Below are positions 1 to 56,336 of a stretch of 56,336 nucleotides of DNA, piece by piece. Source of the stretch: a virus; the IMG/VR virus record IMGVR_UViG_3300017917_003998, positions 1 through 56,336 of that record. One strand, given 5' to 3'. The position numbers and the translations under genes were made by a program. The first letter of the stretch is position 1. Each line of letters opens with the position of its first letter. A model generated the notes under the pieces. That model did not search any database. It worked only from the letters and a program-made list of their open reading frames with translations, and had not been told where the DNA came from.

Positions 1-306
1 AAAGATGAATCTATTAGTTCTTTGATAGGGGTATCTTTATCTGTCGGAAGTCCTGCAGAATGGAGTTTGCAAAATCCTCCATTATCTTATAATAAGGGAA
101 AATATGTTTTTGTGATAAGAAATGGTATAAAATATTATTTTGTTTCCAAGATCGATAATAACGTCGCTTCGCCTTTTGATGCTAATTATTGGATTGCTGA
201 CGTTTGTTCCAAAAGATTAAAAGGATGTAGAAAAAGATTTGATGGTACAATATCAAACAAAGGCCTTCCGTTTGGAGGATTTCCAGCTACAAATAGACAA
301 ACTTAA
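1..306 (+). CDS. Minor tail protein L (lambda gpL-like), C-terminal part
   Basis: The frame is already open at base 1, so this is the last 101 residues of a gene that begins outside the window. The TTG at 22 is internal and is not the start. The C-terminus has a C-x6-C pair (CSKRLKGC) followed by a phenylalanine/glycine-rich ending (GLPFGGFPATNR). This is how lambda gpL-type tail proteins end; in lambda gpL, cysteines in this region hold an iron-sulfur cluster. The next two genes are gpI and gpJ relatives, as in the lambda order L-K-I-J, but gpK is missing here and lies near 51.7 kb. Role by family: assembly of the tail tip at the distal end of the tail tube. Only the C-terminus can be judged. 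Confidence 0.75.
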   Translation, partial: KDESISSLIGVSLSVGSPAEWSLQNPPLSYNKGKYVFVIRNGIKYYFVSKIDNNVASPFDANYWIADVCSKRLKGCRKRFDGTISNKGLPFGGFPATNRQT

Positions 307-310
307 AATT

Positions 311-1009
311 ATGACAGAAATCAGAATACACGGAATTTTAGGAGAAAAAATTAAAAGAACTCAAATGCTTCTTAATGTTTCTAGCGTTAGCGAAGCAGTA
401 AGAGCGATAGAAGTAAATACAAAAAGTTTATACAAAAATCTTTATGAATTAGATAAAGAAAATGTTAAATATAGAATTTTGATAAATGGAAAAGATTTTA
501 AAATTTTTAAAAAACAAAATGAGATAAAAAACGAATTTGATAAAATCATAAATTCTAATTTATTTCACAAATACGAAAATAATGAACTATCACGTATTGA
601 TATAATACCTATTTTAGAAGGAAGTGGTGATGTTGGTGCAATATTCGCTGTGGTTATTGGAATTGGATTAGCATTTACAGGAGTTGGTTTGGCTGCCACT
701 GGAGTAATTGGAGGTTTAATGGCGGGAGGATTAATACTAGGTGGAGTTGGTCTTGCTGCTGCTGGATTTTTAAGTTTATTATCTTCTCCTCCTCCATATG
801 TGGCTCCAGAATTTAGTGCGCCAAGTGTAGCTCAATCAAAACAAGGAGGCGGAAGATCTTACTTATTTAATGGACCAGAAAATACGGCTGGAGAAGGTGG
901 CCCAATACCAATAGGTTATGGAAGACTTTTAGTTGGATCTAAAACTATTAGTGCTTCATTTAATACTACATACATAGCAAATAATGGTTCTACAACGCGA
1001 ACAACATAA
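311..1009 (+). CDS. Tail assembly protein I (lambda gpI-like)
   Basis: This 232-residue protein resembles lambda gpI, which acts with gpJ, gpK and gpL when the tail tip initiator is built. The N-terminal half is a small alpha/beta region (EIRIHGILGEKI). Residues about 110-157 form a glycine-rich hydrophobic stretch. The end carries the family hallmark FNGPENTAGEGGPIPIGYG followed by a serine/threonine-rich tail. An upstream in-frame start at 239 would overlap the L gene by 68 bases, so the ATG at 311, four bases after the L stop, is preferred. No Shine-Dalgarno sequence is present. The open frame continues to 1009 and slightly passes the first possible start of the next frame, but the next gene probably starts at 1053. 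Confidence 0.85.
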   Translation: MTEIRIHGILGEKIKRTQMLLNVSSVSEAVRAIEVNTKSLYKNLYELDKENVKYRILINGKDFKIFKKQNEIKNEFDKIINSNLFHKYENNELSRIDIIPILEGSGDVGAIFAVVIGIGLAFTGVGLAATGVIGGLMAGGLILGGVGLAAAGFLSLLSSPPPYVAPEFSAPSVAQSKQGGGRSYLFNGPENTAGEGGPIPIGYGRLLVGSKTISASFNTTYIANNGSTTRTT

Positions 1010-1052
1010 AATGGAAAAAAAATATCCTAAAATAATTCGAGGAGCATTACTC

Positions 1053-4000
1053 ATGGGAAGAAGAAGGTCTCCACCTCCTTGCCAACCAGGTACCCCGCCT
1101 AATCCTCATACTCCTGTAGAAGCTTTAGAAGGTATACAAAAAGATGGATCAAAAAAGATTTCTAGAACAGAAATAGAGACCACTGATTTAATTTGTGAAG
1201 GACCGATACAAGGATTAGTTTCTGGAAAATATAATTTTGTTGGTACTGCGGGCAATATTGGATGGAATTCATATTCTTTTTCTCAATTCCCTTCAAGAGA
1301 TAATAATCCATATTTAAGATCTGTTTACTGGAGAAATATTCCAGTTATTGATGATGCCGGAAATTATAATTATAGTCAAATTAATTTTAATTATAGTTAT
1401 GGAACTCAAACTGTGCCATTTAAATTAAATAGTAATATATCGAATCAATCTTCTGTAAATTCGGTTTCTCAATCATCTAGGACTTTATCTATTGGAGATG
1501 TTTTAAGATATGGATCAAGTTTTACCAAACAATATGATTTAAGAAGCTCGAATATTAAAAGTATTATTATATCAATAAAAATTGATTTACTATATGATCA
1601 ACAAAATGATCCTAATCGTGATAAACAATCATTTAATTTGGGTTGTGGTCAGAGTGTAGAAATGTCGCAAACTGTTGGAGACATAAGAGATCGTTCATTA
1701 AGTTATAATTTTAAAATATATAAGATGACAAAAAATGGACTAATTTTAATTGTAAATCAAAATCAATCTAGTAGTGGTAAGATAACATCTGGTTTTATAG
1801 ATAAATTTACTTTCGATTTATCAAATACGAATCCAGATGAAGAAGGATTTCTTGGTTATAGAGTAAGAATCGAAAGAACCAGCCCAGAAAGTACCGTAAT
1901 AAATCTTAAAGATAATGCTAGTATTCATTCTATAACAGAAATATTTAGAGAAGAATATGTATATCCAAAAGTTGCAACGTTTAAAAGTTTATTTACGGCT
2001 GAATATTTTGGGGAAACTCCTTCCAGAACATACGAAGTTGATTTACTAAAAGTAAAAATTCCAAGTAATTACGATCCAATTAAAAAAACTTATGATGGAG
2101 ATTGGGATGGTAGATTCTCTGATGAATATCATCCTTCTGGAAACGGATTATATTGGACTGATAATCCTGTTTGGTGTTATTATGATTTACTAACAAATTC
2201 AAGATATGGTTTAGGCAAATATATTCCTTCTGCAAACGTAGATAAGTGGAATTTATTTCAAATAGCTCAATATTGTGACACTTTGGTAAATGATGGTTTC
2301 GGAAATGTTGAACCAAGATTCACCTGCAATGCTATAATAAACGATTTTTCTGATGCATATTCTATGTTAAATGATTTCGCTAGTATATTTAGAGGAATGT
2401 CTTATTATGCAAATGGATCGATATATGCTATTTCTGACATGCCTAAAGAACCCTACATATTATTTACAAATTCTAATGTAGAAAATGGAGATTTTAATTA
2501 TACTAGCAGCAGTAGGAAAACAAGAAATACTGTTGCAACAATAAGATATAATGATATAGGAAACTTCTCAAAACCAACGATTGAATACGTAGAGGATTCA
2601 GATGGAATAAGAAAATATGGAATAAGGAAAATAGAAATTAATGCATTTGGTTGTACAAGTCGAGGACAAGCGTATAGATTAGGAAAATGGGCTTTAGCAA
2701 GTCAGCAGGCAGAAACAGAAACAATTGAATTTACTGCGGGTTTAGATTCTTTATATTTAAGGCCTGGAGATATAATTAAAGTACAAGATGAAAACAGATC
2801 TTTAAAAAGATTAGGCGGAAGAATTTTAGAAATATCAACTGGAAATAATATACATAGCTTTGTGTTAGATGAAGAATATAGCAACATTACTGGATATTTT
2901 GGTCAATATTATCCTAATGATGCATCTTATAAACTTGAAATTCTTACCCCGACATATAGAGTCACAGGAAATAAATATTCAGATTTTCTCACTGGATATA
3001 ACAGACCAGAAATTCAATCTGGATTTTTCAATCTAAATTTAAATCGTTTATCTGGAGTATCTGGATATAATCCTAATCCAGATAAAATTTTAGCAAAAAT
3101 TAATTGTAACAAATTATTTGATAACATAAATTACGAAATATTAACTGGAGCAACATGGACCGCGCAATCTACTGGGAGTGCTGCTAGTTTTTATGTAAAT
3201 ACAGAAACAGAATTATATAGAGTAATTGGAATAACCGAAATAGAAAAAAATAAATATTCTATAAATGGATTAGAATATAATCCTAGTAAATATTTATTTA
3301 TCGAATCTGGAATATCATCATCTAATCCTCCGCCAATAGTTACTCCAACCGCAAAATTACCTAGTTTTTCTACGGGAGTACAAATATATACGGGGTCTGA
3401 TCAACTTTATGTAAATTATAGAATAAGTGGAGCAAGTGATACAGCAGCTAGTGAAACATCTGCTTGGTTCGTATATCTTAAAACAGGCGTAGATTTTGTT
3501 GCTGGAGATTTAGAAAATAAACCTATCAGCGATAGCGCTTTTGGACTTGCACCAAAAAATGAATTTTTAATAGATAATCTATCACATAATGATATTACAA
3601 ATGATGTAGTAAGCGGAGATTATTTACCCAGCGGCAACACTAACCTTTATTTTAGAATATATGGAGTTAATACTAGAGGATATTACAATATTTCTTATAC
3701 GGCTGGAAATCCAAATCCATTTAATTATCAATCAGTTCTTTTAAGTGATTATACAAATCTAATAGAATTAAATGCATTTAAATATTATACAATAAATGAT
3801 TCGATTCAATCTGTAGGTTTAAATCTTCCTAGTGGAAATTTATTTAAATCTTCACTTATCAATTTTCAATGGGAATTGAATAATCTAGCTCCCCAACTTA
3901 AAGAATGGAATAATGATAATATAACATATAGATTATTGTTTGGTACAGGAAATTTTAGTCCTTCTTTAGCTTTAGCAAATTCAATAAAAACAGAATATTT

Positions 4001-5099
4001 AAAACTCGGTAACAATGTTGGTTTATATAATGCTTATACAGGAATATCTTCATCAACATTAACTGGAATTTTATCTACAAATACAATGAGTGGATTTTGG
4101 TTAGCTATTGACGCTTCTGGAACTAATAGCTCGAAATATTCTTCTCAAGAAACTCAAGCTTCTCAAAATTATACAAGACCTTTGGGATATTTATTTGGTG
4201 AATTTAATAATAATGTACCTATAGTAAACCGTTTTACAAATTTAAATAATACATCATTATCGTTAGGTGCTGATGGGAATTTGACTATGCTTTCTGAATC
4301 TCCTCCTGACGCAGGAAGCGCATTTGTGTTTCTTACTGATAATGTTTCTAAAACGGGCTATTTGTCAGAAAGTAATATAAATAAAATTTTATCTCAGCAA
4401 TTCACCGCCCCTTATACTGGATTTGTATCTAATTTACTTAATAGTGGAATTCAATTAAGAGAACTATTTTATTTAGGTGCAAATAGATATGCGACTAATC
4501 TTGGATTTAATCCGACTATTGAAACAGTAATAAAAACTGGCTATTTGGTTATAAGATTCGCTAGTGATTTACAAACACAATTGACAAATCAATTCACAAA
4601 AGATTTTGATGATGGATCAAATGATTCTATTTACAATCCTCAAAATTATCCCTCAAGCGCTCCGAATGAAGTTTTTTATGGATCATATCCAGTTGGAATT
4701 TCAAAAAATTATAGATGGCCTAGTAATATAAATTCAAGTAGACAAATAGCTAATAATTTAATGTTTTTAAAACAAACAGACGATTTTGGAAGACCTTATG
4801 CTATAGGTAACTCGGCAGGAACTCCAAGCATAGATGATTTATCTGGGGTAATAAATAATTTAATATCTTTAAGTGGAGATGCATTTTTAAAAAATAAAAA
4901 TAATATTGGAAATTTAAATGTTAGCGGAAACATAAACTTATCCGGAAGATTATTTATGACTGGTGCTGTCGGAACTTTATTTTTTGGTCGTAGTCAAGTT
5001 AGTAATTCGACAACAGCAACTTACGCACCTTCTGGATATTTAGGAATTACAATAAATGGAAGTGGTGTAAGAATACCTTATTTTTCGCCTGGAGCTTAA
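1053..5099 (+). CDS. Tip attachment / central tail protein J (lambda gpJ-like)
   Basis: This 1,348-residue tail tip protein is expected to contact the host receptor through its C-terminal part. The first 700 residues follow lambda gpJ closely. They contain an N-terminal DLICEGPIQGLVSG segment, then WCYYDLLTNSRYGLGKYIP near residue 372, AQYCDTLVNDGFG, and INAFGCTSRGQAYRLGKWAL near residue 529 (the Phage-tail_3 region). After that the sequence becomes serine/asparagine/glycine-rich with beta repeats, typical of host-range parts. Start choice: the open frame begins at 984, but the ATG at 1053 has GAGGAG eight bases upstream, one of the few clear ribosome sites in the window. The stop codon abuts the end of the convergent gene on the other strand with no spacer. 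Confidence 0.9.
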   Translation: MGRRRSPPPCQPGTPPNPHTPVEALEGIQKDGSKKISRTEIETTDLICEGPIQGLVSGKYNFVGTAGNIGWNSYSFSQFPSRDNNPYLRSVYWRNIPVIDDAGNYNYSQINFNYSYGTQTVPFKLNSNISNQSSVNSVSQSSRTLSIGDVLRYGSSFTKQYDLRSSNIKSIIISIKIDLLYDQQNDPNRDKQSFNLGCGQSVEMSQTVGDIRDRSLSYNFKIYKMTKNGLILIVNQNQSSSGKITSGFIDKFTFDLSNTNPDEEGFLGYRVRIERTSPESTVINLKDNASIHSITEIFREEYVYPKVATFKSLFTAEYFGETPSRTYEVDLLKVKIPSNYDPIKKTYDGDWDGRFSDEYHPSGNGLYWTDNPVWCYYDLLTNSRYGLGKYIPSANVDKWNLFQIAQYCDTLVNDGFGNVEPRFTCNAIINDFSDAYSMLNDFASIFRGMSYYANGSIYAISDMPKEPYILFTNSNVENGDFNYTSSSRKTRNTVATIRYNDIGNFSKPTIEYVEDSDGIRKYGIRKIEINAFGCTSRGQAYRLGKWALASQQAETETIEFTAGLDSLYLRPGDIIKVQDENRSLKRLGGRILEISTGNNIHSFVLDEEYSNITGYFGQYYPNDASYKLEILTPTYRVTGNKYSDFLTGYNRPEIQSGFFNLNLNRLSGVSGYNPNPDKILAKINCNKLFDNINYEILTGATWTAQSTGSAASFYVNTETELYRVIGITEIEKNKYSINGLEYNPSKYLFIESGISSSNPPPIVTPTAKLPSFSTGVQIYTGSDQLYVNYRISGASDTAASETSAWFVYLKTGVDFVAGDLENKPISDSAFGLAPKNEFLIDNLSHNDITNDVVSGDYLPSGNTNLYFRIYGVNTRGYYNISYTAGNPNPFNYQSVLLSDYTNLIELNAFKYYTINDSIQSVGLNLPSGNLFKSSLINFQWELNNLAPQLKEWNNDNITYRLLFGTGNFSPSLALANSIKTEYLKLGNNVGLYNAYTGISSSTLTGILSTNTMSGFWLAIDASGTNSSKYSSQETQASQNYTRPLGYLFGEFNNNVPIVNRFTNLNNTSLSLGADGNLTMLSESPPDAGSAFVFLTDNVSKTGYLSESNINKILSQQFTAPYTGFVSNLLNSGIQLRELFYLGANRYATNLGFNPTIETVIKTGYLVIRFASDLQTQLTNQFTKDFDDGSNDSIYNPQNYPSSAPNEVFYGSYPVGISKNYRWPSNINSSRQIANNLMFLKQTDDFGRPYAIGNSAGTPSIDDLSGVINNLISLSGDAFLKNKNNIGNLNVSGNINLSGRLFMTGAVGTLFFGRSQVSNSTTATYAPSGYLGITINGSGVRIPYFSPGA

Positions 5100-5930
5100 T
5101 TATTTTTTAATTTTTTTAATTCTATCAATTAGTTCAAATATTTTTGATTTGGATATATCTTGTAAAGAATTTAAATTTTCTGATCCTTCAAATTTTTCTT
5201 TAATTAATCTTTCCTTTAGAGAATCAAAAGAAATATTTTTATCTTTCATCACTTTTTCTAATAAAATTTGTGGAGAAGTAGGATTTTCTTGATTCGAGAT
5301 CGAATCATCTATAAGTTTTGCGTCTCCGAGTTCTTCTTGAGATACAATATTAATTTTAAGAAAATTTCTTACACATCTGACGAAAGCTCTATTTTCTGCG
5401 ATTGCCGCCAAGAAAAATCTAGCAAATGATTTTGTATTACTAGTTGTTGCGTCTGCAAGAGCTTCAAATACTATTTCTTTCTCTTCCGTTTCGTAATTAG
5501 GAATCCATGTAATTCTGCAGCTTGTCGCAAAATAAGTTTCTGAGGCCGCTACAACTTTATATTCAACCTTAGAATATCCTCTTATTTGAGCTAGCTCTTT
5601 GATACCACCAAGTAAAATTAATAAATCTTTATCTTCTAATTTTGAAACATCCGTTTCTTGAGTGCGTTGACGATTAGGAACTAAATATTCAAGTTTTACC
5701 ATCTTCCTCCAATTAATTGTACCATCTTCATTATAAATATAATTTATAGTTTTGTTATCAATTAAACCGTATTTATTTCTTTTAATTAAGACAGGAGGAG
5801 ATTGAAAAATATCTTCTGATGGTGATAAATTATTGATAGTAAGATTCTCTACTGTAGCGACATTAGAATTAAATAATTCAGAGCTACCAATAGATATTGT
5901 TTCTTCTTCTTTTTTAATTTTTGGGCTCAT
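5100..5930 (-). CDS. Putative DNA-binding or single-strand annealing protein
   Basis: This 276-residue protein is not firmly recognised. Residues about 85-200 form one compact domain with conserved-looking segments GGIKELAQIRGYSKVEYKVV, ALADATTSNTKSFARFFLAA and AENRAFVRCVRNFLKI, then VSQEEL. The pattern 'ADA...N...AENRA..R..RN.L.I...EEL' resembles phage and bacterial proteins annotated as Rad52-like or ssDNA-annealing/binding proteins, which fits its place at the end of the replication-strand genes. This is inference from pattern only. The flanks are acidic and lysine-rich and probably disordered. It has its own promoter: the -10 box ends eight bases before the ATG, implying a leaderless mRNA. 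It ends exactly where gene J ends on the opposite strand. Confidence 0.45.
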   Translation of the reverse strand: MSPKIKKEEETISIGSSELFNSNVATVENLTINNLSPSEDIFQSPPVLIKRNKYGLIDNKTINYIYNEDGTINWRKMVKLEYLVPNRQRTQETDVSKLEDKDLLILLGGIKELAQIRGYSKVEYKVVAASETYFATSCRITWIPNYETEEKEIVFEALADATTSNTKSFARFFLAAIAENRAFVRCVRNFLKINIVSQEELGDAKLIDDSISNQENPTSPQILLEKVMKDKNISFDSLKERLIKEKFEGSENLNSLQDISKSKIFELIDRIKKIKK

Positions 5931-5938
5931 TACTTATC

Positions 5939-5967
5939 ATATTAACATATATAAAATAATTAGTCAA
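5939..5967 (-). promoter_or_regulatory. Sigma-70-type promoter, leaderless geometry, for the gene starting at 5930
   Basis: Read on the minus strand: TTGACT, 17-base spacer, TAATAT, then eight bases to the ATG. Initiation about seven bases after the -10 box would fall within one or two bases of the start codon. The -35 box overlaps the last codons of the preceding glycosyltransferase gene. Confidence 0.7.
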
Positions 5968-7114
5968 CTAAAAAAGCATAATCCGCTGCATTATTCCAAA
6001 ATTTTTCAGTATCTATAATTTCCTGCAAGTTTTGATTAAAATCTTTAATAGGAAGGTTTTTGTCTAGCGCGGCTTCACTCATATATAATTTATTATTACT
6101 TAAAATAAATTTATTGCTTTTATAATATTTGTATTTTTGTTTAAACTCGTCTTTTGTTTTATGATATAATTTTAATATTAAACCAAAATCCATATAATTT
6201 ATTTTTATCTTATTTATGTCTTCTTGCTTCAGATAAGACGCTAAAATATAATTAATATTATAATTTTTGAGAATTTTTATAAAATTTGGATTATTATCTT
6301 CTTCTATTTTGTAGAAAACCTGCACTATATTTTGTTTATATTTTTTTATGAGTTCTTCTGATATTTCTTTATTTGTAACAATTAATACTTTACTAATTTT
6401 TAGTTGAGCTTCTAAAATTTCTTCATTAAATTCAATATCCATTCTAAGTATTATATGTGGAGCTCCGAAAACCCCAGGATTAACCACGATGTTAGGAATG
6501 GTTTCTATTGTTTTATTAATATAATTATTTCCAATATAAGTATATTCATATAAACTATTTGAATTTATATCAAGTTTATTAAATATTAAATTTGTAATTT
6601 TATCAGGTTTTAAATTATTTACAGCCTTAGGTGCTTCATTATTAATAAATGAAGGTTTTTTCGTTTCAAAAACTTCTATTATTTCTATGTCTTTTTTATC
6701 ACTCCAATAGGGATAATATTGAGAAGAATAAAAATTTGAATATAATCCTATAATTTTTTTATTAAAATAAGATGCGACTTGTATTGAAAAAATATTCGAT
6801 CCAATATACAAAAGTGAATTTTTAATTAAAAAAGATTTTTGAGCTCTACTTTTATTAATTATTGTATAACAATTTGTTAGCTTTAAATCATTTTCATCAC
6901 AAAATTGCAATATCTTAATATTTTTTTCATTTAAAATTGGAAGTAAGCCATCAACTACTTCTTGCCAATAATCATAATTACTTGCTGGATTTTTTGGATC
7001 GTTAGTTTCAAGAAATATATATTTATCGAAATTTAGTGGGTAATATTTATCATAAATAAATGGTTTATTTATTTTTAATCCACAAGAAGTAGCTAAAGAT
7101 TCTAACAAATGCAT
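5960..7114 (-). CDS. Glycosyltransferase family 9-like protein, C-terminal domain
   Basis: This 384-residue protein has in its first half the acceptor/donor half of a GT-B heptosyltransferase-type (GT9) enzyme. The segment SFLIKNSLLYIGSNIFSIQVASYFNKKIIGLYSNF matches the family pattern in which a nucleotide-sugar-binding domain reads '..LIG.DSG..H.A.A...P.I.LFG', with key positions IGSN and KKIIGLY. The matching N-terminal GT9 half lies at the C-terminus of the upstream neighbour, which stops only seven bases earlier and in another frame. The two gene products therefore probably assemble into one GT-B active site. The second half of the protein, after residue 200, is unrecognised and lysine/asparagine-rich. 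Substrate unknown. Confidence 0.55.
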   Translation of the reverse strand: MHLLESLATSCGLKINKPFIYDKYYPLNFDKYIFLETNDPKNPASNYDYWQEVVDGLLPILNEKNIKILQFCDENDLKLTNCYTIINKSRAQKSFLIKNSLLYIGSNIFSIQVASYFNKKIIGLYSNFYSSQYYPYWSDKKDIEIIEVFETKKPSFINNEAPKAVNNLKPDKITNLIFNKLDINSNSLYEYTYIGNNYINKTIETIPNIVVNPGVFGAPHIILRMDIEFNEEILEAQLKISKVLIVTNKEISEELIKKYKQNIVQVFYKIEEDNNPNFIKILKNYNINYILASYLKQEDINKIKINYMDFGLILKLYHKTKDEFKQKYKYYKSNKFILSNNKLYMSEAALDKNLPIKDFNQNLQEIIDTEKFWNNAADYAFLVD

Positions 7115-7121
7115 ATAAATA

Positions 7122-9044
7122 TTAATAACTTTTTAAATCAAATTCTATCTTATCTTTACCATTATGTATATAGTTGATAATTTTTTGAGAATTTATGTAT
7201 GGTATAAATGTAATTTCAAAAAACCCTTCATGCTGTCCGCTTCCTTCTGACCATGTCCAATTTTCCATTTGAGGTAAAAATGGTATGATTTTATGTATAT
7301 ATGGATTTCCATCTAATATTTCAATAAATTCTTCTTTCGTAGCAACATATAAATTATGATTTGGATAGATTCTTTTTATAGATTCGAAAATACTTGTACT
7401 TAGAAATACGTCAGCTTCTTCATGAGGAATCACATATAAAATTCTTTTCCCTTTATCATTTTTATCTAATAAATCTTCAAAATTTATTTTTTGATTTTTT
7501 TGATTTTCTTGCCATGCTACTTGTCTAAAATAGTTTTCTATATCTTGTCTTTTCGCTCCTTTTGCTATTTCTTGCATCCAATACTGATGACCCTCATCTT
7601 TTTCGTCAACATCTGGTCTTTTTAAAATATTTGCATACATATATTTTAACCAATCAGAGTTATTTTGGATCTCTGGTATTTTACATAAAGGATCTTGTTT
7701 TTCTGTCTCTATAGTAAAAGTATTGTAATCTATCAAATCTGATTGATCAATAAATTCTTCAAATTTTTTGCCTATAACTTCTGAAGAATAATTATTTATT
7801 GTCCATTCTCTAGCTTTTTCACCCATTTCTTTCCTTTTGGAAATTGGCATTTTCCATACTTTATGAAGCTGTTTTGCTATTGAATTTGGAGCGGTCGAAG
7901 CTTTTCTAAATTCTGTTCCATGCTCTCTATATTCTGACCAGTCCAAGGGCAAGGAACAAGCTTCTTCCAGGCACATTTCTTCTCCGCAGCTATAATTTGT
8001 AACTAAAGTTATTAATTCTGTAAGCTTCGCCTCTTGAATAGGTATTTCTTGTCCACCGCTGGTAAACGGATGACAATAAACATCCATAAGATTATATACT
8101 TCATTTAATTGACCTTCGGTAACTCCAATTCCTACATTTGTTGTGATTTGAGATTTTTGCGTCCCACAATTGTTACAATTTAAATCTTGACCATTAAAAT
8201 GTTTAACTTCATAATGACCGCAATTTTTACATATATAAGTAGTAATAATTTCATTTCTTGGTACTCTATATTCATCTGCTAATTTATAAATATTCCAACC
8301 TTCACTCCAATGAGTATGTAAAAGTAATAAAGTATTTTTTACTTCTGGATTTCTAGCTTTCCAAAGAGCATATCCTTCTAGTAAGTTCGGAACGCTTTTT
8401 CTTAACTGATTCCTGAAAACAAATCCTACGATAAATGCATTTAATGGAATACTAAATTTTTTTCTTAAATCTAGTCTTTTATCATCTGAAAGTCTATAGA
8501 AGTTATGAATATCAAGAGGCCCATGCATAGTTTGTACATGCTTATAATTCATTTCATGAAGAGCTTTCGTAGCGAAATCGCTCCATATCCAATAATTTTT
8601 TAATTTAGGTGCAACTGCGACTGCTGACGGTAGAATAGGAAGAGAATCTAACGTGGTCCAAATTGCAGATTTAATTTTATTAAACCAAGGCTTGCTAATA
8701 CTATAATCAAGACCCCAAATATCTTGAGCTGCAACATATACATCTGGTTTTTCTTCACTAATTACCTTGTCAATTAAATATGCTCCATAACTAGCTAGTC
8801 TAGCTTGGTTTGGGTCTCTATTTAAGTTTTCTATTTCAGCCGGATTATTTGGTAGTGATCCTAATGACTTCCAAGGAGTTCTCAATAAGTCTGGATTGCC
8901 ATCTTGCATACCGCAACAATAATGTACAATATCATATTTATTTGTTTTATATAAATAAGTTAAAAGAGATTTAGATACTCTGCCAAAGCCAGTCTTGGCT
9001 AAGGTAAAATCAGAATGATATAAAAATTTCTTTTTCCTTGACAT
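7122..9044 (-). CDS. Fused glycosyltransferase: GT4-like domain, zinc ribbon, DUF4214-like linker, GT9 N-half
   Basis: This 640-residue multidomain protein starts with a GT-B glycosyltransferase of the GT4 type: N-domain segment FLYHSDFTLAKTGFGRVSKSLL, and C-domain segments with YCHPFTSGGQEIPIQEAKLT in the donor-site position. A four-cysteine zinc ribbon (CKNCG ... CNNCG) is inserted at about residues 270-295. At about 468-515 a helical stretch (YWMQEIAKGAKRQDIENYFR) resembles DUF4214. From about residue 531, ILYVIPHEEADVFLSTSIF starts a GT9-type N-terminal half whose partner is the next gene. The ATG at 9042-9044 overlaps the upstream stop as TAATG, indicating translational coupling; the TTG six bases earlier is less likely. 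Probably modifies a surface or virion glycan. Confidence 0.65.
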   Translation of the reverse strand: MSRKKKFLYHSDFTLAKTGFGRVSKSLLTYLYKTNKYDIVHYCCGMQDGNPDLLRTPWKSLGSLPNNPAEIENLNRDPNQARLASYGAYLIDKVISEEKPDVYVAAQDIWGLDYSISKPWFNKIKSAIWTTLDSLPILPSAVAVAPKLKNYWIWSDFATKALHEMNYKHVQTMHGPLDIHNFYRLSDDKRLDLRKKFSIPLNAFIVGFVFRNQLRKSVPNLLEGYALWKARNPEVKNTLLLLHTHWSEGWNIYKLADEYRVPRNEIITTYICKNCGHYEVKHFNGQDLNCNNCGTQKSQITTNVGIGVTEGQLNEVYNLMDVYCHPFTSGGQEIPIQEAKLTELITLVTNYSCGEEMCLEEACSLPLDWSEYREHGTEFRKASTAPNSIAKQLHKVWKMPISKRKEMGEKAREWTINNYSSEVIGKKFEEFIDQSDLIDYNTFTIETEKQDPLCKIPEIQNNSDWLKYMYANILKRPDVDEKDEGHQYWMQEIAKGAKRQDIENYFRQVAWQENQKNQKINFEDLLDKNDKGKRILYVIPHEEADVFLSTSIFESIKRIYPNHNLYVATKEEFIEILDGNPYIHKIIPFLPQMENWTWSEGSGQHEGFFEITFIPYINSQKIINYIHNGKDKIEFDLKSY

Positions 9045-9592
9045 TACCAAAGTTCGCCATCTGGCTCTTCGTTTTTGGAATTATAAATTTCTTCGCCATC
9101 TTTTTTGAGATTTTTCAACTTTTTAATCATTTCCACTCTTTGAGATTCAAAAGTAGTATTTAAAGCATAAGATAAAAATTCTTTAAGAAGTCTTGCTTCA
9201 TTAAAATAAAATCCAATTAGATAAGATTGTTTATTTTCACTATTTTGCTTATCAGTTTTGGATACCATATAAGAATATCCAACTTGTTTTTCGTCCCTAA
9301 TAAAAGGAGAGAACTTAATCTGCGTTGACTGCTTCTCAGAGCTATGGTATGCAGAAAATTCGCCATTTCTTTCTAGAGCGTCAAGAAGACCAGCCGCTTC
9401 TGTTAAAGAAAATTTTATTTTTACACTCTTTGATGGATTATTTTGATTCTCAGAAAAAGAGCCGATCTTTTTTACTTCGTTCCATGAAGCTTGTTTTATT
9501 AACGAGCTCCAAATTGAAGCGTCTTTAGCGTTTACCGTAAAGCTGCAAGCAGTTCCTGTATTTTTGCTGTTTGGTTTGTAGAATGATATCAT
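9044..9592 (-). CDS. Hypothetical protein, possible ssDNA-binding (whirly/PC4-like) protein
   Basis: This 182-residue protein begins MISFYKPNSKNTGTACSF and contains KIKFSLTEAAGLLDALERN, SAYHSSEKQSTQIKF and IGFYFNEARLLKEFLSYAL. Small phage proteins with this layout (a repeated beta segment ending in a helix) recall whirly/PC4-type single-stranded DNA binders, but I cannot confirm this by eye. Supporting context: it lies immediately downstream of the polymerase gene and has its own near-consensus promoter, as expected for a stoichiometric ssDNA-binding protein. The C-terminus is acidic (NEEPDGELW), as in many SSBs. The start codon lies seven bases after the -10 box, so the transcript should have essentially no leader. 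Confidence 0.4.
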   Translation of the reverse strand: MISFYKPNSKNTGTACSFTVNAKDASIWSSLIKQASWNEVKKIGSFSENQNNPSKSVKIKFSLTEAAGLLDALERNGEFSAYHSSEKQSTQIKFSPFIRDEKQVGYSYMVSKTDKQNSENKQSYLIGFYFNEARLLKEFLSYALNTTFESQRVEMIKKLKNLKKDGEEIYNSKNEEPDGELW

Positions 9593-9599
9593 ATTGATG

Positions 9600-9628
9600 A
9601 TAATACCCTATATTTTGTATAATGTCAA
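9600..9628 (-). promoter_or_regulatory. Sigma-70-type promoter, leaderless geometry, for the gene starting at 9592
   Basis: Minus strand: TTGACA, 17-base spacer, TATTAT, then seven bases to the ATG. The -35 box overlaps the last bases of the polymerase gene. The predicted transcription start falls at or next to the A of the start codon. Confidence 0.75.
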
Positions 9629-12198
9629 ATCTTTTTAATCTCACTTAATTTCATATATATTTGATGATCTTGAATAGCTATAAGATCGGCAAATATACAG
9701 TCTTCTTTTTTAGAGCCTTTGATTATTACGATATTTTTTTCCTCTGGATTCTTATTTCCATTTAGAGTTTTACAATTATCTATTTTATCATTAAATATTA
9801 ATGTCGTCATTTCTCCTGTTTCATCTGCCACTTTTAATCTCAAATATTTTGTTTTCTTTTCGTTCTTGGATATTCCGGAATAAACATCTACAACTTCTCC
9901 TACTAGTGCAACTTTAGAGTTTAGTTCTTCATCATCAATTTCATTAATTGATAATAGATCTTCTCTTTTTTCAGTAAATATTTGTTTTAGTGTTCTTTCA
10001 TATGTATACCCTAATAATCTTTTCTCGTAATACCAATTAGCAAAACTTTCACTTTTACTATTTTGATTATATATTTTAATGTAAGGTTCATATTTAGATT
10101 TGATCGTGTCCAATCTGGAAGTTTTAATTATAACTTTATTCTTTTCATCGGTAAATGTATTTAAATGTTTTATTATTTTAATTAGATCATAATCAAATTG
10201 TTCGGCAAAAGATATTGCATATTTTTTCTCTTTAGATGTTAGAATATTCCATAATTGTGCTTCTAAAACTACTTTGCTTCTTGATTGCTTAAAACCAGTT
10301 AATGCACCAGCTTGTATTAAAGAACATAGAACACCAATATTTAAATCTGCTTCTTCTGCGGCTTGGAATATTTCAAATTTATTAGAATATTTATTCCTAA
10401 ATCCATTTAACTTTTCAATAGACTTATCGGAGATTCCTTTGATAGAAAGAAGTCCGAATCTGATATCATTACCCTCAATAGAGAAATCCATCTCAGATTT
10501 TATAATATGGGGTCTAAGTAGTTTGATATTGAAATGATTCATCTCTTTTTGGATCTTGGAAATTTCACCAATTGGGTCTGGTTCATTTCTAGTCATCTTT
10601 AATAAAGACAAGAAGAATTGCTGTGGATAATTAAACTTAAGATAAATTGTAATTGCTGCCAAAGCCGCGTATGCAAGAGAATGAGACTTATTAAATGAAT
10701 AGTTAGCTGAGTCTTCGAGAATCTTCCAAAGAATTTCTCCTACTTCTTTTGGAATTTTATTTTCTTTACATTTCTTTTCGATTTTATTTTTCCATTCTTT
10801 AATCTCGTCAACTTTCTTCTTTCCTACGATTCTTCTTAAAATTTCTGCTTCGTCTAAGGTAAAACCTAATTTGTGAGCCATTTTCATTAATTGCTCTTGA
10901 TACAACGCAACTCCACCAGTCTCTTTTAAGATACTGTCAAAGAATGGATGTATGCCTTCATATTCTTGGAAATTAGTATACTTTGCATATTTATCAACAA
11001 ATTGAAGTGCTCCAGGTCTAGCAAGAGCTAATACGCCACTTAGTTCCTCTAAATTTTTTGGTTTTACTTTTTGGCAAACTCTAAAATTAGTTTCGGCTTC
11101 AATTTGGAAAAGCCCATGAGGATTTTTTAGATCTTGTAAATTTCTATAAATAGATTCATGATTTAAATCAATATCTGTCATTTTAATACCAATATTTTTA
11201 CAAACATCATCTACAACTGATACGCTTCTTAAGCCTAAAATATCAAGCTTAATATTAAATAAAGAAACCCAGCTCATGTCGAAGCTCGATACTGATTCTT
11301 TATCTCCAGAAAGTTCTGTTGGACATGAGTTATTTAAGTTATCATAAGATAGCAATACTCCGGATGGATGAACGCCTTTATTCTTAATTAGATTTCTTAG
11401 TTTTAAGGCAATCTGATATATTTCCTTATTTTGATCGCACCATTCTTTAAATTTAGGTACTTCTTCGTATGCGGTTGTAATGTCCTTAACTTGACCGAAT
11501 ACCTTTGGAATTAAAGATGATACTTCGGTCATTTCTTGTTCAGATTTTTCTCCTATAATCTTGCCGCACTCTTTCATTAGAAGTTTACCGCTTAATGTAT
11601 TTAAAGTTAAGATTTTACTTGTTTTACCTTTGAATTGTTCTTCTAAATATTGCAATACTCTATGACGATTATAATAACAAATATCCAAGTCTATATCACA
11701 CATCAAACTACCATCCAAATAGGTTACTCCATCAACAACCTGCTTTTTAGCTCGAATCTTAGATATAAATCTTTCAAAATAAAGATCATATTTTACTGAA
11801 TCAATCTGAGTTACTCCTATTAAATATAATATTAATGAGCCCGCGGCAGAGCCTCTACCAAGACCAACTGGAATATTAGTCTTATTACAATAATCTATAA
11901 CACTCCATACTAATATAATATAATCTACAAATTCAAGTTCTTTAAGAGTTTCAAGCTCATATTTAGCGCGGTCTATATACTTTTGATATTCTTTTGACCC
12001 CTTTTGCAAATTCAGTTTTTTGAAACCTTTTAATGCTAATGCCCTTAAAAACTCATAATTTGATACGTCTTCGCTTACTTCTAATTCATGCTTGTAATTA
12101 TTATCAATTTTAAATTCTGGTAATCTAACTCCATAAAGAGGAAGGTCTAAATTATTGAAAATTTGATTAAAATCATTCTTTTTCATCATTTTCCTCAT
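9625..12198 (-). CDS. dnaE: DNA polymerase III alpha subunit, catalytic part (PHP domain separate)
   Basis: This 857-residue C-family replicative polymerase catalyses template-directed DNA synthesis. It begins at the palm/thumb region: GLGRGSAAGSLILYLIGVT, then the catalytic pair in CDIDLDICYYNRHRVL (like PDFDVDF of E. coli DnaE) and the third aspartate in KLDILGLRSVSVVDD. The helix-hairpin region with NYSFNKSHSLAYAALA follows. A C-terminal OB fold (VALVGEVVDVYSG ... LRLKVADETGEM) completes it. The N-terminal PHP domain is absent and lies as a separate gene at 13039-13788; the sum, about 1,106 residues, equals one DnaE. A DnaQ-like exonuclease and a small gene lie between. The first of three close ATGs (12198, 12189, 12186) overlaps the preceding gene by 26 bases. 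Confidence 0.92.
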   Translation of the reverse strand: MRKMMKKNDFNQIFNNLDLPLYGVRLPEFKIDNNYKHELEVSEDVSNYEFLRALALKGFKKLNLQKGSKEYQKYIDRAKYELETLKELEFVDYIILVWSVIDYCNKTNIPVGLGRGSAAGSLILYLIGVTQIDSVKYDLYFERFISKIRAKKQVVDGVTYLDGSLMCDIDLDICYYNRHRVLQYLEEQFKGKTSKILTLNTLSGKLLMKECGKIIGEKSEQEMTEVSSLIPKVFGQVKDITTAYEEVPKFKEWCDQNKEIYQIALKLRNLIKNKGVHPSGVLLSYDNLNNSCPTELSGDKESVSSFDMSWVSLFNIKLDILGLRSVSVVDDVCKNIGIKMTDIDLNHESIYRNLQDLKNPHGLFQIEAETNFRVCQKVKPKNLEELSGVLALARPGALQFVDKYAKYTNFQEYEGIHPFFDSILKETGGVALYQEQLMKMAHKLGFTLDEAEILRRIVGKKKVDEIKEWKNKIEKKCKENKIPKEVGEILWKILEDSANYSFNKSHSLAYAALAAITIYLKFNYPQQFFLSLLKMTRNEPDPIGEISKIQKEMNHFNIKLLRPHIIKSEMDFSIEGNDIRFGLLSIKGISDKSIEKLNGFRNKYSNKFEIFQAAEEADLNIGVLCSLIQAGALTGFKQSRSKVVLEAQLWNILTSKEKKYAISFAEQFDYDLIKIIKHLNTFTDEKNKVIIKTSRLDTIKSKYEPYIKIYNQNSKSESFANWYYEKRLLGYTYERTLKQIFTEKREDLLSINEIDDEELNSKVALVGEVVDVYSGISKNEKKTKYLRLKVADETGEMTTLIFNDKIDNCKTLNGNKNPEEKNIVIIKGSKKEDCIFADLIAIQDHQIYMKLSEIKKI

Positions 12199-12394
12199 TA
12201 TTAATTTTATCTATCTCTTTATCAAATATAGACAAACCGCTAGCTAATATTTTCATTGATTTTCTATCTTTTAGGTTATAAAATACGTCTGCTTTGCCTG
12301 TCTTTTTACCTTTCTGGACGGTAATTAAAAGATATTCAATCCCACTCTCATCAAGTTTCTGCGTCAAATCATAAATATCATCCATTGAAGCCAT
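12173..12394 (-). CDS. Small hypothetical protein in the polymerase operon
   Basis: This 73-residue protein is not recognised. It starts MASMDDIYDLTQKLDESGIEYLLITVQKGKK and ends in an acidic tail (NNEENDEKE) typical of small phage replication-associated proteins. It sits between the exonuclease and the polymerase catalytic gene, one base downstream of the exonuclease stop, and overlaps the polymerase start by 26 bases, so it is co-translated with both. A role as a bridging or accessory factor for the split polymerase is possible but is only inferred from its position. Confidence 0.6.
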   Translation of the reverse strand: MASMDDIYDLTQKLDESGIEYLLITVQKGKKTGKADVFYNLKDRKSMKILASGLSIFDKEIDKINNEENDEKE

Positions 12395-12395
12395 A

Positions 12396-13034
12396 TTAAA
12401 TATTAACCTGCCATTTCAATTTATTCCACACTTTTAAATTTAGGTCAAGGTCATTGATAGCGTCGTGCAATTTATCATAATCATGATCTATACTAAACTC
12501 TTTTCCAAGAACTGTCAAGCTACTTTTTACATCTTTTCTTTTGGTGTGATAAATTTTATACTGATATTCTAGTAAATTCTCAGATGGTTTATATGGTAAA
12601 TTATATTTAATACCTCTGGCAATACAATTAGTATCTATTAATTTATTCATTAAATGATCCCAATGACAATTCATAGATTCGTATAATTCTTTAATCAAGA
12701 ATATATCAAAACCTAAAATATTATGCCCAATAATATAATCGGCATGATCTAGCCAATCTTTAATAGTAGGAAATACTTCTTTTAAATAAGCTCCCTCTTT
12801 TAAGACCTTTTTGTGATCATATCTTGTGATTCTCGCAGCGTCTTCACTAATCTTCAGATCAGTATCCCACTTTAAATAAAAATTCTTACTATCTATTCTA
12901 TTATCACCTTTTGCTCTTATCATACCAACTTGCCAAGGTAAATTATGACAAAAATTTAAACATAAATTAAATGTTTCCATGTCTATGAAAACAAAATTCT
13001 TGCTCTTATCGTATCTTAGTAAATGCTCGTCCAT
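12396..13034 (-). CDS. DnaQ-like 3'-5' exonuclease (DEDDh family)
   Basis: This 212-residue proofreading-type exonuclease shows the three family motifs in order. Exo I is FVFIDMETFN (D-x-E). Exo II is IIGHNILGFDIFLI (N...FD). Exo III is LHDAINDLDLNLKVW, with the histidine of the DEDDh subclass and the last aspartate. These residues bind two metal ions and hydrolyse the 3' terminal nucleotide. The gene lies between the PHP gene (four-base gap) and the small protein before the polymerase, so it probably edits for the split polymerase III alpha. This matters because the PHP domain next door seems to have lost its own metal ligands. Confidence 0.85.
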   Translation of the reverse strand: MDEHLLRYDKSKNFVFIDMETFNLCLNFCHNLPWQVGMIRAKGDNRIDSKNFYLKWDTDLKISEDAARITRYDHKKVLKEGAYLKEVFPTIKDWLDHADYIIGHNILGFDIFLIKELYESMNCHWDHLMNKLIDTNCIARGIKYNLPYKPSENLLEYQYKIYHTKRKDVKSSLTVLGKEFSIDHDYDKLHDAINDLDLNLKVWNKLKWQVNI

Positions 13035-13038
13035 AATT

Positions 13039-13788
13039 TTATTTTAATAGGCTTTCAAATGAAAATCTGTTGCTGGTCATATGTTGTAGTTCTGGTTTGT
13101 TTAATGTGCTGCGATTATTTATGCATCTAAATGTTAGATAAGATTTAAAATCTTTACGATCTTTATAATAAATACTCTTGGTATCTAAAGTTTTCAAGCT
13201 ATTTGTTTTTGCAAAATTTAAAACTTTATTTTTCACAATAAAGTCAAATGGAAGACCATTGTTTTCAATGAATAATATTGCTTTTGTAAATTCTATGCTT
13301 GGAACACAAACTGAACCTTTTAAGGTGTTATTAAATATAAACGAATCATAAAATGGTATTACTAGAAGCAAATTATCTTCGTTCCAAAGTGAAGCTAATG
13401 TCTTATAGTCTATCCTTGGCTCATAATAGAATCCATCTTTTGCAGCAGTTGTAAAAATATTTATCAGATTTTTATAGCCTTCTTGATTTTTGAAAAAGAT
13501 TACAAACTTACAATTTTTCTGTCTGGACTCTTCGGTTTTATCTTTCATGTCATCGGTTAGAGTAATTCTTAGTCCGTATCTTAGATTAATATTATATTTT
13601 TTGGTGTTTGTATAAGCTTGGAGAAAGGAAGTCATATTATCTTCTACTAGATATATTTCTTTTAGATTATTATCTTTGGCAATATCAATTATAGAATCTG
13701 GTTGATTCTCTTCCTTTTCTTCATCTTCGAGAGTAAGAATAGATCTTCCTATACTATAGTGAGATTTAAATAAAGGCACTACTTCCAT
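13039..13788 (-). CDS. Separate PHP domain of DNA polymerase III alpha (degenerate)
   Basis: This 249-residue protein corresponds to the N-terminal PHP domain of DnaE. The opening VVPLFKSHYSIGRSILTL aligns with the family start 'F.HLHVHS.YSLL.G', and IYLVEDNMTSFLQAYTNTKKY...LRYGLRITLTDD aligns with 'a.TDHgnl.g...f...a...G.kpI.G.E'. The H-x-H and D-H metal ligands are replaced (KSH, VED), so the domain is probably structural rather than catalytic. Also visible are NLINIFTTAAKDGFYYEPRID, as in DnaE. It is the first gene of the polymerase operon and has a perfect consensus promoter whose predicted start is exactly the A of the ATG. Confidence 0.75.
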   Translation of the reverse strand: MEVVPLFKSHYSIGRSILTLEDEEKEENQPDSIIDIAKDNNLKEIYLVEDNMTSFLQAYTNTKKYNINLRYGLRITLTDDMKDKTEESRQKNCKFVIFFKNQEGYKNLINIFTTAAKDGFYYEPRIDYKTLASLWNEDNLLLVIPFYDSFIFNNTLKGSVCVPSIEFTKAILFIENNGLPFDFIVKNKVLNFAKTNSLKTLDTKSIYYKDRKDFKSYLTFRCINNRSTLNKPELQHMTSNRFSFESLLK

Positions 13789-13794
13789 CTGGCT

Positions 13795-13823
13795 ATTATA
13801 GTAGTTATATATTTATATGTCAA
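13795..13823 (-). promoter_or_regulatory. Perfect-consensus sigma-70 promoter, leaderless, for the PHP/exonuclease/polymerase operon
   Basis: Minus strand: TTGACA, 17-base spacer, TATAAT, then exactly six bases to the ATG at 13788. A start at position +7 after the -10 box is the A of the start codon itself. It lies in the gap between this operon and the nuclease gene ending at 13826. Confidence 0.85.
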
Positions 13824-13825
13824 TA

Positions 13826-14782
13826 TCAATGTAGGTCAGAAAACGCGTCAGAGTTTTTTTCTTTCTTATTAGTCCATTTAGGACAACCTTGGTATTGTCG
13901 TTTTTCGATTTTAAATTTTGAATTATTTTTAAAGTTACCATCAAGACTAGATTCTACTACTTCTCCATCTTGATTTAATTTTACATAATATTCATAAGGA
14001 TCTTTATATGGGCATTTCCATCCGCCAACTTGACACATCCATTTATTCTTTTCACTATCTATAGCAAAATTTGCAGCAGCAGATTTCTCGTCAAAATTAT
14101 TAACGTATTCATTGATATGTTCTAAATAATATTCAAATCCTCTTATTTGTTCTTCCGTGAAAGAAAGCTCTTGTATTGGTTGTTTGGGAAATCTTAAGAA
14201 TAAAAATTTAACAATAGGTTTTAATTTAGGCCAAATTTTCTTACTCGCAAGACTATACATCATCGCTTGAATATTTGCTTCTAAATCATCCCCTCTGAAT
14301 TTATATTTAGAGCTTTTATAATCTATTATATGCATTTCTTTTTTCTTTTTAATAGGCTTATCTATAAAACCCTTGATGTGATATTTGGGTTCATTATTGT
14401 TTATGTCAAAAGCATATTCTGGCTTTACTATTTCGCCGCCCTCACCAAAGAAATCATGCTTAAGACCGATAAGTATCATATCATTTAACAGTTTATCATT
14501 CTTTTCATCTAAATTAACTTTATTGGCTAATTTTTTTACTAATCTTGCTACGGCTGGGTCTCCATCAATTGAATTCTTTTTGATAATTCTTTTGTAATTG
14601 CCAAGATGTCTTTTGTTCAATAATAGTTCAAATATAGTATGACAAATTGTCCCTCTAAGAGCACCATCATTTGATGCCTGTGGAACTTTAGTATGATAGT
14701 TATTCCAATAAACCCAAGAACAAGTTTCGAGAGTCTTAATTCTAGACGCAGATAATATTTTATTTTCTGAGTTTTTATTCAT
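13826..14782 (-). CDS. PD-(D/E)XK nuclease of the RecB/Cas4-like family
   Basis: This 318-residue protein has the RecB-nuclease signature. Near the N-terminus are SASRIKTLETCSWVYWNNYH and a GTICHTIFELLL helix (motif I histidine). Further on come GFIDKP, the core MHIIDYKSSKYKF (D...D-x-K) and QAMMYSLA (the conserved Q...Y helix). Four cysteines at positions 21, 250, 257 and near 299 (in QGCPKW) match the arrangement that holds a 4Fe-4S cluster in Cas4/AddB-type nucleases. It probably processes DNA ends for RecA-mediated recombination or degrades host DNA. The start overlaps the next gene upstream by eight bases. No CRISPR array or other cas gene is visible, so it is not a Cas4. Confidence 0.82.
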   Translation of the reverse strand: MNKNSENKILSASRIKTLETCSWVYWNNYHTKVPQASNDGALRGTICHTIFELLLNKRHLGNYKRIIKKNSIDGDPAVARLVKKLANKVNLDEKNDKLLNDMILIGLKHDFFGEGGEIVKPEYAFDINNNEPKYHIKGFIDKPIKKKKEMHIIDYKSSKYKFRGDDLEANIQAMMYSLASKKIWPKLKPIVKFLFLRFPKQPIQELSFTEEQIRGFEYYLEHINEYVNNFDEKSAAANFAIDSEKNKWMCQVGGWKCPYKDPYEYYVKLNQDGEVVESSLDGNFKNNSKFKIEKRQYQGCPKWTNKKEKNSDAFSDLH

Positions 14783-15800
14783 CTATTTTTTTTAAAATTT
14801 CTTTATTTTTAGTAAATATTTCTATATCTTCTTCAAAAATTTGTTCTAACTCTTTTAGTCTATAAGAAAAATTTTCCATAGGATTAACTTCTCTAAATTT
14901 ATCATTTAAAGTAAAAAAGGTATTTTTAGATTTTTTAGATATAATATATAAAGACTTTAGAAGATTTTTTTTAGAATCCATTATTCCATAAAAATTATGA
15001 TTTCTTGATAAATGTTTAGCGTATAGATATTCTAATGGATAAGAGAATTTCATGTCTTGAAAAGATATAAGATCTTTTAAAGTAGGATTTGATATGAAAT
15101 AATCAATCCAATCATATTCATTTTGAATTGTTTTAAAACATGTTAAAGCTATTAAGGCATATACATATTCTCTTACATGGATATCTCTATATAATTCGCA
15201 AGCTTCTTCATAGGATTTATTTTCTTTAAGTTGATAGAATTTTATATAAAAATTTTTTGTATATTTATAATTAAAGTCTCCATAATTTTCTGGTATACCA
15301 GAAACTTCATAGCGTCTTTCCTCGTAAGATTTTAATATTAAATCTAATTGTTTTTGGCTTTTATTTAAGATAAAACCATATTTATTAATTTCATCATCCC
15401 AACGAGTATTGTATTTAATATAATAAAAAAAATTTATAACTTGATTTATAGGATGATCTATAAAAGTAAAAGAAAAATCCGATTCTTTTTTATCTTTAAG
15501 ATATTTTGTCTCAAATACGCCATGCGTATAATCTATGTCAATAATACTATTTTCCGTTAAAATATAATCTTCTTTAAATCTTATAGCTATTGGTTCAAAA
15601 TATTTATCCTCTGAAGATCTTATTAAGAGTGGTTCATGATGCCAATAGCTATATCTTTTTGAATACATATAATTATAATCTTCAATTGAATTGAAAATAA
15701 AATGTGTGTTAAATTCATATCCTATCAAATCTTTTTCTTTTTTATGAAAAGGTATTAAAGATGGAAATGTTCTATTAGGTTGAGCTTGATATATTGTCAT
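14775..15800 (-). CDS. Hypothetical protein, possibly sulfotransferase-like
   Basis: This 341-residue protein is not firmly identified. The segment THGVFETKYL, then FSFTFIDHPINQVINFFYYIKYN, resembles the 3'-phosphate loop of carbohydrate sulfotransferases ('..fTfLRdPv.R.iS.yyy'). Later FYGIMDSKKNLLKSLYI and a C-terminal FSYRLKELEQIFEEDIEIFTKN fit the family end ('..vG..E.....l..L' and 'l...f..D...Y'). The N-terminal P-loop-like PAPS site is not clear, so this may be a divergent or inactive member, or something else. It sits, oddly for a surface-modifying enzyme, between the nuclease and the primase, and overlaps both (8 and 26 bases). Confidence 0.35.
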   Translation of the reverse strand: MTIYQAQPNRTFPSLIPFHKKEKDLIGYEFNTHFIFNSIEDYNYMYSKRYSYWHHEPLLIRSSEDKYFEPIAIRFKEDYILTENSIIDIDYTHGVFETKYLKDKKESDFSFTFIDHPINQVINFFYYIKYNTRWDDEINKYGFILNKSQKQLDLILKSYEERRYEVSGIPENYGDFNYKYTKNFYIKFYQLKENKSYEEACELYRDIHVREYVYALIALTCFKTIQNEYDWIDYFISNPTLKDLISFQDMKFSYPLEYLYAKHLSRNHNFYGIMDSKKNLLKSLYIISKKSKNTFFTLNDKFREVNPMENFSYRLKELEQIFEEDIEIFTKNKEILKKIDE

Positions 15801-16701
15801 TTTTATGCCATTTTAAAATTTCATCTGACGACATTTCACCAAAATCCTTTTTTAATGGTAATTTAATTTCTAATTGTTTGAAGTCAAAATATCTTAATAA
15901 TTTATTTTGTGCTTTTTGTGCTGCAAGATTACCAGCATTATTTTTTTCTTGATCATTATTTAATGATATATAAATTTTATTAGGATCAACTTTTAATAAA
16001 ACATTTAAAATCGAGACGCTAATTTCAAGTCCAAATGTAACTATCGTAGTTTTAATTCCAGCCTCCCATAAAGATAAACAATCTCCTATACTTTCGACTA
16101 AAAATACTTGTTTAGTATTTTGTATTTCATTTATATTTAAAAATAATGGGTAACACCAATTCGTTTTTTCTCCAAGATGTTTCCATTTTATTTTACTTTG
16201 GCAATTTAAATCTCTTCCAGAAAATCCAACGATTTCTTTTTTATTGTTTAATATTGGAAAAACATATCTATTTTTCATCTTGCCGTTTTCAGCAACTCCT
16301 CCTAAAAATAAATTTAATGTTTCTTCTGATACGCCTCTATTAATCCAATAAGAATGATCTTTTTTAAGTTTTAAAAGCAAATCTTTATCAAAAGTTTTAG
16401 TTAGTTTAATCTTTGGTTTCTCATTTTTGAATAAGGTGTTTCCAATAAAATTTTTTTGTTTAAGCCATGCTTTAGCTTGATCTTGAGTTTCTAGTTTTAG
16501 ACTTAATTTAATTAATGTGGCAAAATCTCCACTTATATTTTCTTTAAAATCAACCCAATTACCAGAATCCTTATAGATTCTTAAAACTGAATCATTGTCG
16601 CTGTCTCTATAAATGGGTCTTGTCCTATATTCTTTACCGTAATCTTTAAGTGAATAACCTATATTAGTTAATACTTCGTGAATATTTATACCACTTTCCA
16701 T
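15775..16701 (-). CDS. dnaG: DnaG-type primase with cysteine-free N-terminal domain
   Basis: This 308-residue primase makes RNA primers for lagging-strand synthesis. The C-terminal half is a TOPRIM domain: VFLVESIGDCLSLWEAGI carries the catalytic glutamate, and IYISLNNDQEKNNAGNLAAQK and KDFGEMSSDE carry the metal-binding acidic residues. Between them and the N-terminus, the RNA-polymerase-type core has YWINRGVSEETLNLFLGG and YVFPILNNKKEIVGFSGR. The N-terminal part (YRTRPIYRD...GNWVDFKENISGDFATLIKL) has the layout of the zinc-binding domain but no cysteines. It lacks the helicase-binding C-terminus of bacterial DnaG and partners with the DnaB-type helicase two genes upstream. Start and end overlap the neighbours. 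Confidence 0.88.
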   Translation of the reverse strand: MESGINIHEVLTNIGYSLKDYGKEYRTRPIYRDSDNDSVLRIYKDSGNWVDFKENISGDFATLIKLSLKLETQDQAKAWLKQKNFIGNTLFKNEKPKIKLTKTFDKDLLLKLKKDHSYWINRGVSEETLNLFLGGVAENGKMKNRYVFPILNNKKEIVGFSGRDLNCQSKIKWKHLGEKTNWCYPLFLNINEIQNTKQVFLVESIGDCLSLWEAGIKTTIVTFGLEISVSILNVLLKVDPNKIYISLNNDQEKNNAGNLAAQKAQNKLLRYFDFKQLEIKLPLKKDFGEMSSDEILKWHKNDNISSST

Positions 16702-17345
16702 TGCAATGCCTCACTTATAATTGGAAATTCTTTAACAAATATCTTTTTGCATTTGTTGGCAATGGTTCTATGTTCTTTTTGCGTATTTTGCTCTGTTCTT
16801 AAATTAATATAATGAATCCAACTTCTTAAAGACCCTTTCATATATATAGTAGTTTGCGTAGTCAATGGTAAAATCATTCTAGCTATTTCTTTGGCGACTC
16901 CATTTTCTATCATAGTTTCGTAACAATGTTGCGATAATGATAATGATTCTACTAAAAGTTCATTAATTTTATTATATGCATCTGTATTTATCGGCATTAA
17001 TTTTTCACCGACTTGCCTATTCTTATCTCCTTGTAATCGTAATTCGATATCTTCATATTCATTAACCGTGCTATACCTTTGACTAAATTCTTGAAACGAA
17101 AAAGATCTATGTCTTAAGATTTGTGCGGCAATTGCTCTACTAGTTTTTATTTCAACTGTTAAGTCTACCATTTCGAATGGACTCCAATGCTTGTGTTCAA
17201 TCAAGAATTTAAGCAATTTGGAGGAAGTTTCTACATTGATTTGATTGGATGGATTACTGACTCTAGCGCAATAAGCTACTAAATCTTCTGAATTTTCTAA
17301 TCCTTGAATATTTGGTTTAGTAATAGATACTAATTTTACATTCAT
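16686..17345 (-). CDS. thyX: Flavin-dependent thymidylate synthase ThyX
   Basis: This 219-residue enzyme makes dTMP from dUMP using methylene-tetrahydrofolate and reduced flavin. The ThyX motif RHRSFSFQEFSQRY is clear near residues 78-92. Other conserved parts are LVAYCARVSNP, FLIEHKHWSPFEMVDLT, and near the end EIARMILPLTTQTTIYMKGSLRSWIHYINLR with the flavin/dUMP-binding arginines. The length is normal for the family. It overlaps the helicase gene upstream by four bases and the primase downstream by 16, so it is embedded in the replication operon. Together with the dCMP deaminase at 48376 it turns cytosine nucleotides into dTMP, useful for an AT-rich genome. Confidence 0.95.
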   Translation of the reverse strand: MNVKLVSITKPNIQGLENSEDLVAYCARVSNPSNQINVETSSKLLKFLIEHKHWSPFEMVDLTVEIKTSRAIAAQILRHRSFSFQEFSQRYSTVNEYEDIELRLQGDKNRQVGEKLMPINTDAYNKINELLVESLSLSQHCYETMIENGVAKEIARMILPLTTQTTIYMKGSLRSWIHYINLRTEQNTQKEHRTIANKCKKIFVKEFPIISEALQWKVV

Positions 17346-18826
17346 AATAATTCTCCATCATTTGCATTTTGATCATTCAATTGATATTGCTCTCTTTGCC
17401 TTGTTACGACATCATGCAACGAGCCTCGCTCTTCAATTTTAAAATTTTGAACATTATAATTTAAGTAATTTTGCGACCATATTTCTTTGCCAGAAGCGTC
17501 TAATCTTCTAACCAAATCCTGATGTCCAGCCGCTTCTCTACCTTGAAATCTAGTTTTGGTTGGGATAAGTTTATGAGTTCCAAAATGTTGACCATCTAAA
17601 GCTAATTCATCTAAAGTTTTTCTTCTAAAAATAGCTACAAATGAAGCAAACCATTGCAATCTATCTGAGAGAGCAATCGCAGAACTATCATCAATGACTG
17701 CAGATGCAGTCCTATTAAAATTTTCTCCAGTTCTATTGAGCTGCATCGCTGTGACAATTGGACAATTAATTTCTTCAGAAATTCTTTTTAGTTTATCAAT
17801 TTTATCTCCTATTGCCTGATGCTCTGCCCAATTTTGTCCGACTTTTTCTCCAGTTAGTTTAACGTAATCGTAAGCAATTAACGCTTGATTTCCTCTTCCA
17901 ACTTTTGATAAATACCATCTACGAATCATAGAGCAAATTTGGTCAATATTTTTACTACCAACATGATAATGATAATGTTCATAATTTTTTACTTGTGCCC
18001 AAGCTGCTCTAACTTTTTTAGTCATCTCTTCATTTTTCCGCCAGTTTCCGGTTTCAAGATACCACATTGGAACATCTGATATTGAAGATACCATTCTTAA
18101 TTGTATATCGAAAGTTTGCATTTCTGTATCTAAGATTAGTGTTTTTACTTTATTTTTAGGATTTCTACCAACATTAAAACATATATCATTAATCCAGGTA
18201 GATTTTCCTTGGCCTGGACGACTTACAATTGCGTAAATATTTCCATTTTTCAAACCACCATAAAGCCTATTAAATTCTGGATAACTAGTAATTAAGCCAA
18301 CATCTTCTTTTGGGTTGTTTCCTAATTCTTCAATTATATCTTCTATTCCTTCAAATAAATTAATTGGTTCATCATTTGATATATAAGATGATATTTTATT
18401 GTTATAAATTGAATCGGCTTCGGCAATAATTTTATCAACCGAATCTTCTCCATTTTTTATAATAAAATTTTTTAATTTTTCTGCAGTTTGAACAATTTCT
18501 CTTCTTATTCTTAATTTAATTAATTCTTTACAAGCATTAATTGTGGCTTGTTCTGTAATTTGTGAAAAACTTAAATTTTCTATATAATCAAATATATTAA
18601 TATCATCTTTAAAAGAAATTCCAAGATTTTTTATCTTTTCTGCTAAAAGCACTTTATCTACTTTTTCGCCCTTATGATATATATTTTTATAAACCGAATA
18701 GATGGTCGAATGAACGTCATTAAAAAAATCTCCATCATTTAAAAAAATATCTACTTCTGGAAATAAATTTTGATATTTAATAAGCCCGCTTAAGACGTGT
18801 CTTTCGACTTGTACAGAATATATCAT
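17342..18826 (-). CDS. dnaB: Replicative DNA helicase, DnaB family
   Basis: This 494-residue hexameric helicase of the RecA-like superfamily unwinds DNA at the fork. The N-terminal domain begins VERHVLSGLIKYQNLFPEV, as in DnaB. The motor domain has the Walker A region IVSRPGQGKSTWINDI, LILDTEMQ, a Walker B-like ALIAYDYVKLTG, then CPIVTAMQLNRTGENFNRTASAVIDDSSAIALSDRL and a late FQGREAAGHQDLVRRLD. It is the first gene of a transcription unit that continues with thyX, primase and nuclease, each overlapping the next. Its promoter sits eight bases upstream of the ATG, so a leaderless mRNA is predicted. Confidence 0.92.
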   Translation of the reverse strand: MIYSVQVERHVLSGLIKYQNLFPEVDIFLNDGDFFNDVHSTIYSVYKNIYHKGEKVDKVLLAEKIKNLGISFKDDINIFDYIENLSFSQITEQATINACKELIKLRIRREIVQTAEKLKNFIIKNGEDSVDKIIAEADSIYNNKISSYISNDEPINLFEGIEDIIEELGNNPKEDVGLITSYPEFNRLYGGLKNGNIYAIVSRPGQGKSTWINDICFNVGRNPKNKVKTLILDTEMQTFDIQLRMVSSISDVPMWYLETGNWRKNEEMTKKVRAAWAQVKNYEHYHYHVGSKNIDQICSMIRRWYLSKVGRGNQALIAYDYVKLTGEKVGQNWAEHQAIGDKIDKLKRISEEINCPIVTAMQLNRTGENFNRTASAVIDDSSAIALSDRLQWFASFVAIFRRKTLDELALDGQHFGTHKLIPTKTRFQGREAAGHQDLVRRLDASGKEIWSQNYLNYNVQNFKIEERGSLHDVVTRQREQYQLNDQNANDGELL

Positions 18827-18834
18827 TAAGTATT

Positions 18835-18863
18835 ATAATACTTTAATAAAAAATAAAAGTCAA
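18835..18863 (-). promoter_or_regulatory. Sigma-70-type promoter, leaderless geometry, for the helicase operon
   Basis: Minus strand: TTGACT, 17-base spacer, TATTAT, eight bases to the ATG at 18826. A TATAAT overlaps three bases closer to the ATG, but with a 20-base spacer to the same -35 box. It lies in the 40-base gap between two genes. Confidence 0.7.
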
Positions 18864-18866
18864 GTT

Positions 18867-19145
18867 TTAATCTTTATTTTGGTCTTCGTCTTCATCTTCT
18901 GATGAATTTTTTCTTGCAATTTGGTCTGTAGTAGCTTCTAAATTTAATTGATCTATACTTTGGCTCCATGTATTTACATAATATAAAAGAGCCATAGCAT
19001 TTATTTGATTATCAAATTTTGTAAAAACTTGAGGCTCTCCTTTGCTGGAAAAATTAAACATGATATACCCACCAAAACTGCATTCATCAATTTGCTTTAA
19101 AAGAGAATCTGGTAATTTAAAACTTTTCTTTTTATTTGTCACCAA
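18867..19145 (-). CDS. Small acidic-tailed hypothetical protein
   Basis: This 92-residue protein of unknown function is encoded between the helicase and a small nuclease. It has a basic N-terminus (MVTNKKKSFKLPDSLLKQIDE), a central beta-rich segment (GGYIMFNFSSKGEPQVFTKFD) and a highly acidic C-terminus (SSEDEDEDQNKD), an arrangement often seen in small phage replication or DNA-binding proteins. No catalytic motif is visible. The gene ends just upstream of the helicase promoter and is 12 bases downstream of the nuclease gene, so it belongs to the recA transcription unit. Confidence 0.6.
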   Translation of the reverse strand: MVTNKKKSFKLPDSLLKQIDECSFGGYIMFNFSSKGEPQVFTKFDNQINAMALLYYVNTWSQSIDQLNLEATTDQIARKNSSEDEDEDQNKD

Positions 19146-19157
19146 ACATTTTTACAC

Positions 19158-19577
19158 TTAAATAATCAAAATTCCGCATTTTTCTTCTATATATTGTGGT
19201 GATAAATTTTTCAAGTCATCCTCATATAATTCTATGAACTTAAATTGATTCATATCAAGCCATTTTTCTTTTTTTACATCTCTTTTTATGCTTTGAAGAT
19301 ATTTTAATCTAGAATTATCATGAAAGAATTTATTAAATGATTCATGCTGATTCCCCTGTATCTCAACCGCTATCTTTTTTGTTGCATTTAATAAATCTAC
19401 TTTAAGCATGCTTCCATAAACTGGAAATTCTTCGTATACAATATGATTTTTCCAATACGGATAAAAGAATTGCTTAAACTTATATTGAAGTTTGCTTCTA
19501 CTTTTGCCTTCCCAATCTATTAGATATCTTCTTACATTTTTGTTAACGAGTTTTCCGTTAACATTTAATAATCTCAT
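19158..19577 (-). CDS. Small endonuclease of the PD-(D/E)XK type (DUF559/VSR-like)
   Basis: This 139-residue protein has a core that reads EEFPVYGSMLKVDLLNATKK, then IAVEIQGNQHESFNKFFHDN and, after a gap, WLDMNQFKFIELYEDDL. The spacing D...E-x-Q with a following helix and a final beta strand fits very-short-patch-repair-like and DUF559-type endonucleases, which use D-(x)n-E-x-Q/K to bind metal. It may act as a nicking or junction-resolving nuclease alongside RecA: the ATG overlaps the end of recA by four bases. Substrate specificity cannot be read from the sequence. Confidence 0.6.
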   Translation of the reverse strand: MRLLNVNGKLVNKNVRRYLIDWEGKSRSKLQYKFKQFFYPYWKNHIVYEEFPVYGSMLKVDLLNATKKIAVEIQGNQHESFNKFFHDNSRLKYLQSIKRDVKKEKWLDMNQFKFIELYEDDLKNLSPQYIEEKCGILII

Positions 19578-20716
19578 GACGCAAGAGTTTTAATGAATTT
19601 ATTATAAAAATAATCTACGATTGGTTTATTTTCTTCTAGGTACGTTCTTAGGTTATCAATGCCTTGGTGCTGTTTCTTCAATTCTAAATTAACATTTTTG
19701 AGTTCTTCAATAATCTCGTCTGAAAAGGTAACCCATGCTCCTTTTGCAGTAGCAAACTCCCAAGAAAGAATTTGATCAATAACTTCATATTCTCTCCAAA
19801 CAGATGATCCATCTTTACGACCATATTTGATAGGATATTGAACTTTCGAATTGGTAGATTCATTGGTTGATTTCTTAATAGCAATTTTAACATTATGACC
19901 AATAATTTTATTTTTTACTGGATCATATTTATCATTTGGTTTTTCAAGAATAAGATCTTTATTAAACTTTGGTTCGAATTCAAGAATCCAGTTGGCAAAA
20001 TGCAATAATGCATTTCCACCAGTTGCAGTAGTTTGACGAATATCTTTGTTTGCAGCATAGGGATCAAGTTTAATATCGGATCGAACTTGACTAATAAAAA
20101 TGGCAATATGACCACGTTTAGATAAAGCGAGAGAAATCTTTTTCATTAACATTGATGAAATTACTGCTCCTCCTGCGACTTTGGTAGCTTCTGTCATGCT
20201 TTTTTGAGCGTCTCCTTTAGTCATCAATCCATCAACTGAATCAAGTATAAAAATATATCTTTTGTTTTCTTCATTAGATTGGACCAAGTCTTTCATTAAT
20301 TCTGAGACTGTTTCAAAAATATTACATTCAAATACAAAACAAGTTCCATCCGTCCATTCTTTTGGATCAGTTACGAACTTAATTCCAGAGCGCTCTTTAA
20401 TTTCTTTGCTTAATCTTCCTTCTGCTTTAAACAGTAAAGCCCTTGAATTTTCTACTGATTTAAGAAAGTTTTTTGTTACTTCAAGTGCTTCCGAAGTTTT
20501 ACCGCCCTCATTCATTCCGATAAACCTATGCAAACCTGGAGATAAACCGCCACCCGTAGCAATATCAAGATTTAAACTACCGGTTGAGACTTTATAATAA
20601 ACTTCATCTTCAAAATTATAATGATCTTCCTTGTTGTCTTTTAAAAATGATAATAATCTATCTGATGCACTTGGACCAGATAATCCCGTGATTTCTTCTT
20701 TAGGTTTTTTTGCCAT
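19574..20716 (-). CDS. recA: RecA/UvsX-type recombinase
   Basis: This 380-residue recombinase forms filaments on ssDNA and drives strand exchange. It has the RecA layout: VSTGSLNLDIATGGGLSPG, the Walker A region FIGMNEGGKTSEALEV, the Walker B region YIFILDSVDGLM, then HIAIFISQVRSD and a DNA-binding loop region QTTATGGNALLHFANW. The Walker A glycine/lysine/threonine are intact. The C-terminal 80 residues are shorter and different from bacterial RecA, as in phage UvsX-type proteins. Likely partners here are the RecB-like nuclease, the small endonuclease and the putative annealing protein. Start and stop overlap the neighbouring genes. Confidence 0.92.
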   Translation of the reverse strand: MAKKPKEEITGLSGPSASDRLLSFLKDNKEDHYNFEDEVYYKVSTGSLNLDIATGGGLSPGLHRFIGMNEGGKTSEALEVTKNFLKSVENSRALLFKAEGRLSKEIKERSGIKFVTDPKEWTDGTCFVFECNIFETVSELMKDLVQSNEENKRYIFILDSVDGLMTKGDAQKSMTEATKVAGGAVISSMLMKKISLALSKRGHIAIFISQVRSDIKLDPYAANKDIRQTTATGGNALLHFANWILEFEPKFNKDLILEKPNDKYDPVKNKIIGHNVKIAIKKSTNESTNSKVQYPIKYGRKDGSSVWREYEVIDQILSWEFATAKGAWVTFSDEIIEELKNVNLELKKQHQGIDNLRTYLEENKPIVDYFYNKFIKTLAS

Positions 20717-21041
20717 ATCTTATAAATTGTAACAAAGTTTTAGGTTTTTGGCAAATGTTTTTATCTTCACCAATTTTATTTTTTTGTAGATGTATTTTTT
20801 CTGGTTTTTTAATTATCAAATATTTCTTTTTATCTTCTGTCACTAAAAATCTTTTACCATCTTCCGTAAGAAACCAAGCTAATGAGGGTAATTTTATATC
20901 ATTTAAATTATTCCAAAACGAATATTTCGTATAAATTTTAATTAAATTTTGCGCTATTTTTATTTCTCGTGGCCAATTTATTTTATCTTTTATAAATTTT
21001 TTTATAATAAATTGACATAATTTGTGTTTTGTAATTTTCAA
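20700..21041 (-). CDS. Small hypothetical protein, first gene of the recA unit
   Basis: This 113-residue basic protein of unknown function starts with TTG (MKITKHKLCQFIIKKF); no internal methionine offers another start. The middle reads LPSLAWFLTEDGKRFLVTEDKKKYLII and may be a small beta hairpin domain. It overlaps the recA start by 17 bases. A near-consensus promoter lies immediately upstream, and its -10 box ends exactly six bases before this TTG, so the start fits the leaderless geometry found at other genes. A TTG at the very 5' end of an mRNA would be unusual and needs experimental proof. Confidence 0.6.
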   Translation of the reverse strand: MKITKHKLCQFIIKKFIKDKINWPREIKIAQNLIKIYTKYSFWNNLNDIKLPSLAWFLTEDGKRFLVTEDKKKYLIIKKPEKIHLQKNKIGEDKNICQKPKTLLQFIRYGKKT

Positions 21042-21047
21042 TAAATT

Positions 21048-21076
21048 ATTGTATTTAACTATTAACCAGTTGTCAA
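21048..21076 (-). promoter_or_regulatory. Sigma-70-type promoter for the recA unit
   Basis: Minus strand: TTGACA, 17-base spacer, TACAAT, then six bases to the TTG start at 21041. It sits between the sugar island and the recombination genes, and is the only obvious promoter before recA. Confidence 0.75.
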
Positions 21077-21077
21077 G

Positions 21078-22052
21078 TCATGAATTATTAATATAGTGAT
21101 TTATTGTGATCTTTAAACCATCTTGAAATTTAATTTTAGGAAACCAATTTAATTCTTTATTTATTTTACTATTATTTATTGCATATCTAAAATCGTGTCC
21201 TTTTCTATCTTCTACGAATTGTATATGATCAATTGAATTTTTGTCCATAGTCTTGCATATGGCTTCAATTATTTGCAAATTAGTTTTTTCACATTCACCG
21301 CCAATATTATATGTTTCTCCAATTTTTCCATTTAAAAGAATCTCCCATACTGCTTCACAATGATCATTTACAAAAATCCAGTCTCTTACATTTTGTCCAT
21401 TCCCATATACTGGTATTTTTTTATTATTTAAAATAGAATTAATAACTACAGGTATAAATTTTTCATTATGTTGATTTGGTCCATAATTATTTGAACAGTT
21501 TGAAATCGTTAATGGTAATTTAAAAGTATGATAATATGCTCTTACAAAAAAATCACTAGCAGCTTTTGAGGCTGAATAAGGTGAGTTTGGAGCGTATGGA
21601 GATAATTCGGTAAATTTACCTTCTAAACCTAAACTTCCATAAACTTCATCGGTTGAAATATGGTGAAATCTAATATTAGGAAATTCTCTACATATTTCTA
21701 ATAAATTAAAAGTGCCTAAAACATTTGATTGAATAAATTTCCTTGGGCTTTCTATAGAATTATCTACATGGCTTTCTGCTGCAAAATGCACTATATGAGT
21801 TATATCATGTTCTTTTAATATATTTTTAAATATTTTAATATCTGCCTCAGAATTTAAATTATCAAGCCATATATCATAAAAATAGTATTTTGGATTATTT
21901 TGAAATAATTTTATATTGTTTTTATTTGCCGCTGAAGATAATCTACTTGGGCAGTCAATATTAATAATTTTTTTTACTCTTTGTTTATCAATTATTAGAT
22001 TAATGAAATTTGATCCAATAAAACCCATGCCGCCAGTCACTATTAAATTCAT
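21078..22052 (-). CDS. rmlB: dTDP-glucose 4,6-dehydratase (RmlB-like)
   Basis: This 324-residue short-chain dehydrogenase converts an NDP-glucose to the 4-keto-6-deoxy sugar, the first committed step to rhamnose and other 6-deoxyhexoses. It shows the NAD-binding IVTGGMGFIGSNFINL, HFAAESHVDNSIESP, the family-specific ISTDEVYGSLG, the active-site YSASKAASD (Y-x3-K), and SNNYGPNQHNEKFIPVVI. The length equals that of RmlB. No rmlA, rmlC or rmlD is clear nearby, but the SDR at 35609 resembles the bifunctional epimerase/reductase that finishes UDP-rhamnose in eukaryotes. It is the last gene of the long minus-strand sugar island. Confidence 0.9.
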   Translation of the reverse strand: MNLIVTGGMGFIGSNFINLIIDKQRVKKIINIDCPSRLSSAANKNNIKLFQNNPKYYFYDIWLDNLNSEADIKIFKNILKEHDITHIVHFAAESHVDNSIESPRKFIQSNVLGTFNLLEICREFPNIRFHHISTDEVYGSLGLEGKFTELSPYAPNSPYSASKAASDFFVRAYYHTFKLPLTISNCSNNYGPNQHNEKFIPVVINSILNNKKIPVYGNGQNVRDWIFVNDHCEAVWEILLNGKIGETYNIGGECEKTNLQIIEAICKTMDKNSIDHIQFVEDRKGHDFRYAINNSKINKELNWFPKIKFQDGLKITINHYINNS

Positions 22053-22062
22053 TATTAATTAA

Positions 22063-22692
22063 TTATTTTATTCTTTTTATAATAATTAAAAAATTATCAT
22101 AAGATGAGTATGGCGTGTCATTTCTCAAATCTATTTTTGCAATATTATAATTGGTATTTAAATTTTTAGAAATTTCGTCGAACCATATTTCTGGCTGTTG
22201 ACAATCTTCTATAATTAGAATTCCATTTAATTTTAATTTATCTAAATAGTTATTTGTAACAAACAGAACGTCCGAAAAAATATGACTTCCATCATCTATT
22301 ATAATATCGAACATAATTTGATTAAATTTATTTTTTATTTCTAAATTCTTTATATCTGAAAATAAATATGTAAATTCCGAACGTTTATATTCTGGTAAAA
22401 TACTATCAATAATATCTACTCCATAAATATTACTATTTTTAAAAAAATCTTTCCATGCACATAAAGATCCGCCTTTTTGTATTCCTATCTCTAATATATC
22501 TAAATTAGACTCTTTATCAAACTGATCGAACAAATGATCGTAAGCTTTGCCATAAGAATGGCCAATAATTGGTTCTGGATTATTAGATATTTCCCAACTA
22601 TCTAAACATTTATATATATTTTTTATTGACCCATGATTTTTATCGGTTTTATATTTTAATAAAATTTCGGAGATCTTAGAATTTTGATTCAT
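22063..22692 (-). CDS. Class I SAM-dependent methyltransferase (Methyltransf_24-like)
   Basis: This 209-residue Rossmann methyltransferase has the SAM-binding start ILEIGIQKGGSLCAWKDFF and IYGVDIIDS, then the acidic/core strand DIIIDDGSHIFSDVL, and ends with GILIIEDCQQPEIWF. The D-D-G-S-H motif is typical of the sugar and cephalosporin-hydroxylase-like group, in which the aspartates and histidine can bind a metal. A likely job is O-methylation of a deoxysugar or glycan terminus. It lies between Gmd and RmlB in the same operon (one base after Gmd, ten before RmlB). It is related in type to the protein at 26306. Confidence 0.75.
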   Translation of the reverse strand: MNQNSKISEILLKYKTDKNHGSIKNIYKCLDSWEISNNPEPIIGHSYGKAYDHLFDQFDKESNLDILEIGIQKGGSLCAWKDFFKNSNIYGVDIIDSILPEYKRSEFTYLFSDIKNLEIKNKFNQIMFDIIIDDGSHIFSDVLFVTNNYLDKLKLNGILIIEDCQQPEIWFDEISKNLNTNYNIAKIDLRNDTPYSSYDNFLIIIKRIK

Positions 22693-22693
22693 A

Positions 22694-23860
22694 TTATTTA
22701 TAATTTTTTATATCAAAATCTATCATTTTTTTAACTAAGTCATCAAAAGAGACTTTAGGTTTCCAATTCAATTCTTTTCTAGCTTTTGATGAATCACCGA
22801 GCAATAATTCAACTTCTGCAGGTCTATAAAATTTAGAATTTATTTTAACTAGCAAAATATAATTTCCATCTTTATTTTTATAATAGAATCCTTCATCTTC
22901 ATCTCTTCCATCGCCTATATAAATCCAGCCGCCATTTATTCCAACGTTTGAAAAACCTTTTTCTACAAATTCTCTTATGCTATGTGTTTCATTAGAAGAT
23001 AAGACATATTCCTTAGGAATACCATCGTAATTTAGATTAAATTTATCTTGATTTAACATCATCCATACTCCTTCAATAAAATCTTCTGCATCGCTCCAAT
23101 CTCTTTTCGCGTCTAAATTGCCTAATTCTAATGGATTAAAATCTAGATTATTCTTTATAGCATAATTAATTCTAGCTATATTTTTTGTTATCTTTCTTGT
23201 CACAAATTCTTCGCCCCTTCTTGTACCTTCATGATTAAAAAGCCATCCTTGAATTGCGTATAGATTGTATGATTCTCTGTAAACTTTTACAAGTTGCCTT
23301 GAAGCAGCTTTGCTTGCTCCATAAGGGCTCCTTGGTTTTAACGGATGTTTTTCATCTTGAGGAGTATATTCTACATTACCAAATTCTTCACTTGATCCAG
23401 CTTGATAAAATCTACAAGATGGTTTATATAATCTTATAGCTTCTAAAATATCCAAAACAGCAGTAGAATTTGTTTGCCATGTTTGCCTAGAGAAATCCCA
23501 ACTACTTGCGACAAAACTTTGCGCGGCGAAATTAATGAAATAGTCTGGTTGTAATTTTTCTATTGTTCTTGATATAGCATGAGAATCAGTTAGATCAAAA
23601 TTTATTAATTTAAATCGATCAGATTTTATATGTTTTATATTTTCATGATTATAGACGCTTAATCTTCTTACTCCGCCGAATATTAAATAATCTGTATTTT
23701 TCAATAAAAAATCTACCATATGACTTCCATCTTGTCCCGTTACGCCTGTAACTACAATGACTTTTTTATCAGAAATTAATTTACTGGCATCTTCTATATT
23801 TAGGATATTTGCCGTGTCTATCTTTTTCCCGTAATAAGTTTCTGCAATATTAATGTTCAT
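22694..23860 (-). CDS. gmd: GDP-mannose 4,6-dehydratase
   Basis: This 388-residue enzyme converts GDP-mannose to GDP-4-keto-6-deoxymannose, the branch point to GDP-fucose, GDP-colitose and related sugars. Gmd hallmarks are VVTGVTGQDGSHMVDFLL, GGVRRLS, FAAQSFVASSWDFSRQT, GSSEEFGNV, the catalytic YGASKAASRQLV, and FNHEGTRRGEEFVTRKI. The loop after residue 300 (GDGRDEDEGFYYKNKDG) is an insertion of phage/marine type. Its own promoter lies six bases before the ATG. A clear GDP-fucose synthase is not seen, so the 4-keto product may go to the RfbH-like dehydratase or to a host enzyme. Confidence 0.92.
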   Translation of the reverse strand: MNINIAETYYGKKIDTANILNIEDASKLISDKKVIVVTGVTGQDGSHMVDFLLKNTDYLIFGGVRRLSVYNHENIKHIKSDRFKLINFDLTDSHAISRTIEKLQPDYFINFAAQSFVASSWDFSRQTWQTNSTAVLDILEAIRLYKPSCRFYQAGSSEEFGNVEYTPQDEKHPLKPRSPYGASKAASRQLVKVYRESYNLYAIQGWLFNHEGTRRGEEFVTRKITKNIARINYAIKNNLDFNPLELGNLDAKRDWSDAEDFIEGVWMMLNQDKFNLNYDGIPKEYVLSSNETHSIREFVEKGFSNVGINGGWIYIGDGRDEDEGFYYKNKDGNYILLVKINSKFYRPAEVELLLGDSSKARKELNWKPKVSFDDLVKKMIDFDIKNYK

Positions 23861-23866
23861 TATTTA

Positions 23867-23894
23867 ATTATACTTGATTTACCTAATATTTCAA
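23867..23894 (-). promoter_or_regulatory. Sigma-70-type promoter, leaderless geometry, for gmd-methyltransferase-rmlB
   Basis: Minus strand: TTGAAA, 16-base spacer, TATAAT, then six bases to the ATG at 23860. It lies in the 44-base gap after the DUF5672 gene and gives the last three genes of the island their own transcript. Confidence 0.65.
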
Positions 23895-23904
23895 TATTAA
23901 ATAT

Positions 23905-24573
23905 TTAACAAATATAAGAATCAAAATCTTTTTTATATTTTATATTCTCTCCACCAAAATTATGAAAACAAAATGGTTTTATATTAAAATATTCTGGAAA
24001 TATTTCTTCGTGAGAAAAATATTTCGCAATTTCTGGTGGGGCATATTTAATGCCATTTTTTAAAAATAAATTCCTATTCCATACGCAAATTTGAGTATCT
24101 TCATTATAATTATTATCGTATGAAATCCATGACATATTAAATCTCTTAGGAATATCTAATAGTTTTTTGCTTCGTAAAGATACGCTATTGCCTATTTCTA
24201 TTATATTCCCTTGATAGTCTTTTAAATGTTTGTGGCCCCATTTTGCTCCAATATAATCATATTCTAAAAATTCTTCTCTCCAAGATGATGAATTCACAAT
24301 AAAACCGTCATCATGAATCAATATAACGAAATCGCTATATATATAATCTGTTAAGTTATATACTATCTGACGATTCCATTCTTCTATACTTGATATTTTT
24401 TCTATGTATTCATATTGTATTTTACTTGGTAAATTTTTTGGTTTTTCATGAGTAATAATTTTTATATCAAAAAAATTTATATCTCTTGAGCTATACATTA
24501 AAGCTTTAATTGTTTGATCTACATCAATAGATGTCATCGCCGCGAGAGTTACATTGGGCAAATTTAATTTCAT
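23905..24573 (-). CDS. DUF5672-type putative glycosyltransferase (copy 1)
   Basis: This 222-residue protein carries the DUF5672 pattern: PNVTLAAMTSIDVDQTIKAL near the start, IKIITHEKP, then FVILIHDDGFIVNSSSWREE with an acidic D-D-G, FLEYDYIGAKWG, and ending HEEIFPEYFNIKPFCFHNFGG. DUF5672 proteins are found beside glycosyltransferases and are thought to transfer sugars, the H-D-D serving like a DxD motif. The second copy at 31349 is similar along its full length, so one probably arose by duplication within this island. It overlaps the GT11 gene upstream by four bases. Donor and acceptor unknown. Confidence 0.8.
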   Translation of the reverse strand: MKLNLPNVTLAAMTSIDVDQTIKALMYSSRDINFFDIKIITHEKPKNLPSKIQYEYIEKISSIEEWNRQIVYNLTDYIYSDFVILIHDDGFIVNSSSWREEFLEYDYIGAKWGHKHLKDYQGNIIEIGNSVSLRSKKLLDIPKRFNMSWISYDNNYNEDTQICVWNRNLFLKNGIKYAPPEIAKYFSHEEIFPEYFNIKPFCFHNFGGENIKYKKDFDSYIC

Positions 24574-25334
24574 ATATAAATAAAACCATCTGTTTTTATA
24601 TCAATTGGGTAAAAACCAAGTTCAGGTTTATTATAATTCAACCAATTATTGGGCGCAATTACTTTTTCTTTTTCTTTTAACCAAGCTGGCCACCAAGCGA
24701 AAGATGAATTACTAATAATAGTATATCTTGAATTTAATAATAATAGAAAATCTGTTTTCATATCTTCTGATAGATTTTCTATATGTGGAAAAGAATTAGA
24801 AGCTTCATTTTGATCATCAGTAATAATCAAAAATTTAATATCTTTTTTTATATTTTTAATATAATTAATAGATTTTTGGTAATAATCTTTATTTAAAAAC
24901 CAATGATTATGATTTTTATAATCTGTTCCCCTTAGATGAATATAACAAAAATCTTTCGGGTTATATTTATTCAATAAAAATTTTGCTTTTTCAGAAAGAG
25001 CTAAATTGAACCAGCTTCGTACAATTTTTTCATAGTCTTTGTAATATCTAGGAGATTGAAAAAATCCCGAGATCTTTGTAAAATCAGGAATTTGAAATAT
25101 TTGCGGATTAAATGTTTGTAGATTATGATCTTCATTAAAAATAAATTTTATATCACCATCTTTTTTTCCTAATTCAATATTTTCAAAAAAATCTTTGACA
25201 TGCATTCCTTCAGTAGAAGGTTCGCCGATTTCTTCTATATAAAAATTATAATTATTTTTTAACGCTATAAGTCTACAAATAACATATTGAAATATTTGAT
25301 TGCCTAAACGACCTTTAAGAGATATTGATATCAT
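24570..25334 (-). CDS. GT11 family glycosyltransferase (alpha-1,2-fucosyltransferase-like), copy 1
   Basis: This 254-residue GT-B enzyme of the GT11 type transfers L-fucose (or a related 6-deoxyhexose such as colitose) from its GDP derivative. The start LKGRLGNQIFQYVICRLIA is the family signature, followed by CYIHLRGTDYKN (H-x-R-G-x-D-Y, donor site), FLIITDDQ and finally TIISNSSFAWWPAWL. Copies 2 and 3 lie at 30416 and 34836. GDP-4-keto-6-deoxymannose could come from gmd in the same island, but no clear fucose synthase is seen. It overlaps neighbours on both sides (4 and 20 bases). Confidence 0.88.
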   Translation of the reverse strand: MISISLKGRLGNQIFQYVICRLIALKNNYNFYIEEIGEPSTEGMHVKDFFENIELGKKDGDIKFIFNEDHNLQTFNPQIFQIPDFTKISGFFQSPRYYKDYEKIVRSWFNLALSEKAKFLLNKYNPKDFCYIHLRGTDYKNHNHWFLNKDYYQKSINYIKNIKKDIKFLIITDDQNEASNSFPHIENLSEDMKTDFLLLLNSRYTIISNSSFAWWPAWLKEKEKVIAPNNWLNYNKPELGFYPIDIKTDGFIYI

Positions 25335-26298
25335 ATATTTTTAATATATTATTATACAGATTTTTTATATCTAATTTAGATAAATCAAATATCTTCATTA
25401 ATTCAAACAGATAAGAATTTTGTATCAAAAGGTCTTTAGTTATATCAAAAAAAGAATTAACAAATAAGACAGGGATACCTTTAAAAATTTCTTCTAAATA
25501 TTTACTTTTTTCTAAAATTGGTACCCTTCTCATGTATAAAGTTTCCCAATCTCTTGAGCATTCACAACCTATAGCATTCCCATCGCAACATAACATAAAT
25601 TTATGTTTTTTTATTGCTGTTAGATAATTTTGATAATGAATAGGCTCTATCCCTATTGGGGATTCTATCGTAACATAATCTTCTTTTTTAAATTTTTCAT
25701 TTATTTCAATTCTTTTATTATTTACTCCAACGCTATGGTTTATATATAATAGATTTTCTAATTCTAAATTTAATTCTGTATCTATATTTTTTATCAAGAC
25801 TTCGTGCCTGTAGTCTGATGGGAATAATTTTCTTTGTATTCCATATGGAATAGGATGAACCTTACCCCCAAATGATATGCAATTAGAAGCATATATCCCT
25901 AATACATTTGATGGGATTTTATCAAAAATTTCGTCGTCTATAGGAGTATCTTCAAATCCAGTAAAAATTATAAAATTCATATCATTTAATTGAGCGCATA
26001 ATTTTAATAAATCTTCATTTTTTAATTGTTCTAATCTAAAAAGTTTAAATTTTTTACTTTCTTCATTTATCAACTCGTTATTTGTTAGCTTTGCATTTCT
26101 ATGATAAAGTCTAATATTATCTATAAATAATGTCATTATTTTTTTCTTATTTTCTTTAAATTGATTATATTTATTTAAAAACTCTAAGTTGCTTAAATTT
26201 GCTGCTTTCATATATCCGCATGGGAGATGAGAACCAGATTGATCTCCAAAAGAATAATCAACATTATCTCTAATGTACGTAGGATCTAATAAAACCAT
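25315..26298 (-). CDS. Exostosin-like (GT47-type) putative glycosyltransferase
   Basis: This 327-residue protein has a C-terminal half that fits the exostosin pattern: HKFMLCCDGNAIGCECSRDWETLYMRRVPILEKS, then IPVLFVNSFFDITKDLL. In the family this is '..F.lcp.G...d..R.wEal..g.iPv......l......v...w'. The first half contains GGKVHPIPYGIQRKLFP and LYINHSVGVNNKR. The open frame begins at 26343 but would overlap the upstream methyltransferase by 38 bases. The ATG at 26298 leaves a seven-base gap and is chosen here. Its activity is likely sugar transfer, but donor and linkage cannot be read. Confidence 0.6.
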   Translation of the reverse strand: MVLLDPTYIRDNVDYSFGDQSGSHLPCGYMKAANLSNLEFLNKYNQFKENKKKIMTLFIDNIRLYHRNAKLTNNELINEESKKFKLFRLEQLKNEDLLKLCAQLNDMNFIIFTGFEDTPIDDEIFDKIPSNVLGIYASNCISFGGKVHPIPYGIQRKLFPSDYRHEVLIKNIDTELNLELENLLYINHSVGVNNKRIEINEKFKKEDYVTIESPIGIEPIHYQNYLTAIKKHKFMLCCDGNAIGCECSRDWETLYMRRVPILEKSKYLEEIFKGIPVLFVNSFFDITKDLLIQNSYLFELMKIFDLSKLDIKNLYNNILKIYDINIS

Positions 26299-26305
26299 AA
26301 TATGC

Positions 26306-26914
26306 TTAAGGTCTCCAAATACCGATGCCACCAAAATGTTCATTATTTCCTTGTGATTTTATTTTTCCACAAGATTTAGTGCATATTAGATTTAATTTTG
26401 TTCCTTCATTTAATTCTTCCCAAAATTTATATACTTGCCCCCCAAAGTTATCAGCATGAACATGATCTGGATCAATATCATGAAAAGCAATAAATCCTCT
26501 TGGTGATAATAATTGTTTATATAAATTAAAATCTCTTTTTACCCCATCATATGTATGATCGCCGTCTATAAAAATAAAATCAAATTGATTACAAAATTCT
26601 TTTACTTTATTAAAAGATTCTTCTGTCTGAGAATTACCAACGAAAAGTTTCCAATCATCTTCTTTATCCATGAATTCAGATAATATATCATCTATTGGGA
26701 TTAAATTCATGGCAACTTTTTTCCCTGTTGATAGTTTTGATATTAACCAAAATGTTCCGCCTTTATGTACTCCTATTTCTAATATATTATTAGGTTTAAA
26801 GCCTTGAAGCCAGTATCCTAAAGCTATAATTTCCTCGTAAACTTGTAGTGTATCATTTTTATTTGCAACTAAATACTCATCTATTAATTCTTTTATATCT
26901 ATATTATTTTTCAC
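26306..26914 (-). CDS. Class I SAM-dependent methyltransferase (cephalosporin hydroxylase/CmcI-like)
   Basis: This 202-residue methyltransferase has ILEIGVHKGGTFWLISKL as SAM motif, FIFIDGDHTYDGVKRDF with the metal-binding D-G-D-H, and FIAFHDIDPDHVHAD. This Methyltransf_24 arrangement is common beside phage and bacterial glycan genes, where the enzyme methylates a sugar hydroxyl. It differs from the methyltransferase at 22063 in the D-G-D-H motif and length. The stop of the upstream fusion gene abuts its ATG with no spacer, so the two are co-translated. Substrate not known. Confidence 0.75.
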   Translation of the reverse strand: MKNNIDIKELIDEYLVANKNDTLQVYEEIIALGYWLQGFKPNNILEIGVHKGGTFWLISKLSTGKKVAMNLIPIDDILSEFMDKEDDWKLFVGNSQTEESFNKVKEFCNQFDFIFIDGDHTYDGVKRDFNLYKQLLSPRGFIAFHDIDPDHVHADNFGGQVYKFWEELNEGTKLNLICTKSCGKIKSQGNNEHFGGIGIWRP

Positions 26915-29494
26915 TTAGATAAAATCGTTTATAAAATTAATTTTATATAAATCTTTTATATTGATAAATTTAACGCCTTTAGTAATTAAATCTTGATTAT
27001 TTTTTATAATTTCATTGTAAAAATTCCAAGCAAGAACAACAATAACATCTGGTAAATTATTATGGCAATATTCTTTATTTTTAATAGGAATATTAACGCC
27101 AGGAATAATTTTATTATTTTTTAATTCATTATCTTCGATAGTATATTCTATATATGAATTATCTATGCCAAAATAATTTAATGATGTTGTTGCTTTGGCC
27201 GGAGAACCATAAGAACAAATTTTATTATATTTTTGTTTTAATTTTTTAAAATTATTAATAACATTTTCTTTAACTTTCTCAACTTGATTTTTAAATTCTT
27301 TATAAGTATTAATATCATTAATACCAAATTCAGCTTCTTTTTGCAGGAAAGTTTGTACATTTTTACTAATATTGTTGCCTGTTTTATTTACGAATACTCT
27401 AATTGAACCGCCATGAGTATTTATGTGTTCAATATCGTAAACATAAAATCCAAGATTCTTGAAAAAGTTGTTAATTGATGTTACTGACCAATAATTAACA
27501 TGTTCATGATAAATATTATCAAATGTTAGATCATTGATTGTATCCAGTAAATATTGGACTTCAATAATAAAACTACCGTCTTCTTTTAAGAGTCTAAATG
27601 ATTCGTTACAAATATTTACAAGTTCATCTGAATGCGCAAAAACATTGGATGCCGTAACCAATTTTGCTTGTCCATATTTTTTGATTATTTGGTCAACAAC
27701 ATCAGATTTAAAGTAAGCATTCAGCGTATTAATACCTTTGTTATTAGCGATTTCGGAAATATTTTTAGCGGGTTCGACGCCTAATACTTTAATATTTTTT
27801 TCCATGAGTGGTTTTAGTGCAACGCCATCATTGCTACCGATATCAACAACTAAATCATTTGATGTTAAATTAAATCTTTTAATATAAGAGCTTGCTGCAT
27901 TTTCAAAGTGTTCACGAAAAGATGCTGCTGTTGATGATACATAAAGATAATTATCAAACATTTTTTCTGGTTCAACAACGTAAGATAATTGACAATTATG
28001 ACAATTTGGACAATATTTCATCTCAAGTGGAAACATTTCTGCTTTTTCGCTTTTATTATTTAATAAATTATTTGCTAATGGAGATAGACCCAGGCTTATA
28101 ACATCTTTAAGTTTTTCATTACTGCAAGAACGGCATTTTCTTGAATAATTATTTAAAATATTATTTCTAAATTTTTCATCAACTAATGTATATGGAATGG
28201 TATGAGTTATTCCATAGTTTTCATGCTCTCTTTCTCCGCGTACAAGATTTAAAAAGATAGAATCTTCTAAAAATACCATTGTATGTGCAACGTTTGGCTT
28301 TATTACCGCAATATCTCCTTGATTAATAATTCTTGTTTCAATAGGAGAATCTGGATATGCAAGATCTTTAATAACACTTACATATTTACCTTTAATTAAT
28401 AAACATTTTTGTTCTTGGATTGGGTGATAATGATTTGCTCGGACTGTTCCTGCTTTTGATTCAATATAACCAATAAGATTTATTGGCTCTGTAAGTTCAT
28501 AGTTACTAATTTTGCCTCTTGCATCAATAAATTCTTTGCCACCATTGATTATATATTCTAATTCTGTCTTAATGTTTTTTTCTGACCAATTTTCGATCAT
28601 GTCTTTAATGGCATTCTCTAAATTATAAAGAAATTTAAATCCTGTATTTAAAAGTTTTTTATTAGATAAAGTATATCCTAAGTTAGGTATTTCGTCATTT
28701 GTAGAAATTAATTCTATATTTGGTTTAAATTTTTTACAAATTTCTGCGACCTCTTTAACTGTTTTATTTTCTTTTGTTAAATGAAAAGTTTCATTTTCTA
28801 TTTTTGATTCTTCCATGAATTTAAAACATCTTGCTACGTCTAATAATGGAACTAAACTTTTATATTGAACCCCACCAGAAAAAAGTTTAATTGAGTCATT
28901 TTGAGATGCCATTTTAGAGAAAAGATTGGGCATAATCCCAATTCTCATAGTGTCTCCCGAATATCCATAAACAGAACCTAAGCGAAGTATAATGTATTTT
29001 TTATTTGAATTTCTTATATCATTTTCATTTTGGACTTTACATTTTGAATAAGTTAGGACTGGGCATGGTACAACTTCTTCTTCTATATCTAATTTTGTTT
29101 CATTAAATCCTTCGTAAACTACATGGGTCGAGGGAAAGATTATTTTACAGTTATTAGAGATGGAATTTAAAATATTCAACGTTCCATCAATAGCCCCCTC
29201 AATAATTTCTTTATCTTTTTCTGGAATTTCTTGAGTTTTTACATATGCGACATCAGTAATTCCAGCTAAGTGATGAACAACATCCGCGTCTTTGCAAATC
29301 TCTAGAATTTTTTCTTTATTTAAAATTGAAGTTTGATAAAATTGAAATCCCCAATCTCTTAACTGTTTAACTTTTTCAGAAATAAATCTTGAATCTAAAA
29401 CTATTATATTTTTATATCTTGTTTCGCCAGAATATAATTTGCATAATTCACTACCAATATATCCAAGTCCACCAGTTATAACTATTTTCTTCAT
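26915..29494 (-). CDS. Three-domain sugar enzyme: NAD epimerase + cupin epimerase + C-methyltransferase
   Basis: This 859-residue fusion starts (1-300) as an NAD-dependent SDR with IVITGGLGYIGSELCKLY, HLAGITDVAYV and STHVVYEGFNETK and the T-Y-S-K segment YSKCKV. At about 330-435 a double-stranded beta-helix (cupin) follows, with NHYHPIQEQKCLLIKG and ISQGDIAVIKPNVAH-like pattern (here INQGDIAVIKPNVAHTMVF), resembling dTDP-sugar 3,4- or 3,5-isomerases. From about 450 comes a C-methyltransferase: zinc-binding CRSCSN...CPNCHNCQ (Methyltransf_13), SAM motif VVDIGSNDGVALKPL near 546 and a C-terminal Methyltransf_14-like part with THGGSIRVFVNK. It would make a C-methyl branched deoxysugar, as TylC3/EvaC-type enzymes do. 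Confidence 0.82.
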   Translation of the reverse strand: MKKIVITGGLGYIGSELCKLYSGETRYKNIIVLDSRFISEKVKQLRDWGFQFYQTSILNKEKILEICKDADVVHHLAGITDVAYVKTQEIPEKDKEIIEGAIDGTLNILNSISNNCKIIFPSTHVVYEGFNETKLDIEEEVVPCPVLTYSKCKVQNENDIRNSNKKYIILRLGSVYGYSGDTMRIGIMPNLFSKMASQNDSIKLFSGGVQYKSLVPLLDVARCFKFMEESKIENETFHLTKENKTVKEVAEICKKFKPNIELISTNDEIPNLGYTLSNKKLLNTGFKFLYNLENAIKDMIENWSEKNIKTELEYIINGGKEFIDARGKISNYELTEPINLIGYIESKAGTVRANHYHPIQEQKCLLIKGKYVSVIKDLAYPDSPIETRIINQGDIAVIKPNVAHTMVFLEDSIFLNLVRGEREHENYGITHTIPYTLVDEKFRNNILNNYSRKCRSCSNEKLKDVISLGLSPLANNLLNNKSEKAEMFPLEMKYCPNCHNCQLSYVVEPEKMFDNYLYVSSTAASFREHFENAASSYIKRFNLTSNDLVVDIGSNDGVALKPLMEKNIKVLGVEPAKNISEIANNKGINTLNAYFKSDVVDQIIKKYGQAKLVTASNVFAHSDELVNICNESFRLLKEDGSFIIEVQYLLDTINDLTFDNIYHEHVNYWSVTSINNFFKNLGFYVYDIEHINTHGGSIRVFVNKTGNNISKNVQTFLQKEAEFGINDINTYKEFKNQVEKVKENVINNFKKLKQKYNKICSYGSPAKATTSLNYFGIDNSYIEYTIEDNELKNNKIIPGVNIPIKNKEYCHNNLPDVIVVLAWNFYNEIIKNNQDLITKGVKFINIKDLYKINFINDFI

Positions 29495-29504
29495 AATTTA
29501 TATT

Positions 29505-30416
29505 TTATGTTGGTTTTATTAAATAATCAAACTTATTTTTGATAAAATCAACCATCCTCTGAGGATAAGAATATGTATTTAGGTCTATAACTTGTAAATT
29601 ATCAAAATAATATTTTTGAAATTTATCTTGATATGTATAATTTGTTCTATTAAATAAATCGGAATTTGAATTTATTTTATTATTAATATTATTTAAATAA
29701 TTTGAATTGTTAAATTCTTGATGTGAATAACTTTGTATCTTGGTCTTAATTCTTTCTGGGCCTCCAACAAAACTAAGATGCCAGCCACCATTAAATATTT
29801 TATTGATATTTACTCTCTCGTTTCTTAAGTGAGTTAAAGAATTAGACTTTGTTTTTTCGTAATATACAATATAATTTCCATACCAATTTGTATGAGCTAT
29901 ATTATTAATATAATAATTATGGCAATCCATCATGATACAATGATCTACTAGAGACTTTTCTTTTACTTCATCTATAACATTTGGATTTGGAATTTCGTCT
30001 AAATCAGAAACCATGATTACATCATCATATTGACAATTTATTAGCCCAAGTTTAATAAATTCTCTTTGCATGTAATCTCTGGCGAATGTTGGAAATTGTT
30101 TTAATCCATTTTCATTTTCGACATTAAAAATATCTATAATTTTATTATATTCTATATCATATTTATTTGAACTTTGTTTTTTTATCGGATTTAGAATATC
30201 ATTAGGCATTTCTTCTTTAACGTGAATTATTTTATCTAAATATTTAGAGAATGTTTTTTTATTATTTTCAAAAAATAATTCTTTGTCTTTATTTGAATGA
30301 GTTTTATTTGTTTCGCTTATTACAAAATAATCAACGTGATTATATAATAGCTCTAGTCTTATTTCCAGTAGGTCTAATTCATTAAAAAATTGAAAACAAT
30401 CGTATATTTTTTTCAT
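29505..30416 (-). CDS. GT17 family glycosyltransferase
   Basis: This 303-residue protein resembles GT17, the family of beta-1,4-N-acetylglucosaminyltransferase III. It opens KIYDCFQFFNELDLLEIRLE, then VDYFVISETNKTHSNKDKEL (family pattern 'v..fvi.Ea..T..g..k'), FPTFARDYMQREFIK, and DVIMVSDLDEIPNP with the D-x-D-E metal-binding site. The middle GNYIVYYEKTKSN and GWHLSFVGGPERIKTKIQSYSHQEF complete the match. GT17 genes are frequent in marine and large-phage glycan islands. The start overlaps the upstream GT11 by one base; ten bases separate it from the fusion gene downstream. Confidence 0.82.
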   Translation of the reverse strand: MKKIYDCFQFFNELDLLEIRLELLYNHVDYFVISETNKTHSNKDKELFFENNKKTFSKYLDKIIHVKEEMPNDILNPIKKQSSNKYDIEYNKIIDIFNVENENGLKQFPTFARDYMQREFIKLGLINCQYDDVIMVSDLDEIPNPNVIDEVKEKSLVDHCIMMDCHNYYINNIAHTNWYGNYIVYYEKTKSNSLTHLRNERVNINKIFNGGWHLSFVGGPERIKTKIQSYSHQEFNNSNYLNNINNKINSNSDLFNRTNYTYQDKFQKYYFDNLQVIDLNTYSYPQRMVDFIKNKFDYLIKPT

Positions 30417-31345
30417 TAATTTAATCCATTCTTTTCATAAAATTGTAGCGCTTCTTTTTTACAAGTTTCGTAATCGAAGATCTCTCCTTCTCTATCAAGA
30501 TAATTAAAACCTCTAGCATATGAATCTCCCAATGACCAATATCCATTGCTTATGTTATGTTTCGCCCAATATTTTGGAGCTAAAATTAAATTAGCTTTTT
30601 TATTAAGCCACCCCGCCCACCATCCAAAACTAGAATTCGATAATATTATATATTTACTTTGATTAATTACATAAAAGTCAAAGCCAATATCTAAATGATA
30701 GCAAGGATAATCTCCTATATAAAATCTTGCGCAATCTGAATCATCTGTTATAATTATAAATTTCATCTTAGGATTTATATTCAACATGTAATCTATTGAA
30801 TCTTTCCAATACTCCGCTCTACATATTAAATTCTTAACATTTCTGTATTCCCCACCTCTAAAATTTATAGCGCAAAGATTTTGATCTAAAATAATACCTA
30901 ATTCATTTAATTTTTTATTATATAAATCTATATATTCATCCATTATTTGAAACCAATCTGAAACGTCTTTTTTCCTGTCTATTAGATAATCTTCGGATTG
31001 GGATATTAAATGTATCATCGTGTTATCTTTAATATTAAAAACATTAGAATCGTACATATTAATTAAACATTTATCATCTTTGTATTCATGAAATTTATGT
31101 TTATCATAGTATTCATTATTTATTCCTTCGTATAAATTTAAGCCATGTTTATTTTTACCAATAACTTTTAATTTTTCGCCATAATTAACATTCATAAAAT
31201 AAAATTGGCTTTTTCCGTTATAGTAATCATGCGTAGGTATTGGATTTATTCCCCAAGTATAACCCAATTTTTCCGCTACGATTCTACAAATAGAATAATA
31301 CCACATGTGATTTCCAAAATTGCCAGTTAGATTTGTTGTTATCAT
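30416..31345 (-). CDS. GT11 family glycosyltransferase, copy 2
   Basis: This 309-residue GT11-type protein begins MITTNLTGNFGNHMWYYSICR, a variant of the G-x-L-G-N-Q opening in which Q is H. It has CAINFRGGEYRN in the H-x-R-x-x-D-Y position (N and G-G-E replace H and T/R-D) and FIIITDDSDCARFYIG. It ends ILSNSSFGWWAGWLNKK. The altered donor-site motif suggests a different or modified donor compared with copies 1 and 3, or reduced activity. It is separated from the DUF5672 gene by three bases. The same role as other GT11s is likely: adding a 6-deoxyhexose to a glycan. Confidence 0.78.
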   Translation of the reverse strand: MITTNLTGNFGNHMWYYSICRIVAEKLGYTWGINPIPTHDYYNGKSQFYFMNVNYGEKLKVIGKNKHGLNLYEGINNEYYDKHKFHEYKDDKCLINMYDSNVFNIKDNTMIHLISQSEDYLIDRKKDVSDWFQIMDEYIDLYNKKLNELGIILDQNLCAINFRGGEYRNVKNLICRAEYWKDSIDYMLNINPKMKFIIITDDSDCARFYIGDYPCYHLDIGFDFYVINQSKYIILSNSSFGWWAGWLNKKANLILAPKYWAKHNISNGYWSLGDSYARGFNYLDREGEIFDYETCKKEALQFYEKNGLN

Positions 31346-31348
31346 AGA

Positions 31349-32011
31349 TTATATAAATTTTGGATAATATTTATTTAATCCTTCATAGTTGTGAAATGCA
31401 AATGGTTTAATATTTTCTATTTCAGGAATATAGTGTTCATGGGAAAAATATTTTGCAATTTCTATATCTGCAAATTTCATACCATTTTTTATATATTCAT
31501 GTCTATAATTTACGCATATAAAACCATCTTCATTTGAATATCCATGAAATTTTTTCCATTCTAAATTTAATTTATTCGGAAGATCTATTAATCTTTTACT
31601 TCTTAAAGAAACGCTATTTCCAACTCTAATTATATTTTGATTTATATCTCTATATGAAAAATTATCGGTTGGTAATGGCCAAGGCGCTCCTATATAGTCG
31701 TATTCTAAGAAATCATCACGCCAACTTTCCGGATTTACAATAAAACCATTATCATGAATTAATATTGCATATTCTGTATTAATATATTTACCTAAAGAAT
31801 ATATTATATGATAGTTCCATTCATCTATATTTGAAATTTTTTGAATAAATTCATGTTTTATATTTGGAGATAAAATATGGGGTTTTGTATCTGATACAAT
31901 TTTAACTTCTGCGAATTTTATATTTCTACAACTATATTCTAGTGCTTTAATTGTTTCGGGAATCTTAACGGAAGTGACAGCTATTAAAGTTATTTTAGTT
32001 AAATTTAACAT
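31349..32011 (-). CDS. DUF5672-type putative glycosyltransferase (copy 2)
   Basis: This 220-residue protein is a relative of the protein at 23905 over its full length. LTKITLIAVTSVKIPETIKAL matches the start, then YAILIHDNGFIVNPESWRDDFLEYDYIGAPWPLP, where D-N-G replaces the D-D-G of copy 1. The end reads HYIPEIENIKPFAFHNYEG. The GAPWP motif and NSVSLRSKRLIDLP are closer to database-typical DUF5672 than copy 1. The changed acidic motif may alter metal binding or donor. It sits between an SDR gene and GT11 copy 2, three bases from each. Confidence 0.8.
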   Translation of the reverse strand: MLNLTKITLIAVTSVKIPETIKALEYSCRNIKFAEVKIVSDTKPHILSPNIKHEFIQKISNIDEWNYHIIYSLGKYINTEYAILIHDNGFIVNPESWRDDFLEYDYIGAPWPLPTDNFSYRDINQNIIRVGNSVSLRSKRLIDLPNKLNLEWKKFHGYSNEDGFICVNYRHEYIKNGMKFADIEIAKYFSHEHYIPEIENIKPFAFHNYEGLNKYYPKFI

Positions 32012-32014
32012 ATT

Positions 32015-32845
32015 TTAACTACAAATCATTTTTATTCCATCTTCAATTGATATCTTTGGTTTAAAACCCAAGCTATGAAGCTTCGAAACGTCCATGTAAA
32101 AATCTCTAGATTGAACTAAATTGTGAAATTTTGGCGTTTCTATAGAATTTATTTTGCTTGAACTGTTAAGTATTGTTTTTGCATATTCTATAATATATCT
32201 AATTGATATTGGTTTACCGCTACCTACATTATATATAGAATTATATTCTCCATTTTCACAAATCATTTTAATTGCTGCGCAAATATCAAATACATGCATC
32301 ATGTCTCTTAAAACATATCCATCTTCATAAAGATTAATTTCTTTATTTTCTTTTAAAAGATTAATCATATATTGAATTGCATTTTTCTTTCCAGAACATT
32401 TTGCGTCACCATTGCCATAAACATTACATAATCTAAGTATTCTATATTTAATATTAAAATACTGACAATAAGTAGCAAGTAATTGCTCTGCTGTTCTTTT
32501 TGTGATGGAATAAAATCCTGTTGGATCACAGTAATCACTTTCTCTTGCTGGTAGCCTACATCTTCCATATACAAACCATGAACTTATAAAATTGAAAGTT
32601 AAATCTTTATTCTTGCAATTTTCTAAAACTTTCAATAATTTTGTTATATTAGTTTCTACATCTTTATGTATATTTTCTAGCATATTATAATTATCTATAG
32701 TACTAATCATATATAGAATATTATTATTTTTTGGTATATCATCTTCTCTTGGGTGAACGTATACTTTATCTTTAAAAAGACTTTTAAAATTAGATCCTAT
32801 AAAACCTGTACCACCGAATAGGTCTATCTTATTCGATGTATTCAT
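32015..32845 (-). CDS. NAD-dependent sugar epimerase/dehydratase (SDR)
   Basis: This 276-residue extended SDR has DLFGGTGFIGSNFKSLF as the nucleotide-binding loop, then FISSWFVYGR and FYSITKRTAEQLLATYC with the Y-x3-K catalytic pair, and ILRLCNVYGNGD. The C-terminal YVLRDMMHVFDICAAIKMIC matches the epimerase substrate domain. It cannot be assigned precisely: candidates are a 4-reductase or 2-epimerase acting after the RfbH-like dehydratase next to it, as in tyvelose, paratose or colitose routes. It overlaps the 3' end of that gene by 17 bases, so the two are translationally coupled. Confidence 0.75.
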   Translation of the reverse strand: MNTSNKIDLFGGTGFIGSNFKSLFKDKVYVHPREDDIPKNNNILYMISTIDNYNMLENIHKDVETNITKLLKVLENCKNKDLTFNFISSWFVYGRCRLPARESDYCDPTGFYSITKRTAEQLLATYCQYFNIKYRILRLCNVYGNGDAKCSGKKNAIQYMINLLKENKEINLYEDGYVLRDMMHVFDICAAIKMICENGEYNSIYNVGSGKPISIRYIIEYAKTILNSSSKINSIETPKFHNLVQSRDFYMDVSKLHSLGFKPKISIEDGIKMICS

Positions 32846-34127
32846 TTATTTTATTTTCTATATATTTTATATTATCTTCTGTAATTGTGGGAGAGCAACC
32901 TACAAAAAATACTTTTTCTAAAACTTTATTTGCATTTGGATAATTTTTCCAATCTTCTAAATGTTTATATGCCGGATGCAATAATATATTACCTGCAAAA
33001 TAATTTCTAGTTTGTATACCGTTGTTCTCAAGATAGTCTACTAAATTATTTTTAGATAAATAGCATCCACAAATAATAGGCACTCCAAACCATGATACAT
33101 CTGCATTTTCGAATACAGAAGGAAATTGTAAATCTTTAATTTTAGAAAAAATACTTTCAATTTTATTTTTGTTCAAAACTCTGATTTGATGAAATTCCTC
33201 CATCTTTTTTAATTGAATTAATCCAATCGCTCCTTGTAAATCTAGTGGTTTTAAGTTATATCCTATTTGAGTAAAGAAATACTTATGATCAATATTATAT
33301 GGAACTTCTTTAATCCAATTAGAAAATCTAGCATTACAGCTTCCATTCTTCAATAAATTACAACTTCCTATGCAATAGCAATCTCTACCCCACCATGCAA
33401 AGCTTCTAGCTATTTTAATAATTTCTTCTACATTTGAAGAGACCATGCCTCCCTCTCCAGTAGTTAAATGATGAGCTGGATAAAAAGAGCAGCTTGAGGT
33501 TACGCAATATTCATTAAGATGTCTATTTCTCCATTTGCTTCCAAAACTATCGCATCCATCTAAAATTAATTCTATGTTATATTTTTTAGAGATTTCAATA
33601 AGTTTATCAAAATCTGGTGGATTACCTAAAACAGGAGATATGAATATAGCTTTTGTATTTTTAGTTATTTTAGATTCCAATTGATTTAGGTCAAAATTTA
33701 AGGTATCAAACTCAATATCTACAAATACTGGTTTTAAATTATTTTGAATAATTGGGTTTAAAGTAGTTGGGAAGCCTACTACAGATACTAAAATTTCATC
33801 ATTATCTTGCCAGTTAAAATACTTTTTAAGTGCAGCGACCATAACTAGATTAGCTGAACTACCTGAATTAACCATTACTGAATATTTTTGGTTTATTTTT
33901 TTAGAAAATTCTTTTTCAAATTTCGCAACGCTTTCACCACTTGCAAGCCATTTGCCAAAAAGAAGATTATCTATGGCTTCAACAAGTTCTTCTTTTGTAT
34001 ATGATGGCCCACCATAATAAACTTTATTTTTTGTATCTTTTAGATTATGACAGAATTGAGGTATAAATAAAGACTCTTCTTTTTCAAGAGATAAAAGAAA
34101 ACTTAATATTTTATCTTTTCTGTTCAC
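32829..34127 (-). CDS. rfbH: RfbH-like NDP-4-keto-6-deoxyhexose 3-dehydratase (PLP and Fe-S type)
   Basis: This 432-residue protein of the DegT/DnrJ/EryC1/StrS fold has the usual PLP-lysine replaced by histidine at about residue 220 (SFYPAHHLTTGEGGMV). This is the signature of 3-dehydratases (E1/RfbH and ColD) that remove the C3 hydroxyl on the way to 3,6-dideoxyhexoses. Four cysteines match the E1 iron-sulfur site: LDGCDSFGSKW, then GRDCYCIGSC and NGSC. GTG is the start. A perfect -35/-10 promoter lies 11 bases upstream inside the end of the previous gene. Likely product: a 3,6-dideoxy sugar such as paratose, abequose or colitose; the nucleotide carrier cannot be read. Confidence 0.85.
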   Translation of the reverse strand: MNRKDKILSFLLSLEKEESLFIPQFCHNLKDTKNKVYYGGPSYTKEELVEAIDNLLFGKWLASGESVAKFEKEFSKKINQKYSVMVNSGSSANLVMVAALKKYFNWQDNDEILVSVVGFPTTLNPIIQNNLKPVFVDIEFDTLNFDLNQLESKITKNTKAIFISPVLGNPPDFDKLIEISKKYNIELILDGCDSFGSKWRNRHLNEYCVTSSCSFYPAHHLTTGEGGMVSSNVEEIIKIARSFAWWGRDCYCIGSCNLLKNGSCNARFSNWIKEVPYNIDHKYFFTQIGYNLKPLDLQGAIGLIQLKKMEEFHQIRVLNKNKIESIFSKIKDLQFPSVFENADVSWFGVPIICGCYLSKNNLVDYLENNGIQTRNYFAGNILLHPAYKHLEDWKNYPNANKVLEKVFFVGCSPTITEDNIKYIENKINEYIE

Positions 34128-34134
34128 TAGTATT

Positions 34135-34833
34135 TTATATTATAAGGTTAATATTATATTTTGTCAAAATATATTCAGTTTCTTTATTTTTTATCTCTTG
34201 TGATATAATGCTAGAAGATTGTTCCTGACTTAATCTATTTACAACATTAATTTTATTTAAAATTTTTGGTAACCCGAATTTTCTGTATAACCTTTCGTAA
34301 TAATCAACGTCCATTAACCATGTCAAATTTTCATCAAACATCATAATGTCTTCTGTATTTTTTATGGTCAAGACACTCGGACAACTAATTGTATTGTTCC
34401 CTAATAATATATTTGAGTTATAGGTTGGATAAAATGGCCTAATATATCTATAATTTTTGTCGTCAAGATGTTCTGTTCCTGTTACAAGCCAGTAGGTGTC
34501 TCTATCGATTTCTTTATATATATCTGACAAGCTATCTTTTGAATATAAAAAATCGTCTTGAAATAGTATTTTGATAAAATCACCTTTACATTTTTTTATT
34601 GTATTATTTAAATTACCAGACATGCTTCTGTTTGGATTTTTAAAATAATTGATATTTAATTTTTGGGAATAAATTCGACATAACTCTTGGATTTTATCAT
34701 CTAAACTATTATCAGATACTACTATTTCAAAATCTCTAAAAGATTGATTTTCTAAAATATTAAGGCTGAATTTTAAAAATTCAACTCCTTTCCCATTAGC
34801 TTCGTATGCGGGGATAGCTACTGAAAAAAACAT
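34135..34833 (-). CDS. GT2 family glycosyltransferase (A)
   Basis: This 232-residue GT-A enzyme starts MFFSVAIPAYEANGKGVEFLKFSL. It contains FEIVVSDNSLDDKIQEL, NPNRSMSGNLNNTIKKCKG and FIKILFQDDFLY, with Q-D-D as the metal- and nucleotide-binding DxD. DENLTWLMDVDYYERLYRKFG supplies the acceptor-side acidic residue. It is short for the family, a single catalytic domain without membrane segment, suggesting a cytoplasmic enzyme. A promoter for the next gene is embedded in its 3' end. It is two bases downstream of the GT11 copy 3 gene. Confidence 0.85.
   Translation of the reverse strand: MFFSVAIPAYEANGKGVEFLKFSLNILENQSFRDFEIVVSDNSLDDKIQELCRIYSQKLNINYFKNPNRSMSGNLNNTIKKCKGDFIKILFQDDFLYSKDSLSDIYKEIDRDTYWLVTGTEHLDDKNYRYIRPFYPTYNSNILLGNNTISCPSVLTIKNTEDIMMFDENLTWLMDVDYYERLYRKFGLPKILNKINVVNRLSQEQSSSIISQEIKNKETEYILTKYNINLII
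34139..34167 (-). promoter_or_regulatory. Perfect-consensus sigma-70 promoter inside the glycan island, for rfbH-like gene
   Basis: Minus strand: TTGACA, 17-base spacer, TATAAT, then 11 bases to the GTG at 34127. It predicts a leader of only about four or five bases. It lies within the last codons of the GT2 gene and would start transcription of the second half of the island. Confidence 0.75.
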
Positions 34834-34835
34834 AT

Positions 34836-35609
34836 TTATATTTTAATCCATTTTTCTAAGGCTGGATCGGATTTTTTAGGTCCATTTATACCAAACCAAT
34901 TTTTAGGTGAAATTATTATTTTATTTTTATTTTTATTTATCCAAGCTCCCCACCAACTAAATGTACTGTTTGTTATAATATTATTTTGACATTTCGACAT
35001 CATGTACAAATCCGTAATGTTATCTTCTCCTTCAATAAAAATTGTTTTATTAAATTTTATATTATCTTTGCACCAGTTAATATCATCAGAGAAAACTAGT
35101 ACGTTTATATTATTATCAGTTAATAAATCATATGCATTTTTAAAATAATCTAAAGATTGATTATAATGAAAATCAGATAAAGATATATAATCTGTTCTCC
35201 TGACGTGAATTGATACTGTGTTTTCACCAAGTACTGGATATTTATTTTTAATATAATTATCTAAATCATCTTGGATTTCTAGTTTATTCCTTATTGTTGT
35301 CTCTGAGTCTTTAAAAAAAAATTCGTTCTGCCAGTAACCATATAAATATGTTGGATTTACATATTGTATATCAAAAGAGTTTAAATCAGTTTCTTTAATA
35401 ATGTTTACATTTTTATTTATATCTTCCGGTTGAGCGATATTAATTTCAATATTTTTAAATTTATATAATTCAAACTTTCTATGATTTTGATTTAAATAAA
35501 AAGATATATCAAAATTAATCTTTGTATTATTTTTTAGGGCTAAATTTTCTGCTACTGCCCATTGAAAAAGTTGATTACCCAAACCTCCTTGCAAAAAAGT
35601 AGTAATCAT
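34836..35609 (-). CDS. GT11 family alpha-1,2-fucosyltransferase-like, copy 3
   Basis: This 257-residue protein is the best GT11 match in the window. It begins LQGGLGNQLFQWAVAENLALKN, has VSIHVRRTDYISLSDFHYNQS with the H-x-R-R-x-D-Y donor motif intact, then VLVFSDDINWCKDNIKF. It ends NIITNSTFSWWGAWINK and SPKNWFG. All key positions of bacterial alpha-1,2-fucosyltransferases are present. Family members transfer L-fucose or, in some O-antigens, colitose from the GDP-sugar to galactose. GDP-sugar supply is suggested by gmd at 22694. Start overlaps the rhamnose-type SDR gene by one base. Confidence 0.9.
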   Translation of the reverse strand: MITTFLQGGLGNQLFQWAVAENLALKNNTKINFDISFYLNQNHRKFELYKFKNIEINIAQPEDINKNVNIIKETDLNSFDIQYVNPTYLYGYWQNEFFFKDSETTIRNKLEIQDDLDNYIKNKYPVLGENTVSIHVRRTDYISLSDFHYNQSLDYFKNAYDLLTDNNINVLVFSDDINWCKDNIKFNKTIFIEGEDNITDLYMMSKCQNNIITNSTFSWWGAWINKNKNKIIISPKNWFGINGPKKSDPALEKWIKI

Positions 35610-36472
35610 TATTTTTTATAATTTTTAATACAATATTCAATTTTATCATGAATATTTTCTATTTTAAATCCGCTTTCTAATAGTTTTGAATTATCTAACA
35701 CGCAATTTGATCTTGGTGTCTTTGCGGCTTTTTGGTAAAATTCTTCTTCATTTTTAAAAAAAGTAAATTTTCTTTTTGTTATGTATTTATTTAATAATTT
35801 AGTAACATCAAACGTGTTAATTGAACCTGTATTAGTTATATTGTATATTCCAGGCTCACATTCTTTCTCTATAAGATAAAGACAGGCTTGAATAAACTCA
35901 TCTGTATTACTCATAGAGTTTTCTACATTTAAAAGTTTTTTATAATTTAATATTTTTGTTATATAATTTTTAGAAGATTCTCTATCGTCAAATGGAATTC
36001 TTAGTCTGCATATATAAACATTTTTATCAAATTTTAAGATATCCTCGCCAGCGGCTTTAGTTCCGCTATAATAAGAGCATGGCTGTTTATCAAAACAAAA
36101 ATTAGGCGTATCAATTTCTTTAAATCCATTTTCATTTTTTGTGCCACTATATATACATCCACTTGATACATGTACCCATTTTTTATTTAAATCATTACAT
36201 ATTTTTGACAAATTTTTAGGCAATGTATAATTTTGTAACCAGCATAATTCTTTATTTGATTCGCAGGCGTCAACATTTGGTTTACCAGTATATCCAGCGC
36301 AGTTAATAATATATTTTGTATCTATTTTTTTTAATATTTTATAAAGTTTTGTCGTATTTAAAAAATCGCAATTTTTTCTATTAAGAGCAACGACGTCATA
36401 ATTTTTACTTTTTAAAAAATTAGTAAAATTTTTACCTACGAATCCATTTGAGCCTAAAACAACTATCTTCAT
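35609..36472 (-). CDS. NRS/ER-like 4-keto-6-deoxyhexose 3,5-epimerase/4-reductase
   Basis: This 287-residue SDR resembles the bifunctional NRS/ER proteins that finish UDP-L-rhamnose synthesis in plants and some giant viruses, more than bacterial RmlD. Matching pieces, in order, are IVVLGSNGFVGKNF, NCAGYTGKPNVDACESNK, VHVSSGCIYSG, GFKEIDTPNFCF, YYSGTKAAGEDIL with Y-x3-K, CRLRIPF, NYITKILNYKKLLNVENSMS and KTPRSNCVLDNSKL. Given the RmlB at 21078, the phage could make NDP-L-rhamnose without separate RmlC and RmlD. It has its own promoter eight bases before the ATG. Function by similarity only; the nucleotide (UDP or dTDP) is unknown. Confidence 0.8.
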   Translation of the reverse strand: MKIVVLGSNGFVGKNFTNFLKSKNYDVVALNRKNCDFLNTTKLYKILKKIDTKYIINCAGYTGKPNVDACESNKELCWLQNYTLPKNLSKICNDLNKKWVHVSSGCIYSGTKNENGFKEIDTPNFCFDKQPCSYYSGTKAAGEDILKFDKNVYICRLRIPFDDRESSKNYITKILNYKKLLNVENSMSNTDEFIQACLYLIEKECEPGIYNITNTGSINTFDVTKLLNKYITKRKFTFFKNEEEFYQKAAKTPRSNCVLDNSKLLESGFKIENIHDKIEYCIKNYKK

Positions 36473-36480
36473 GTTAATAT

Positions 36481-36509
36481 ATTATATTTAATCTATTTAT
36501 CAAAATCAA
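36481..36509 (-). promoter_or_regulatory. Sigma-70-type promoter, leaderless geometry, for the gene starting at 36472
   Basis: Minus strand: TTGATT, 17-base spacer, TATAAT, then eight bases to the ATG. The -35 box overlaps the stop codon of the GT2 gene ending at 36506. Confidence 0.65.
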
Positions 36510-37222
36510 AAATATCGCGGTGAATATAAATCTTGGGTTCTCTTATTTAATAAGAATACCGAGTGGTTCTGCAAATTTTGATATACTTTTGGTTCATAAG
36601 TATATTCAACTAAAACTTTATTTACATTATAAAATTTACAAAAACTTAAACATCTTAGCCATAAATCTAAATCTTCTGCGTATTTATATGTATCATCATA
36701 TCCACCGATAAAATTAAATATATATTTTTTATAAATAACGCTAGGATGAGCTATCGGATTTCTACCATTAATTAACCACTGTTTTATTATCGTATCGTCT
36801 GTTGGGTATTCAGAATATTCAAATGGTAAAATAATATTTTCATTCGCTTTGATAAAATGCATTTGCGTGCCACATATATCTACTTCTTTATTTTGCATTA
36901 AAAAGTTCATCTGAATTTCAATTTTATCTAAATGCCAAATATCATCTTGATCCATTCGGGCTACGTATTCTATTTCATCATCATTCTGAATTTTATATAA
37001 TCCAGCATTTAGAGCTGCTCCTATTCCAACGTGCGGAGACTTAATATAGACTAAATGATTGTAATTTTTTATTTCTTCTATTAGATTATCCGAGGACATG
37101 TTATCAACTAAATATATTTTATATTGATTTTTTTTAAAAAAAGTTTGATTTATTACAGAATCTATAGCTCTTTTAATTGTTTTTCCGCCGTTCCTAACTG
37201 GGAGAAGTACGCCAATTTTCAT
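36506..37222 (-). CDS. GT2 family glycosyltransferase (B)
   Basis: This 238-residue GT-A enzyme has IGVLLPVRNGGKTIKRAIDSVINQTF as the opening Rossmann part, then YLVDNMSSDNLIEEI, IGAALNAGLYKI and VARMDQDDIWHLDKI with the Q-D-D metal site. GYDDTYKYAEDLDLWLRCLSF contains the acidic E-D at the acceptor site. It resembles rhamnosyl- and galactosyltransferases of O-antigen loci, but the donor cannot be read. It ends in a short basic tail (LLNKRTQDLYSPRYF). Overlaps the upstream SDR gene by four bases. Confidence 0.88.
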   Translation of the reverse strand: MKIGVLLPVRNGGKTIKRAIDSVINQTFFKKNQYKIYLVDNMSSDNLIEEIKNYNHLVYIKSPHVGIGAALNAGLYKIQNDDEIEYVARMDQDDIWHLDKIEIQMNFLMQNKEVDICGTQMHFIKANENIILPFEYSEYPTDDTIIKQWLINGRNPIAHPSVIYKKYIFNFIGGYDDTYKYAEDLDLWLRCLSFCKFYNVNKVLVEYTYEPKVYQNLQNHSVFLLNKRTQDLYSPRYF

Positions 37223-37887
37223 AAATATTTCTGTATCACTTTCTTAGTATAACCGAAAGAAGATATATTTAATTCTTTAATCGCTAAATCTATCTCTACA
37301 GAATTTTCATTAAAATATTCTTGTCTATCTTTATGAAAAGATAATATAGGTTTAATATCTATCTTTTCTGAAATTAAATTTATAATTTGTTCAATTTTCA
37401 TAAATTCAATTCCAGCTATATTTAAAATGTTCTTGTCTTTTATATCACAAGTTTTTTGACAAATACTCACTAAATCTTCTACGTCAAGCAAGCTTCTTAA
37501 GGATTCTGGATATATGAATATATTTCTAGTATCGCGTATAGATTTTACTAAAAAATTTATAAGATTAGCTTTGTTCCCGCCTTTACCAATTATCTGAGGC
37601 AATCTATAAATGCAATATTTTTCCGCATTGTTTTTAATTATATCTTCAATTTTAATTTTATGATTTGTATATGTAGATTTTATACTAAAAATAGAAGTTG
37701 TGCTAAAATATATAATTTTTTTATTTTTATTATTTTTAATAACATTTAATAATAAGTTTTCTTCTCTTTTATATTCTAAAAAATTTTTTTCTAGAGAATT
37801 GGAGACACCAGAAGCAAATATTATTTTATCTTCTTGATTTTTGAAATTTATAAAACTTCTTGCGAGTAATCCATTACCTGTTATCAT
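37219..37887 (-). CDS. Short SDR-type epimerase/dehydratase-like protein
   Basis: This 222-residue protein starts MITGNGLLARSFINF, a shortened nucleotide-binding loop. It then has IIYFSTTSIFSIKSTYTNHKIKIEDI and YCIYRLPQIIGKGGNKANLINFLV, and ends in the usual epimerase C-terminal region (LRSLLDVEDLVSIC, LNIAGIEFMKIEQI). The catalytic Y-x3-K is replaced (YTNHK retains only a related spacing), so it may be inactive or use a different residue. It is shorter than typical (about 300 residues). Two bases separate it from the glycosyltransferase gene upstream, in one operon with the GT2 gene downstream. Confidence 0.6.
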   Translation of the reverse strand: MITGNGLLARSFINFKNQEDKIIFASGVSNSLEKNFLEYKREENLLLNVIKNNKNKKIIYFSTTSIFSIKSTYTNHKIKIEDIIKNNAEKYCIYRLPQIIGKGGNKANLINFLVKSIRDTRNIFIYPESLRSLLDVEDLVSICQKTCDIKDKNILNIAGIEFMKIEQIINLISEKIDIKPILSFHKDRQEYFNENSVEIDLAIKELNISSFGYTKKVIQKYL

Positions 37888-37888
37888 T

Positions 37889-38776
37889 TTAAAGAGAGTC
37901 TATAGTATCCCAAAAATATTTTGGTCTTCCAATTAAATATTCTTCTGTTTTGGTCTCGTCTTTCCACCACCATTCAGTTATATGTTGAGAATTTATATTG
38001 GTTATAATATCTAATCCTAATAATCTTGCTTCTATAATACATCTCGGACAAGTATCATCTATAACAGGAAGAAAGATGATTCCCTTATATTTGGACAAAG
38101 CCTCTATATGTTTTTCATATTCTTGCACTGGTAAAATATCATAATCTATTCGATTTGCTTCGCAAAAATTTTTAGCTTCTTCTAGGCCCTTAGCTTTGCT
38201 ATGCCATCCACCAAATCCTTGTAGAATTGCGTACTTATTATTCTTCGGCACATTTTTAAATTTATCGAAAAGTTTAAATGTATTTTTTGAAAAACATGAA
38301 GAAAGTATACCAGTCTTAGAAAAATCAATGTTTGGCATATGATTTATATATATAGCTCTTTGTCTTTCAGACATAAAGAAAGAGAATAAAGAGTTCTTTG
38401 CAATTAAATCGTAGATTTTAGAAAGAGATGGATGACCAGTTAATCCATGCGGGCACGAACAAACCTGATTAACTAAAGTCTTGTGAGGTATTTCTCCTCT
38501 ATATGGACAAAAATTATAATCAAATTCTAATTTTATAAATTTAGTTTTATTGAATAATTCTTCAATTACCAATGGATTTGGATTGTTAATTAATGACATG
38601 ATATTGCCTATAATCCATAATTTATCAGAATTTTCTTTTATACTAGATAGCGACAATGAAGCTGTTTGAAGAGAAAAGATATCTTTTTGTCTATCTTCTA
38701 AAATAGACATCGTAGTTAGATTTGTGCCTCCAATTTCTATGGCATTATCATCGAGAAGTATGTATTTTTTAAACAT
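37889..38776 (-). CDS. GT-B fold glycosyltransferase-like protein, first gene of the glycan island
   Basis: This 295-residue protein is likely a GT-B enzyme, but the match is partial. The C-terminal half contains YAILQGFGGWHSKAKGLEEAKNFC and YKGIIFLPVIDDTCPRCIIEARLLGLDII, a pattern like the GT4 donor-binding region ('...P...E..p....EA...G.pvi'). The N-terminal half has GGTNLTTMSILEDR and CPYRGEIPHKTLVNQVCSCPHGLTGHPSLSKIYDLI, with several cysteines. The promoter ends eight bases before the ATG. It is the 5'-most gene of the minus-strand island. Confidence 0.55.
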   Translation of the reverse strand: MFKKYILLDDNAIEIGGTNLTTMSILEDRQKDIFSLQTASLSLSSIKENSDKLWIIGNIMSLINNPNPLVIEELFNKTKFIKLEFDYNFCPYRGEIPHKTLVNQVCSCPHGLTGHPSLSKIYDLIAKNSLFSFFMSERQRAIYINHMPNIDFSKTGILSSCFSKNTFKLFDKFKNVPKNNKYAILQGFGGWHSKAKGLEEAKNFCEANRIDYDILPVQEYEKHIEALSKYKGIIFLPVIDDTCPRCIIEARLLGLDIITNINSQHITEWWWKDETKTEEYLIGRPKYFWDTIDSL

Positions 38777-38784
38777 CCGTGTTT

Positions 38785-38813
38785 ATTATACCAAGCTTAT
38801 AACAATAATTCAA
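38785..38813 (-). promoter_or_regulatory. Sigma-70-type promoter, leaderless geometry, for the glycan island
   Basis: Minus strand: TTGAAT, 17-base spacer, TATAAT, then eight bases to the ATG at 38776. This is the first promoter of the island. Confidence 0.7.
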
Positions 38814-38836
38814 CTATAATATTAAGGTAGGTTATG

Positions 38837-39070
38837 TTAATTTATAATAGATTTTAACTTGTTTTTTAATTTTATATATTTTTGATATGCCTCTGTATCT
38901 GTAATATCTAATTCAATTTCTGCATTAGCTTTCTTTTTAGGTTTAGAAAATGTATTTAAACAAATGGCTATTTTTTGTTTTTGTTTATATTTTTCGTCTT
39001 TCATAAATTCCATGCATCGATTCATGTATTTATTTTTATCTTCATTTTTCTTAGGGTTAGGTATTGGCAT
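38837..39070 (-). CDS. Small basic phage protein (MPIPNPKK type)
   Basis: This 77-residue protein begins MPIPNPKKNEDKNKYMNRCM and continues KYKQKQKIAICLNTFSKPKKK. Small proteins starting 'MPxPxP+..E....F..RCM....' followed by '.QK.AIC' are common in phages, often near structural genes; their role is not established. The C-terminal half (EIELDITDTEAYQKYIKLKNKLK) is a predicted helix. It has no good -35/-10 pair directly upstream and faces away from the structured RNA on the other strand, 36 bases from that RNA's promoter. Confidence 0.65.
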   Translation of the reverse strand: MPIPNPKKNEDKNKYMNRCMEFMKDEKYKQKQKIAICLNTFSKPKKKANAEIELDITDTEAYQKYIKLKNKLKSIIN

Positions 39071-39106
39071 ATATTTTAATTACACTTATTTTAAGATATT
39101 TTATAT

Positions 39107-39135
39107 TTGACAAAGTATATTGTTTGTAGTACTAT
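39107..39135 (+). promoter_or_regulatory. Strong sigma-70-type promoter for the structured RNA
   Basis: Plus strand: TTGACA, 17-base spacer, TACTAT, predicted start about 39142. No open frame follows within the next 390 bases, so this promoter belongs to the RNA (and possibly to nrdA by read-through). Confidence 0.75.
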
Positions 39136-39141
39136 GGTATA

Positions 39142-39450
39142 CTACATATCGCCCTATTAGCGAAAAGGTTTACCGTACTCCTTAAAATGGTGAGTTTGGT
39201 TAGTTCTAGCGTCGGGCAACGCTATCAAAGCTTGCGACCCGAGAAACCAGAGAAATCTGGGAGTGTAGGTGTAAGGGCTAACGCGCGATGGATGATCCTA
39301 CCGACATCCGATAAGCGTTAGGGGCCGAAAGGCTATGAACTCAATTGGGAAGTTGAACTAACGGCTCTTACAGCCCTGTATGATTACAGGGAAAGCTTTG
39401 CTTTGAAGAAGCTCATTGGGAAGTTTTAATATAAACGTTTCCTACACTCT
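39142..39450 (+). ncRNA. Unidentified structured RNA of about 310 nt upstream of nrdA
   Basis: This region is clearly richer in G+C than its surroundings and contains no open frame over 60 codons. Helices can be drawn by hand. An outer stem 39261-39269 pairs with 39441-39449 (nine pairs, no mismatch). Inside, 39270-39279 pairs with 39363-39372 and 39278-39284 with 39315-39321. Hairpins with GNRA loops sit at 39247-39260 (GAAA), 39324-39333 (GAAA) and 39341-39356 (GGGA); a seven-pair hairpin is at 39374-39391. Upstream, hairpin 39207-39224 has an eight-base loop that can pair with 39232-39242, a pseudoknot. A motif TTGGGAAGTT is repeated at 39345 and, one base different, 39416. It matches no RNA class I can recall. 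Either a separate RNA or the leader of nrdA. Confidence 0.7.
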
Positions 39451-39536
39451 TTTTAGCTACCTTAAAGTTATGAACACTTATTTGTAAAATTTTCTTTTAT
39501 TTTTTTAAAAAAGGCTGTAAACTCTTCTTTAAGACT

Positions 39537-41798
39537 ATGAGTAAAAATTTTGTTGTTAAAAAAAGAAATGGTGTTTACGAAAAATTTGATATAGATAAAA
39601 TCCATAAAGTAATTAGTTGGGCAATAAAAGATCTGACTAATGTAAGTTTAACTGATATAGAAATAAATGCAAAAATAAATATTGTAGACGGAGTCACGAC
39701 TAAAGAAATACATAAACTGTTAATCGAATCTGCCGCTAATTTAATCTCAATAGAAAAACCGAATTACCAATATGTTGCAGGAAGACTTTTAAATTATCAA
39801 TTAAGAAAAGATGTTTGGAAGGGTAAACATGCTCCAAGACTATTAGAGTTTATTAATCAAGGTTTAAAAAATAAAATCTATGATGCTATTATATTAGAAA
39901 AATACTCAGAAGATGAAATTAATAAAATGGGTGAATTTATTGATCACGAAAGAGATTACAATTTTACATACGCAGGAATAAAGCAATTATGTGATAAATA
40001 TCTTATTAGAGATCGTGTTACAGGAAAAATATATGAAACTCCTCAATTCGCTTACGTTTTGATTGCTGCTTATGCTTTTATAAATTATCCATTGGAAACA
40101 AGATTAAATTATGTTCGTAAATTTTATGATGCTATTAGCAAACACAAGATAAACCTCCCAACACCAGTTATGGCTGGGGTAAGAACTCCTAGTAAAAATT
40201 ATGCAAGTTGTTGCTTAATTGGAGTTGATGATAGTAGAGGTAGCATTACCGCAAGTGCAACTGCTGTAAGTATGGCTACAGCTAGTAGGTGTGGAATAGG
40301 TATAGATGTCTCAAAAATAAGAGCTATCGGATCACCTATTAAAAATGGAGAAGTAGTTCATACTGGATTGATTCCATTTCTTAAGATTTACGAGAGTAGC
40401 GTAAAGGCATGGCAACAAAATGGTCTTCGTGGTGGAAGCGCCACTTGTAATATTCAATGGTGGCATTATGAAATTGAAGATATTGTAGTACTAAAAAATA
40501 ATGCAGGAACCGATGATAATCGTGTCCGTAAATTAGATTATACTGTTGGTATGAGTAAACTATTCTATGATAGAGTTCTAAAAGATGAGGAAATTACTTT
40601 ATTTAATACTGCTGAAGTTCCAGAATTATACGAGGCTTGGGGGACCAAAGACTTTGATAAAATTTACAAAGAATGCGAAACTAAAAAATTAAAAATTAAG
40701 AAGAAAGTTTCTGCTCGTAAACTATTCTCTTTGATTATCAAAGAAAGAGTTGAAACTGGTAGAATTTATATTTTAAATATAGATCATGCTAATAATCATG
40801 GAGCTTGGTTAGATAAAGTTACAATGAGTAATCTTTGTACCGAAGTTATTCATCCTACAATACCACTAAATGATTATCACGATAAAAATGGTGAAATTGG
40901 TATGTGTATTCTTTCGGCAGTAAATATGCTAGAAATTAAAAACTGGCAAGATCTTGAAAAGACTTGCGATCTTATCGTAAGATTTCTTGATGAAATCATT
41001 GATATTCAAGATTACTTTAATATTGCTGCTGAAAATTTTGCAAAAAAACGTCGTAGTCTTGGAATAGGTATAACTAATTTAGCTGCTTATCTTGCTAAAA
41101 ATGAATTAAAATATACATCAGATAAGAGTCTTCCAGTTCTTGACGAATGGATGGAGCATTTTCAATATTATCTTTTGAAGGCGAGCTTAGAGCTTGCTAA
41201 AGAAAAAGGCAAGTGCGAAAAATTTGATAGAACAAAATACTCTAAGGGAATTCTTCCTATTGATACTTATAAAGATAAAGTAGATGAATTTTGTAAAAGA
41301 AAACTATCTCTTGATTGGGAAAAACTAAGAAAAGATATTAAAGAATTTGGTTTAAGGCATTCTACATTATCATCTTGTATGCCATGTGAAAGTAGTTCAG
41401 TAATTCAATCATCTACAAATGGAGTTGAGCCTATTCGCAGCTTGATTACTTATAAGATGAGTAAGATGGGTAAATTACCAGTATTAGTTCCTGGAGTTGG
41501 AAAATATGATGATAACTATGAATTAGCTTATAATTTCAAAGATAATTCTGGTCTATTAAAAATTAATGCAGTTATTCAAAAATATATTGACATGGCAATA
41601 TCAACTAATGTATACTATAATTATTCTCATTATGAAAATAATGTTCTTCCAGATGCCAAAGTAATGAAAGAGATTATGTATGCTTACTCTTTAGGTCTAA
41701 TTAGTCTTTATTATAATAATACAGACGATGGAGATAAGGAACAATTAATGAATCAAAAAGAAGATCGTGATTGTTCATCTGGGGCGTGTAAATTATAA
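39537..41798 (+). CDS. nrdA: Ribonucleoside-diphosphate reductase alpha subunit (class Ia)
   Basis: This 753-residue protein reduces NDPs to dNDPs, together with NrdB. It retains the N-terminal ATP cone (VVKKRNGVYEKFDIDKIHKVI), so allosteric activity control is likely. The catalytic barrel has YASCCLIGVDDS with the first redox cysteine, CGIGIDVS, the active-site NLCTEVIHP and LGIGITNLA, and HSTLSSCMPCESSSVIQSSTNGVEP. The C-terminal CSSGACKL is the shuttle cysteine pair, as in E. coli (CESGACKI). No leaderless promoter or strong ribosome site is seen before the ATG. The structured RNA lies 86 bases upstream on the same strand and could be its leader. Confidence 0.95.
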   Translation: MSKNFVVKKRNGVYEKFDIDKIHKVISWAIKDLTNVSLTDIEINAKINIVDGVTTKEIHKLLIESAANLISIEKPNYQYVAGRLLNYQLRKDVWKGKHAPRLLEFINQGLKNKIYDAIILEKYSEDEINKMGEFIDHERDYNFTYAGIKQLCDKYLIRDRVTGKIYETPQFAYVLIAAYAFINYPLETRLNYVRKFYDAISKHKINLPTPVMAGVRTPSKNYASCCLIGVDDSRGSITASATAVSMATASRCGIGIDVSKIRAIGSPIKNGEVVHTGLIPFLKIYESSVKAWQQNGLRGGSATCNIQWWHYEIEDIVVLKNNAGTDDNRVRKLDYTVGMSKLFYDRVLKDEEITLFNTAEVPELYEAWGTKDFDKIYKECETKKLKIKKKVSARKLFSLIIKERVETGRIYILNIDHANNHGAWLDKVTMSNLCTEVIHPTIPLNDYHDKNGEIGMCILSAVNMLEIKNWQDLEKTCDLIVRFLDEIIDIQDYFNIAAENFAKKRRSLGIGITNLAAYLAKNELKYTSDKSLPVLDEWMEHFQYYLLKASLELAKEKGKCEKFDRTKYSKGILPIDTYKDKVDEFCKRKLSLDWEKLRKDIKEFGLRHSTLSSCMPCESSSVIQSSTNGVEPIRSLITYKMSKMGKLPVLVPGVGKYDDNYELAYNFKDNSGLLKINAVIQKYIDMAISTNVYYNYSHYENNVLPDAKVMKEIMYAYSLGLISLYYNNTDDGDKEQLMNQKEDRDCSSGACKL

Positions 41799-41801
41799 CT
41801 T

Positions 41802-42866
41802 ATGAAAAGCGTTTTAAATTTAAAAAATATAGACTATACAAAACAACCATTATTTTTTGGAGAAGATCTTAATCTCCAAAGATATGATCGTTTTAAATAC
41901 CCTATCTTTTTTGAGCTTTTTAAAAAGCAAGAAGAGTTCTTTTGGTGGCCTCATGAGATAGCATTAAATAAAGATCGTAGTGATTATAAGGAGTTAGCTG
42001 GTCAAGAAAGGTTTGTATTTGACACTAATTTAAAATTCCAAACTCTTGGAGATAGTATGCTTTCAAGAAGTATTCATTCATTAAAAGATTACGTAAGTAA
42101 TCCAGAACTTGAGATATGCATGAATACTTGGCAAAGATTCGAAGGAATTCATAGTTATTCTTATTCTTATCTACTTAATAATGTGCATCCAGATGCAAGC
42201 AAATTCTTTGATAGTATTATGGAAGACAAAGAGATTGTATCTCGCGCAGAGTTAATTAGAAATAATTTTGATAAAATTCTTGGCGATGATGATAAAAAAG
42301 ATTTAAAACAAAAGATATTTGATTGTATTCTTTCTGTTAATGTTATGGAAGGTCTTGTATTCTATGTTTCATTTGCCTGCTCTTTCTATTTTGGATATCG
42401 TGGTAAAATGGAAGGTAATGCCAAGATTATTAAGTTTATTCAAAGAGATGAAGCCTTGCATTTTGCTACAACTCAAAATTTAATAAAGATTCTTAAAGAA
42501 GAAGAGAAAGAAGGTTTTACTTCTATAGTTAAAAAGAGCGAGGATAAAGTTTACGCTTTCTATGAACAAGCGGCTAAAAATGAAATTGAATGGGCAGAAT
42601 ATTTATTCAGTAAAGGATCTCTATTAGGATTAAATGCCGAAGTTCTAGGCGGTTATTCAAAATGGCTTTGCGATGCGCGTCTAAGGTCATTAGGATATAA
42701 GAAAATATTCAATCAGAAGGATAATCCTATAGCTGGATGGTTAGATAGTTACCTTGACAGCAGTAAAGTTCAAGTTGCTCCACAAGAAACAGAGATATCA
42801 ACTTACAAGATTGGCGCAAGAAAAACTGATATATCTGATGATGATTTTGGTGATTTTAAGTTATAA
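41802..42866 (+). CDS. nrdB: Ribonucleoside-diphosphate reductase beta subunit (class Ia)
   Basis: This 354-residue diiron protein holds the tyrosyl radical needed by NrdA. The ligand positions are visible: LGDSM (Asp), WQRFEGIHSYSYSYLL (Glu, His and the radical tyrosine position of E. coli Y122), FVSFACSFYFGYRGKMEGNAKIIKFIQRDEALHFATT (Glu, Glu, His). The C-terminal DDFGDFKL fits the NrdA-binding tail (E. coli ends in DDLSNFQL). The gene starts three bases after nrdA, so the two are one operon. The N-terminal segment FGEDLNLQRYDRFKYPIFFELFKKQEEFFWWPHEI is conserved with E. coli. Confidence 0.95.
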   Translation: MKSVLNLKNIDYTKQPLFFGEDLNLQRYDRFKYPIFFELFKKQEEFFWWPHEIALNKDRSDYKELAGQERFVFDTNLKFQTLGDSMLSRSIHSLKDYVSNPELEICMNTWQRFEGIHSYSYSYLLNNVHPDASKFFDSIMEDKEIVSRAELIRNNFDKILGDDDKKDLKQKIFDCILSVNVMEGLVFYVSFACSFYFGYRGKMEGNAKIIKFIQRDEALHFATTQNLIKILKEEEKEGFTSIVKKSEDKVYAFYEQAAKNEIEWAEYLFSKGSLLGLNAEVLGGYSKWLCDARLRSLGYKKIFNQKDNPIAGWLDSYLDSSKVQVAPQETEISTYKIGARKTDISDDDFGDFKL

Positions 42867-42895
42867 TATTTAATATTTAAAGTGTAAATATATGT

Positions 42896-43228
42896 GTGAA
42901 TTTAGATATCACAACAGTATTTAATCTTGTTATAGGAGCCTTATCATTTTTAGGAGGGTGGCTATTTACCAGAGTATTCTCTATATCTGATCGTCAAGAG
43001 AAGCTTATTAAGGATTTAAATGATAAAACCTTTAGTGATTTTATAGCTTTAAGGAAAGAAGTAGAATTAGAGAGTCGTAAACACCAACAAGAGATAGCTG
43101 ATTTAGCTTTAAAAGTAAGCACTACTTATGTTACTAAAGAATCTTTTGAAGCCTATTTTGATAGAATAGAAGCTAAACTAGATCGTAATTTTGAAGTGAT
43201 TCAGCAATATTTAATAAATAAAAAATAA
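42896..43228 (+). CDS. Small membrane protein with coiled coil (possible lysis-associated)
   Basis: This 110-residue protein starts with GTG (an overlapping ATG is out of frame). Its N-terminal hydrophobic segment TVFNLVIGALSFLGGWLFTRVF is one membrane span. A long charged helix follows (SDRQEKLIKDLNDKTFSDFIALRKEVELESRK, then FDRIEAKLDRNFEVIQQYL). This architecture is common in phage proteins between replication and lysis genes and resembles inner-membrane spanins or holin-partner proteins. However, no lysozyme is visible nearby, so a lysis role is only a guess. It may be part of the nrd operon by position. Confidence 0.5.
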   Translation: MNLDITTVFNLVIGALSFLGGWLFTRVFSISDRQEKLIKDLNDKTFSDFIALRKEVELESRKHQQEIADLALKVSTTYVTKESFEAYFDRIEAKLDRNFEVIQQYLINKK

Positions 43229-43229
43229 A

Positions 43230-43988
43230 ATGAATAAAATTGCAATAATTATAATTGCAACTAATTCATATTTTATTCTCGGTTTACGTTTCATAAAAAA
43301 ATTTATGCATTATTATAATGGAAACTCAATTATAAAATTTTATTTTTTTTCAGATCATGATCCTAGAAATTATTTTTCATCAGATATAAATTTAGAATAT
43401 ATATATACAAAGCACAATAACTGGTTAGATGCAACAAATTCTAAGTTTTATAATATTAAATCTTTAGAAAATAAGGATGAGGATTATTTTTATTATTTCG
43501 ATGCAGACACAAATATAATGAAAACATTTGATGAAACTTGGTTTTTGGGTGAAAGTGTCGGGGCGGAACATTTTGGAAATAAATCATGGTTAAAAAATGG
43601 AGCGGGATTTGATAAAAATCCAAGATCTAAAGCTTATGTTCCAGAAGACTCTAAATTAGATAAAATATATTATATGGGAGCTTTTTTAGGTGGAAAAAAA
43701 GAAAAAATTATGAAAATTGCTGAAATTCTTTTACAATGGCAATTAGAAGATAAAAAAATAAATTATGAACCAGGAGTTAATGACGAAAGTTATATAAATG
43801 CATATTTTCATTATAATCCTCCTAAAATAGTAAAAATAGAAAATTTTCCATTCTTGTATAGTGATAAAGGCGGTATGCAAGATACTAGAAATCCATTATT
43901 AGATATAGAATATCTTAAAAAGCAAGTTTTAGATGACAAGCATTCGATATTTGAAATAAAAGGTAAAAATATAATATTTAATAAATAA
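43230..43988 (+). CDS. GT6-type glycosyltransferase
   Basis: This 252-residue GT-A protein is like GT6, the family of ABO blood-group and alpha-1,3-galactosyltransferases. It has IAIIIIATNSYFILGLRFI, then EDYFYYFDADTNIMKTF in the D-x-D position, SVGAEHFG, YYMGAFLGGKKEKIM, and VNDESYINAYFHYNPPKIV, where the family has 'DESHLN.Yf'. GT6 proteins are known from bacteria and from cyanophage P-SSM2, so a phage copy is not unique. It probably adds galactose or GalNAc in alpha-1,3 linkage. One base follows the previous stop. It lies outside the main island. Confidence 0.8.
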   Translation: MNKIAIIIIATNSYFILGLRFIKKFMHYYNGNSIIKFYFFSDHDPRNYFSSDINLEYIYTKHNNWLDATNSKFYNIKSLENKDEDYFYYFDADTNIMKTFDETWFLGESVGAEHFGNKSWLKNGAGFDKNPRSKAYVPEDSKLDKIYYMGAFLGGKKEKIMKIAEILLQWQLEDKKINYEPGVNDESYINAYFHYNPPKIVKIENFPFLYSDKGGMQDTRNPLLDIEYLKKQVLDDKHSIFEIKGKNIIFNK

Positions 43989-44005
43989 AAACTGTAATAA
44001 TTATT

Positions 44006-44521
44006 ATGAAGGTCTCGGAAAGAGATATAGATTTTTTTGCAAAAAAGCTCAATTTATCAGCAGAAAAAACTTTCTTATTGATAGAAGATCCTGATTGCTT
44101 GCCAGAAATATTAAATAAAGTTAGCGAAGAAGAAATTAATGGTATAGTTGATATTAGCTTTCCTGTGTTCGTTGAATTAACAATTATAAAATATAGTAAA
44201 GATTTAAATTATTCTTTTTATGAAAAAGATTATGTATCGGAAACAGTCGGATCAAAATTCTATGATTTAATAGAAACTCCATTACAAAATAAATATTTTT
44301 TCACTCTTGAACATAACGAAGACACTGCAAGATCTGTATTAGTGTTTTTAGGTTTTTTTTATAAAAGCTTACAAAAATTAAGAAGATCATACCCATCAGA
44401 AAATATATATTATAATATAGCGAAAAATGGATTTGAAAATTCAAATAAAGAAGAAATATCTTATCATCTTAAAGATTGGATTAAAGTATTAAGAAGAATT
44501 CAGAATGAGGTTTGGTTTTAG
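44006..44521 (+). CDS. Hypothetical protein
   Basis: This 171-residue protein is unrecognised. It is mostly predicted helical, with segments SERDIDFFAKKLNLSAEKTFLLIEDPDCLPEILNKV, ISFPVFVELTIIKYSKDL, ARSVLVFLGFFYKSLQKLRRSYPS and HLKDWIKVLRRIQNEVWF. No signal peptide or membrane span is clear. Its stop codon overlaps the stop of the convergent GalE-like gene (TTAG shared). No ribosome site is visible upstream. Confidence 0.6.
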   Translation: MKVSERDIDFFAKKLNLSAEKTFLLIEDPDCLPEILNKVSEEEINGIVDISFPVFVELTIIKYSKDLNYSFYEKDYVSETVGSKFYDLIETPLQNKYFFTLEHNEDTARSVLVFLGFFYKSLQKLRRSYPSENIYYNIAKNGFENSNKEEISYHLKDWIKVLRRIQNEVWF

Positions 44522-45309
44522 TATTTTTTTAATAAATCTTCTATAGAATACTTTTTATGCATATACTCAGAAACTTCTTTTAAAACACTCATTTCTGCAT
44601 CTCCAAATCTTCTAGGCTTAACTTTAACTTCAAAATTGCAATTATTTATTTTTTTATAAATTTGTATCATTTCTTTTACGCTTGTACCAATTCCGTGCCC
44701 TAAATTTTCTATACGATTCGCTGGTTTATCAAAAGCTTTAATTATAGCAGAGCATACTTCATTTACGTGAACATAATCTCTAATACATGTTCCGTCTTTA
44801 GTATTATAGTCATCACCATAAATATAAAATATTCCTGTTTTTTCTGCGTTTATTAAACTTAAGAATAAACCATCTGGATTTGTGGGTAGAACTCCATCAG
44901 ATCCTATTACATTATAAAATCTAAAAATTGTATAATTTTTATTATTTTTCTTACAAAAACTTTCGATAATTATTTCTGCCATTTTTTTAGAAAATCCATA
45001 AGGATTATTTAGTTGAGACGCCGCACCAGTAGAAGAAAATATAAAATGATTATAATTAATATTTTTAAGAATATTTAAAGTTCCATTAACATTTGTGTCA
45101 AAATATTCTTCTGGATATTTCATTGATTCGCTTACGCTTATAAGAGCAGCAAGATGAACTACGACATCATATTGTTTATTTAAAATTTGTAATTTCCTAA
45201 TATCGATACCATTTTTTATATCTAATGTATCTATTTGATAGGAAGCGCCTAGAATTTTTATCAAATGTTTTCCTATGTACCCTTCTGATCCGGTAATAAG
45301 AATTTTCAT
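44518..45309 (-). CDS. UDP-glucose 4-epimerase-like SDR (GalE-like)
   Basis: This 263-residue extended SDR begins ILITGSEGYIGKHLIKILG. It shows VVVHLAALISVSESMKYPEEYFDTNVNGTLNIL, HFIFSSTGAASQ, the catalytic NPYGFSKKMAEIII (Y-x3-K) and FRFYNVIGSDG. YIYGDDYNTKDGTCIRDYVHVNEVCSAI is the GalE substrate motif. It is shorter than GalE (about 338), lacking part of the C-terminal substrate domain. It could make UDP-galactose or UDP-GalNAc, the donor for the GT6 protein across the convergent boundary. It overlaps the stop of that strand's last gene by four bases. Confidence 0.82.
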   Translation of the reverse strand: MKILITGSEGYIGKHLIKILGASYQIDTLDIKNGIDIRKLQILNKQYDVVVHLAALISVSESMKYPEEYFDTNVNGTLNILKNINYNHFIFSSTGAASQLNNPYGFSKKMAEIIIESFCKKNNKNYTIFRFYNVIGSDGVLPTNPDGLFLSLINAEKTGIFYIYGDDYNTKDGTCIRDYVHVNEVCSAIIKAFDKPANRIENLGHGIGTSVKEMIQIYKKINNCNFEVKVKPRRFGDAEMSVLKEVSEYMHKKYSIEDLLKKY

Positions 45310-45326
45310 TTAGATTTTAGCTAATT

Positions 45327-45668
45327 CTATCTGTCTGAAGGGTGTTTTTTACCTTTACGTTTTTTAGACCAATTTTTAAAATATTTTTCTTTTACTGGAT
45401 CTTTACCATATATCTTCTCTCTCTTTTCGGATAGTTCTTTACTTCTATCAAATAAATCTCCTAAATTACCTTTTTGCTTAGATGTAACTTGAACAAAATC
45501 TTTTTCTGTAGAATTTACATTCAATTTATCTTGAGTGTTTATTTGTGGAGAAGTATAAACTCTATTCCATTTAAGCCCATCTTCCGTATATTCATGTTTA
45601 TCATGTACGCTTTGTACGATCTCTTTCAATTCTTCAGTTTTTGGATTTTTATATATGTATATTGGCAC
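45327..45668 (-). CDS. FmdB-like small protein lacking the zinc cysteines
   Basis: This 113-residue protein begins (GTG) VPIYIYKNPKTEELKEIVQSVHD. This matches the FmdB-type zinc-ribbon start 'MPIYEYKC..CG..FE' but has no cysteines. Similar phage proteins keep the beta hairpin and end in a basic tail (NWSKKRKGKKHPSDR), as here, with KGNLGDLFDRSKELSEKREKIYGKDPVKEKYF in the middle. The open frame extends to 45740, but that would overlap the GT4 gene by 71 bases. GTG 45668, one base after the GT4 stop, fits both the family start and gene packing. Function unknown. Confidence 0.7.
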   Translation of the reverse strand: MPIYIYKNPKTEELKEIVQSVHDKHEYTEDGLKWNRVYTSPQINTQDKLNVNSTEKDFVQVTSKQKGNLGDLFDRSKELSEKREKIYGKDPVKEKYFKNWSKKRKGKKHPSDR

Positions 45669-45669
45669 T

Positions 45670-46755
45670 TTATTTAAATAGTTGCAAAAGTTCATCAACA
45701 GTATTATTAATTGTAAATTTTTCTTGCAATTTAATACCATTAGTATTTATTTTATTTGAATTAAATCTATTTATTGCCATTTCGCATCCTTCAATAAAAT
45801 CTTCCTTAGTAAACGTAAATATATTCCCCTGATTAAATTTATTGCCTTTATGAAAAAATAAATTATCGTATGCTTCTATTTTACTTGATGGCTCAACCAA
45901 AACTGAATTATCCTTATTAGCCCAATCTTTGTAAGAATGAGCATTCAATATTACCGCGTGTTTTCCTAAAGCTACGGAATGAAATTCTGGTAGACCCCAG
46001 CCTTCCCCTCCACTCATACCTATAATAATATCAGCGCTATTCAAGAAGTCATTGTAAGCTTCATTTGTTTGAATATATGGAAAAAATGATATATTAAAAT
46101 ATCTTTTACCTTCAAGGATTGAATTTATTAAATTTTGCTGATCTTCTGGTTTTATAAAAGGGTTGTATATTGCACATTGTAAAAAATATTTACCATTATT
46201 GCCATATTTCTCCAACCAAGATTGTATAATAAGTTTATGATTTTTTCTTTTTTCTAATTTGCCTACTAAATTAAATGTTATTCTTTCATTATTAAAATAA
46301 TTTTTATTTTTTATATGAAAATTATCTGAATCATAAAATAATGGAATATATTTTACATTATTACATCCATTATTTTTAAAAACTTCGCACGCATAATTTG
46401 AAGAGAATATGACATTCTCGTTATTTTTAACAATATTTAATTCATAGTTTGTCGGCGAGTCTAGTTCATAAAAAGAAAATAAGATTTGTTTTTCAGCAAA
46501 ACTCTCTAAAGATCCATTTATGTGCCATAATTTAAATATTTTATTTTTTCTAGAATAAGTTTCATAAGCTTTTTCTATACTATATTTAATCCAATCAAAG
46601 AATAATTTATCTTCTTTTTGAGAAGAAAGATCTACTTGATTTCCTATTGGAAATATGTTGAGATTAAAATTTCTTTTAAATAATTCTTTAAGAATAGCTA
46701 CGGAAACTTGCCCAAAGCTAACATTATTAATTGGCAAATTAACGTCTAAATCCAT
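45670..46755 (-). CDS. GT4 family glycosyltransferase
   Basis: This 361-residue GT-B enzyme has a C-terminal half with the donor site: ITFNLVGKLEKRKNHKLIIQSWLEKYG, then ADIIIGMSGGEGWGLPEFHSVALGKHAVILNAHS, matching the family 'S..EG.glp..Ea...G.pvI'. The N-terminal half carries VSFGQVSVAILKELFKRNF and ELDSPTNYELNIVKN. Acidic and arginine/lysine residues for phosphate binding (GKLEKRKNHK) are present. It overlaps the DUF736-like gene by one base and ends one base before the FmdB-like start. Acceptor and donor unknown. Confidence 0.85.
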   Translation of the reverse strand: MDLDVNLPINNVSFGQVSVAILKELFKRNFNLNIFPIGNQVDLSSQKEDKLFFDWIKYSIEKAYETYSRKNKIFKLWHINGSLESFAEKQILFSFYELDSPTNYELNIVKNNENVIFSSNYACEVFKNNGCNNVKYIPLFYDSDNFHIKNKNYFNNERITFNLVGKLEKRKNHKLIIQSWLEKYGNNGKYFLQCAIYNPFIKPEDQQNLINSILEGKRYFNISFFPYIQTNEAYNDFLNSADIIIGMSGGEGWGLPEFHSVALGKHAVILNAHSYKDWANKDNSVLVEPSSKIEAYDNLFFHKGNKFNQGNIFTFTKEDFIEGCEMAINRFNSNKINTNGIKLQEKFTINNTVDELLQLFK

Positions 46756-47078
46756 TATAGTAAATCTTCTTCTTGAATTGAATCTTTTACTACTTTATCT
46801 TTGGGTTGAATTTTTTTTTCGGTAACAGACTCTGCATTTTTATTATTTTTGTCTAACGATACATATATTCTAAAATCTGGAGCAGTGTCCTTAGTTTTAT
46901 TTTTATTGCTAAAAACTACAACATTTACTTTTGTTTTTGTTCCCAATTCGTCTATATTTAGATAGCCAGACAAATATTTTTGATTTGCACTATCCTTTTT
47001 CCATAATGCTCCAATTTCTCTTTTAGACCAATCATTTTTTTGATTAACTTGTTGATTATTATTTTGTTTTGTATTCAT
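46755..47078 (-). CDS. DUF736-like small protein
   Basis: This 107-residue protein has KREIGALWKKDSANQKYLSGYLNI, then KVNVVVFSNKNKTKDTAPDFRIYVSLDK. This resembles DUF736 proteins ('IG.l......y.G.l.......i...........PdyRi'), small beta-rich proteins of unknown role found in phages and plasmids. The ends are charged and low-complexity. It is the first gene of the unit with the GT4 and FmdB-like genes, under a promoter seven bases before the ATG. Confidence 0.65.
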   Translation of the reverse strand: MNTKQNNNQQVNQKNDWSKREIGALWKKDSANQKYLSGYLNIDELGTKTKVNVVVFSNKNKTKDTAPDFRIYVSLDKNNKNAESVTEKKIQPKDKVVKDSIQEEDLL

Positions 47079-47085
47079 ATTTATA

Positions 47086-47113
47086 ATTATACGTTATAAA
47101 CTAAAAAAGTCAA
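47086..47113 (-). promoter_or_regulatory. Sigma-70-type promoter, leaderless geometry, for the DUF736-like/GT4 unit
   Basis: Minus strand: TTGACT, 16-base spacer, TATAAT, then seven bases to the ATG at 47078. The -35 box is just after the stop of the sigma factor gene. Confidence 0.7.
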
Positions 47114-47115
47114 GT

Positions 47116-47694
47116 TTAAATTTTATCATTATAATTCGTGCATTTATTTTTTAAAAATAAAATGTATCTTCTGTACAGATTTATAGCTGTTTGGGTACTG
47201 ATACCAAGTTTTTTAGCTATAAAATTCCATGATCTATTTTTTTTCTTATTTGAATAAAAACGCATTTTAAATATTTTATATATTCTTTGATCTTTTAAAG
47301 ATTTTAATATATTAAGAATATAATCTTGCTGATCTTTAGGAGACTTGTTTAATAAGTCTTGATTTTTTTCTATTAAAAACTCCAGAGTATCATTATCAGT
47401 TGGAAAAACTTTTGAATTTTTATTTAAAAAATTTAAACAATGATATCTCGTTTGATTGCCCAACCATGTGGAAAATTTTATATTTTTTTCTTCATTAAAA
47501 GACAATACAGATTTATATATAACAATATTCTTGTCTTCGAATACATCTCTCGCATCATATCCGACTTGATATATAAAATGCTGATATCTTCTTACCATTT
47601 CGCAAAAAATTCCACTATGTCTATTAATTAGACATTTTAGAGATTCATTGTCTTTATTATTTTTTACATTATTAATTAAGTCTAAGTCTGTCAT
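47116..47694 (-). CDS. Phage RNA polymerase sigma factor (sigma-70 family, ECF-like size)
   Basis: This 192-residue protein has a two-part sigma layout. Region 2 comprises LINNVKNNKDNESLKCLINRHSG, then FEDKNIVIYKSVLSFNEEKNIKFSTWLGNQTRYHCLNFLNK, where KFSTWL...R is the -10-recognising helix pattern. Region 4 near the C-terminus is the helix-turn-helix SWNFIAKKLGISTQTAINLYRRYILFLKN. It lacks regions 1 and 3. A phage-encoded sigma usually redirects host RNA polymerase to late genes, which may explain why the structural genes here lack the standard promoter. The start overlaps the dNMP kinase gene by 23 bases. Confidence 0.8.
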   Translation of the reverse strand: MTDLDLINNVKNNKDNESLKCLINRHSGIFCEMVRRYQHFIYQVGYDARDVFEDKNIVIYKSVLSFNEEKNIKFSTWLGNQTRYHCLNFLNKNSKVFPTDNDTLEFLIEKNQDLLNKSPKDQQDYILNILKSLKDQRIYKIFKMRFYSNKKKNRSWNFIAKKLGISTQTAINLYRRYILFLKNKCTNYNDKI

Positions 47695-48253
47695 AAATTT
47701 TTTCCATATTCTTTTTTATTAATTCATATAAAGCATTTGTATCTTGACATGTATCCCAGGATATACAAAAATCAGAAACAGTTTTTAACTTATTATCATT
47801 TGACTTCTCTTCTATATTGGCAGGTAAAACCAATGAGCCATCTTCTAATTTTCTAGAAATATGAATCAGAATTCCTCCGTGAGATTTTAACCACGCATAT
47901 TCATCTTCCTTGTATTCTATATACCTAATATCTGTTATTATTGGAACTATAGATTGCTCTTTCAATTCTTTAACTTTAATATCTATTAAAGAAGTCCAAT
48001 ATTTTCCTTCCGTTTGAATTCTTCTGCACTTTCCGTAAGCGACCATTAATGGTCTAATTAATTCTTTATCTGCACCATCGCATTTATTTAAATGTATTTT
48101 AAATTTTTTATACACAAAATCAGCCATTTCATTTTTTAATTCATCTGCTAAAGCTATTCTATGAGAATATATTCCTTTCTCTTTTAGAAATTTATTTAAT
48201 ATAGAATAAAATGTATCTTTACCAGATCTAGCTACACCAGTTATACCGATCAT
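47672..48253 (-). CDS. Deoxynucleoside monophosphate kinase (T4 gp1-like)
   Basis: This 193-residue P-loop kinase starts MIGITGVARSGKDTFYSIL with the Walker A G-x4-GKD. It has HRIALADELKNEMA and later PIITDIRYIEYKEDEYAWLKSHGGILIHISR, as in T4 gene 1. It phosphorylates dNMPs to dNDPs for DNA synthesis. The longest frame would start nine bases earlier (MNY), but that start lies immediately against the -10 box of the promoter and so would not be transcribed. The ATG at 48253 fits both the family start and the promoter position. It overlaps the sigma gene. Confidence 0.85.
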   Translation of the reverse strand: MIGITGVARSGKDTFYSILNKFLKEKGIYSHRIALADELKNEMADFVYKKFKIHLNKCDGADKELIRPLMVAYGKCRRIQTEGKYWTSLIDIKVKELKEQSIVPIITDIRYIEYKEDEYAWLKSHGGILIHISRKLEDGSLVLPANIEEKSNDNKLKTVSDFCISWDTCQDTNALYELIKKNMEKIYDRLRLN

Positions 48254-48262
48254 ATAATTCAT

Positions 48263-48291
48263 ATTATAAATTAAAAAAAAATACTTGTCAA
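48263..48291 (-). promoter_or_regulatory. Sigma-70 promoter that fixes the dNMP kinase start
   Basis: Minus strand: TTGACA, 17-base spacer, TATAAT. The -10 box ends at 48263, next to the upstream ATG at 48262, so the transcript starts about 48256 and that ATG is excluded. The ATG at 48253 remains, giving a leader of about three bases. Confidence 0.75.
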
Positions 48292-48375
48292 GAATTAAAT
48301 TCTATGATATAAATCTATTATGGAATTAAATTTCATAATAATAATTTTATTTTCAATTTATTTATTTTATACTCT

Positions 48376-48804
48376 ATGAATAGAATTAGTTTTGAAGACA
48401 TGGCTATGAATATAGCTATAAACGCATCTTTAAGGTCCGAAGACAGATTTAAAAAAGTAGGATGTTGCATTCTTAATAAAGACGGAAGACTACTTTCTGT
48501 AGGATATAATGGTCTTCAATCGAAACAGAAAGTTAACAATTTATTTTGGAAAAATAGAGATCTAAGAAGAGAATATGTAATACATGCAGAAACAAATGCA
48601 TTATCTTGTATAACTCGATATGATAAGCCCTATTTGCTAGCTTGCACACTTTTGCCCTGTCAATGTTGTAGTATAAATATTGCTTCTTATGGCATAGAAA
48701 AAGTTATATATATGGACGATTATATTAGAGATCAAAAATCTATAAATATATTTAAATTTTATAAGATAGAATTAATTAAATATAATGAATTTAAAAATTT
48801 ATAA
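48376..48804 (+). CDS. Deoxycytidylate (dCMP) deaminase
   Basis: This 142-residue zinc enzyme converts dCMP to dUMP, the substrate of ThyX. It has FKKVGCCILNKDGRLLSVGYNG, then the zinc/catalytic motif VIHAETNALSC (H-A-E) and TLLPCQCCSINIASYGIEKVIY (P-C-x2-C). Both zinc-binding parts are intact. The length and the R-E-Y before the H-A-E fit phage dCMP deaminases. The gene is divergent from dNMP kinase, separated by about 110 bases of AT-rich DNA; a TATACT box lies only two bases from its ATG, so the start of transcription is unclear. Confidence 0.9.
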   Translation: MNRISFEDMAMNIAINASLRSEDRFKKVGCCILNKDGRLLSVGYNGLQSKQKVNNLFWKNRDLRREYVIHAETNALSCITRYDKPYLLACTLLPCQCCSINIASYGIEKVIYMDDYIRDQKSINIFKFYKIELIKYNEFKNL

Positions 48805-49171
48805 AATAAATAAAATAGCTAAAGATCCAGAAAAAATTACAAAAAATATTTTTAAATTTTTTTCTTATAGGGATTACGAAATAGGCAGTAAAAAAGATTT
48901 TTCTATTTCAAGTGGATTTATGATTGATAATATAATTTATAATATTACTCCTAGTGATTGTTTTAGAGATTTTAATTGTGTTGCAAGTTCCTTTTTTTCA
49001 GAAAATCCAAATCTTGATATTAATGTTCATTACGTATCAAAAGATATACAAGATACATATTTTCCGATAAGATATAAAATATTACCAAAAAATACTTGCA
49101 TTTTTTATTTAACCATAGTATCATACCCTAATGAAGAAAATATTGTTTTTAATGTTATTGATAAATTCTAA
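48785..49171 (+). CDS. Hypothetical protein
   Basis: This 128-residue protein is unrecognised. It is beta-rich, with FKFFSYRDYEIGSKKDFSISSGFMIDNIIYN, then ITPSDCFRDFNCVASSFFSENPNLDINVHYV, and FPIRYKILPKNTCIFYLTIVSY near the end. No signal peptide is visible. It overlaps the dCMP deaminase by 20 bases and the next gene by 41, so all three are one transcript. Function cannot be read. Confidence 0.55.
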   Translation: MNLKIYKINKIAKDPEKITKNIFKFFSYRDYEIGSKKDFSISSGFMIDNIIYNITPSDCFRDFNCVASSFFSENPNLDINVHYVSKDIQDTYFPIRYKILPKNTCIFYLTIVSYPNEENIVFNVIDKF

Positions 49172-49412
49172 TTCTTATTGTCAAAATCAAACGTATATAT
49201 ATAAAAATTACGAAAGTTCAATCATACGTCAACCATATCCTAAATATGTTATAAAAAATAATTACATTTATAAAACATATCCAAATTCAATTATAAGAGT
49301 TCCCTATCCCGATTATACTATAAAAAATAATTATATATATAAGAATTACAACAAATCTATAATAAGAAAACCTTATCCACTAGGTACTCTATCTGATGGA
49401 ATACCTGAATGA
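49131..49412 (+). CDS. Small exported protein made of three tandem repeats
   Basis: This 93-residue protein opens with a signal peptide, MKKILFLMLLINSNSYC, followed by Q; the cysteine could be a lipidation site, though the lipobox is imperfect. The rest is three copies of a 23-residue repeat with consensus YIYKxYxxSIIRxPYPxYxI, joined by KNN. The proline/tyrosine-rich, low-complexity repeats suggest a beta-solenoid-like or wall-binding segment in the envelope. Not a known family to me. It could alter the host surface during infection or bind peptidoglycan. It overlaps both neighbouring genes by 17-41 bases. Confidence 0.6.
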   Translation: MKKILFLMLLINSNSYCQNQTYIYKNYESSIIRQPYPKYVIKNNYIYKTYPNSIIRVPYPDYTIKNNYIYKNYNKSIIRKPYPLGTLSDGIPE

Positions 49413-49740
49413 TATAATACTTCCTATTTTCTTAAATACTACTATATTAGTAGTATGGTTTTTGACTAACGCATATTATGAATATGGCTCTTTAATTTTT
49501 CCTAAATTATTTAACAAATATAATCTATGGATAAAAGAAAATAGTTTTTTATATTTTGCAGATTATCTATCTAATTTTAATATTTTTTTTTACAAATTAT
49601 TTTCATGTCCATTTTGCCTTGGGTTTTGGACTTCAATATTTTCTTGTTTAGTTTATAGTTATAATATAACATATATATGTGTAATATATATTATATCTAT
49701 AGCGATATATTTTTTAATTAAACGAATATGCTGCAATTAG
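49396..49740 (+). CDS. DUF1360-like membrane protein
   Basis: This 114-residue protein has at least three hydrophobic segments: IILPIFLNTTILVVWFLTNA, FNIFFYKLFSCPFCLGFWTSIFSCLVYS and ITYICVIYIISIAIYFLIK. The C-P-F-C-x-G-x-W motif is the mark of DUF1360-type membrane proteins, common in phages and bacteria with unknown function. It overlaps the exported repeat protein by 17 bases and the next small gene by 13. A role in the envelope together with the repeat protein is possible but inferred from position. Confidence 0.75.
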   Translation: MEYLNDIILPIFLNTTILVVWFLTNAYYEYGSLIFPKLFNKYNLWIKENSFLYFADYLSNFNIFFYKLFSCPFCLGFWTSIFSCLVYSYNITYICVIYIISIAIYFLIKRICCN

Positions 49741-49997
49741 TTACAATAAAATCATCCATTGATTATATAAATTTATTCAAAAAAATACTAGAATTGAACC
49801 CTGAGGATAATATTCCAGCCCAATTAATAAATAAGATAAATAATATTGAAAATGGATGTAGATGCAAAAGAACCCAAAGATATAATGTCGCAAAAGATTC
49901 AGTTTCTTTTTATATTTCAAATTTAAACGAAGACATAAAAAACAAATTAAAAAATGCATACGACGCAGAAGAGATAAAATTTGAAATACTTAGTTAA
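49728..49997 (+). CDS. Small hypothetical protein with one CxC motif
   Basis: This 89-residue protein is unrecognised. It begins MLQLVTIKSSIDYINLFKKILELN, has a CRCKRTQRY segment that could bind metal with other residues, and ends in a helix IKNKLKNAYDAEEIKFEILS. It overlaps the DUF1360-like gene by 13 bases and ends just before the promoter at 50001. No domain or function can be assigned. Confidence 0.5.
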   Translation: MLQLVTIKSSIDYINLFKKILELNPEDNIPAQLINKINNIENGCRCKRTQRYNVAKDSVSFYISNLNEDIKNKLKNAYDAEEIKFEILS

Positions 49998-50000
49998 AAC

Positions 50001-50029
50001 TTGACTTACATTCAAGTTTTAAATATAAT
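50001..50029 (+). promoter_or_regulatory. Sigma-70 promoter, leaderless geometry, for the cupin/IMPDH-like/gpK unit
   Basis: Plus strand: TTGACT, 17-base spacer, TATAAT, then exactly six bases to the ATG at 50036. The predicted start is the A of the start codon. Confidence 0.75.
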
Positions 50030-50035
50030 ATAATT

Positions 50036-50542
50036 ATGGAATTCAACTTAACAGAATTTTTATCTTCCAAAGATCCATTAAAAAAATTTGCGCATTGGTA
50101 TATAAAATCCTTGGTAAAACAAAAGCATTTACCAGTAAATACATTATACGATAATGTTAATATCGTATCAAATTGCTATGGAGTTACTTTATTTAGACAA
50201 AACCCCTTTCAAGTGCAACTCTGGCTATGTAAAGCAAATGAAAAATCTCCAGAACACACCCATCCAGATGTTGATTCATATGAGGTATATTTTGGAGGAG
50301 ATATTATTTTTACAAAAAATGGAAAAAAAGTTAAAGAAAAACCTGAACAATTAGAAAATTTGAAATCTTCAGCGTGGGGATGGTTCATGAGAATAAATTC
50401 TGATGATAAACACGAAGCAATTATTAACAAAATGAACTCCTCTTTTCTTTCGATACAATACTGGAAAAATAGTATACCAATTACAAGCATAGAAAGAAAT
50501 TGGCTTGGAAATAAATTCGGGGAAAATCATAGAATTAATTAA
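50036..50542 (+). CDS. Cupin-like protein
   Basis: This 168-residue protein carries a single cupin domain: SPEHTHPDVDSYEVYFGGDIIFTKNGKKV shows H-x-H ... E in the metal-binding pattern, and AWGWFMRINSDDKHEAII supplies the second motif histidine. Phages carry similar cupins of unknown substrate. Its promoter makes it the first gene of the unit with the IMPDH/GMPR-family enzyme and the gpK genes. It could act in sugar or nucleotide metabolism, but no substrate can be assigned. Confidence 0.7.
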   Translation: MEFNLTEFLSSKDPLKKFAHWYIKSLVKQKHLPVNTLYDNVNIVSNCYGVTLFRQNPFQVQLWLCKANEKSPEHTHPDVDSYEVYFGGDIIFTKNGKKVKEKPEQLENLKSSAWGWFMRINSDDKHEAIINKMNSSFLSIQYWKNSIPITSIERNWLGNKFGENHRIN

Positions 50543-50545
50543 AAT

Positions 50546-51655
50546 ATGCAAAAGCAAGAATTTAAAGAGGCACTTAGTTATGACGACATTTCATTATTGC
50601 CAAACTTTTCAGATATTGCCTCTAGAAAAGAAGTTGATACTGTCACAAAAATTAGTAAAAATAAATATATAGATATACCAATTATACTTTCTCCAATGGA
50701 CACCATATCTTCTGTCAAGACATGCATAAAAATAAATCAGATTGGAGGCGCTGGAGTTTTACATAGATTTATGGATGTAGATGAACAAATGCAAAAGGCA
50801 AAAAATATTAAAGACCAAAGTAACTTTTGTATAACTGCAATAGGATTAAAAGACTGCGTGCAAAGAATTAGAGAAACATCAATTTATACAGACATTTATT
50901 TTCTTGATACAGCAAATGGATTAGCAAAAAATGTAGAAGATTTTTTAAGATGGTATAAAACTTCGGGTTATACTCAAGATATAATTGTCGGTAATACACT
51001 AACAAAAGAAAGCGTCTACAGACTTGCAAATTTAAAAGCAGACGGATTTAGGCATTTGATCGGCCCTGGTTCGATGTGTTTAACGCAAGTTAAAACTGGT
51101 ATAGGATGCCCAAGTTTAACTGGAAATTATTATGCTTGGAAAGCCGTCAGAAATTGGCAATTATCTCAGGTTGATTTATTTAAACAAGACAAGCCAAATC
51201 CAGACTATAGACCAAGTGTACTAGCAGATGGCGGAATTAGATATCCTAAAGATTTAGTTAAAGCAATTGCTAGTGGATGCGACGCCGTTATTTGTGGAAG
51301 GATCTTTGCGGGTTTATCAGATGTAGTAAATGAAGAAGACATTATTGAAATTGATGGTCAAAGATTTGCTAAATACAGAGGAATGGCAAGTAAGGACGTG
51401 GTCGAAGATTATGATTTGTATGATGGAACTAAAAAAAATCTTTTCGTAGAAGGAGACAATACTTTAATACCAATCATAGAAGAAAAAACCCTAGAAGACG
51501 TAGTATTTGATTTTGTTAATGGATTAAGAAGCGGGATGAGCTATCTCGGATTTAGAGATATAGAGACTATGCGAGGTGGATTGTGGAATAATAAAATAAA
51601 AGCTGTTAGAAATACCGCTAACAGTATGTATGAAGGATTTGCCCATGGGAAGTAA
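50546..51655 (+). CDS. IMP dehydrogenase/GMP reductase family enzyme
   Basis: This 369-residue TIM-barrel enzyme is without CBS domains. It begins ALSYDDISLLPNFSDIASR, then PIILSPMDTISSVKT, HLIGPGSMCLTQVKTGIG with the catalytic cysteine, SVLADGGIRYPKDLVKAIASGCDAVICG, and NGLRSGMSYLGF. The KYRGMASKDVVEDYDLYDG flap is short and lacks the Arg-Tyr pair of IMPDH, so GMP reductase activity (GMP to IMP) is a real option. However, the GMPR glutamate is also not conserved there, so neither is certain. Together with PurA at 53561, a GMP-reductase role would convert guanine to adenine nucleotides. The next gene, gpK, starts two bases later. Confidence 0.8.
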   Translation: MQKQEFKEALSYDDISLLPNFSDIASRKEVDTVTKISKNKYIDIPIILSPMDTISSVKTCIKINQIGGAGVLHRFMDVDEQMQKAKNIKDQSNFCITAIGLKDCVQRIRETSIYTDIYFLDTANGLAKNVEDFLRWYKTSGYTQDIIVGNTLTKESVYRLANLKADGFRHLIGPGSMCLTQVKTGIGCPSLTGNYYAWKAVRNWQLSQVDLFKQDKPNPDYRPSVLADGGIRYPKDLVKAIASGCDAVICGRIFAGLSDVVNEEDIIEIDGQRFAKYRGMASKDVVEDYDLYDGTKKNLFVEGDNTLIPIIEEKTLEDVVFDFVNGLRSGMSYLGFRDIETMRGGLWNNKIKAVRNTANSMYEGFAHGK

Positions 51656-51657
51656 TT

Positions 51658-52407
51658 ATGTATAACGCAGAATTATTAGATCAAATAAAAAAATATTTTT
51701 TAACAAAAAAAGATGAAGAATTATGCGGTTTAATTATCAAAATGAATAATGATTCTAAATTTATAGAATGTCAAAATATTTCTAAAGATAAAACAAAAAA
51801 TTTTGCTATAAATCCATTGGATTATTTGATGGCATCAGAAATCGGCGAGATAGATTGTTGTGTTCATTCGCATCCAAGAGATAATACTTTTTCTATTAAA
51901 GATATAAATAACAGTATTAAACATAATATAAACTATTTGCTTTATAATATAAAAAAAGACAAATTTTATTTTTTTGATATTGAGAAATATAAAATATATA
52001 TAAAATATATAAATTTATCATTTAAATTAGGTTATCAGGATTGTGCGACTTTAATATATAATTTTTTTAAAAATGAGTTAGGTATATGCTTGCCAATTCC
52101 TCCTAATTCGTTTGGAGTTTTAAATTATCAAGATTTAAAAAATAAAAATCTACATATTTGGAATTTGAATGATTATAAAGATAATGTTGAATTATTTAAT
52201 ATTATTTATCCAAAAAATTACGAAGATTTGAAACTCTATGATATTATAATTTATAATGATTCTAAAAAAAATCCAGTGCATGGGGCAATATATTTAGAAA
52301 ATGAATTAATTTTACATCAAATGCAAAACACAAATTCTAGAATCGAAGGAATGAGAAAAGCTCATTTTAAATTTATAAATCATGTTGCAAGATATAAAAA
52401 TATTTGA
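51658..52407 (+). CDS. Tail assembly protein K (lambda gpK-like), JAMM + NlpC/P60
   Basis: This 249-residue two-domain protein resembles lambda gpK, which acts at the tail tip and can cut peptidoglycan peptides. The N-terminal JAMM/JAB metalloprotease domain has EELCGLII, then CCVHSHPRDNTFSIKDIN (H-S-H-P ... S ... D zinc site). The NlpC/P60 domain has GYQDCATLIYNFFKNELG with the catalytic cysteine at residue 129 and HGAIYLENELILHQ with the histidine at 208, both apparently intact. In lambda, K lies between L and I; here it is about 51 kb from them in this window. A degenerate copy follows directly. Confidence 0.88.
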   Translation: MYNAELLDQIKKYFLTKKDEELCGLIIKMNNDSKFIECQNISKDKTKNFAINPLDYLMASEIGEIDCCVHSHPRDNTFSIKDINNSIKHNINYLLYNIKKDKFYFFDIEKYKIYIKYINLSFKLGYQDCATLIYNFFKNELGICLPIPPNSFGVLNYQDLKNKNLHIWNLNDYKDNVELFNIIYPKNYEDLKLYDIIIYNDSKKNPVHGAIYLENELILHQMQNTNSRIEGMRKAHFKFINHVARYKNI

Positions 52408-53104
52408 TAATTCTATTTTAGAAGAAATAAAGATCTATTCTAATAGAAATCCGAAAGAAGAAGTTTGCGGGCTTATATATGAAAAAGATAAAAAACAAAA
52501 AATATTTAAATGTTCTAATATTTCTTCAAATAAGGAAACTAATTTTATAATAAATCCCGAAGATTTACATTTTTGTAGTTTTCGTGGCGAAATTCTTGCC
52601 GCATTCCATTCTCACTTAAAAAATTTTAGTTTTTCTTCAGAAGATATAGAAGAAAGTTTTAAAAATGAAATTTCATATTTATTATATTTAAAATCTTCAG
52701 ATACATTTCATTTTTTTAATCCTGAAAAAAATTTATATTTAAAAAAATATCTTTTAAAGAGTCCTCAAATTCATATTCATAGCAAAAGCGAGGATTTAAT
52801 AAAGTTGTTTTTTAAAAATGAATTTTCAATTGATCTAGAGATTTCTCTTAAGACTAGAGACTTGGTCTACGATAAAAAAAATTTTTATTTAATACAAAAA
52901 GAAGAAAAAATGGAATATTATGATATATTTATTTTAGGTGGGTTTGAAAATGACCAATCTAAGCATTTAGCTATATATTTAAAAAATAATCTAATTTTAC
53001 ATAGTATTTATAGTGAAAATAATATTATTGAAGGATTAAGTGATTGGCATTTAAAACATTTAGAATACATATTAAGATGCAAAAAATATATTGATTTTTT
53101 TTAA
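52382..53104 (+). CDS. Second gpK-like protein with degenerate NlpC/P60 domain
   Basis: This 240-residue protein is a full-length relative of the protein before it. The JAMM part keeps EEVCGLIYEKD and FHSHLKNFSFSSED, where proline after H-S-H has become leucine. In the NlpC/P60 half the D-C start of the catalytic helix is replaced by E-D (SKSEDLIKLFFKNEFS), so the catalytic cysteine is lost. The later HLAIYLKNNLILH keeps the histidine position. It is therefore likely to lack amidase activity and may serve as a structural or regulatory partner of the active copy in the tail tip. Overlaps it by 26 bases. Confidence 0.8.
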   Translation: MLQDIKIFDNSILEEIKIYSNRNPKEEVCGLIYEKDKKQKIFKCSNISSNKETNFIINPEDLHFCSFRGEILAAFHSHLKNFSFSSEDIEESFKNEISYLLYLKSSDTFHFFNPEKNLYLKKYLLKSPQIHIHSKSEDLIKLFFKNEFSIDLEISLKTRDLVYDKKNFYLIQKEEKMEYYDIFILGGFENDQSKHLAIYLKNNLILHSIYSENNIIEGLSDWHLKHLEYILRCKKYIDFF

Positions 53105-53118
53105 AATTTGAGTATAAT
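53091..53118 (+). promoter_or_regulatory. Sigma-70-type promoter, leaderless geometry, for the gene starting at 53127
   Basis: Plus strand: TTGATT, 16-base spacer, TATAAT, then eight bases to the ATG. It begins inside the last codons of the second gpK-like gene. Confidence 0.6.
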
Positions 53119-53126
53119 TATTATTA

Positions 53127-53333
53127 ATGATTAAAAATAATTTAAAATTTAATATTTTAAAGAAAATCTTAAATAAAAGGATGGCAGTTATAACTAACTA
53201 TTCTAAATTAGAATACTATTACGGAGAAGTCTCTCAAATTATTGACGAAGATAAAGTTTTAATTAAAAATGACCATGGATATGAAAATGAAGTTTCAATT
53301 TTTGATTTAAGAAATCCAGCACAGGAATTTTAA
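53127..53333 (+). CDS. Small hypothetical protein
   Basis: This 68-residue basic protein, MIKNNLKFNILKKILNKRMAVITNY, is followed by a small beta-barrel-like segment YYYGEVSQIIDEDKVLIKNDHGYENEVSIFDL. The second half resembles KOW/SH3-type beta segments found in small phage proteins, but nothing specific is recognised. An internal ATG at 53181 (MAVITN) is possible, but the promoter geometry supports the first ATG. It precedes the SEC-C-like gene by four bases. Confidence 0.5.
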   Translation: MIKNNLKFNILKKILNKRMAVITNYSKLEYYYGEVSQIIDEDKVLIKNDHGYENEVSIFDLRNPAQEF

Positions 53334-53337
53334 TTTT

Positions 53338-53580
53338 ATGGAAAATGAAAATTATTTCACTGAAGATAACGTTAATTTATATGTGCAACCATACGTTAAT
53401 GGTCCAATTAGAAGGCTTGCCCCAAAAATGAATAGAAATAAATTATGTCCAATTAAAAATATTAAATTTAAAAAATGTTGTGGAGCTAATGGTGCCAATT
53501 TTTGTAAGAAATTTTTGACAGATTATTTGAATGATTTTCAAAAAAATATATTATCAAAAAATGATGATAAAAGCAGTTGA
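53338..53580 (+). CDS. Small SEC-C-like protein
   Basis: This 80-residue protein contains NRNKLCPIKNIKFKKCCG, close to the SEC-C zinc motif 'R.dpCpCgSGkKyKkCCG', but the second cysteine of C-P-C is replaced (CPI). SEC-C segments occur in SecA and in many small phage and bacterial proteins. Three further cysteines lie close by (CCGANGANFC). It ends with a TGA stop and overlaps the PurA start. Function unknown. Confidence 0.65.
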   Translation: MENENYFTEDNVNLYVQPYVNGPIRRLAPKMNRNKLCPIKNIKFKKCCGANGANFCKKFLTDYLNDFQKNILSKNDDKSS

Positions 53581-54556
53581 TATTATTTTTGGTCTCGCTT
53601 GGGGAGACGAAGGTAAAGGTAAAATTAGTAATGCGATATCGAAAAACTATGATATAGTTTGCCGTTGGAATGGTGGCCCTAATGCTGGTCACACAGTTTA
53701 TATTAACGATAAGAAGCACAAAACTCATGTTATACCCTGCGGAGTATTTCAAAATAAACTTAGTGTCATTGGCCCAAATTGTGTTATTAATGTTGATAAA
53801 TTTTTCGATGAAATAGATTATCTCAAAAAAGAAGGTTTTGATACATCTTTGATTAAGATTAGTCCAAAAGCACATATAATTACTGAAAAACATATTCAAT
53901 ACGATCTTCAAGTGCTTAAAGCTAAATTAGGAACTACTGGTCAAGGAATAGCTCCTGCTTACGGAGATAAAATGTTAAGAATAGGTAAACTTGCTAGAGA
54001 TTATATTGATAAACAATATCTTTGGGATGGTGAACTTTATGGAAATATTCTATGCGAAGGAGCGCAAAGCTTTTGGCTTGATATAAATTATGGTGACTAT
54101 CCATACGTCACAAGTAGCGAGACATTACCATACTCAGCTTGTTCTTTAGGTTTTTCCCCCAAAAGGATTAGAGATATCATTGGTGTAGCAAAAATCTATG
54201 ACACCAAAAGCGGAGTAGATCCTATGTTTCCAGAAACGCTTTGGGAGGATTCGGAACTCAATATGGTGATAGAAGCTGGTCAAGAGTTTGGTTCAACTAC
54301 TGGTAGACGCAGAATTGCTAATTGGTTAAATCTAAATAAGCTAATAGATGCAATTAAAATCTCTGGAGTAACAAAACTTATTATTAATAAATGCGATATT
54401 TTAGAAAAAATACATATATATAAACTATTTCAAAATAATAATCTTTATAAATTTAATACTTTACAAGCAATGGAATCATTTATTAAGAATCAATTGAATC
54501 ATGCTTTAACAGAAGTAGTTGATATAATTTTTTCTGGAAATAGAAGTAATATTTAA
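53561..54556 (+). CDS. purA: Adenylosuccinate synthetase-like enzyme (short PurA)
   Basis: This 331-residue enzyme makes adenylosuccinate from IMP, aspartate and GTP. It has the GTP/IMP loop IIFGLAWGDEGKGKISN with the catalytic aspartate at residue 16 retained (in PurZ-type enzymes that make diaminopurine precursors it is reported as Ser/Thr). It also shows CRWNGGPNAGHTVY, ILCEGAQSFWLDINYGDYPYVTSS, and EFGSTTGRRRIANWL. It is about 100 residues shorter than bacterial PurA, as in archaeal and phage versions. The start is chosen at the tandem ATG (53561/53564), since the longer frame adds only an atypical prefix. It overlaps the SEC-C gene by 20 bases. Confidence 0.88.
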   Translation: MMIKAVDIIFGLAWGDEGKGKISNAISKNYDIVCRWNGGPNAGHTVYINDKKHKTHVIPCGVFQNKLSVIGPNCVINVDKFFDEIDYLKKEGFDTSLIKISPKAHIITEKHIQYDLQVLKAKLGTTGQGIAPAYGDKMLRIGKLARDYIDKQYLWDGELYGNILCEGAQSFWLDINYGDYPYVTSSETLPYSACSLGFSPKRIRDIIGVAKIYDTKSGVDPMFPETLWEDSELNMVIEAGQEFGSTTGRRRIANWLNLNKLIDAIKISGVTKLIINKCDILEKIHIYKLFQNNNLYKFNTLQAMESFIKNQLNHALTEVVDIIFSGNRSNI

Positions 54557-54558
54557 CT

Positions 54559-54948
54559 TGGACCTGCTCGGGGTCGAACCGAGGTCTTTTAGATAATTTA
54601 AATTAAAATACTACAAGTTTATTTCTTTTTATTTTTAGCGTTGTATAGATAAAAGAACAAACATACTCAGCGATTTTATTTTGAATACTAGACTTATAAA
54701 GAATAGAAAAACTTTATAAGTAAAGACATCTAAATACGCAATTATCCGTTAGATGTGTCGCGGTAATCACGCTGTAGAACTTAGGCTACAGAAACGGCCT
54801 CTTCTACTAGAGAAACTCTAGCCGAAAGATGACCTTTGTATTTAGCTGTTTTGGCAGTTAATACTTTCAAGACTTTTTAAAGAGACCCGTCTAAACCTCT
54901 ACCTGCATTTTAATTCTGACTACTAAAATCGAAACCAAATTCAGGCCC
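54559..54948 (-). ncRNA. ssrA: Transfer-messenger RNA (one-piece tmRNA)
   Basis: Minus strand. The 5' end GGGCCTGAATTTGGTTTCGA parallels E. coli tmRNA (GGGGCTGATTCTGGATTCGA). The 3' end CTCGGTTCGACCCCGAG is a perfect T stem-loop, followed directly by CAGGTCC, which pairs fully with the 5' GGGCCTG (seven pairs, one G-U) and then discriminator A. CCA is not encoded. A TGCAGGT element after the D region also matches. Length about 390 nt. It rescues stalled ribosomes by trans-translation. The reading frame for the tag is at 54781-54855. The 3' end lies three bases from the purA stop. Confidence 0.93.
54781..54855 (-). CDS. tmRNA tag reading frame (24 residues)
   Basis: It is decoded from the resume codon GCC after TTAACT to a TAA. 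The peptide starts AKTAKYKGHL and ends EEAVSVA. It is longer than the usual 8-15 residues and ends Val-Ala rather than Ala-Ala. The hydrophobic C-terminus fits a proteolysis tag. The resume codon was placed by analogy with the TAGTC|GCA of E. coli; no other frame here gives an uninterrupted alanine-led tag. Confidence 0.75.
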   Translation of the reverse strand, partial: AKTAKYKGHLSARVSLVEEAVSVA

Positions 54949-54968
54949 AATAAGAAAGAACTATAATT

Positions 54969-54997
54969 ATATTACATTAGATTTAGATTTTTATCAA
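54969..54997 (-). promoter_or_regulatory. Promoter for the tmRNA
   Basis: Minus strand: TTGATA, 17-base spacer, TAATAT. Predicted start about 54962, leaving a 14-base leader that RNase P could remove to make the mature 5' end. It overlaps the divergent weaker signal for the gene at 55019. Confidence 0.5.
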
Positions 54998-55006
54998 TAT
55001 TTTTAA

Positions 55007-55012
55007 TATAAT
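55007..55012 (+). promoter_or_regulatory. Isolated -10 box (TATAAT) for the gene starting at 55019
   Basis: TATAAT lies exactly six bases before the ATG, matching the leaderless geometry, but the -35 position reads only TAGATT. Weak candidate; a phage sigma factor may be needed. Confidence 0.4.
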
Positions 55013-55018
55013 ATAAAT

Positions 55019-55180
55019 ATGGATAAAATACTACATCTTTTGGATCAAATGATAGAAAAGAACGTTTGGGAAGATTCATTAACTAAAAGCAAAGAAGAAA
55101 CGGGAGATAATTGGAATGTATATCACTTAAAGTTAATAAAATCTTTAATAGTAGAGGAATTAAAAAATGCCAAAAATTAA
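55019..55180 (+). CDS. Small hypothetical protein
   Basis: This 53-residue ORF encodes MDKILHLLDQMIEKNVWEDS, then LTKSKEETGDNWNVYHLKL and a C-terminal helix SLIVEELKNAKN. No family is recognised. Coding is supported by the start spacing after a -10 box, uninterrupted frame, and a 14-base overlap with the next small gene, as between true phage genes. It could be a short helical adaptor. Confidence 0.5.
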   Translation: MDKILHLLDQMIEKNVWEDSLTKSKEETGDNWNVYHLKLIKSLIVEELKNAKN

Positions 55181-55367
55181 GAAAAAAAGATATTATGCAA
55201 TTTATTCCAAAAGCGATAATTTTTTTCATGGAGCATTTCCTCTCTCAGAAGAAGGCTACGAGCAAGCAAGGACATATCTAGAAAAAATATCAAATAAAAG
55301 TAAAAAATCTTTTTATATAAAAGAAAAGTAATATCAAATAATTGTTATTTATTGTGTAATTATTAAT
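55167..55367 (+). CDS. Small basic hypothetical protein
   Basis: This 66-residue ORF begins MPKIKKKRYYAIYSKSDNFF and continues HGAFPLSEEGYEQARTYLEKI, ending in a lysine-rich then short hydrophobic tail. GAGGAA lies eight bases before the ATG, a fair ribosome site. The first half, with 'YYAIYS..DNFFHGAFPLSEEGYEQA..Y', looks like a small structured domain; no named family is recognised. It precedes the structural gene by about 14 bases. Confidence 0.5.
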
Positions 55368-55381
55368 TATGAGTATTAATT

Positions 55382-56336
55382 ATGAGTATTAATAATGAAA
55401 GACACTTTGACTCTACAGAGAAAAGAATAGGCCTAGTCTATAATAGTGATTTTAGTGGATATCAAGCTCTTGATTTTAGTAAAATAGATGACATAGAAAG
55501 TTTATTAAGAAATACCTCTAGTCCAGCAAATGCCGATGCTTTTGGAAGACTAAGAGTTTCTGATAATTATACTTTAGCAGACTATTCTCATGTTTATGGA
55601 GAAGAAACCGAACTATTAACTAAAACAAGCGGAAATGCTTCATCTGTCACTTTTGATATCAATAAAGCAAAAGCTATATTAACAATTGGCACTGGAACAA
55701 ATGATTATACTATACATCAAAGCAGAATGTATCATCATTATATGCCAGGAAAAAGTCAAGTTACTTTACAAAGTTTTAATTTTACAGGAGCAAGATCTGG
55801 CACAAACAAAAGAATTGGTTTATTTGATGATTATAATGGAATATTTTTTCAACTTAGTGGAGATGGAAGCAAACAATTAGTTTTAAGAAGTGATGTTTCT
55901 GGTTCTGTATATAATGAAATAATTCAACAAAGTGATTGGAATATTGATACTTGCAATGGAACTGGAGCTTCAAATTTTAATTTAAATATAGCAAATACTC
56001 AATTATTCTATTCAGATTATCAATGGCTTGGAGTTGGTAGAGTTAGAGCTGGATTTGTACATAATGGAAGTTTTGTTGTCGCTCATGAATTTTATAATAG
56101 CAACTATAAGCCATCTGTATACTGGAGTAATCCAAATTTACCAGTTCGTTGTGAACTTAGAAATTACGCTAGTGGTGCTGGAGCTACCGCTACTTCAGAT
56201 CAAATTTGCGCTACAGTTATAAGTGAAGGTGGTTATTCAGAAGCTGGCGTTGATTTTTCAGCAAGATCAAATGTTACAACAATACAACCAGGAGCAACAT
56301 CAGGAATTTTAGCAATTAGATTAAAAACTGGATATT
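55382..56336 (+). CDS. Virion structural / tail-fiber-like protein, 5' part
   Basis: The frame is open from 55382 to the window end (318 codons), so the gene continues outside. The N-terminus has SSPANADAFGRLRVSDNYTLADYSHVYGE, a 'ADAFGRLRVS' motif that opens many phage virion structural proteins. The following residues are beta-rich with many Gly/Ser/Asn (TIGTGTNDYTIHQSRMYHHY, KSQVTLQSFNFTGARSG, RVRAGFVHNGSF). An in-frame upstream ATG at about 55370 lies in a near-perfect 12-13 base tandem repeat of the start region, so the start is not certain. No good promoter is visible. Likely a tail fiber or tail-associated protein. Confidence 0.75.
   Translation, partial: MSINNERHFDSTEKRIGLVYNSDFSGYQALDFSKIDDIESLLRNTSSPANADAFGRLRVSDNYTLADYSHVYGEETELLTKTSGNASSVTFDINKAKAILTIGTGTNDYTIHQSRMYHHYMPGKSQVTLQSFNFTGARSGTNKRIGLFDDYNGIFFQLSGDGSKQLVLRSDVSGSVYNEIIQQSDWNIDTCNGTGASNFNLNIANTQLFYSDYQWLGVGRVRAGFVHNGSFVVAHEFYNSNYKPSVYWSNPNLPVRCELRNYASGAGATATSDQICATVISEGGYSEAGVDFSARSNVTTIQPGATSGILAIRLKTGY

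Follow-up and report, generated by a model that had tools for sequence, protein, structure and literature searches.

The question raised by this locus is whether the stretch upstream of nrdA specifies an RNA in its own right or is instead the leader of that gene, and what such an RNA might do. The window, that is the whole 56,336-base stretch analysed, is an uncultured virus record, the NrdA, DnaE and DnaB proteins of which are at most 54%, ∼31% and ∼27% identical, respectively, to those of cultured phages among the matches listed. To the left of the locus itself is a block of minus-strand genes, and to its right is nrdA. Elsewhere in the record, a DNA polymerase III alpha-like protein is apparently split between two minus-strand frames, 9625-12198 (at most ∼31% identical to cultured phages among the matches listed) and 13039-13788 (assigned by sight), and a long one-strand block at 21078-38776, also on the minus strand, resembles, by sight, sugar-nucleotide epimerases and glycosyltransferases.

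The sequence-only reading had proposed a structured RNA of no recognised kind, preceded by a promoter of its own, a proposal that is supported by the promoter, by the negative outcome of the Rfam searches and by compensatory changes among homologues. The promoter, of sigma-70 type, is present on the plus strand at 39107-39135, comprising TTGACA (39107-39112), a spacer of 17 nt and TACTAT (39130-39135). It is kept upstream of the homologues described below: of 62 distinct upstream regions, 58 contain TTGACA and 60 match at least 10 of the 12 promoter positions, compared with 2.7% of random windows; conservation of this kind is expected of a free-standing RNA gene. The RNA gene is placed at 39144-39427 on the plus strand, its 5′ end being deduced from the promoter and from where conservation begins, and its 3′ end being set where conservation falls off, which in group D is after the second of two repeats (X2, ending the conserved RNA at ∼39427). 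Lengths across the family are ∼285-320 nt, with one copy per phage. A conserved terminator was not found downstream, terminator-like sequences occurring in 27 of 64 loci versus 59 of 256 controls, and without a common position.

The G+C content of the stretch, 0.44-0.52 as against 0.21-0.30 on both sides, agrees with its earlier description as GC-richer, and the associated claim that it holds no open frame is borne out in that the single ORF of at least 40 codons within it encodes 44 amino acids. Since the median length of the longest stop-free stretch is 43 codons over all homologues, no reading frame is conserved. Folding of the window RNA is associated with an energy z score of −4.2, none of 100 shuffled sequences being as good. 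The reverse strand also folds with low energy (z = −3.1), and the strand was therefore assigned from the promoter and the homologues rather than from energy. Searches with the 4227 families of Rfam 15 at their gathering scores left the RNA stretch unmatched, the sole hit in the window being a tmRNA. Scanned at E values of up to 10, the copies from L319, L005 and the window gave chance-level matches only, and no description of the RNA family was found in the literature searched, which took in few subscription papers.

Homologues were sought in 80 loci drawn from IMG/VR by NrdA search. In 17 of the 80, an RNA 75-85% identical to that of the window (blastn) is located upstream of nrdA; these form group A, to which the window belongs. 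Groups B and C, together with a single intermediate (L025), were reached via weak profile matches, whereas group D was revealed by a scan for the B/C repeat pattern. Two further scans yielded few more members, and a scan for copies resembling L025 returned the same contig only. In total, ∼65 distinct homologues were found, all in uncultured AT-rich phages. A covariance model (R1) built from B, C and D sequences only, and searched over 1.09 Mb, recovers the window RNA (31.5 bits, E ∼0.001) along the full model, as it does the remaining RNAs of group A, and its matches in the 1.09 Mb are confined to loci where the RNA was expected. Since a model constructed without group A finds the group A RNAs at full length, groups A to D are considered to be one family.

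With a second model comprising all groups (R2), exactly one match was obtained in 23 of the 24 records (56-172 kb) that represent the clade, and the remaining record, that of L025, contains a divergent copy detected by HMM. Every record examined from this clade of uncultured large phages, 24 in all, thus has the RNA. Conversely, the models identified no copy in seven records with NrdA 77-80% identical, apart from a marginal match in one (G045, E = 0.045) where no repeats were found. Searches of cultured phages gave only short DNA matches at chance level, all with E of ∼0.1 or worse; the best unfiltered R2 match in parts of two Pelagibacter phage genomes had an E value of 0.62; and none of 117 stretches returned by a pattern scan of bacterial genomes scored above the HMM chance level.

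The fold is best described from the 5′ end. Hairpin P1 (39149-39152 with 39160-39163) has a stem that is kept via different pairs in groups A to D, and hairpin P2 (39172-39176 with 39187-39191) contains one pair that is significant in group A in a phylogeny-aware test, a home-made procedure in the style of R-scape that was run within groups. There follows the 5′ strand (39192-39206) of a long-range helix, P_L, the 3′ strand of which is at 39355-39367, such that the strand before P3 is connected to the strand directly after the first repeat, X1. Hairpin P3 (39214-39240) has an inner stem of CGC/GCG, one pair of which is either UA or CG in all 46 sequences of the B/C/D alignment and is significant (E = 0.025) in a stricter all-pairs test. 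Hairpins P4 (39247-39260) and P6 (39324-39333) carry GAAA loops in the window, in keeping with the GNRA-capped hairpins noted earlier. Between them, the strand GUAGG (39265-39269) pairs with the P5c loop at 39297-39301, confirming the suspected loop-to-strand pseudoknot; the paired strands are GUAGG/CCUAC in group A, GUAGCU/AGCUAC in D and GUGGCU/AGCCAC in B, with weaker pairing in three C sequences. P5c (39290-39294 with 39305-39309) caps P5 (39278-39284 with 39315-39321), the whole element (39278-39321) being supported by covariation, including three significant P5c pairs in group A. The previously noted seven-pair hairpin, P7, is present at 39374-39391 and is paired in all groups by inspection, although alone it is not significant in the phylogeny-aware test, and the small hairpin P8 (39392-39404, AAAGC/GCUUU) is clear in group A and weak elsewhere; P7 and P8 accordingly rest mainly on inspection.

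Compensatory changes, which the sequence-only reading had suggested looking for among homologues, were found in the helices, as would be expected of a free-standing RNA, and they are strong between groups and modest within them. In the B/C/D alignment, 92.4% of cells pair, compared with 26-49% when partners are slid, and the covariation score is 0.439 versus 0.022-0.137. For 42 distinct sequences from all groups, in an alignment that was fitted to the structure, the score is 0.457 versus 0.014-0.091. The sequence of P_L differs by group, yet pairing is retained: UUAGUUC/GAACUAA in A, UAUCAAUCC/GGAUUGAUA in D and at least 14 pairs in B. Compensatory changes in P_L occur within as well as between groups, both sides having changed in L001, L066, L015, L347 and L460, and native strands have a mean energy of −14.5 kcal/mol as opposed to −8.9 kcal/mol when strands are swapped between sequences, while single P_L pairs are not significant in the phylogeny-aware test. 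In that test, six pairs are significant in group A and three in B/C/D, versus 0-2 for slid pairs, so that overall 9 of 88 variable pairs pass within single groups; the all-pairs test retains one column pair each in A and B/C/D. Since few pairs are significant within groups, the fold is considered well supported between groups and modestly so within them.

One helix of the earlier reading did not survive the comparison. The minimum-energy fold of the window sequence pairs AGUGUAGG with CCUACACU beyond 39440, giving a nine-pair outer helix, the 5′ arm of which overlaps the pseudoknot strand. Its 3′ arm (∼39442-39450) is outside the conserved RNA and holds a TACAC element which, together with a T-rich stretch (39441-39536), is conserved ahead of nrdA in every group, including relatives in which the RNA has another location; in B/D relatives, TACAC is ∼100 nt upstream of nrdA. 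The outer helix was rejected as probably spurious because its TACAC arm stays by nrdA when the RNA does not, and the 39441-39536 region is probably a control sequence of nrdA. A caution follows, namely that the best-energy fold of one sequence may take in the control element of a neighbouring gene.

The same comparison bears on the suggestion that the RNA is the leader, or a riboswitch, of nrdA. In groups A and C the RNA is indeed upstream of nrdA on the same strand. However, in groups B and D it lies away from that site, mostly on the strand opposite nrdA (in group B on the minus strand, ∼2 kb after nrdA), and in L011 a gene of 371 amino acids intervenes between the two, such that the constant position upstream of nrdA expected of a leader was not observed. 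In B and D, the RNA is instead 109-308 nt from the phage tmRNA, from which it is transcribed away, in 31 of 33 loci with a tmRNA in reach, whereas the three measurable distances in A and C are 6.5, 6.6 and 15 kb. The promoter, the neighbouring genes, which vary between loci, and the B/D copies beside tmRNA argue that the RNA is not a leader of nrdA, an explanation that is now very improbable. Together with the single match in 23 clade records and the divergent copy in the 24th, the promoter and varied neighbours indicate an independent gene.

Several observations were made on the tmRNA itself. The window encodes a one-piece tmRNA on the minus strand at 54558-54948, with an unusual tag of 24 residues (AKTAKYKGHLSARVSLVEEAVSVA), close variants of which occur in relatives; the end of the group B tag differs (...KKHLIAA). 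A protein of ∼69 amino acids is encoded next to the tmRNA in B, in D, in one C and in one A relative (for example at L002 10845-11054, L010 11389-11598 and L026 11475-11687), and its D form has no Pfam or PHROG match. The small ORF between the RNA and the tmRNA in B/D was considered as a protein partner of the RNA and set aside, as it accompanies the tmRNA and not the RNA. One group D relative (G015, L485-L491) has 11 tRNA genes besides the tmRNA.

The most unusual feature of the RNA is the repeat TTGGGAAGTT, which is present as two 12-nt copies near the 3′ end, ∼71 nt apart, with a shared core of UCA...AAGU. The repeated motif reported earlier corresponds to two copies of ATTGGGAAGTT, at 39344-39354 and 39415-39425. 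From the repeat comparison, the first copy, X1 (CUCAAUUGGGAAGU), was placed at 39340-39353, and the second, X2 (CUCAUUGGGAAGU), at 39412-39424, where it forms the 3′ end of the conserved RNA. Parsimony analysis on trees identified seven cleanly aligned substitution events, and in all seven the change is identical in both 12-nt copies. One change, in L015/L132, looks one-sided, although this vanishes if an extra X1 base is placed differently. Gene conversion of exactly 12 nt would seem unlikely because the sequences flanking X1 and X2 differ.

A base-pairing partner for the repeats was sought. No inverted repeat that would pair with the motif occurs inside the window RNA, and a search of 11 group A records, which are incomplete, gave no contiguous complement of that group's core. 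For the B/C/D motif, the only copy in 12 of 16 records is that within the RNA itself, and the other four have extra matches. Nothing consistent was found with the tmRNA as partner, and the P1 loop, which fits some A sequences, fails by inspection in L061 and in all D sequences. Since the copies change together and the complement is mostly absent, one partner outside the RNA, acting at two sites, is the simplest reading.

Judged from sequence, then, this is a new RNA family, undescribed and absent from Rfam, a view that follows from a single-copy folded RNA with its own promoter and two motifs that change together. As to function, the reading preferred here, at a probability of roughly 0.45, is that the RNA, the product of a free-standing phage gene, offers a single external partner two identical places to dock. 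The phage would transcribe the RNA from its own promoter during infection, and the conserved fold, in which P_L joins the 5′ to the 3′ part around P3, P4, P5/P5c, P6 and the pseudoknot, would display two putative docking sites: X1, which adjoins P_L in the junction, and X2, with which the conserved RNA ends. The candidate partner is a host or phage protein, or a host RNA, which the RNA may gather, sequester or scaffold. Only matched changes in both copies would be tolerated, as the same partner would have to be accommodated at each site. The putative docking is read from the co-change of X1 and X2 only. Clues of this kind, two direct repeats changing in lock-step, are rare, and the interaction with something beyond the RNA to which they point can be tested directly. 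A bolder version, which we hold to be doubtful, is that this is a new type of phage RNA machine, in which a rigid fold offers two identical single-stranded 12-nt sites to the same host or phage partner, with which it evolves in lock-step, and which is needed clade-wide.

Other explanations for the RNA may be set against docking to an outside partner. The RNA could feasibly be a self-assembling multimer of the GOLLD or ROOL kind, with both motifs making contact with equivalent sites on adjacent copies; it is phage-borne and pseudoknotted, has GNRA-like loops and is often beside tmRNA, and the missing complement is compatible with non-canonical contacts. Such an RNA is nevertheless unlikely to be what is seen here, being much shorter than GOLLD, with no Rfam match to GOLLD or ROOL and, by inspection, no convincing self-complementary loop kept in all groups. 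A counter-defence decoy is less probable again. The motifs would then be recognition or cleavage sites for a host RNA-acting defence enzyme, comparable to the pseudo-antitoxin RNAs with which phages counter type III toxin-antitoxin systems, with the 3′ end of the RNA cleaved at the second copy, as might be suggested by two identical sites at this spacing, by the end of conservation at the second and by the lack of a conserved terminator; phage RNA mimics of antitoxin repeats are on record (PMC3475682). However, type III antitoxins are made up of multiple RNA repeats (PMC8860590), as opposed to 12 nt occurring twice, and the presence of the RNA in every clade record would require a defence common to all hosts.

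That the RNA acts on itself, as a ribozyme or by binding a ligand, is suggested by the compact pseudoknotted fold, the GNRA-like loops and the conserved unpaired stretches, but the idea is improbable given that it matches no Rfam ribozyme or riboswitch and has neither a common downstream gene nor an expression platform. Slightly less credible still is a role in phage DNA replication, as primer or control RNA, in which the repeats would be DNA sites. The RNA does occupy the point where genes switch from minus to plus strand in the window and in G021, and is a few kb from it in G012, but it is ∼8-9 kb from the switch in G015 and G022, and the compensatory changes favour a role as RNA.

Among known systems, antitoxin RNAs of the ToxI type and the pseudo-ToxI of phages share a repeated RNA motif with the present family, and phage mimics are known (PMC3475682, PMC8860590); the difference is that a 12-nt unit here occurs twice in one large fold, rather than in an array of structured repeats of the sort that a ToxN-like enzyme recognises, and no toxin gene was noticed beside the RNA. 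The tmRNA (RF00023), although a genomic neighbour in B and D, is a separate RNA, the phages carrying their own recognisable tmRNA. The closest likeness is to GOLLD and ROOL, both of which are often near tRNA islands (PMC12286853). GOLLD is, like this RNA, phage-borne, structured and without known function, and its proximity to tRNA islands recalls that of the B/D copies to tmRNA. However, many GOLLD members exceed 800 nt, compared with ∼285-320 nt here, no covariance-model match was obtained, and the material available on GOLLD describes no counterpart to the two co-changing direct repeats. ROOL, described in the same source as a phage and prophage RNA with multiple pseudoknots, likewise gave no covariance-model match. 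In kind, therefore, the RNA resembles these orphan phage RNAs, though the covariance models place it in neither family. Given this likeness and the negative Rfam and literature searches, it is regarded as a new family within a known but poorly understood kind, an addition to the few orphan structured RNAs known from phages, GOLLD and ROOL among them.
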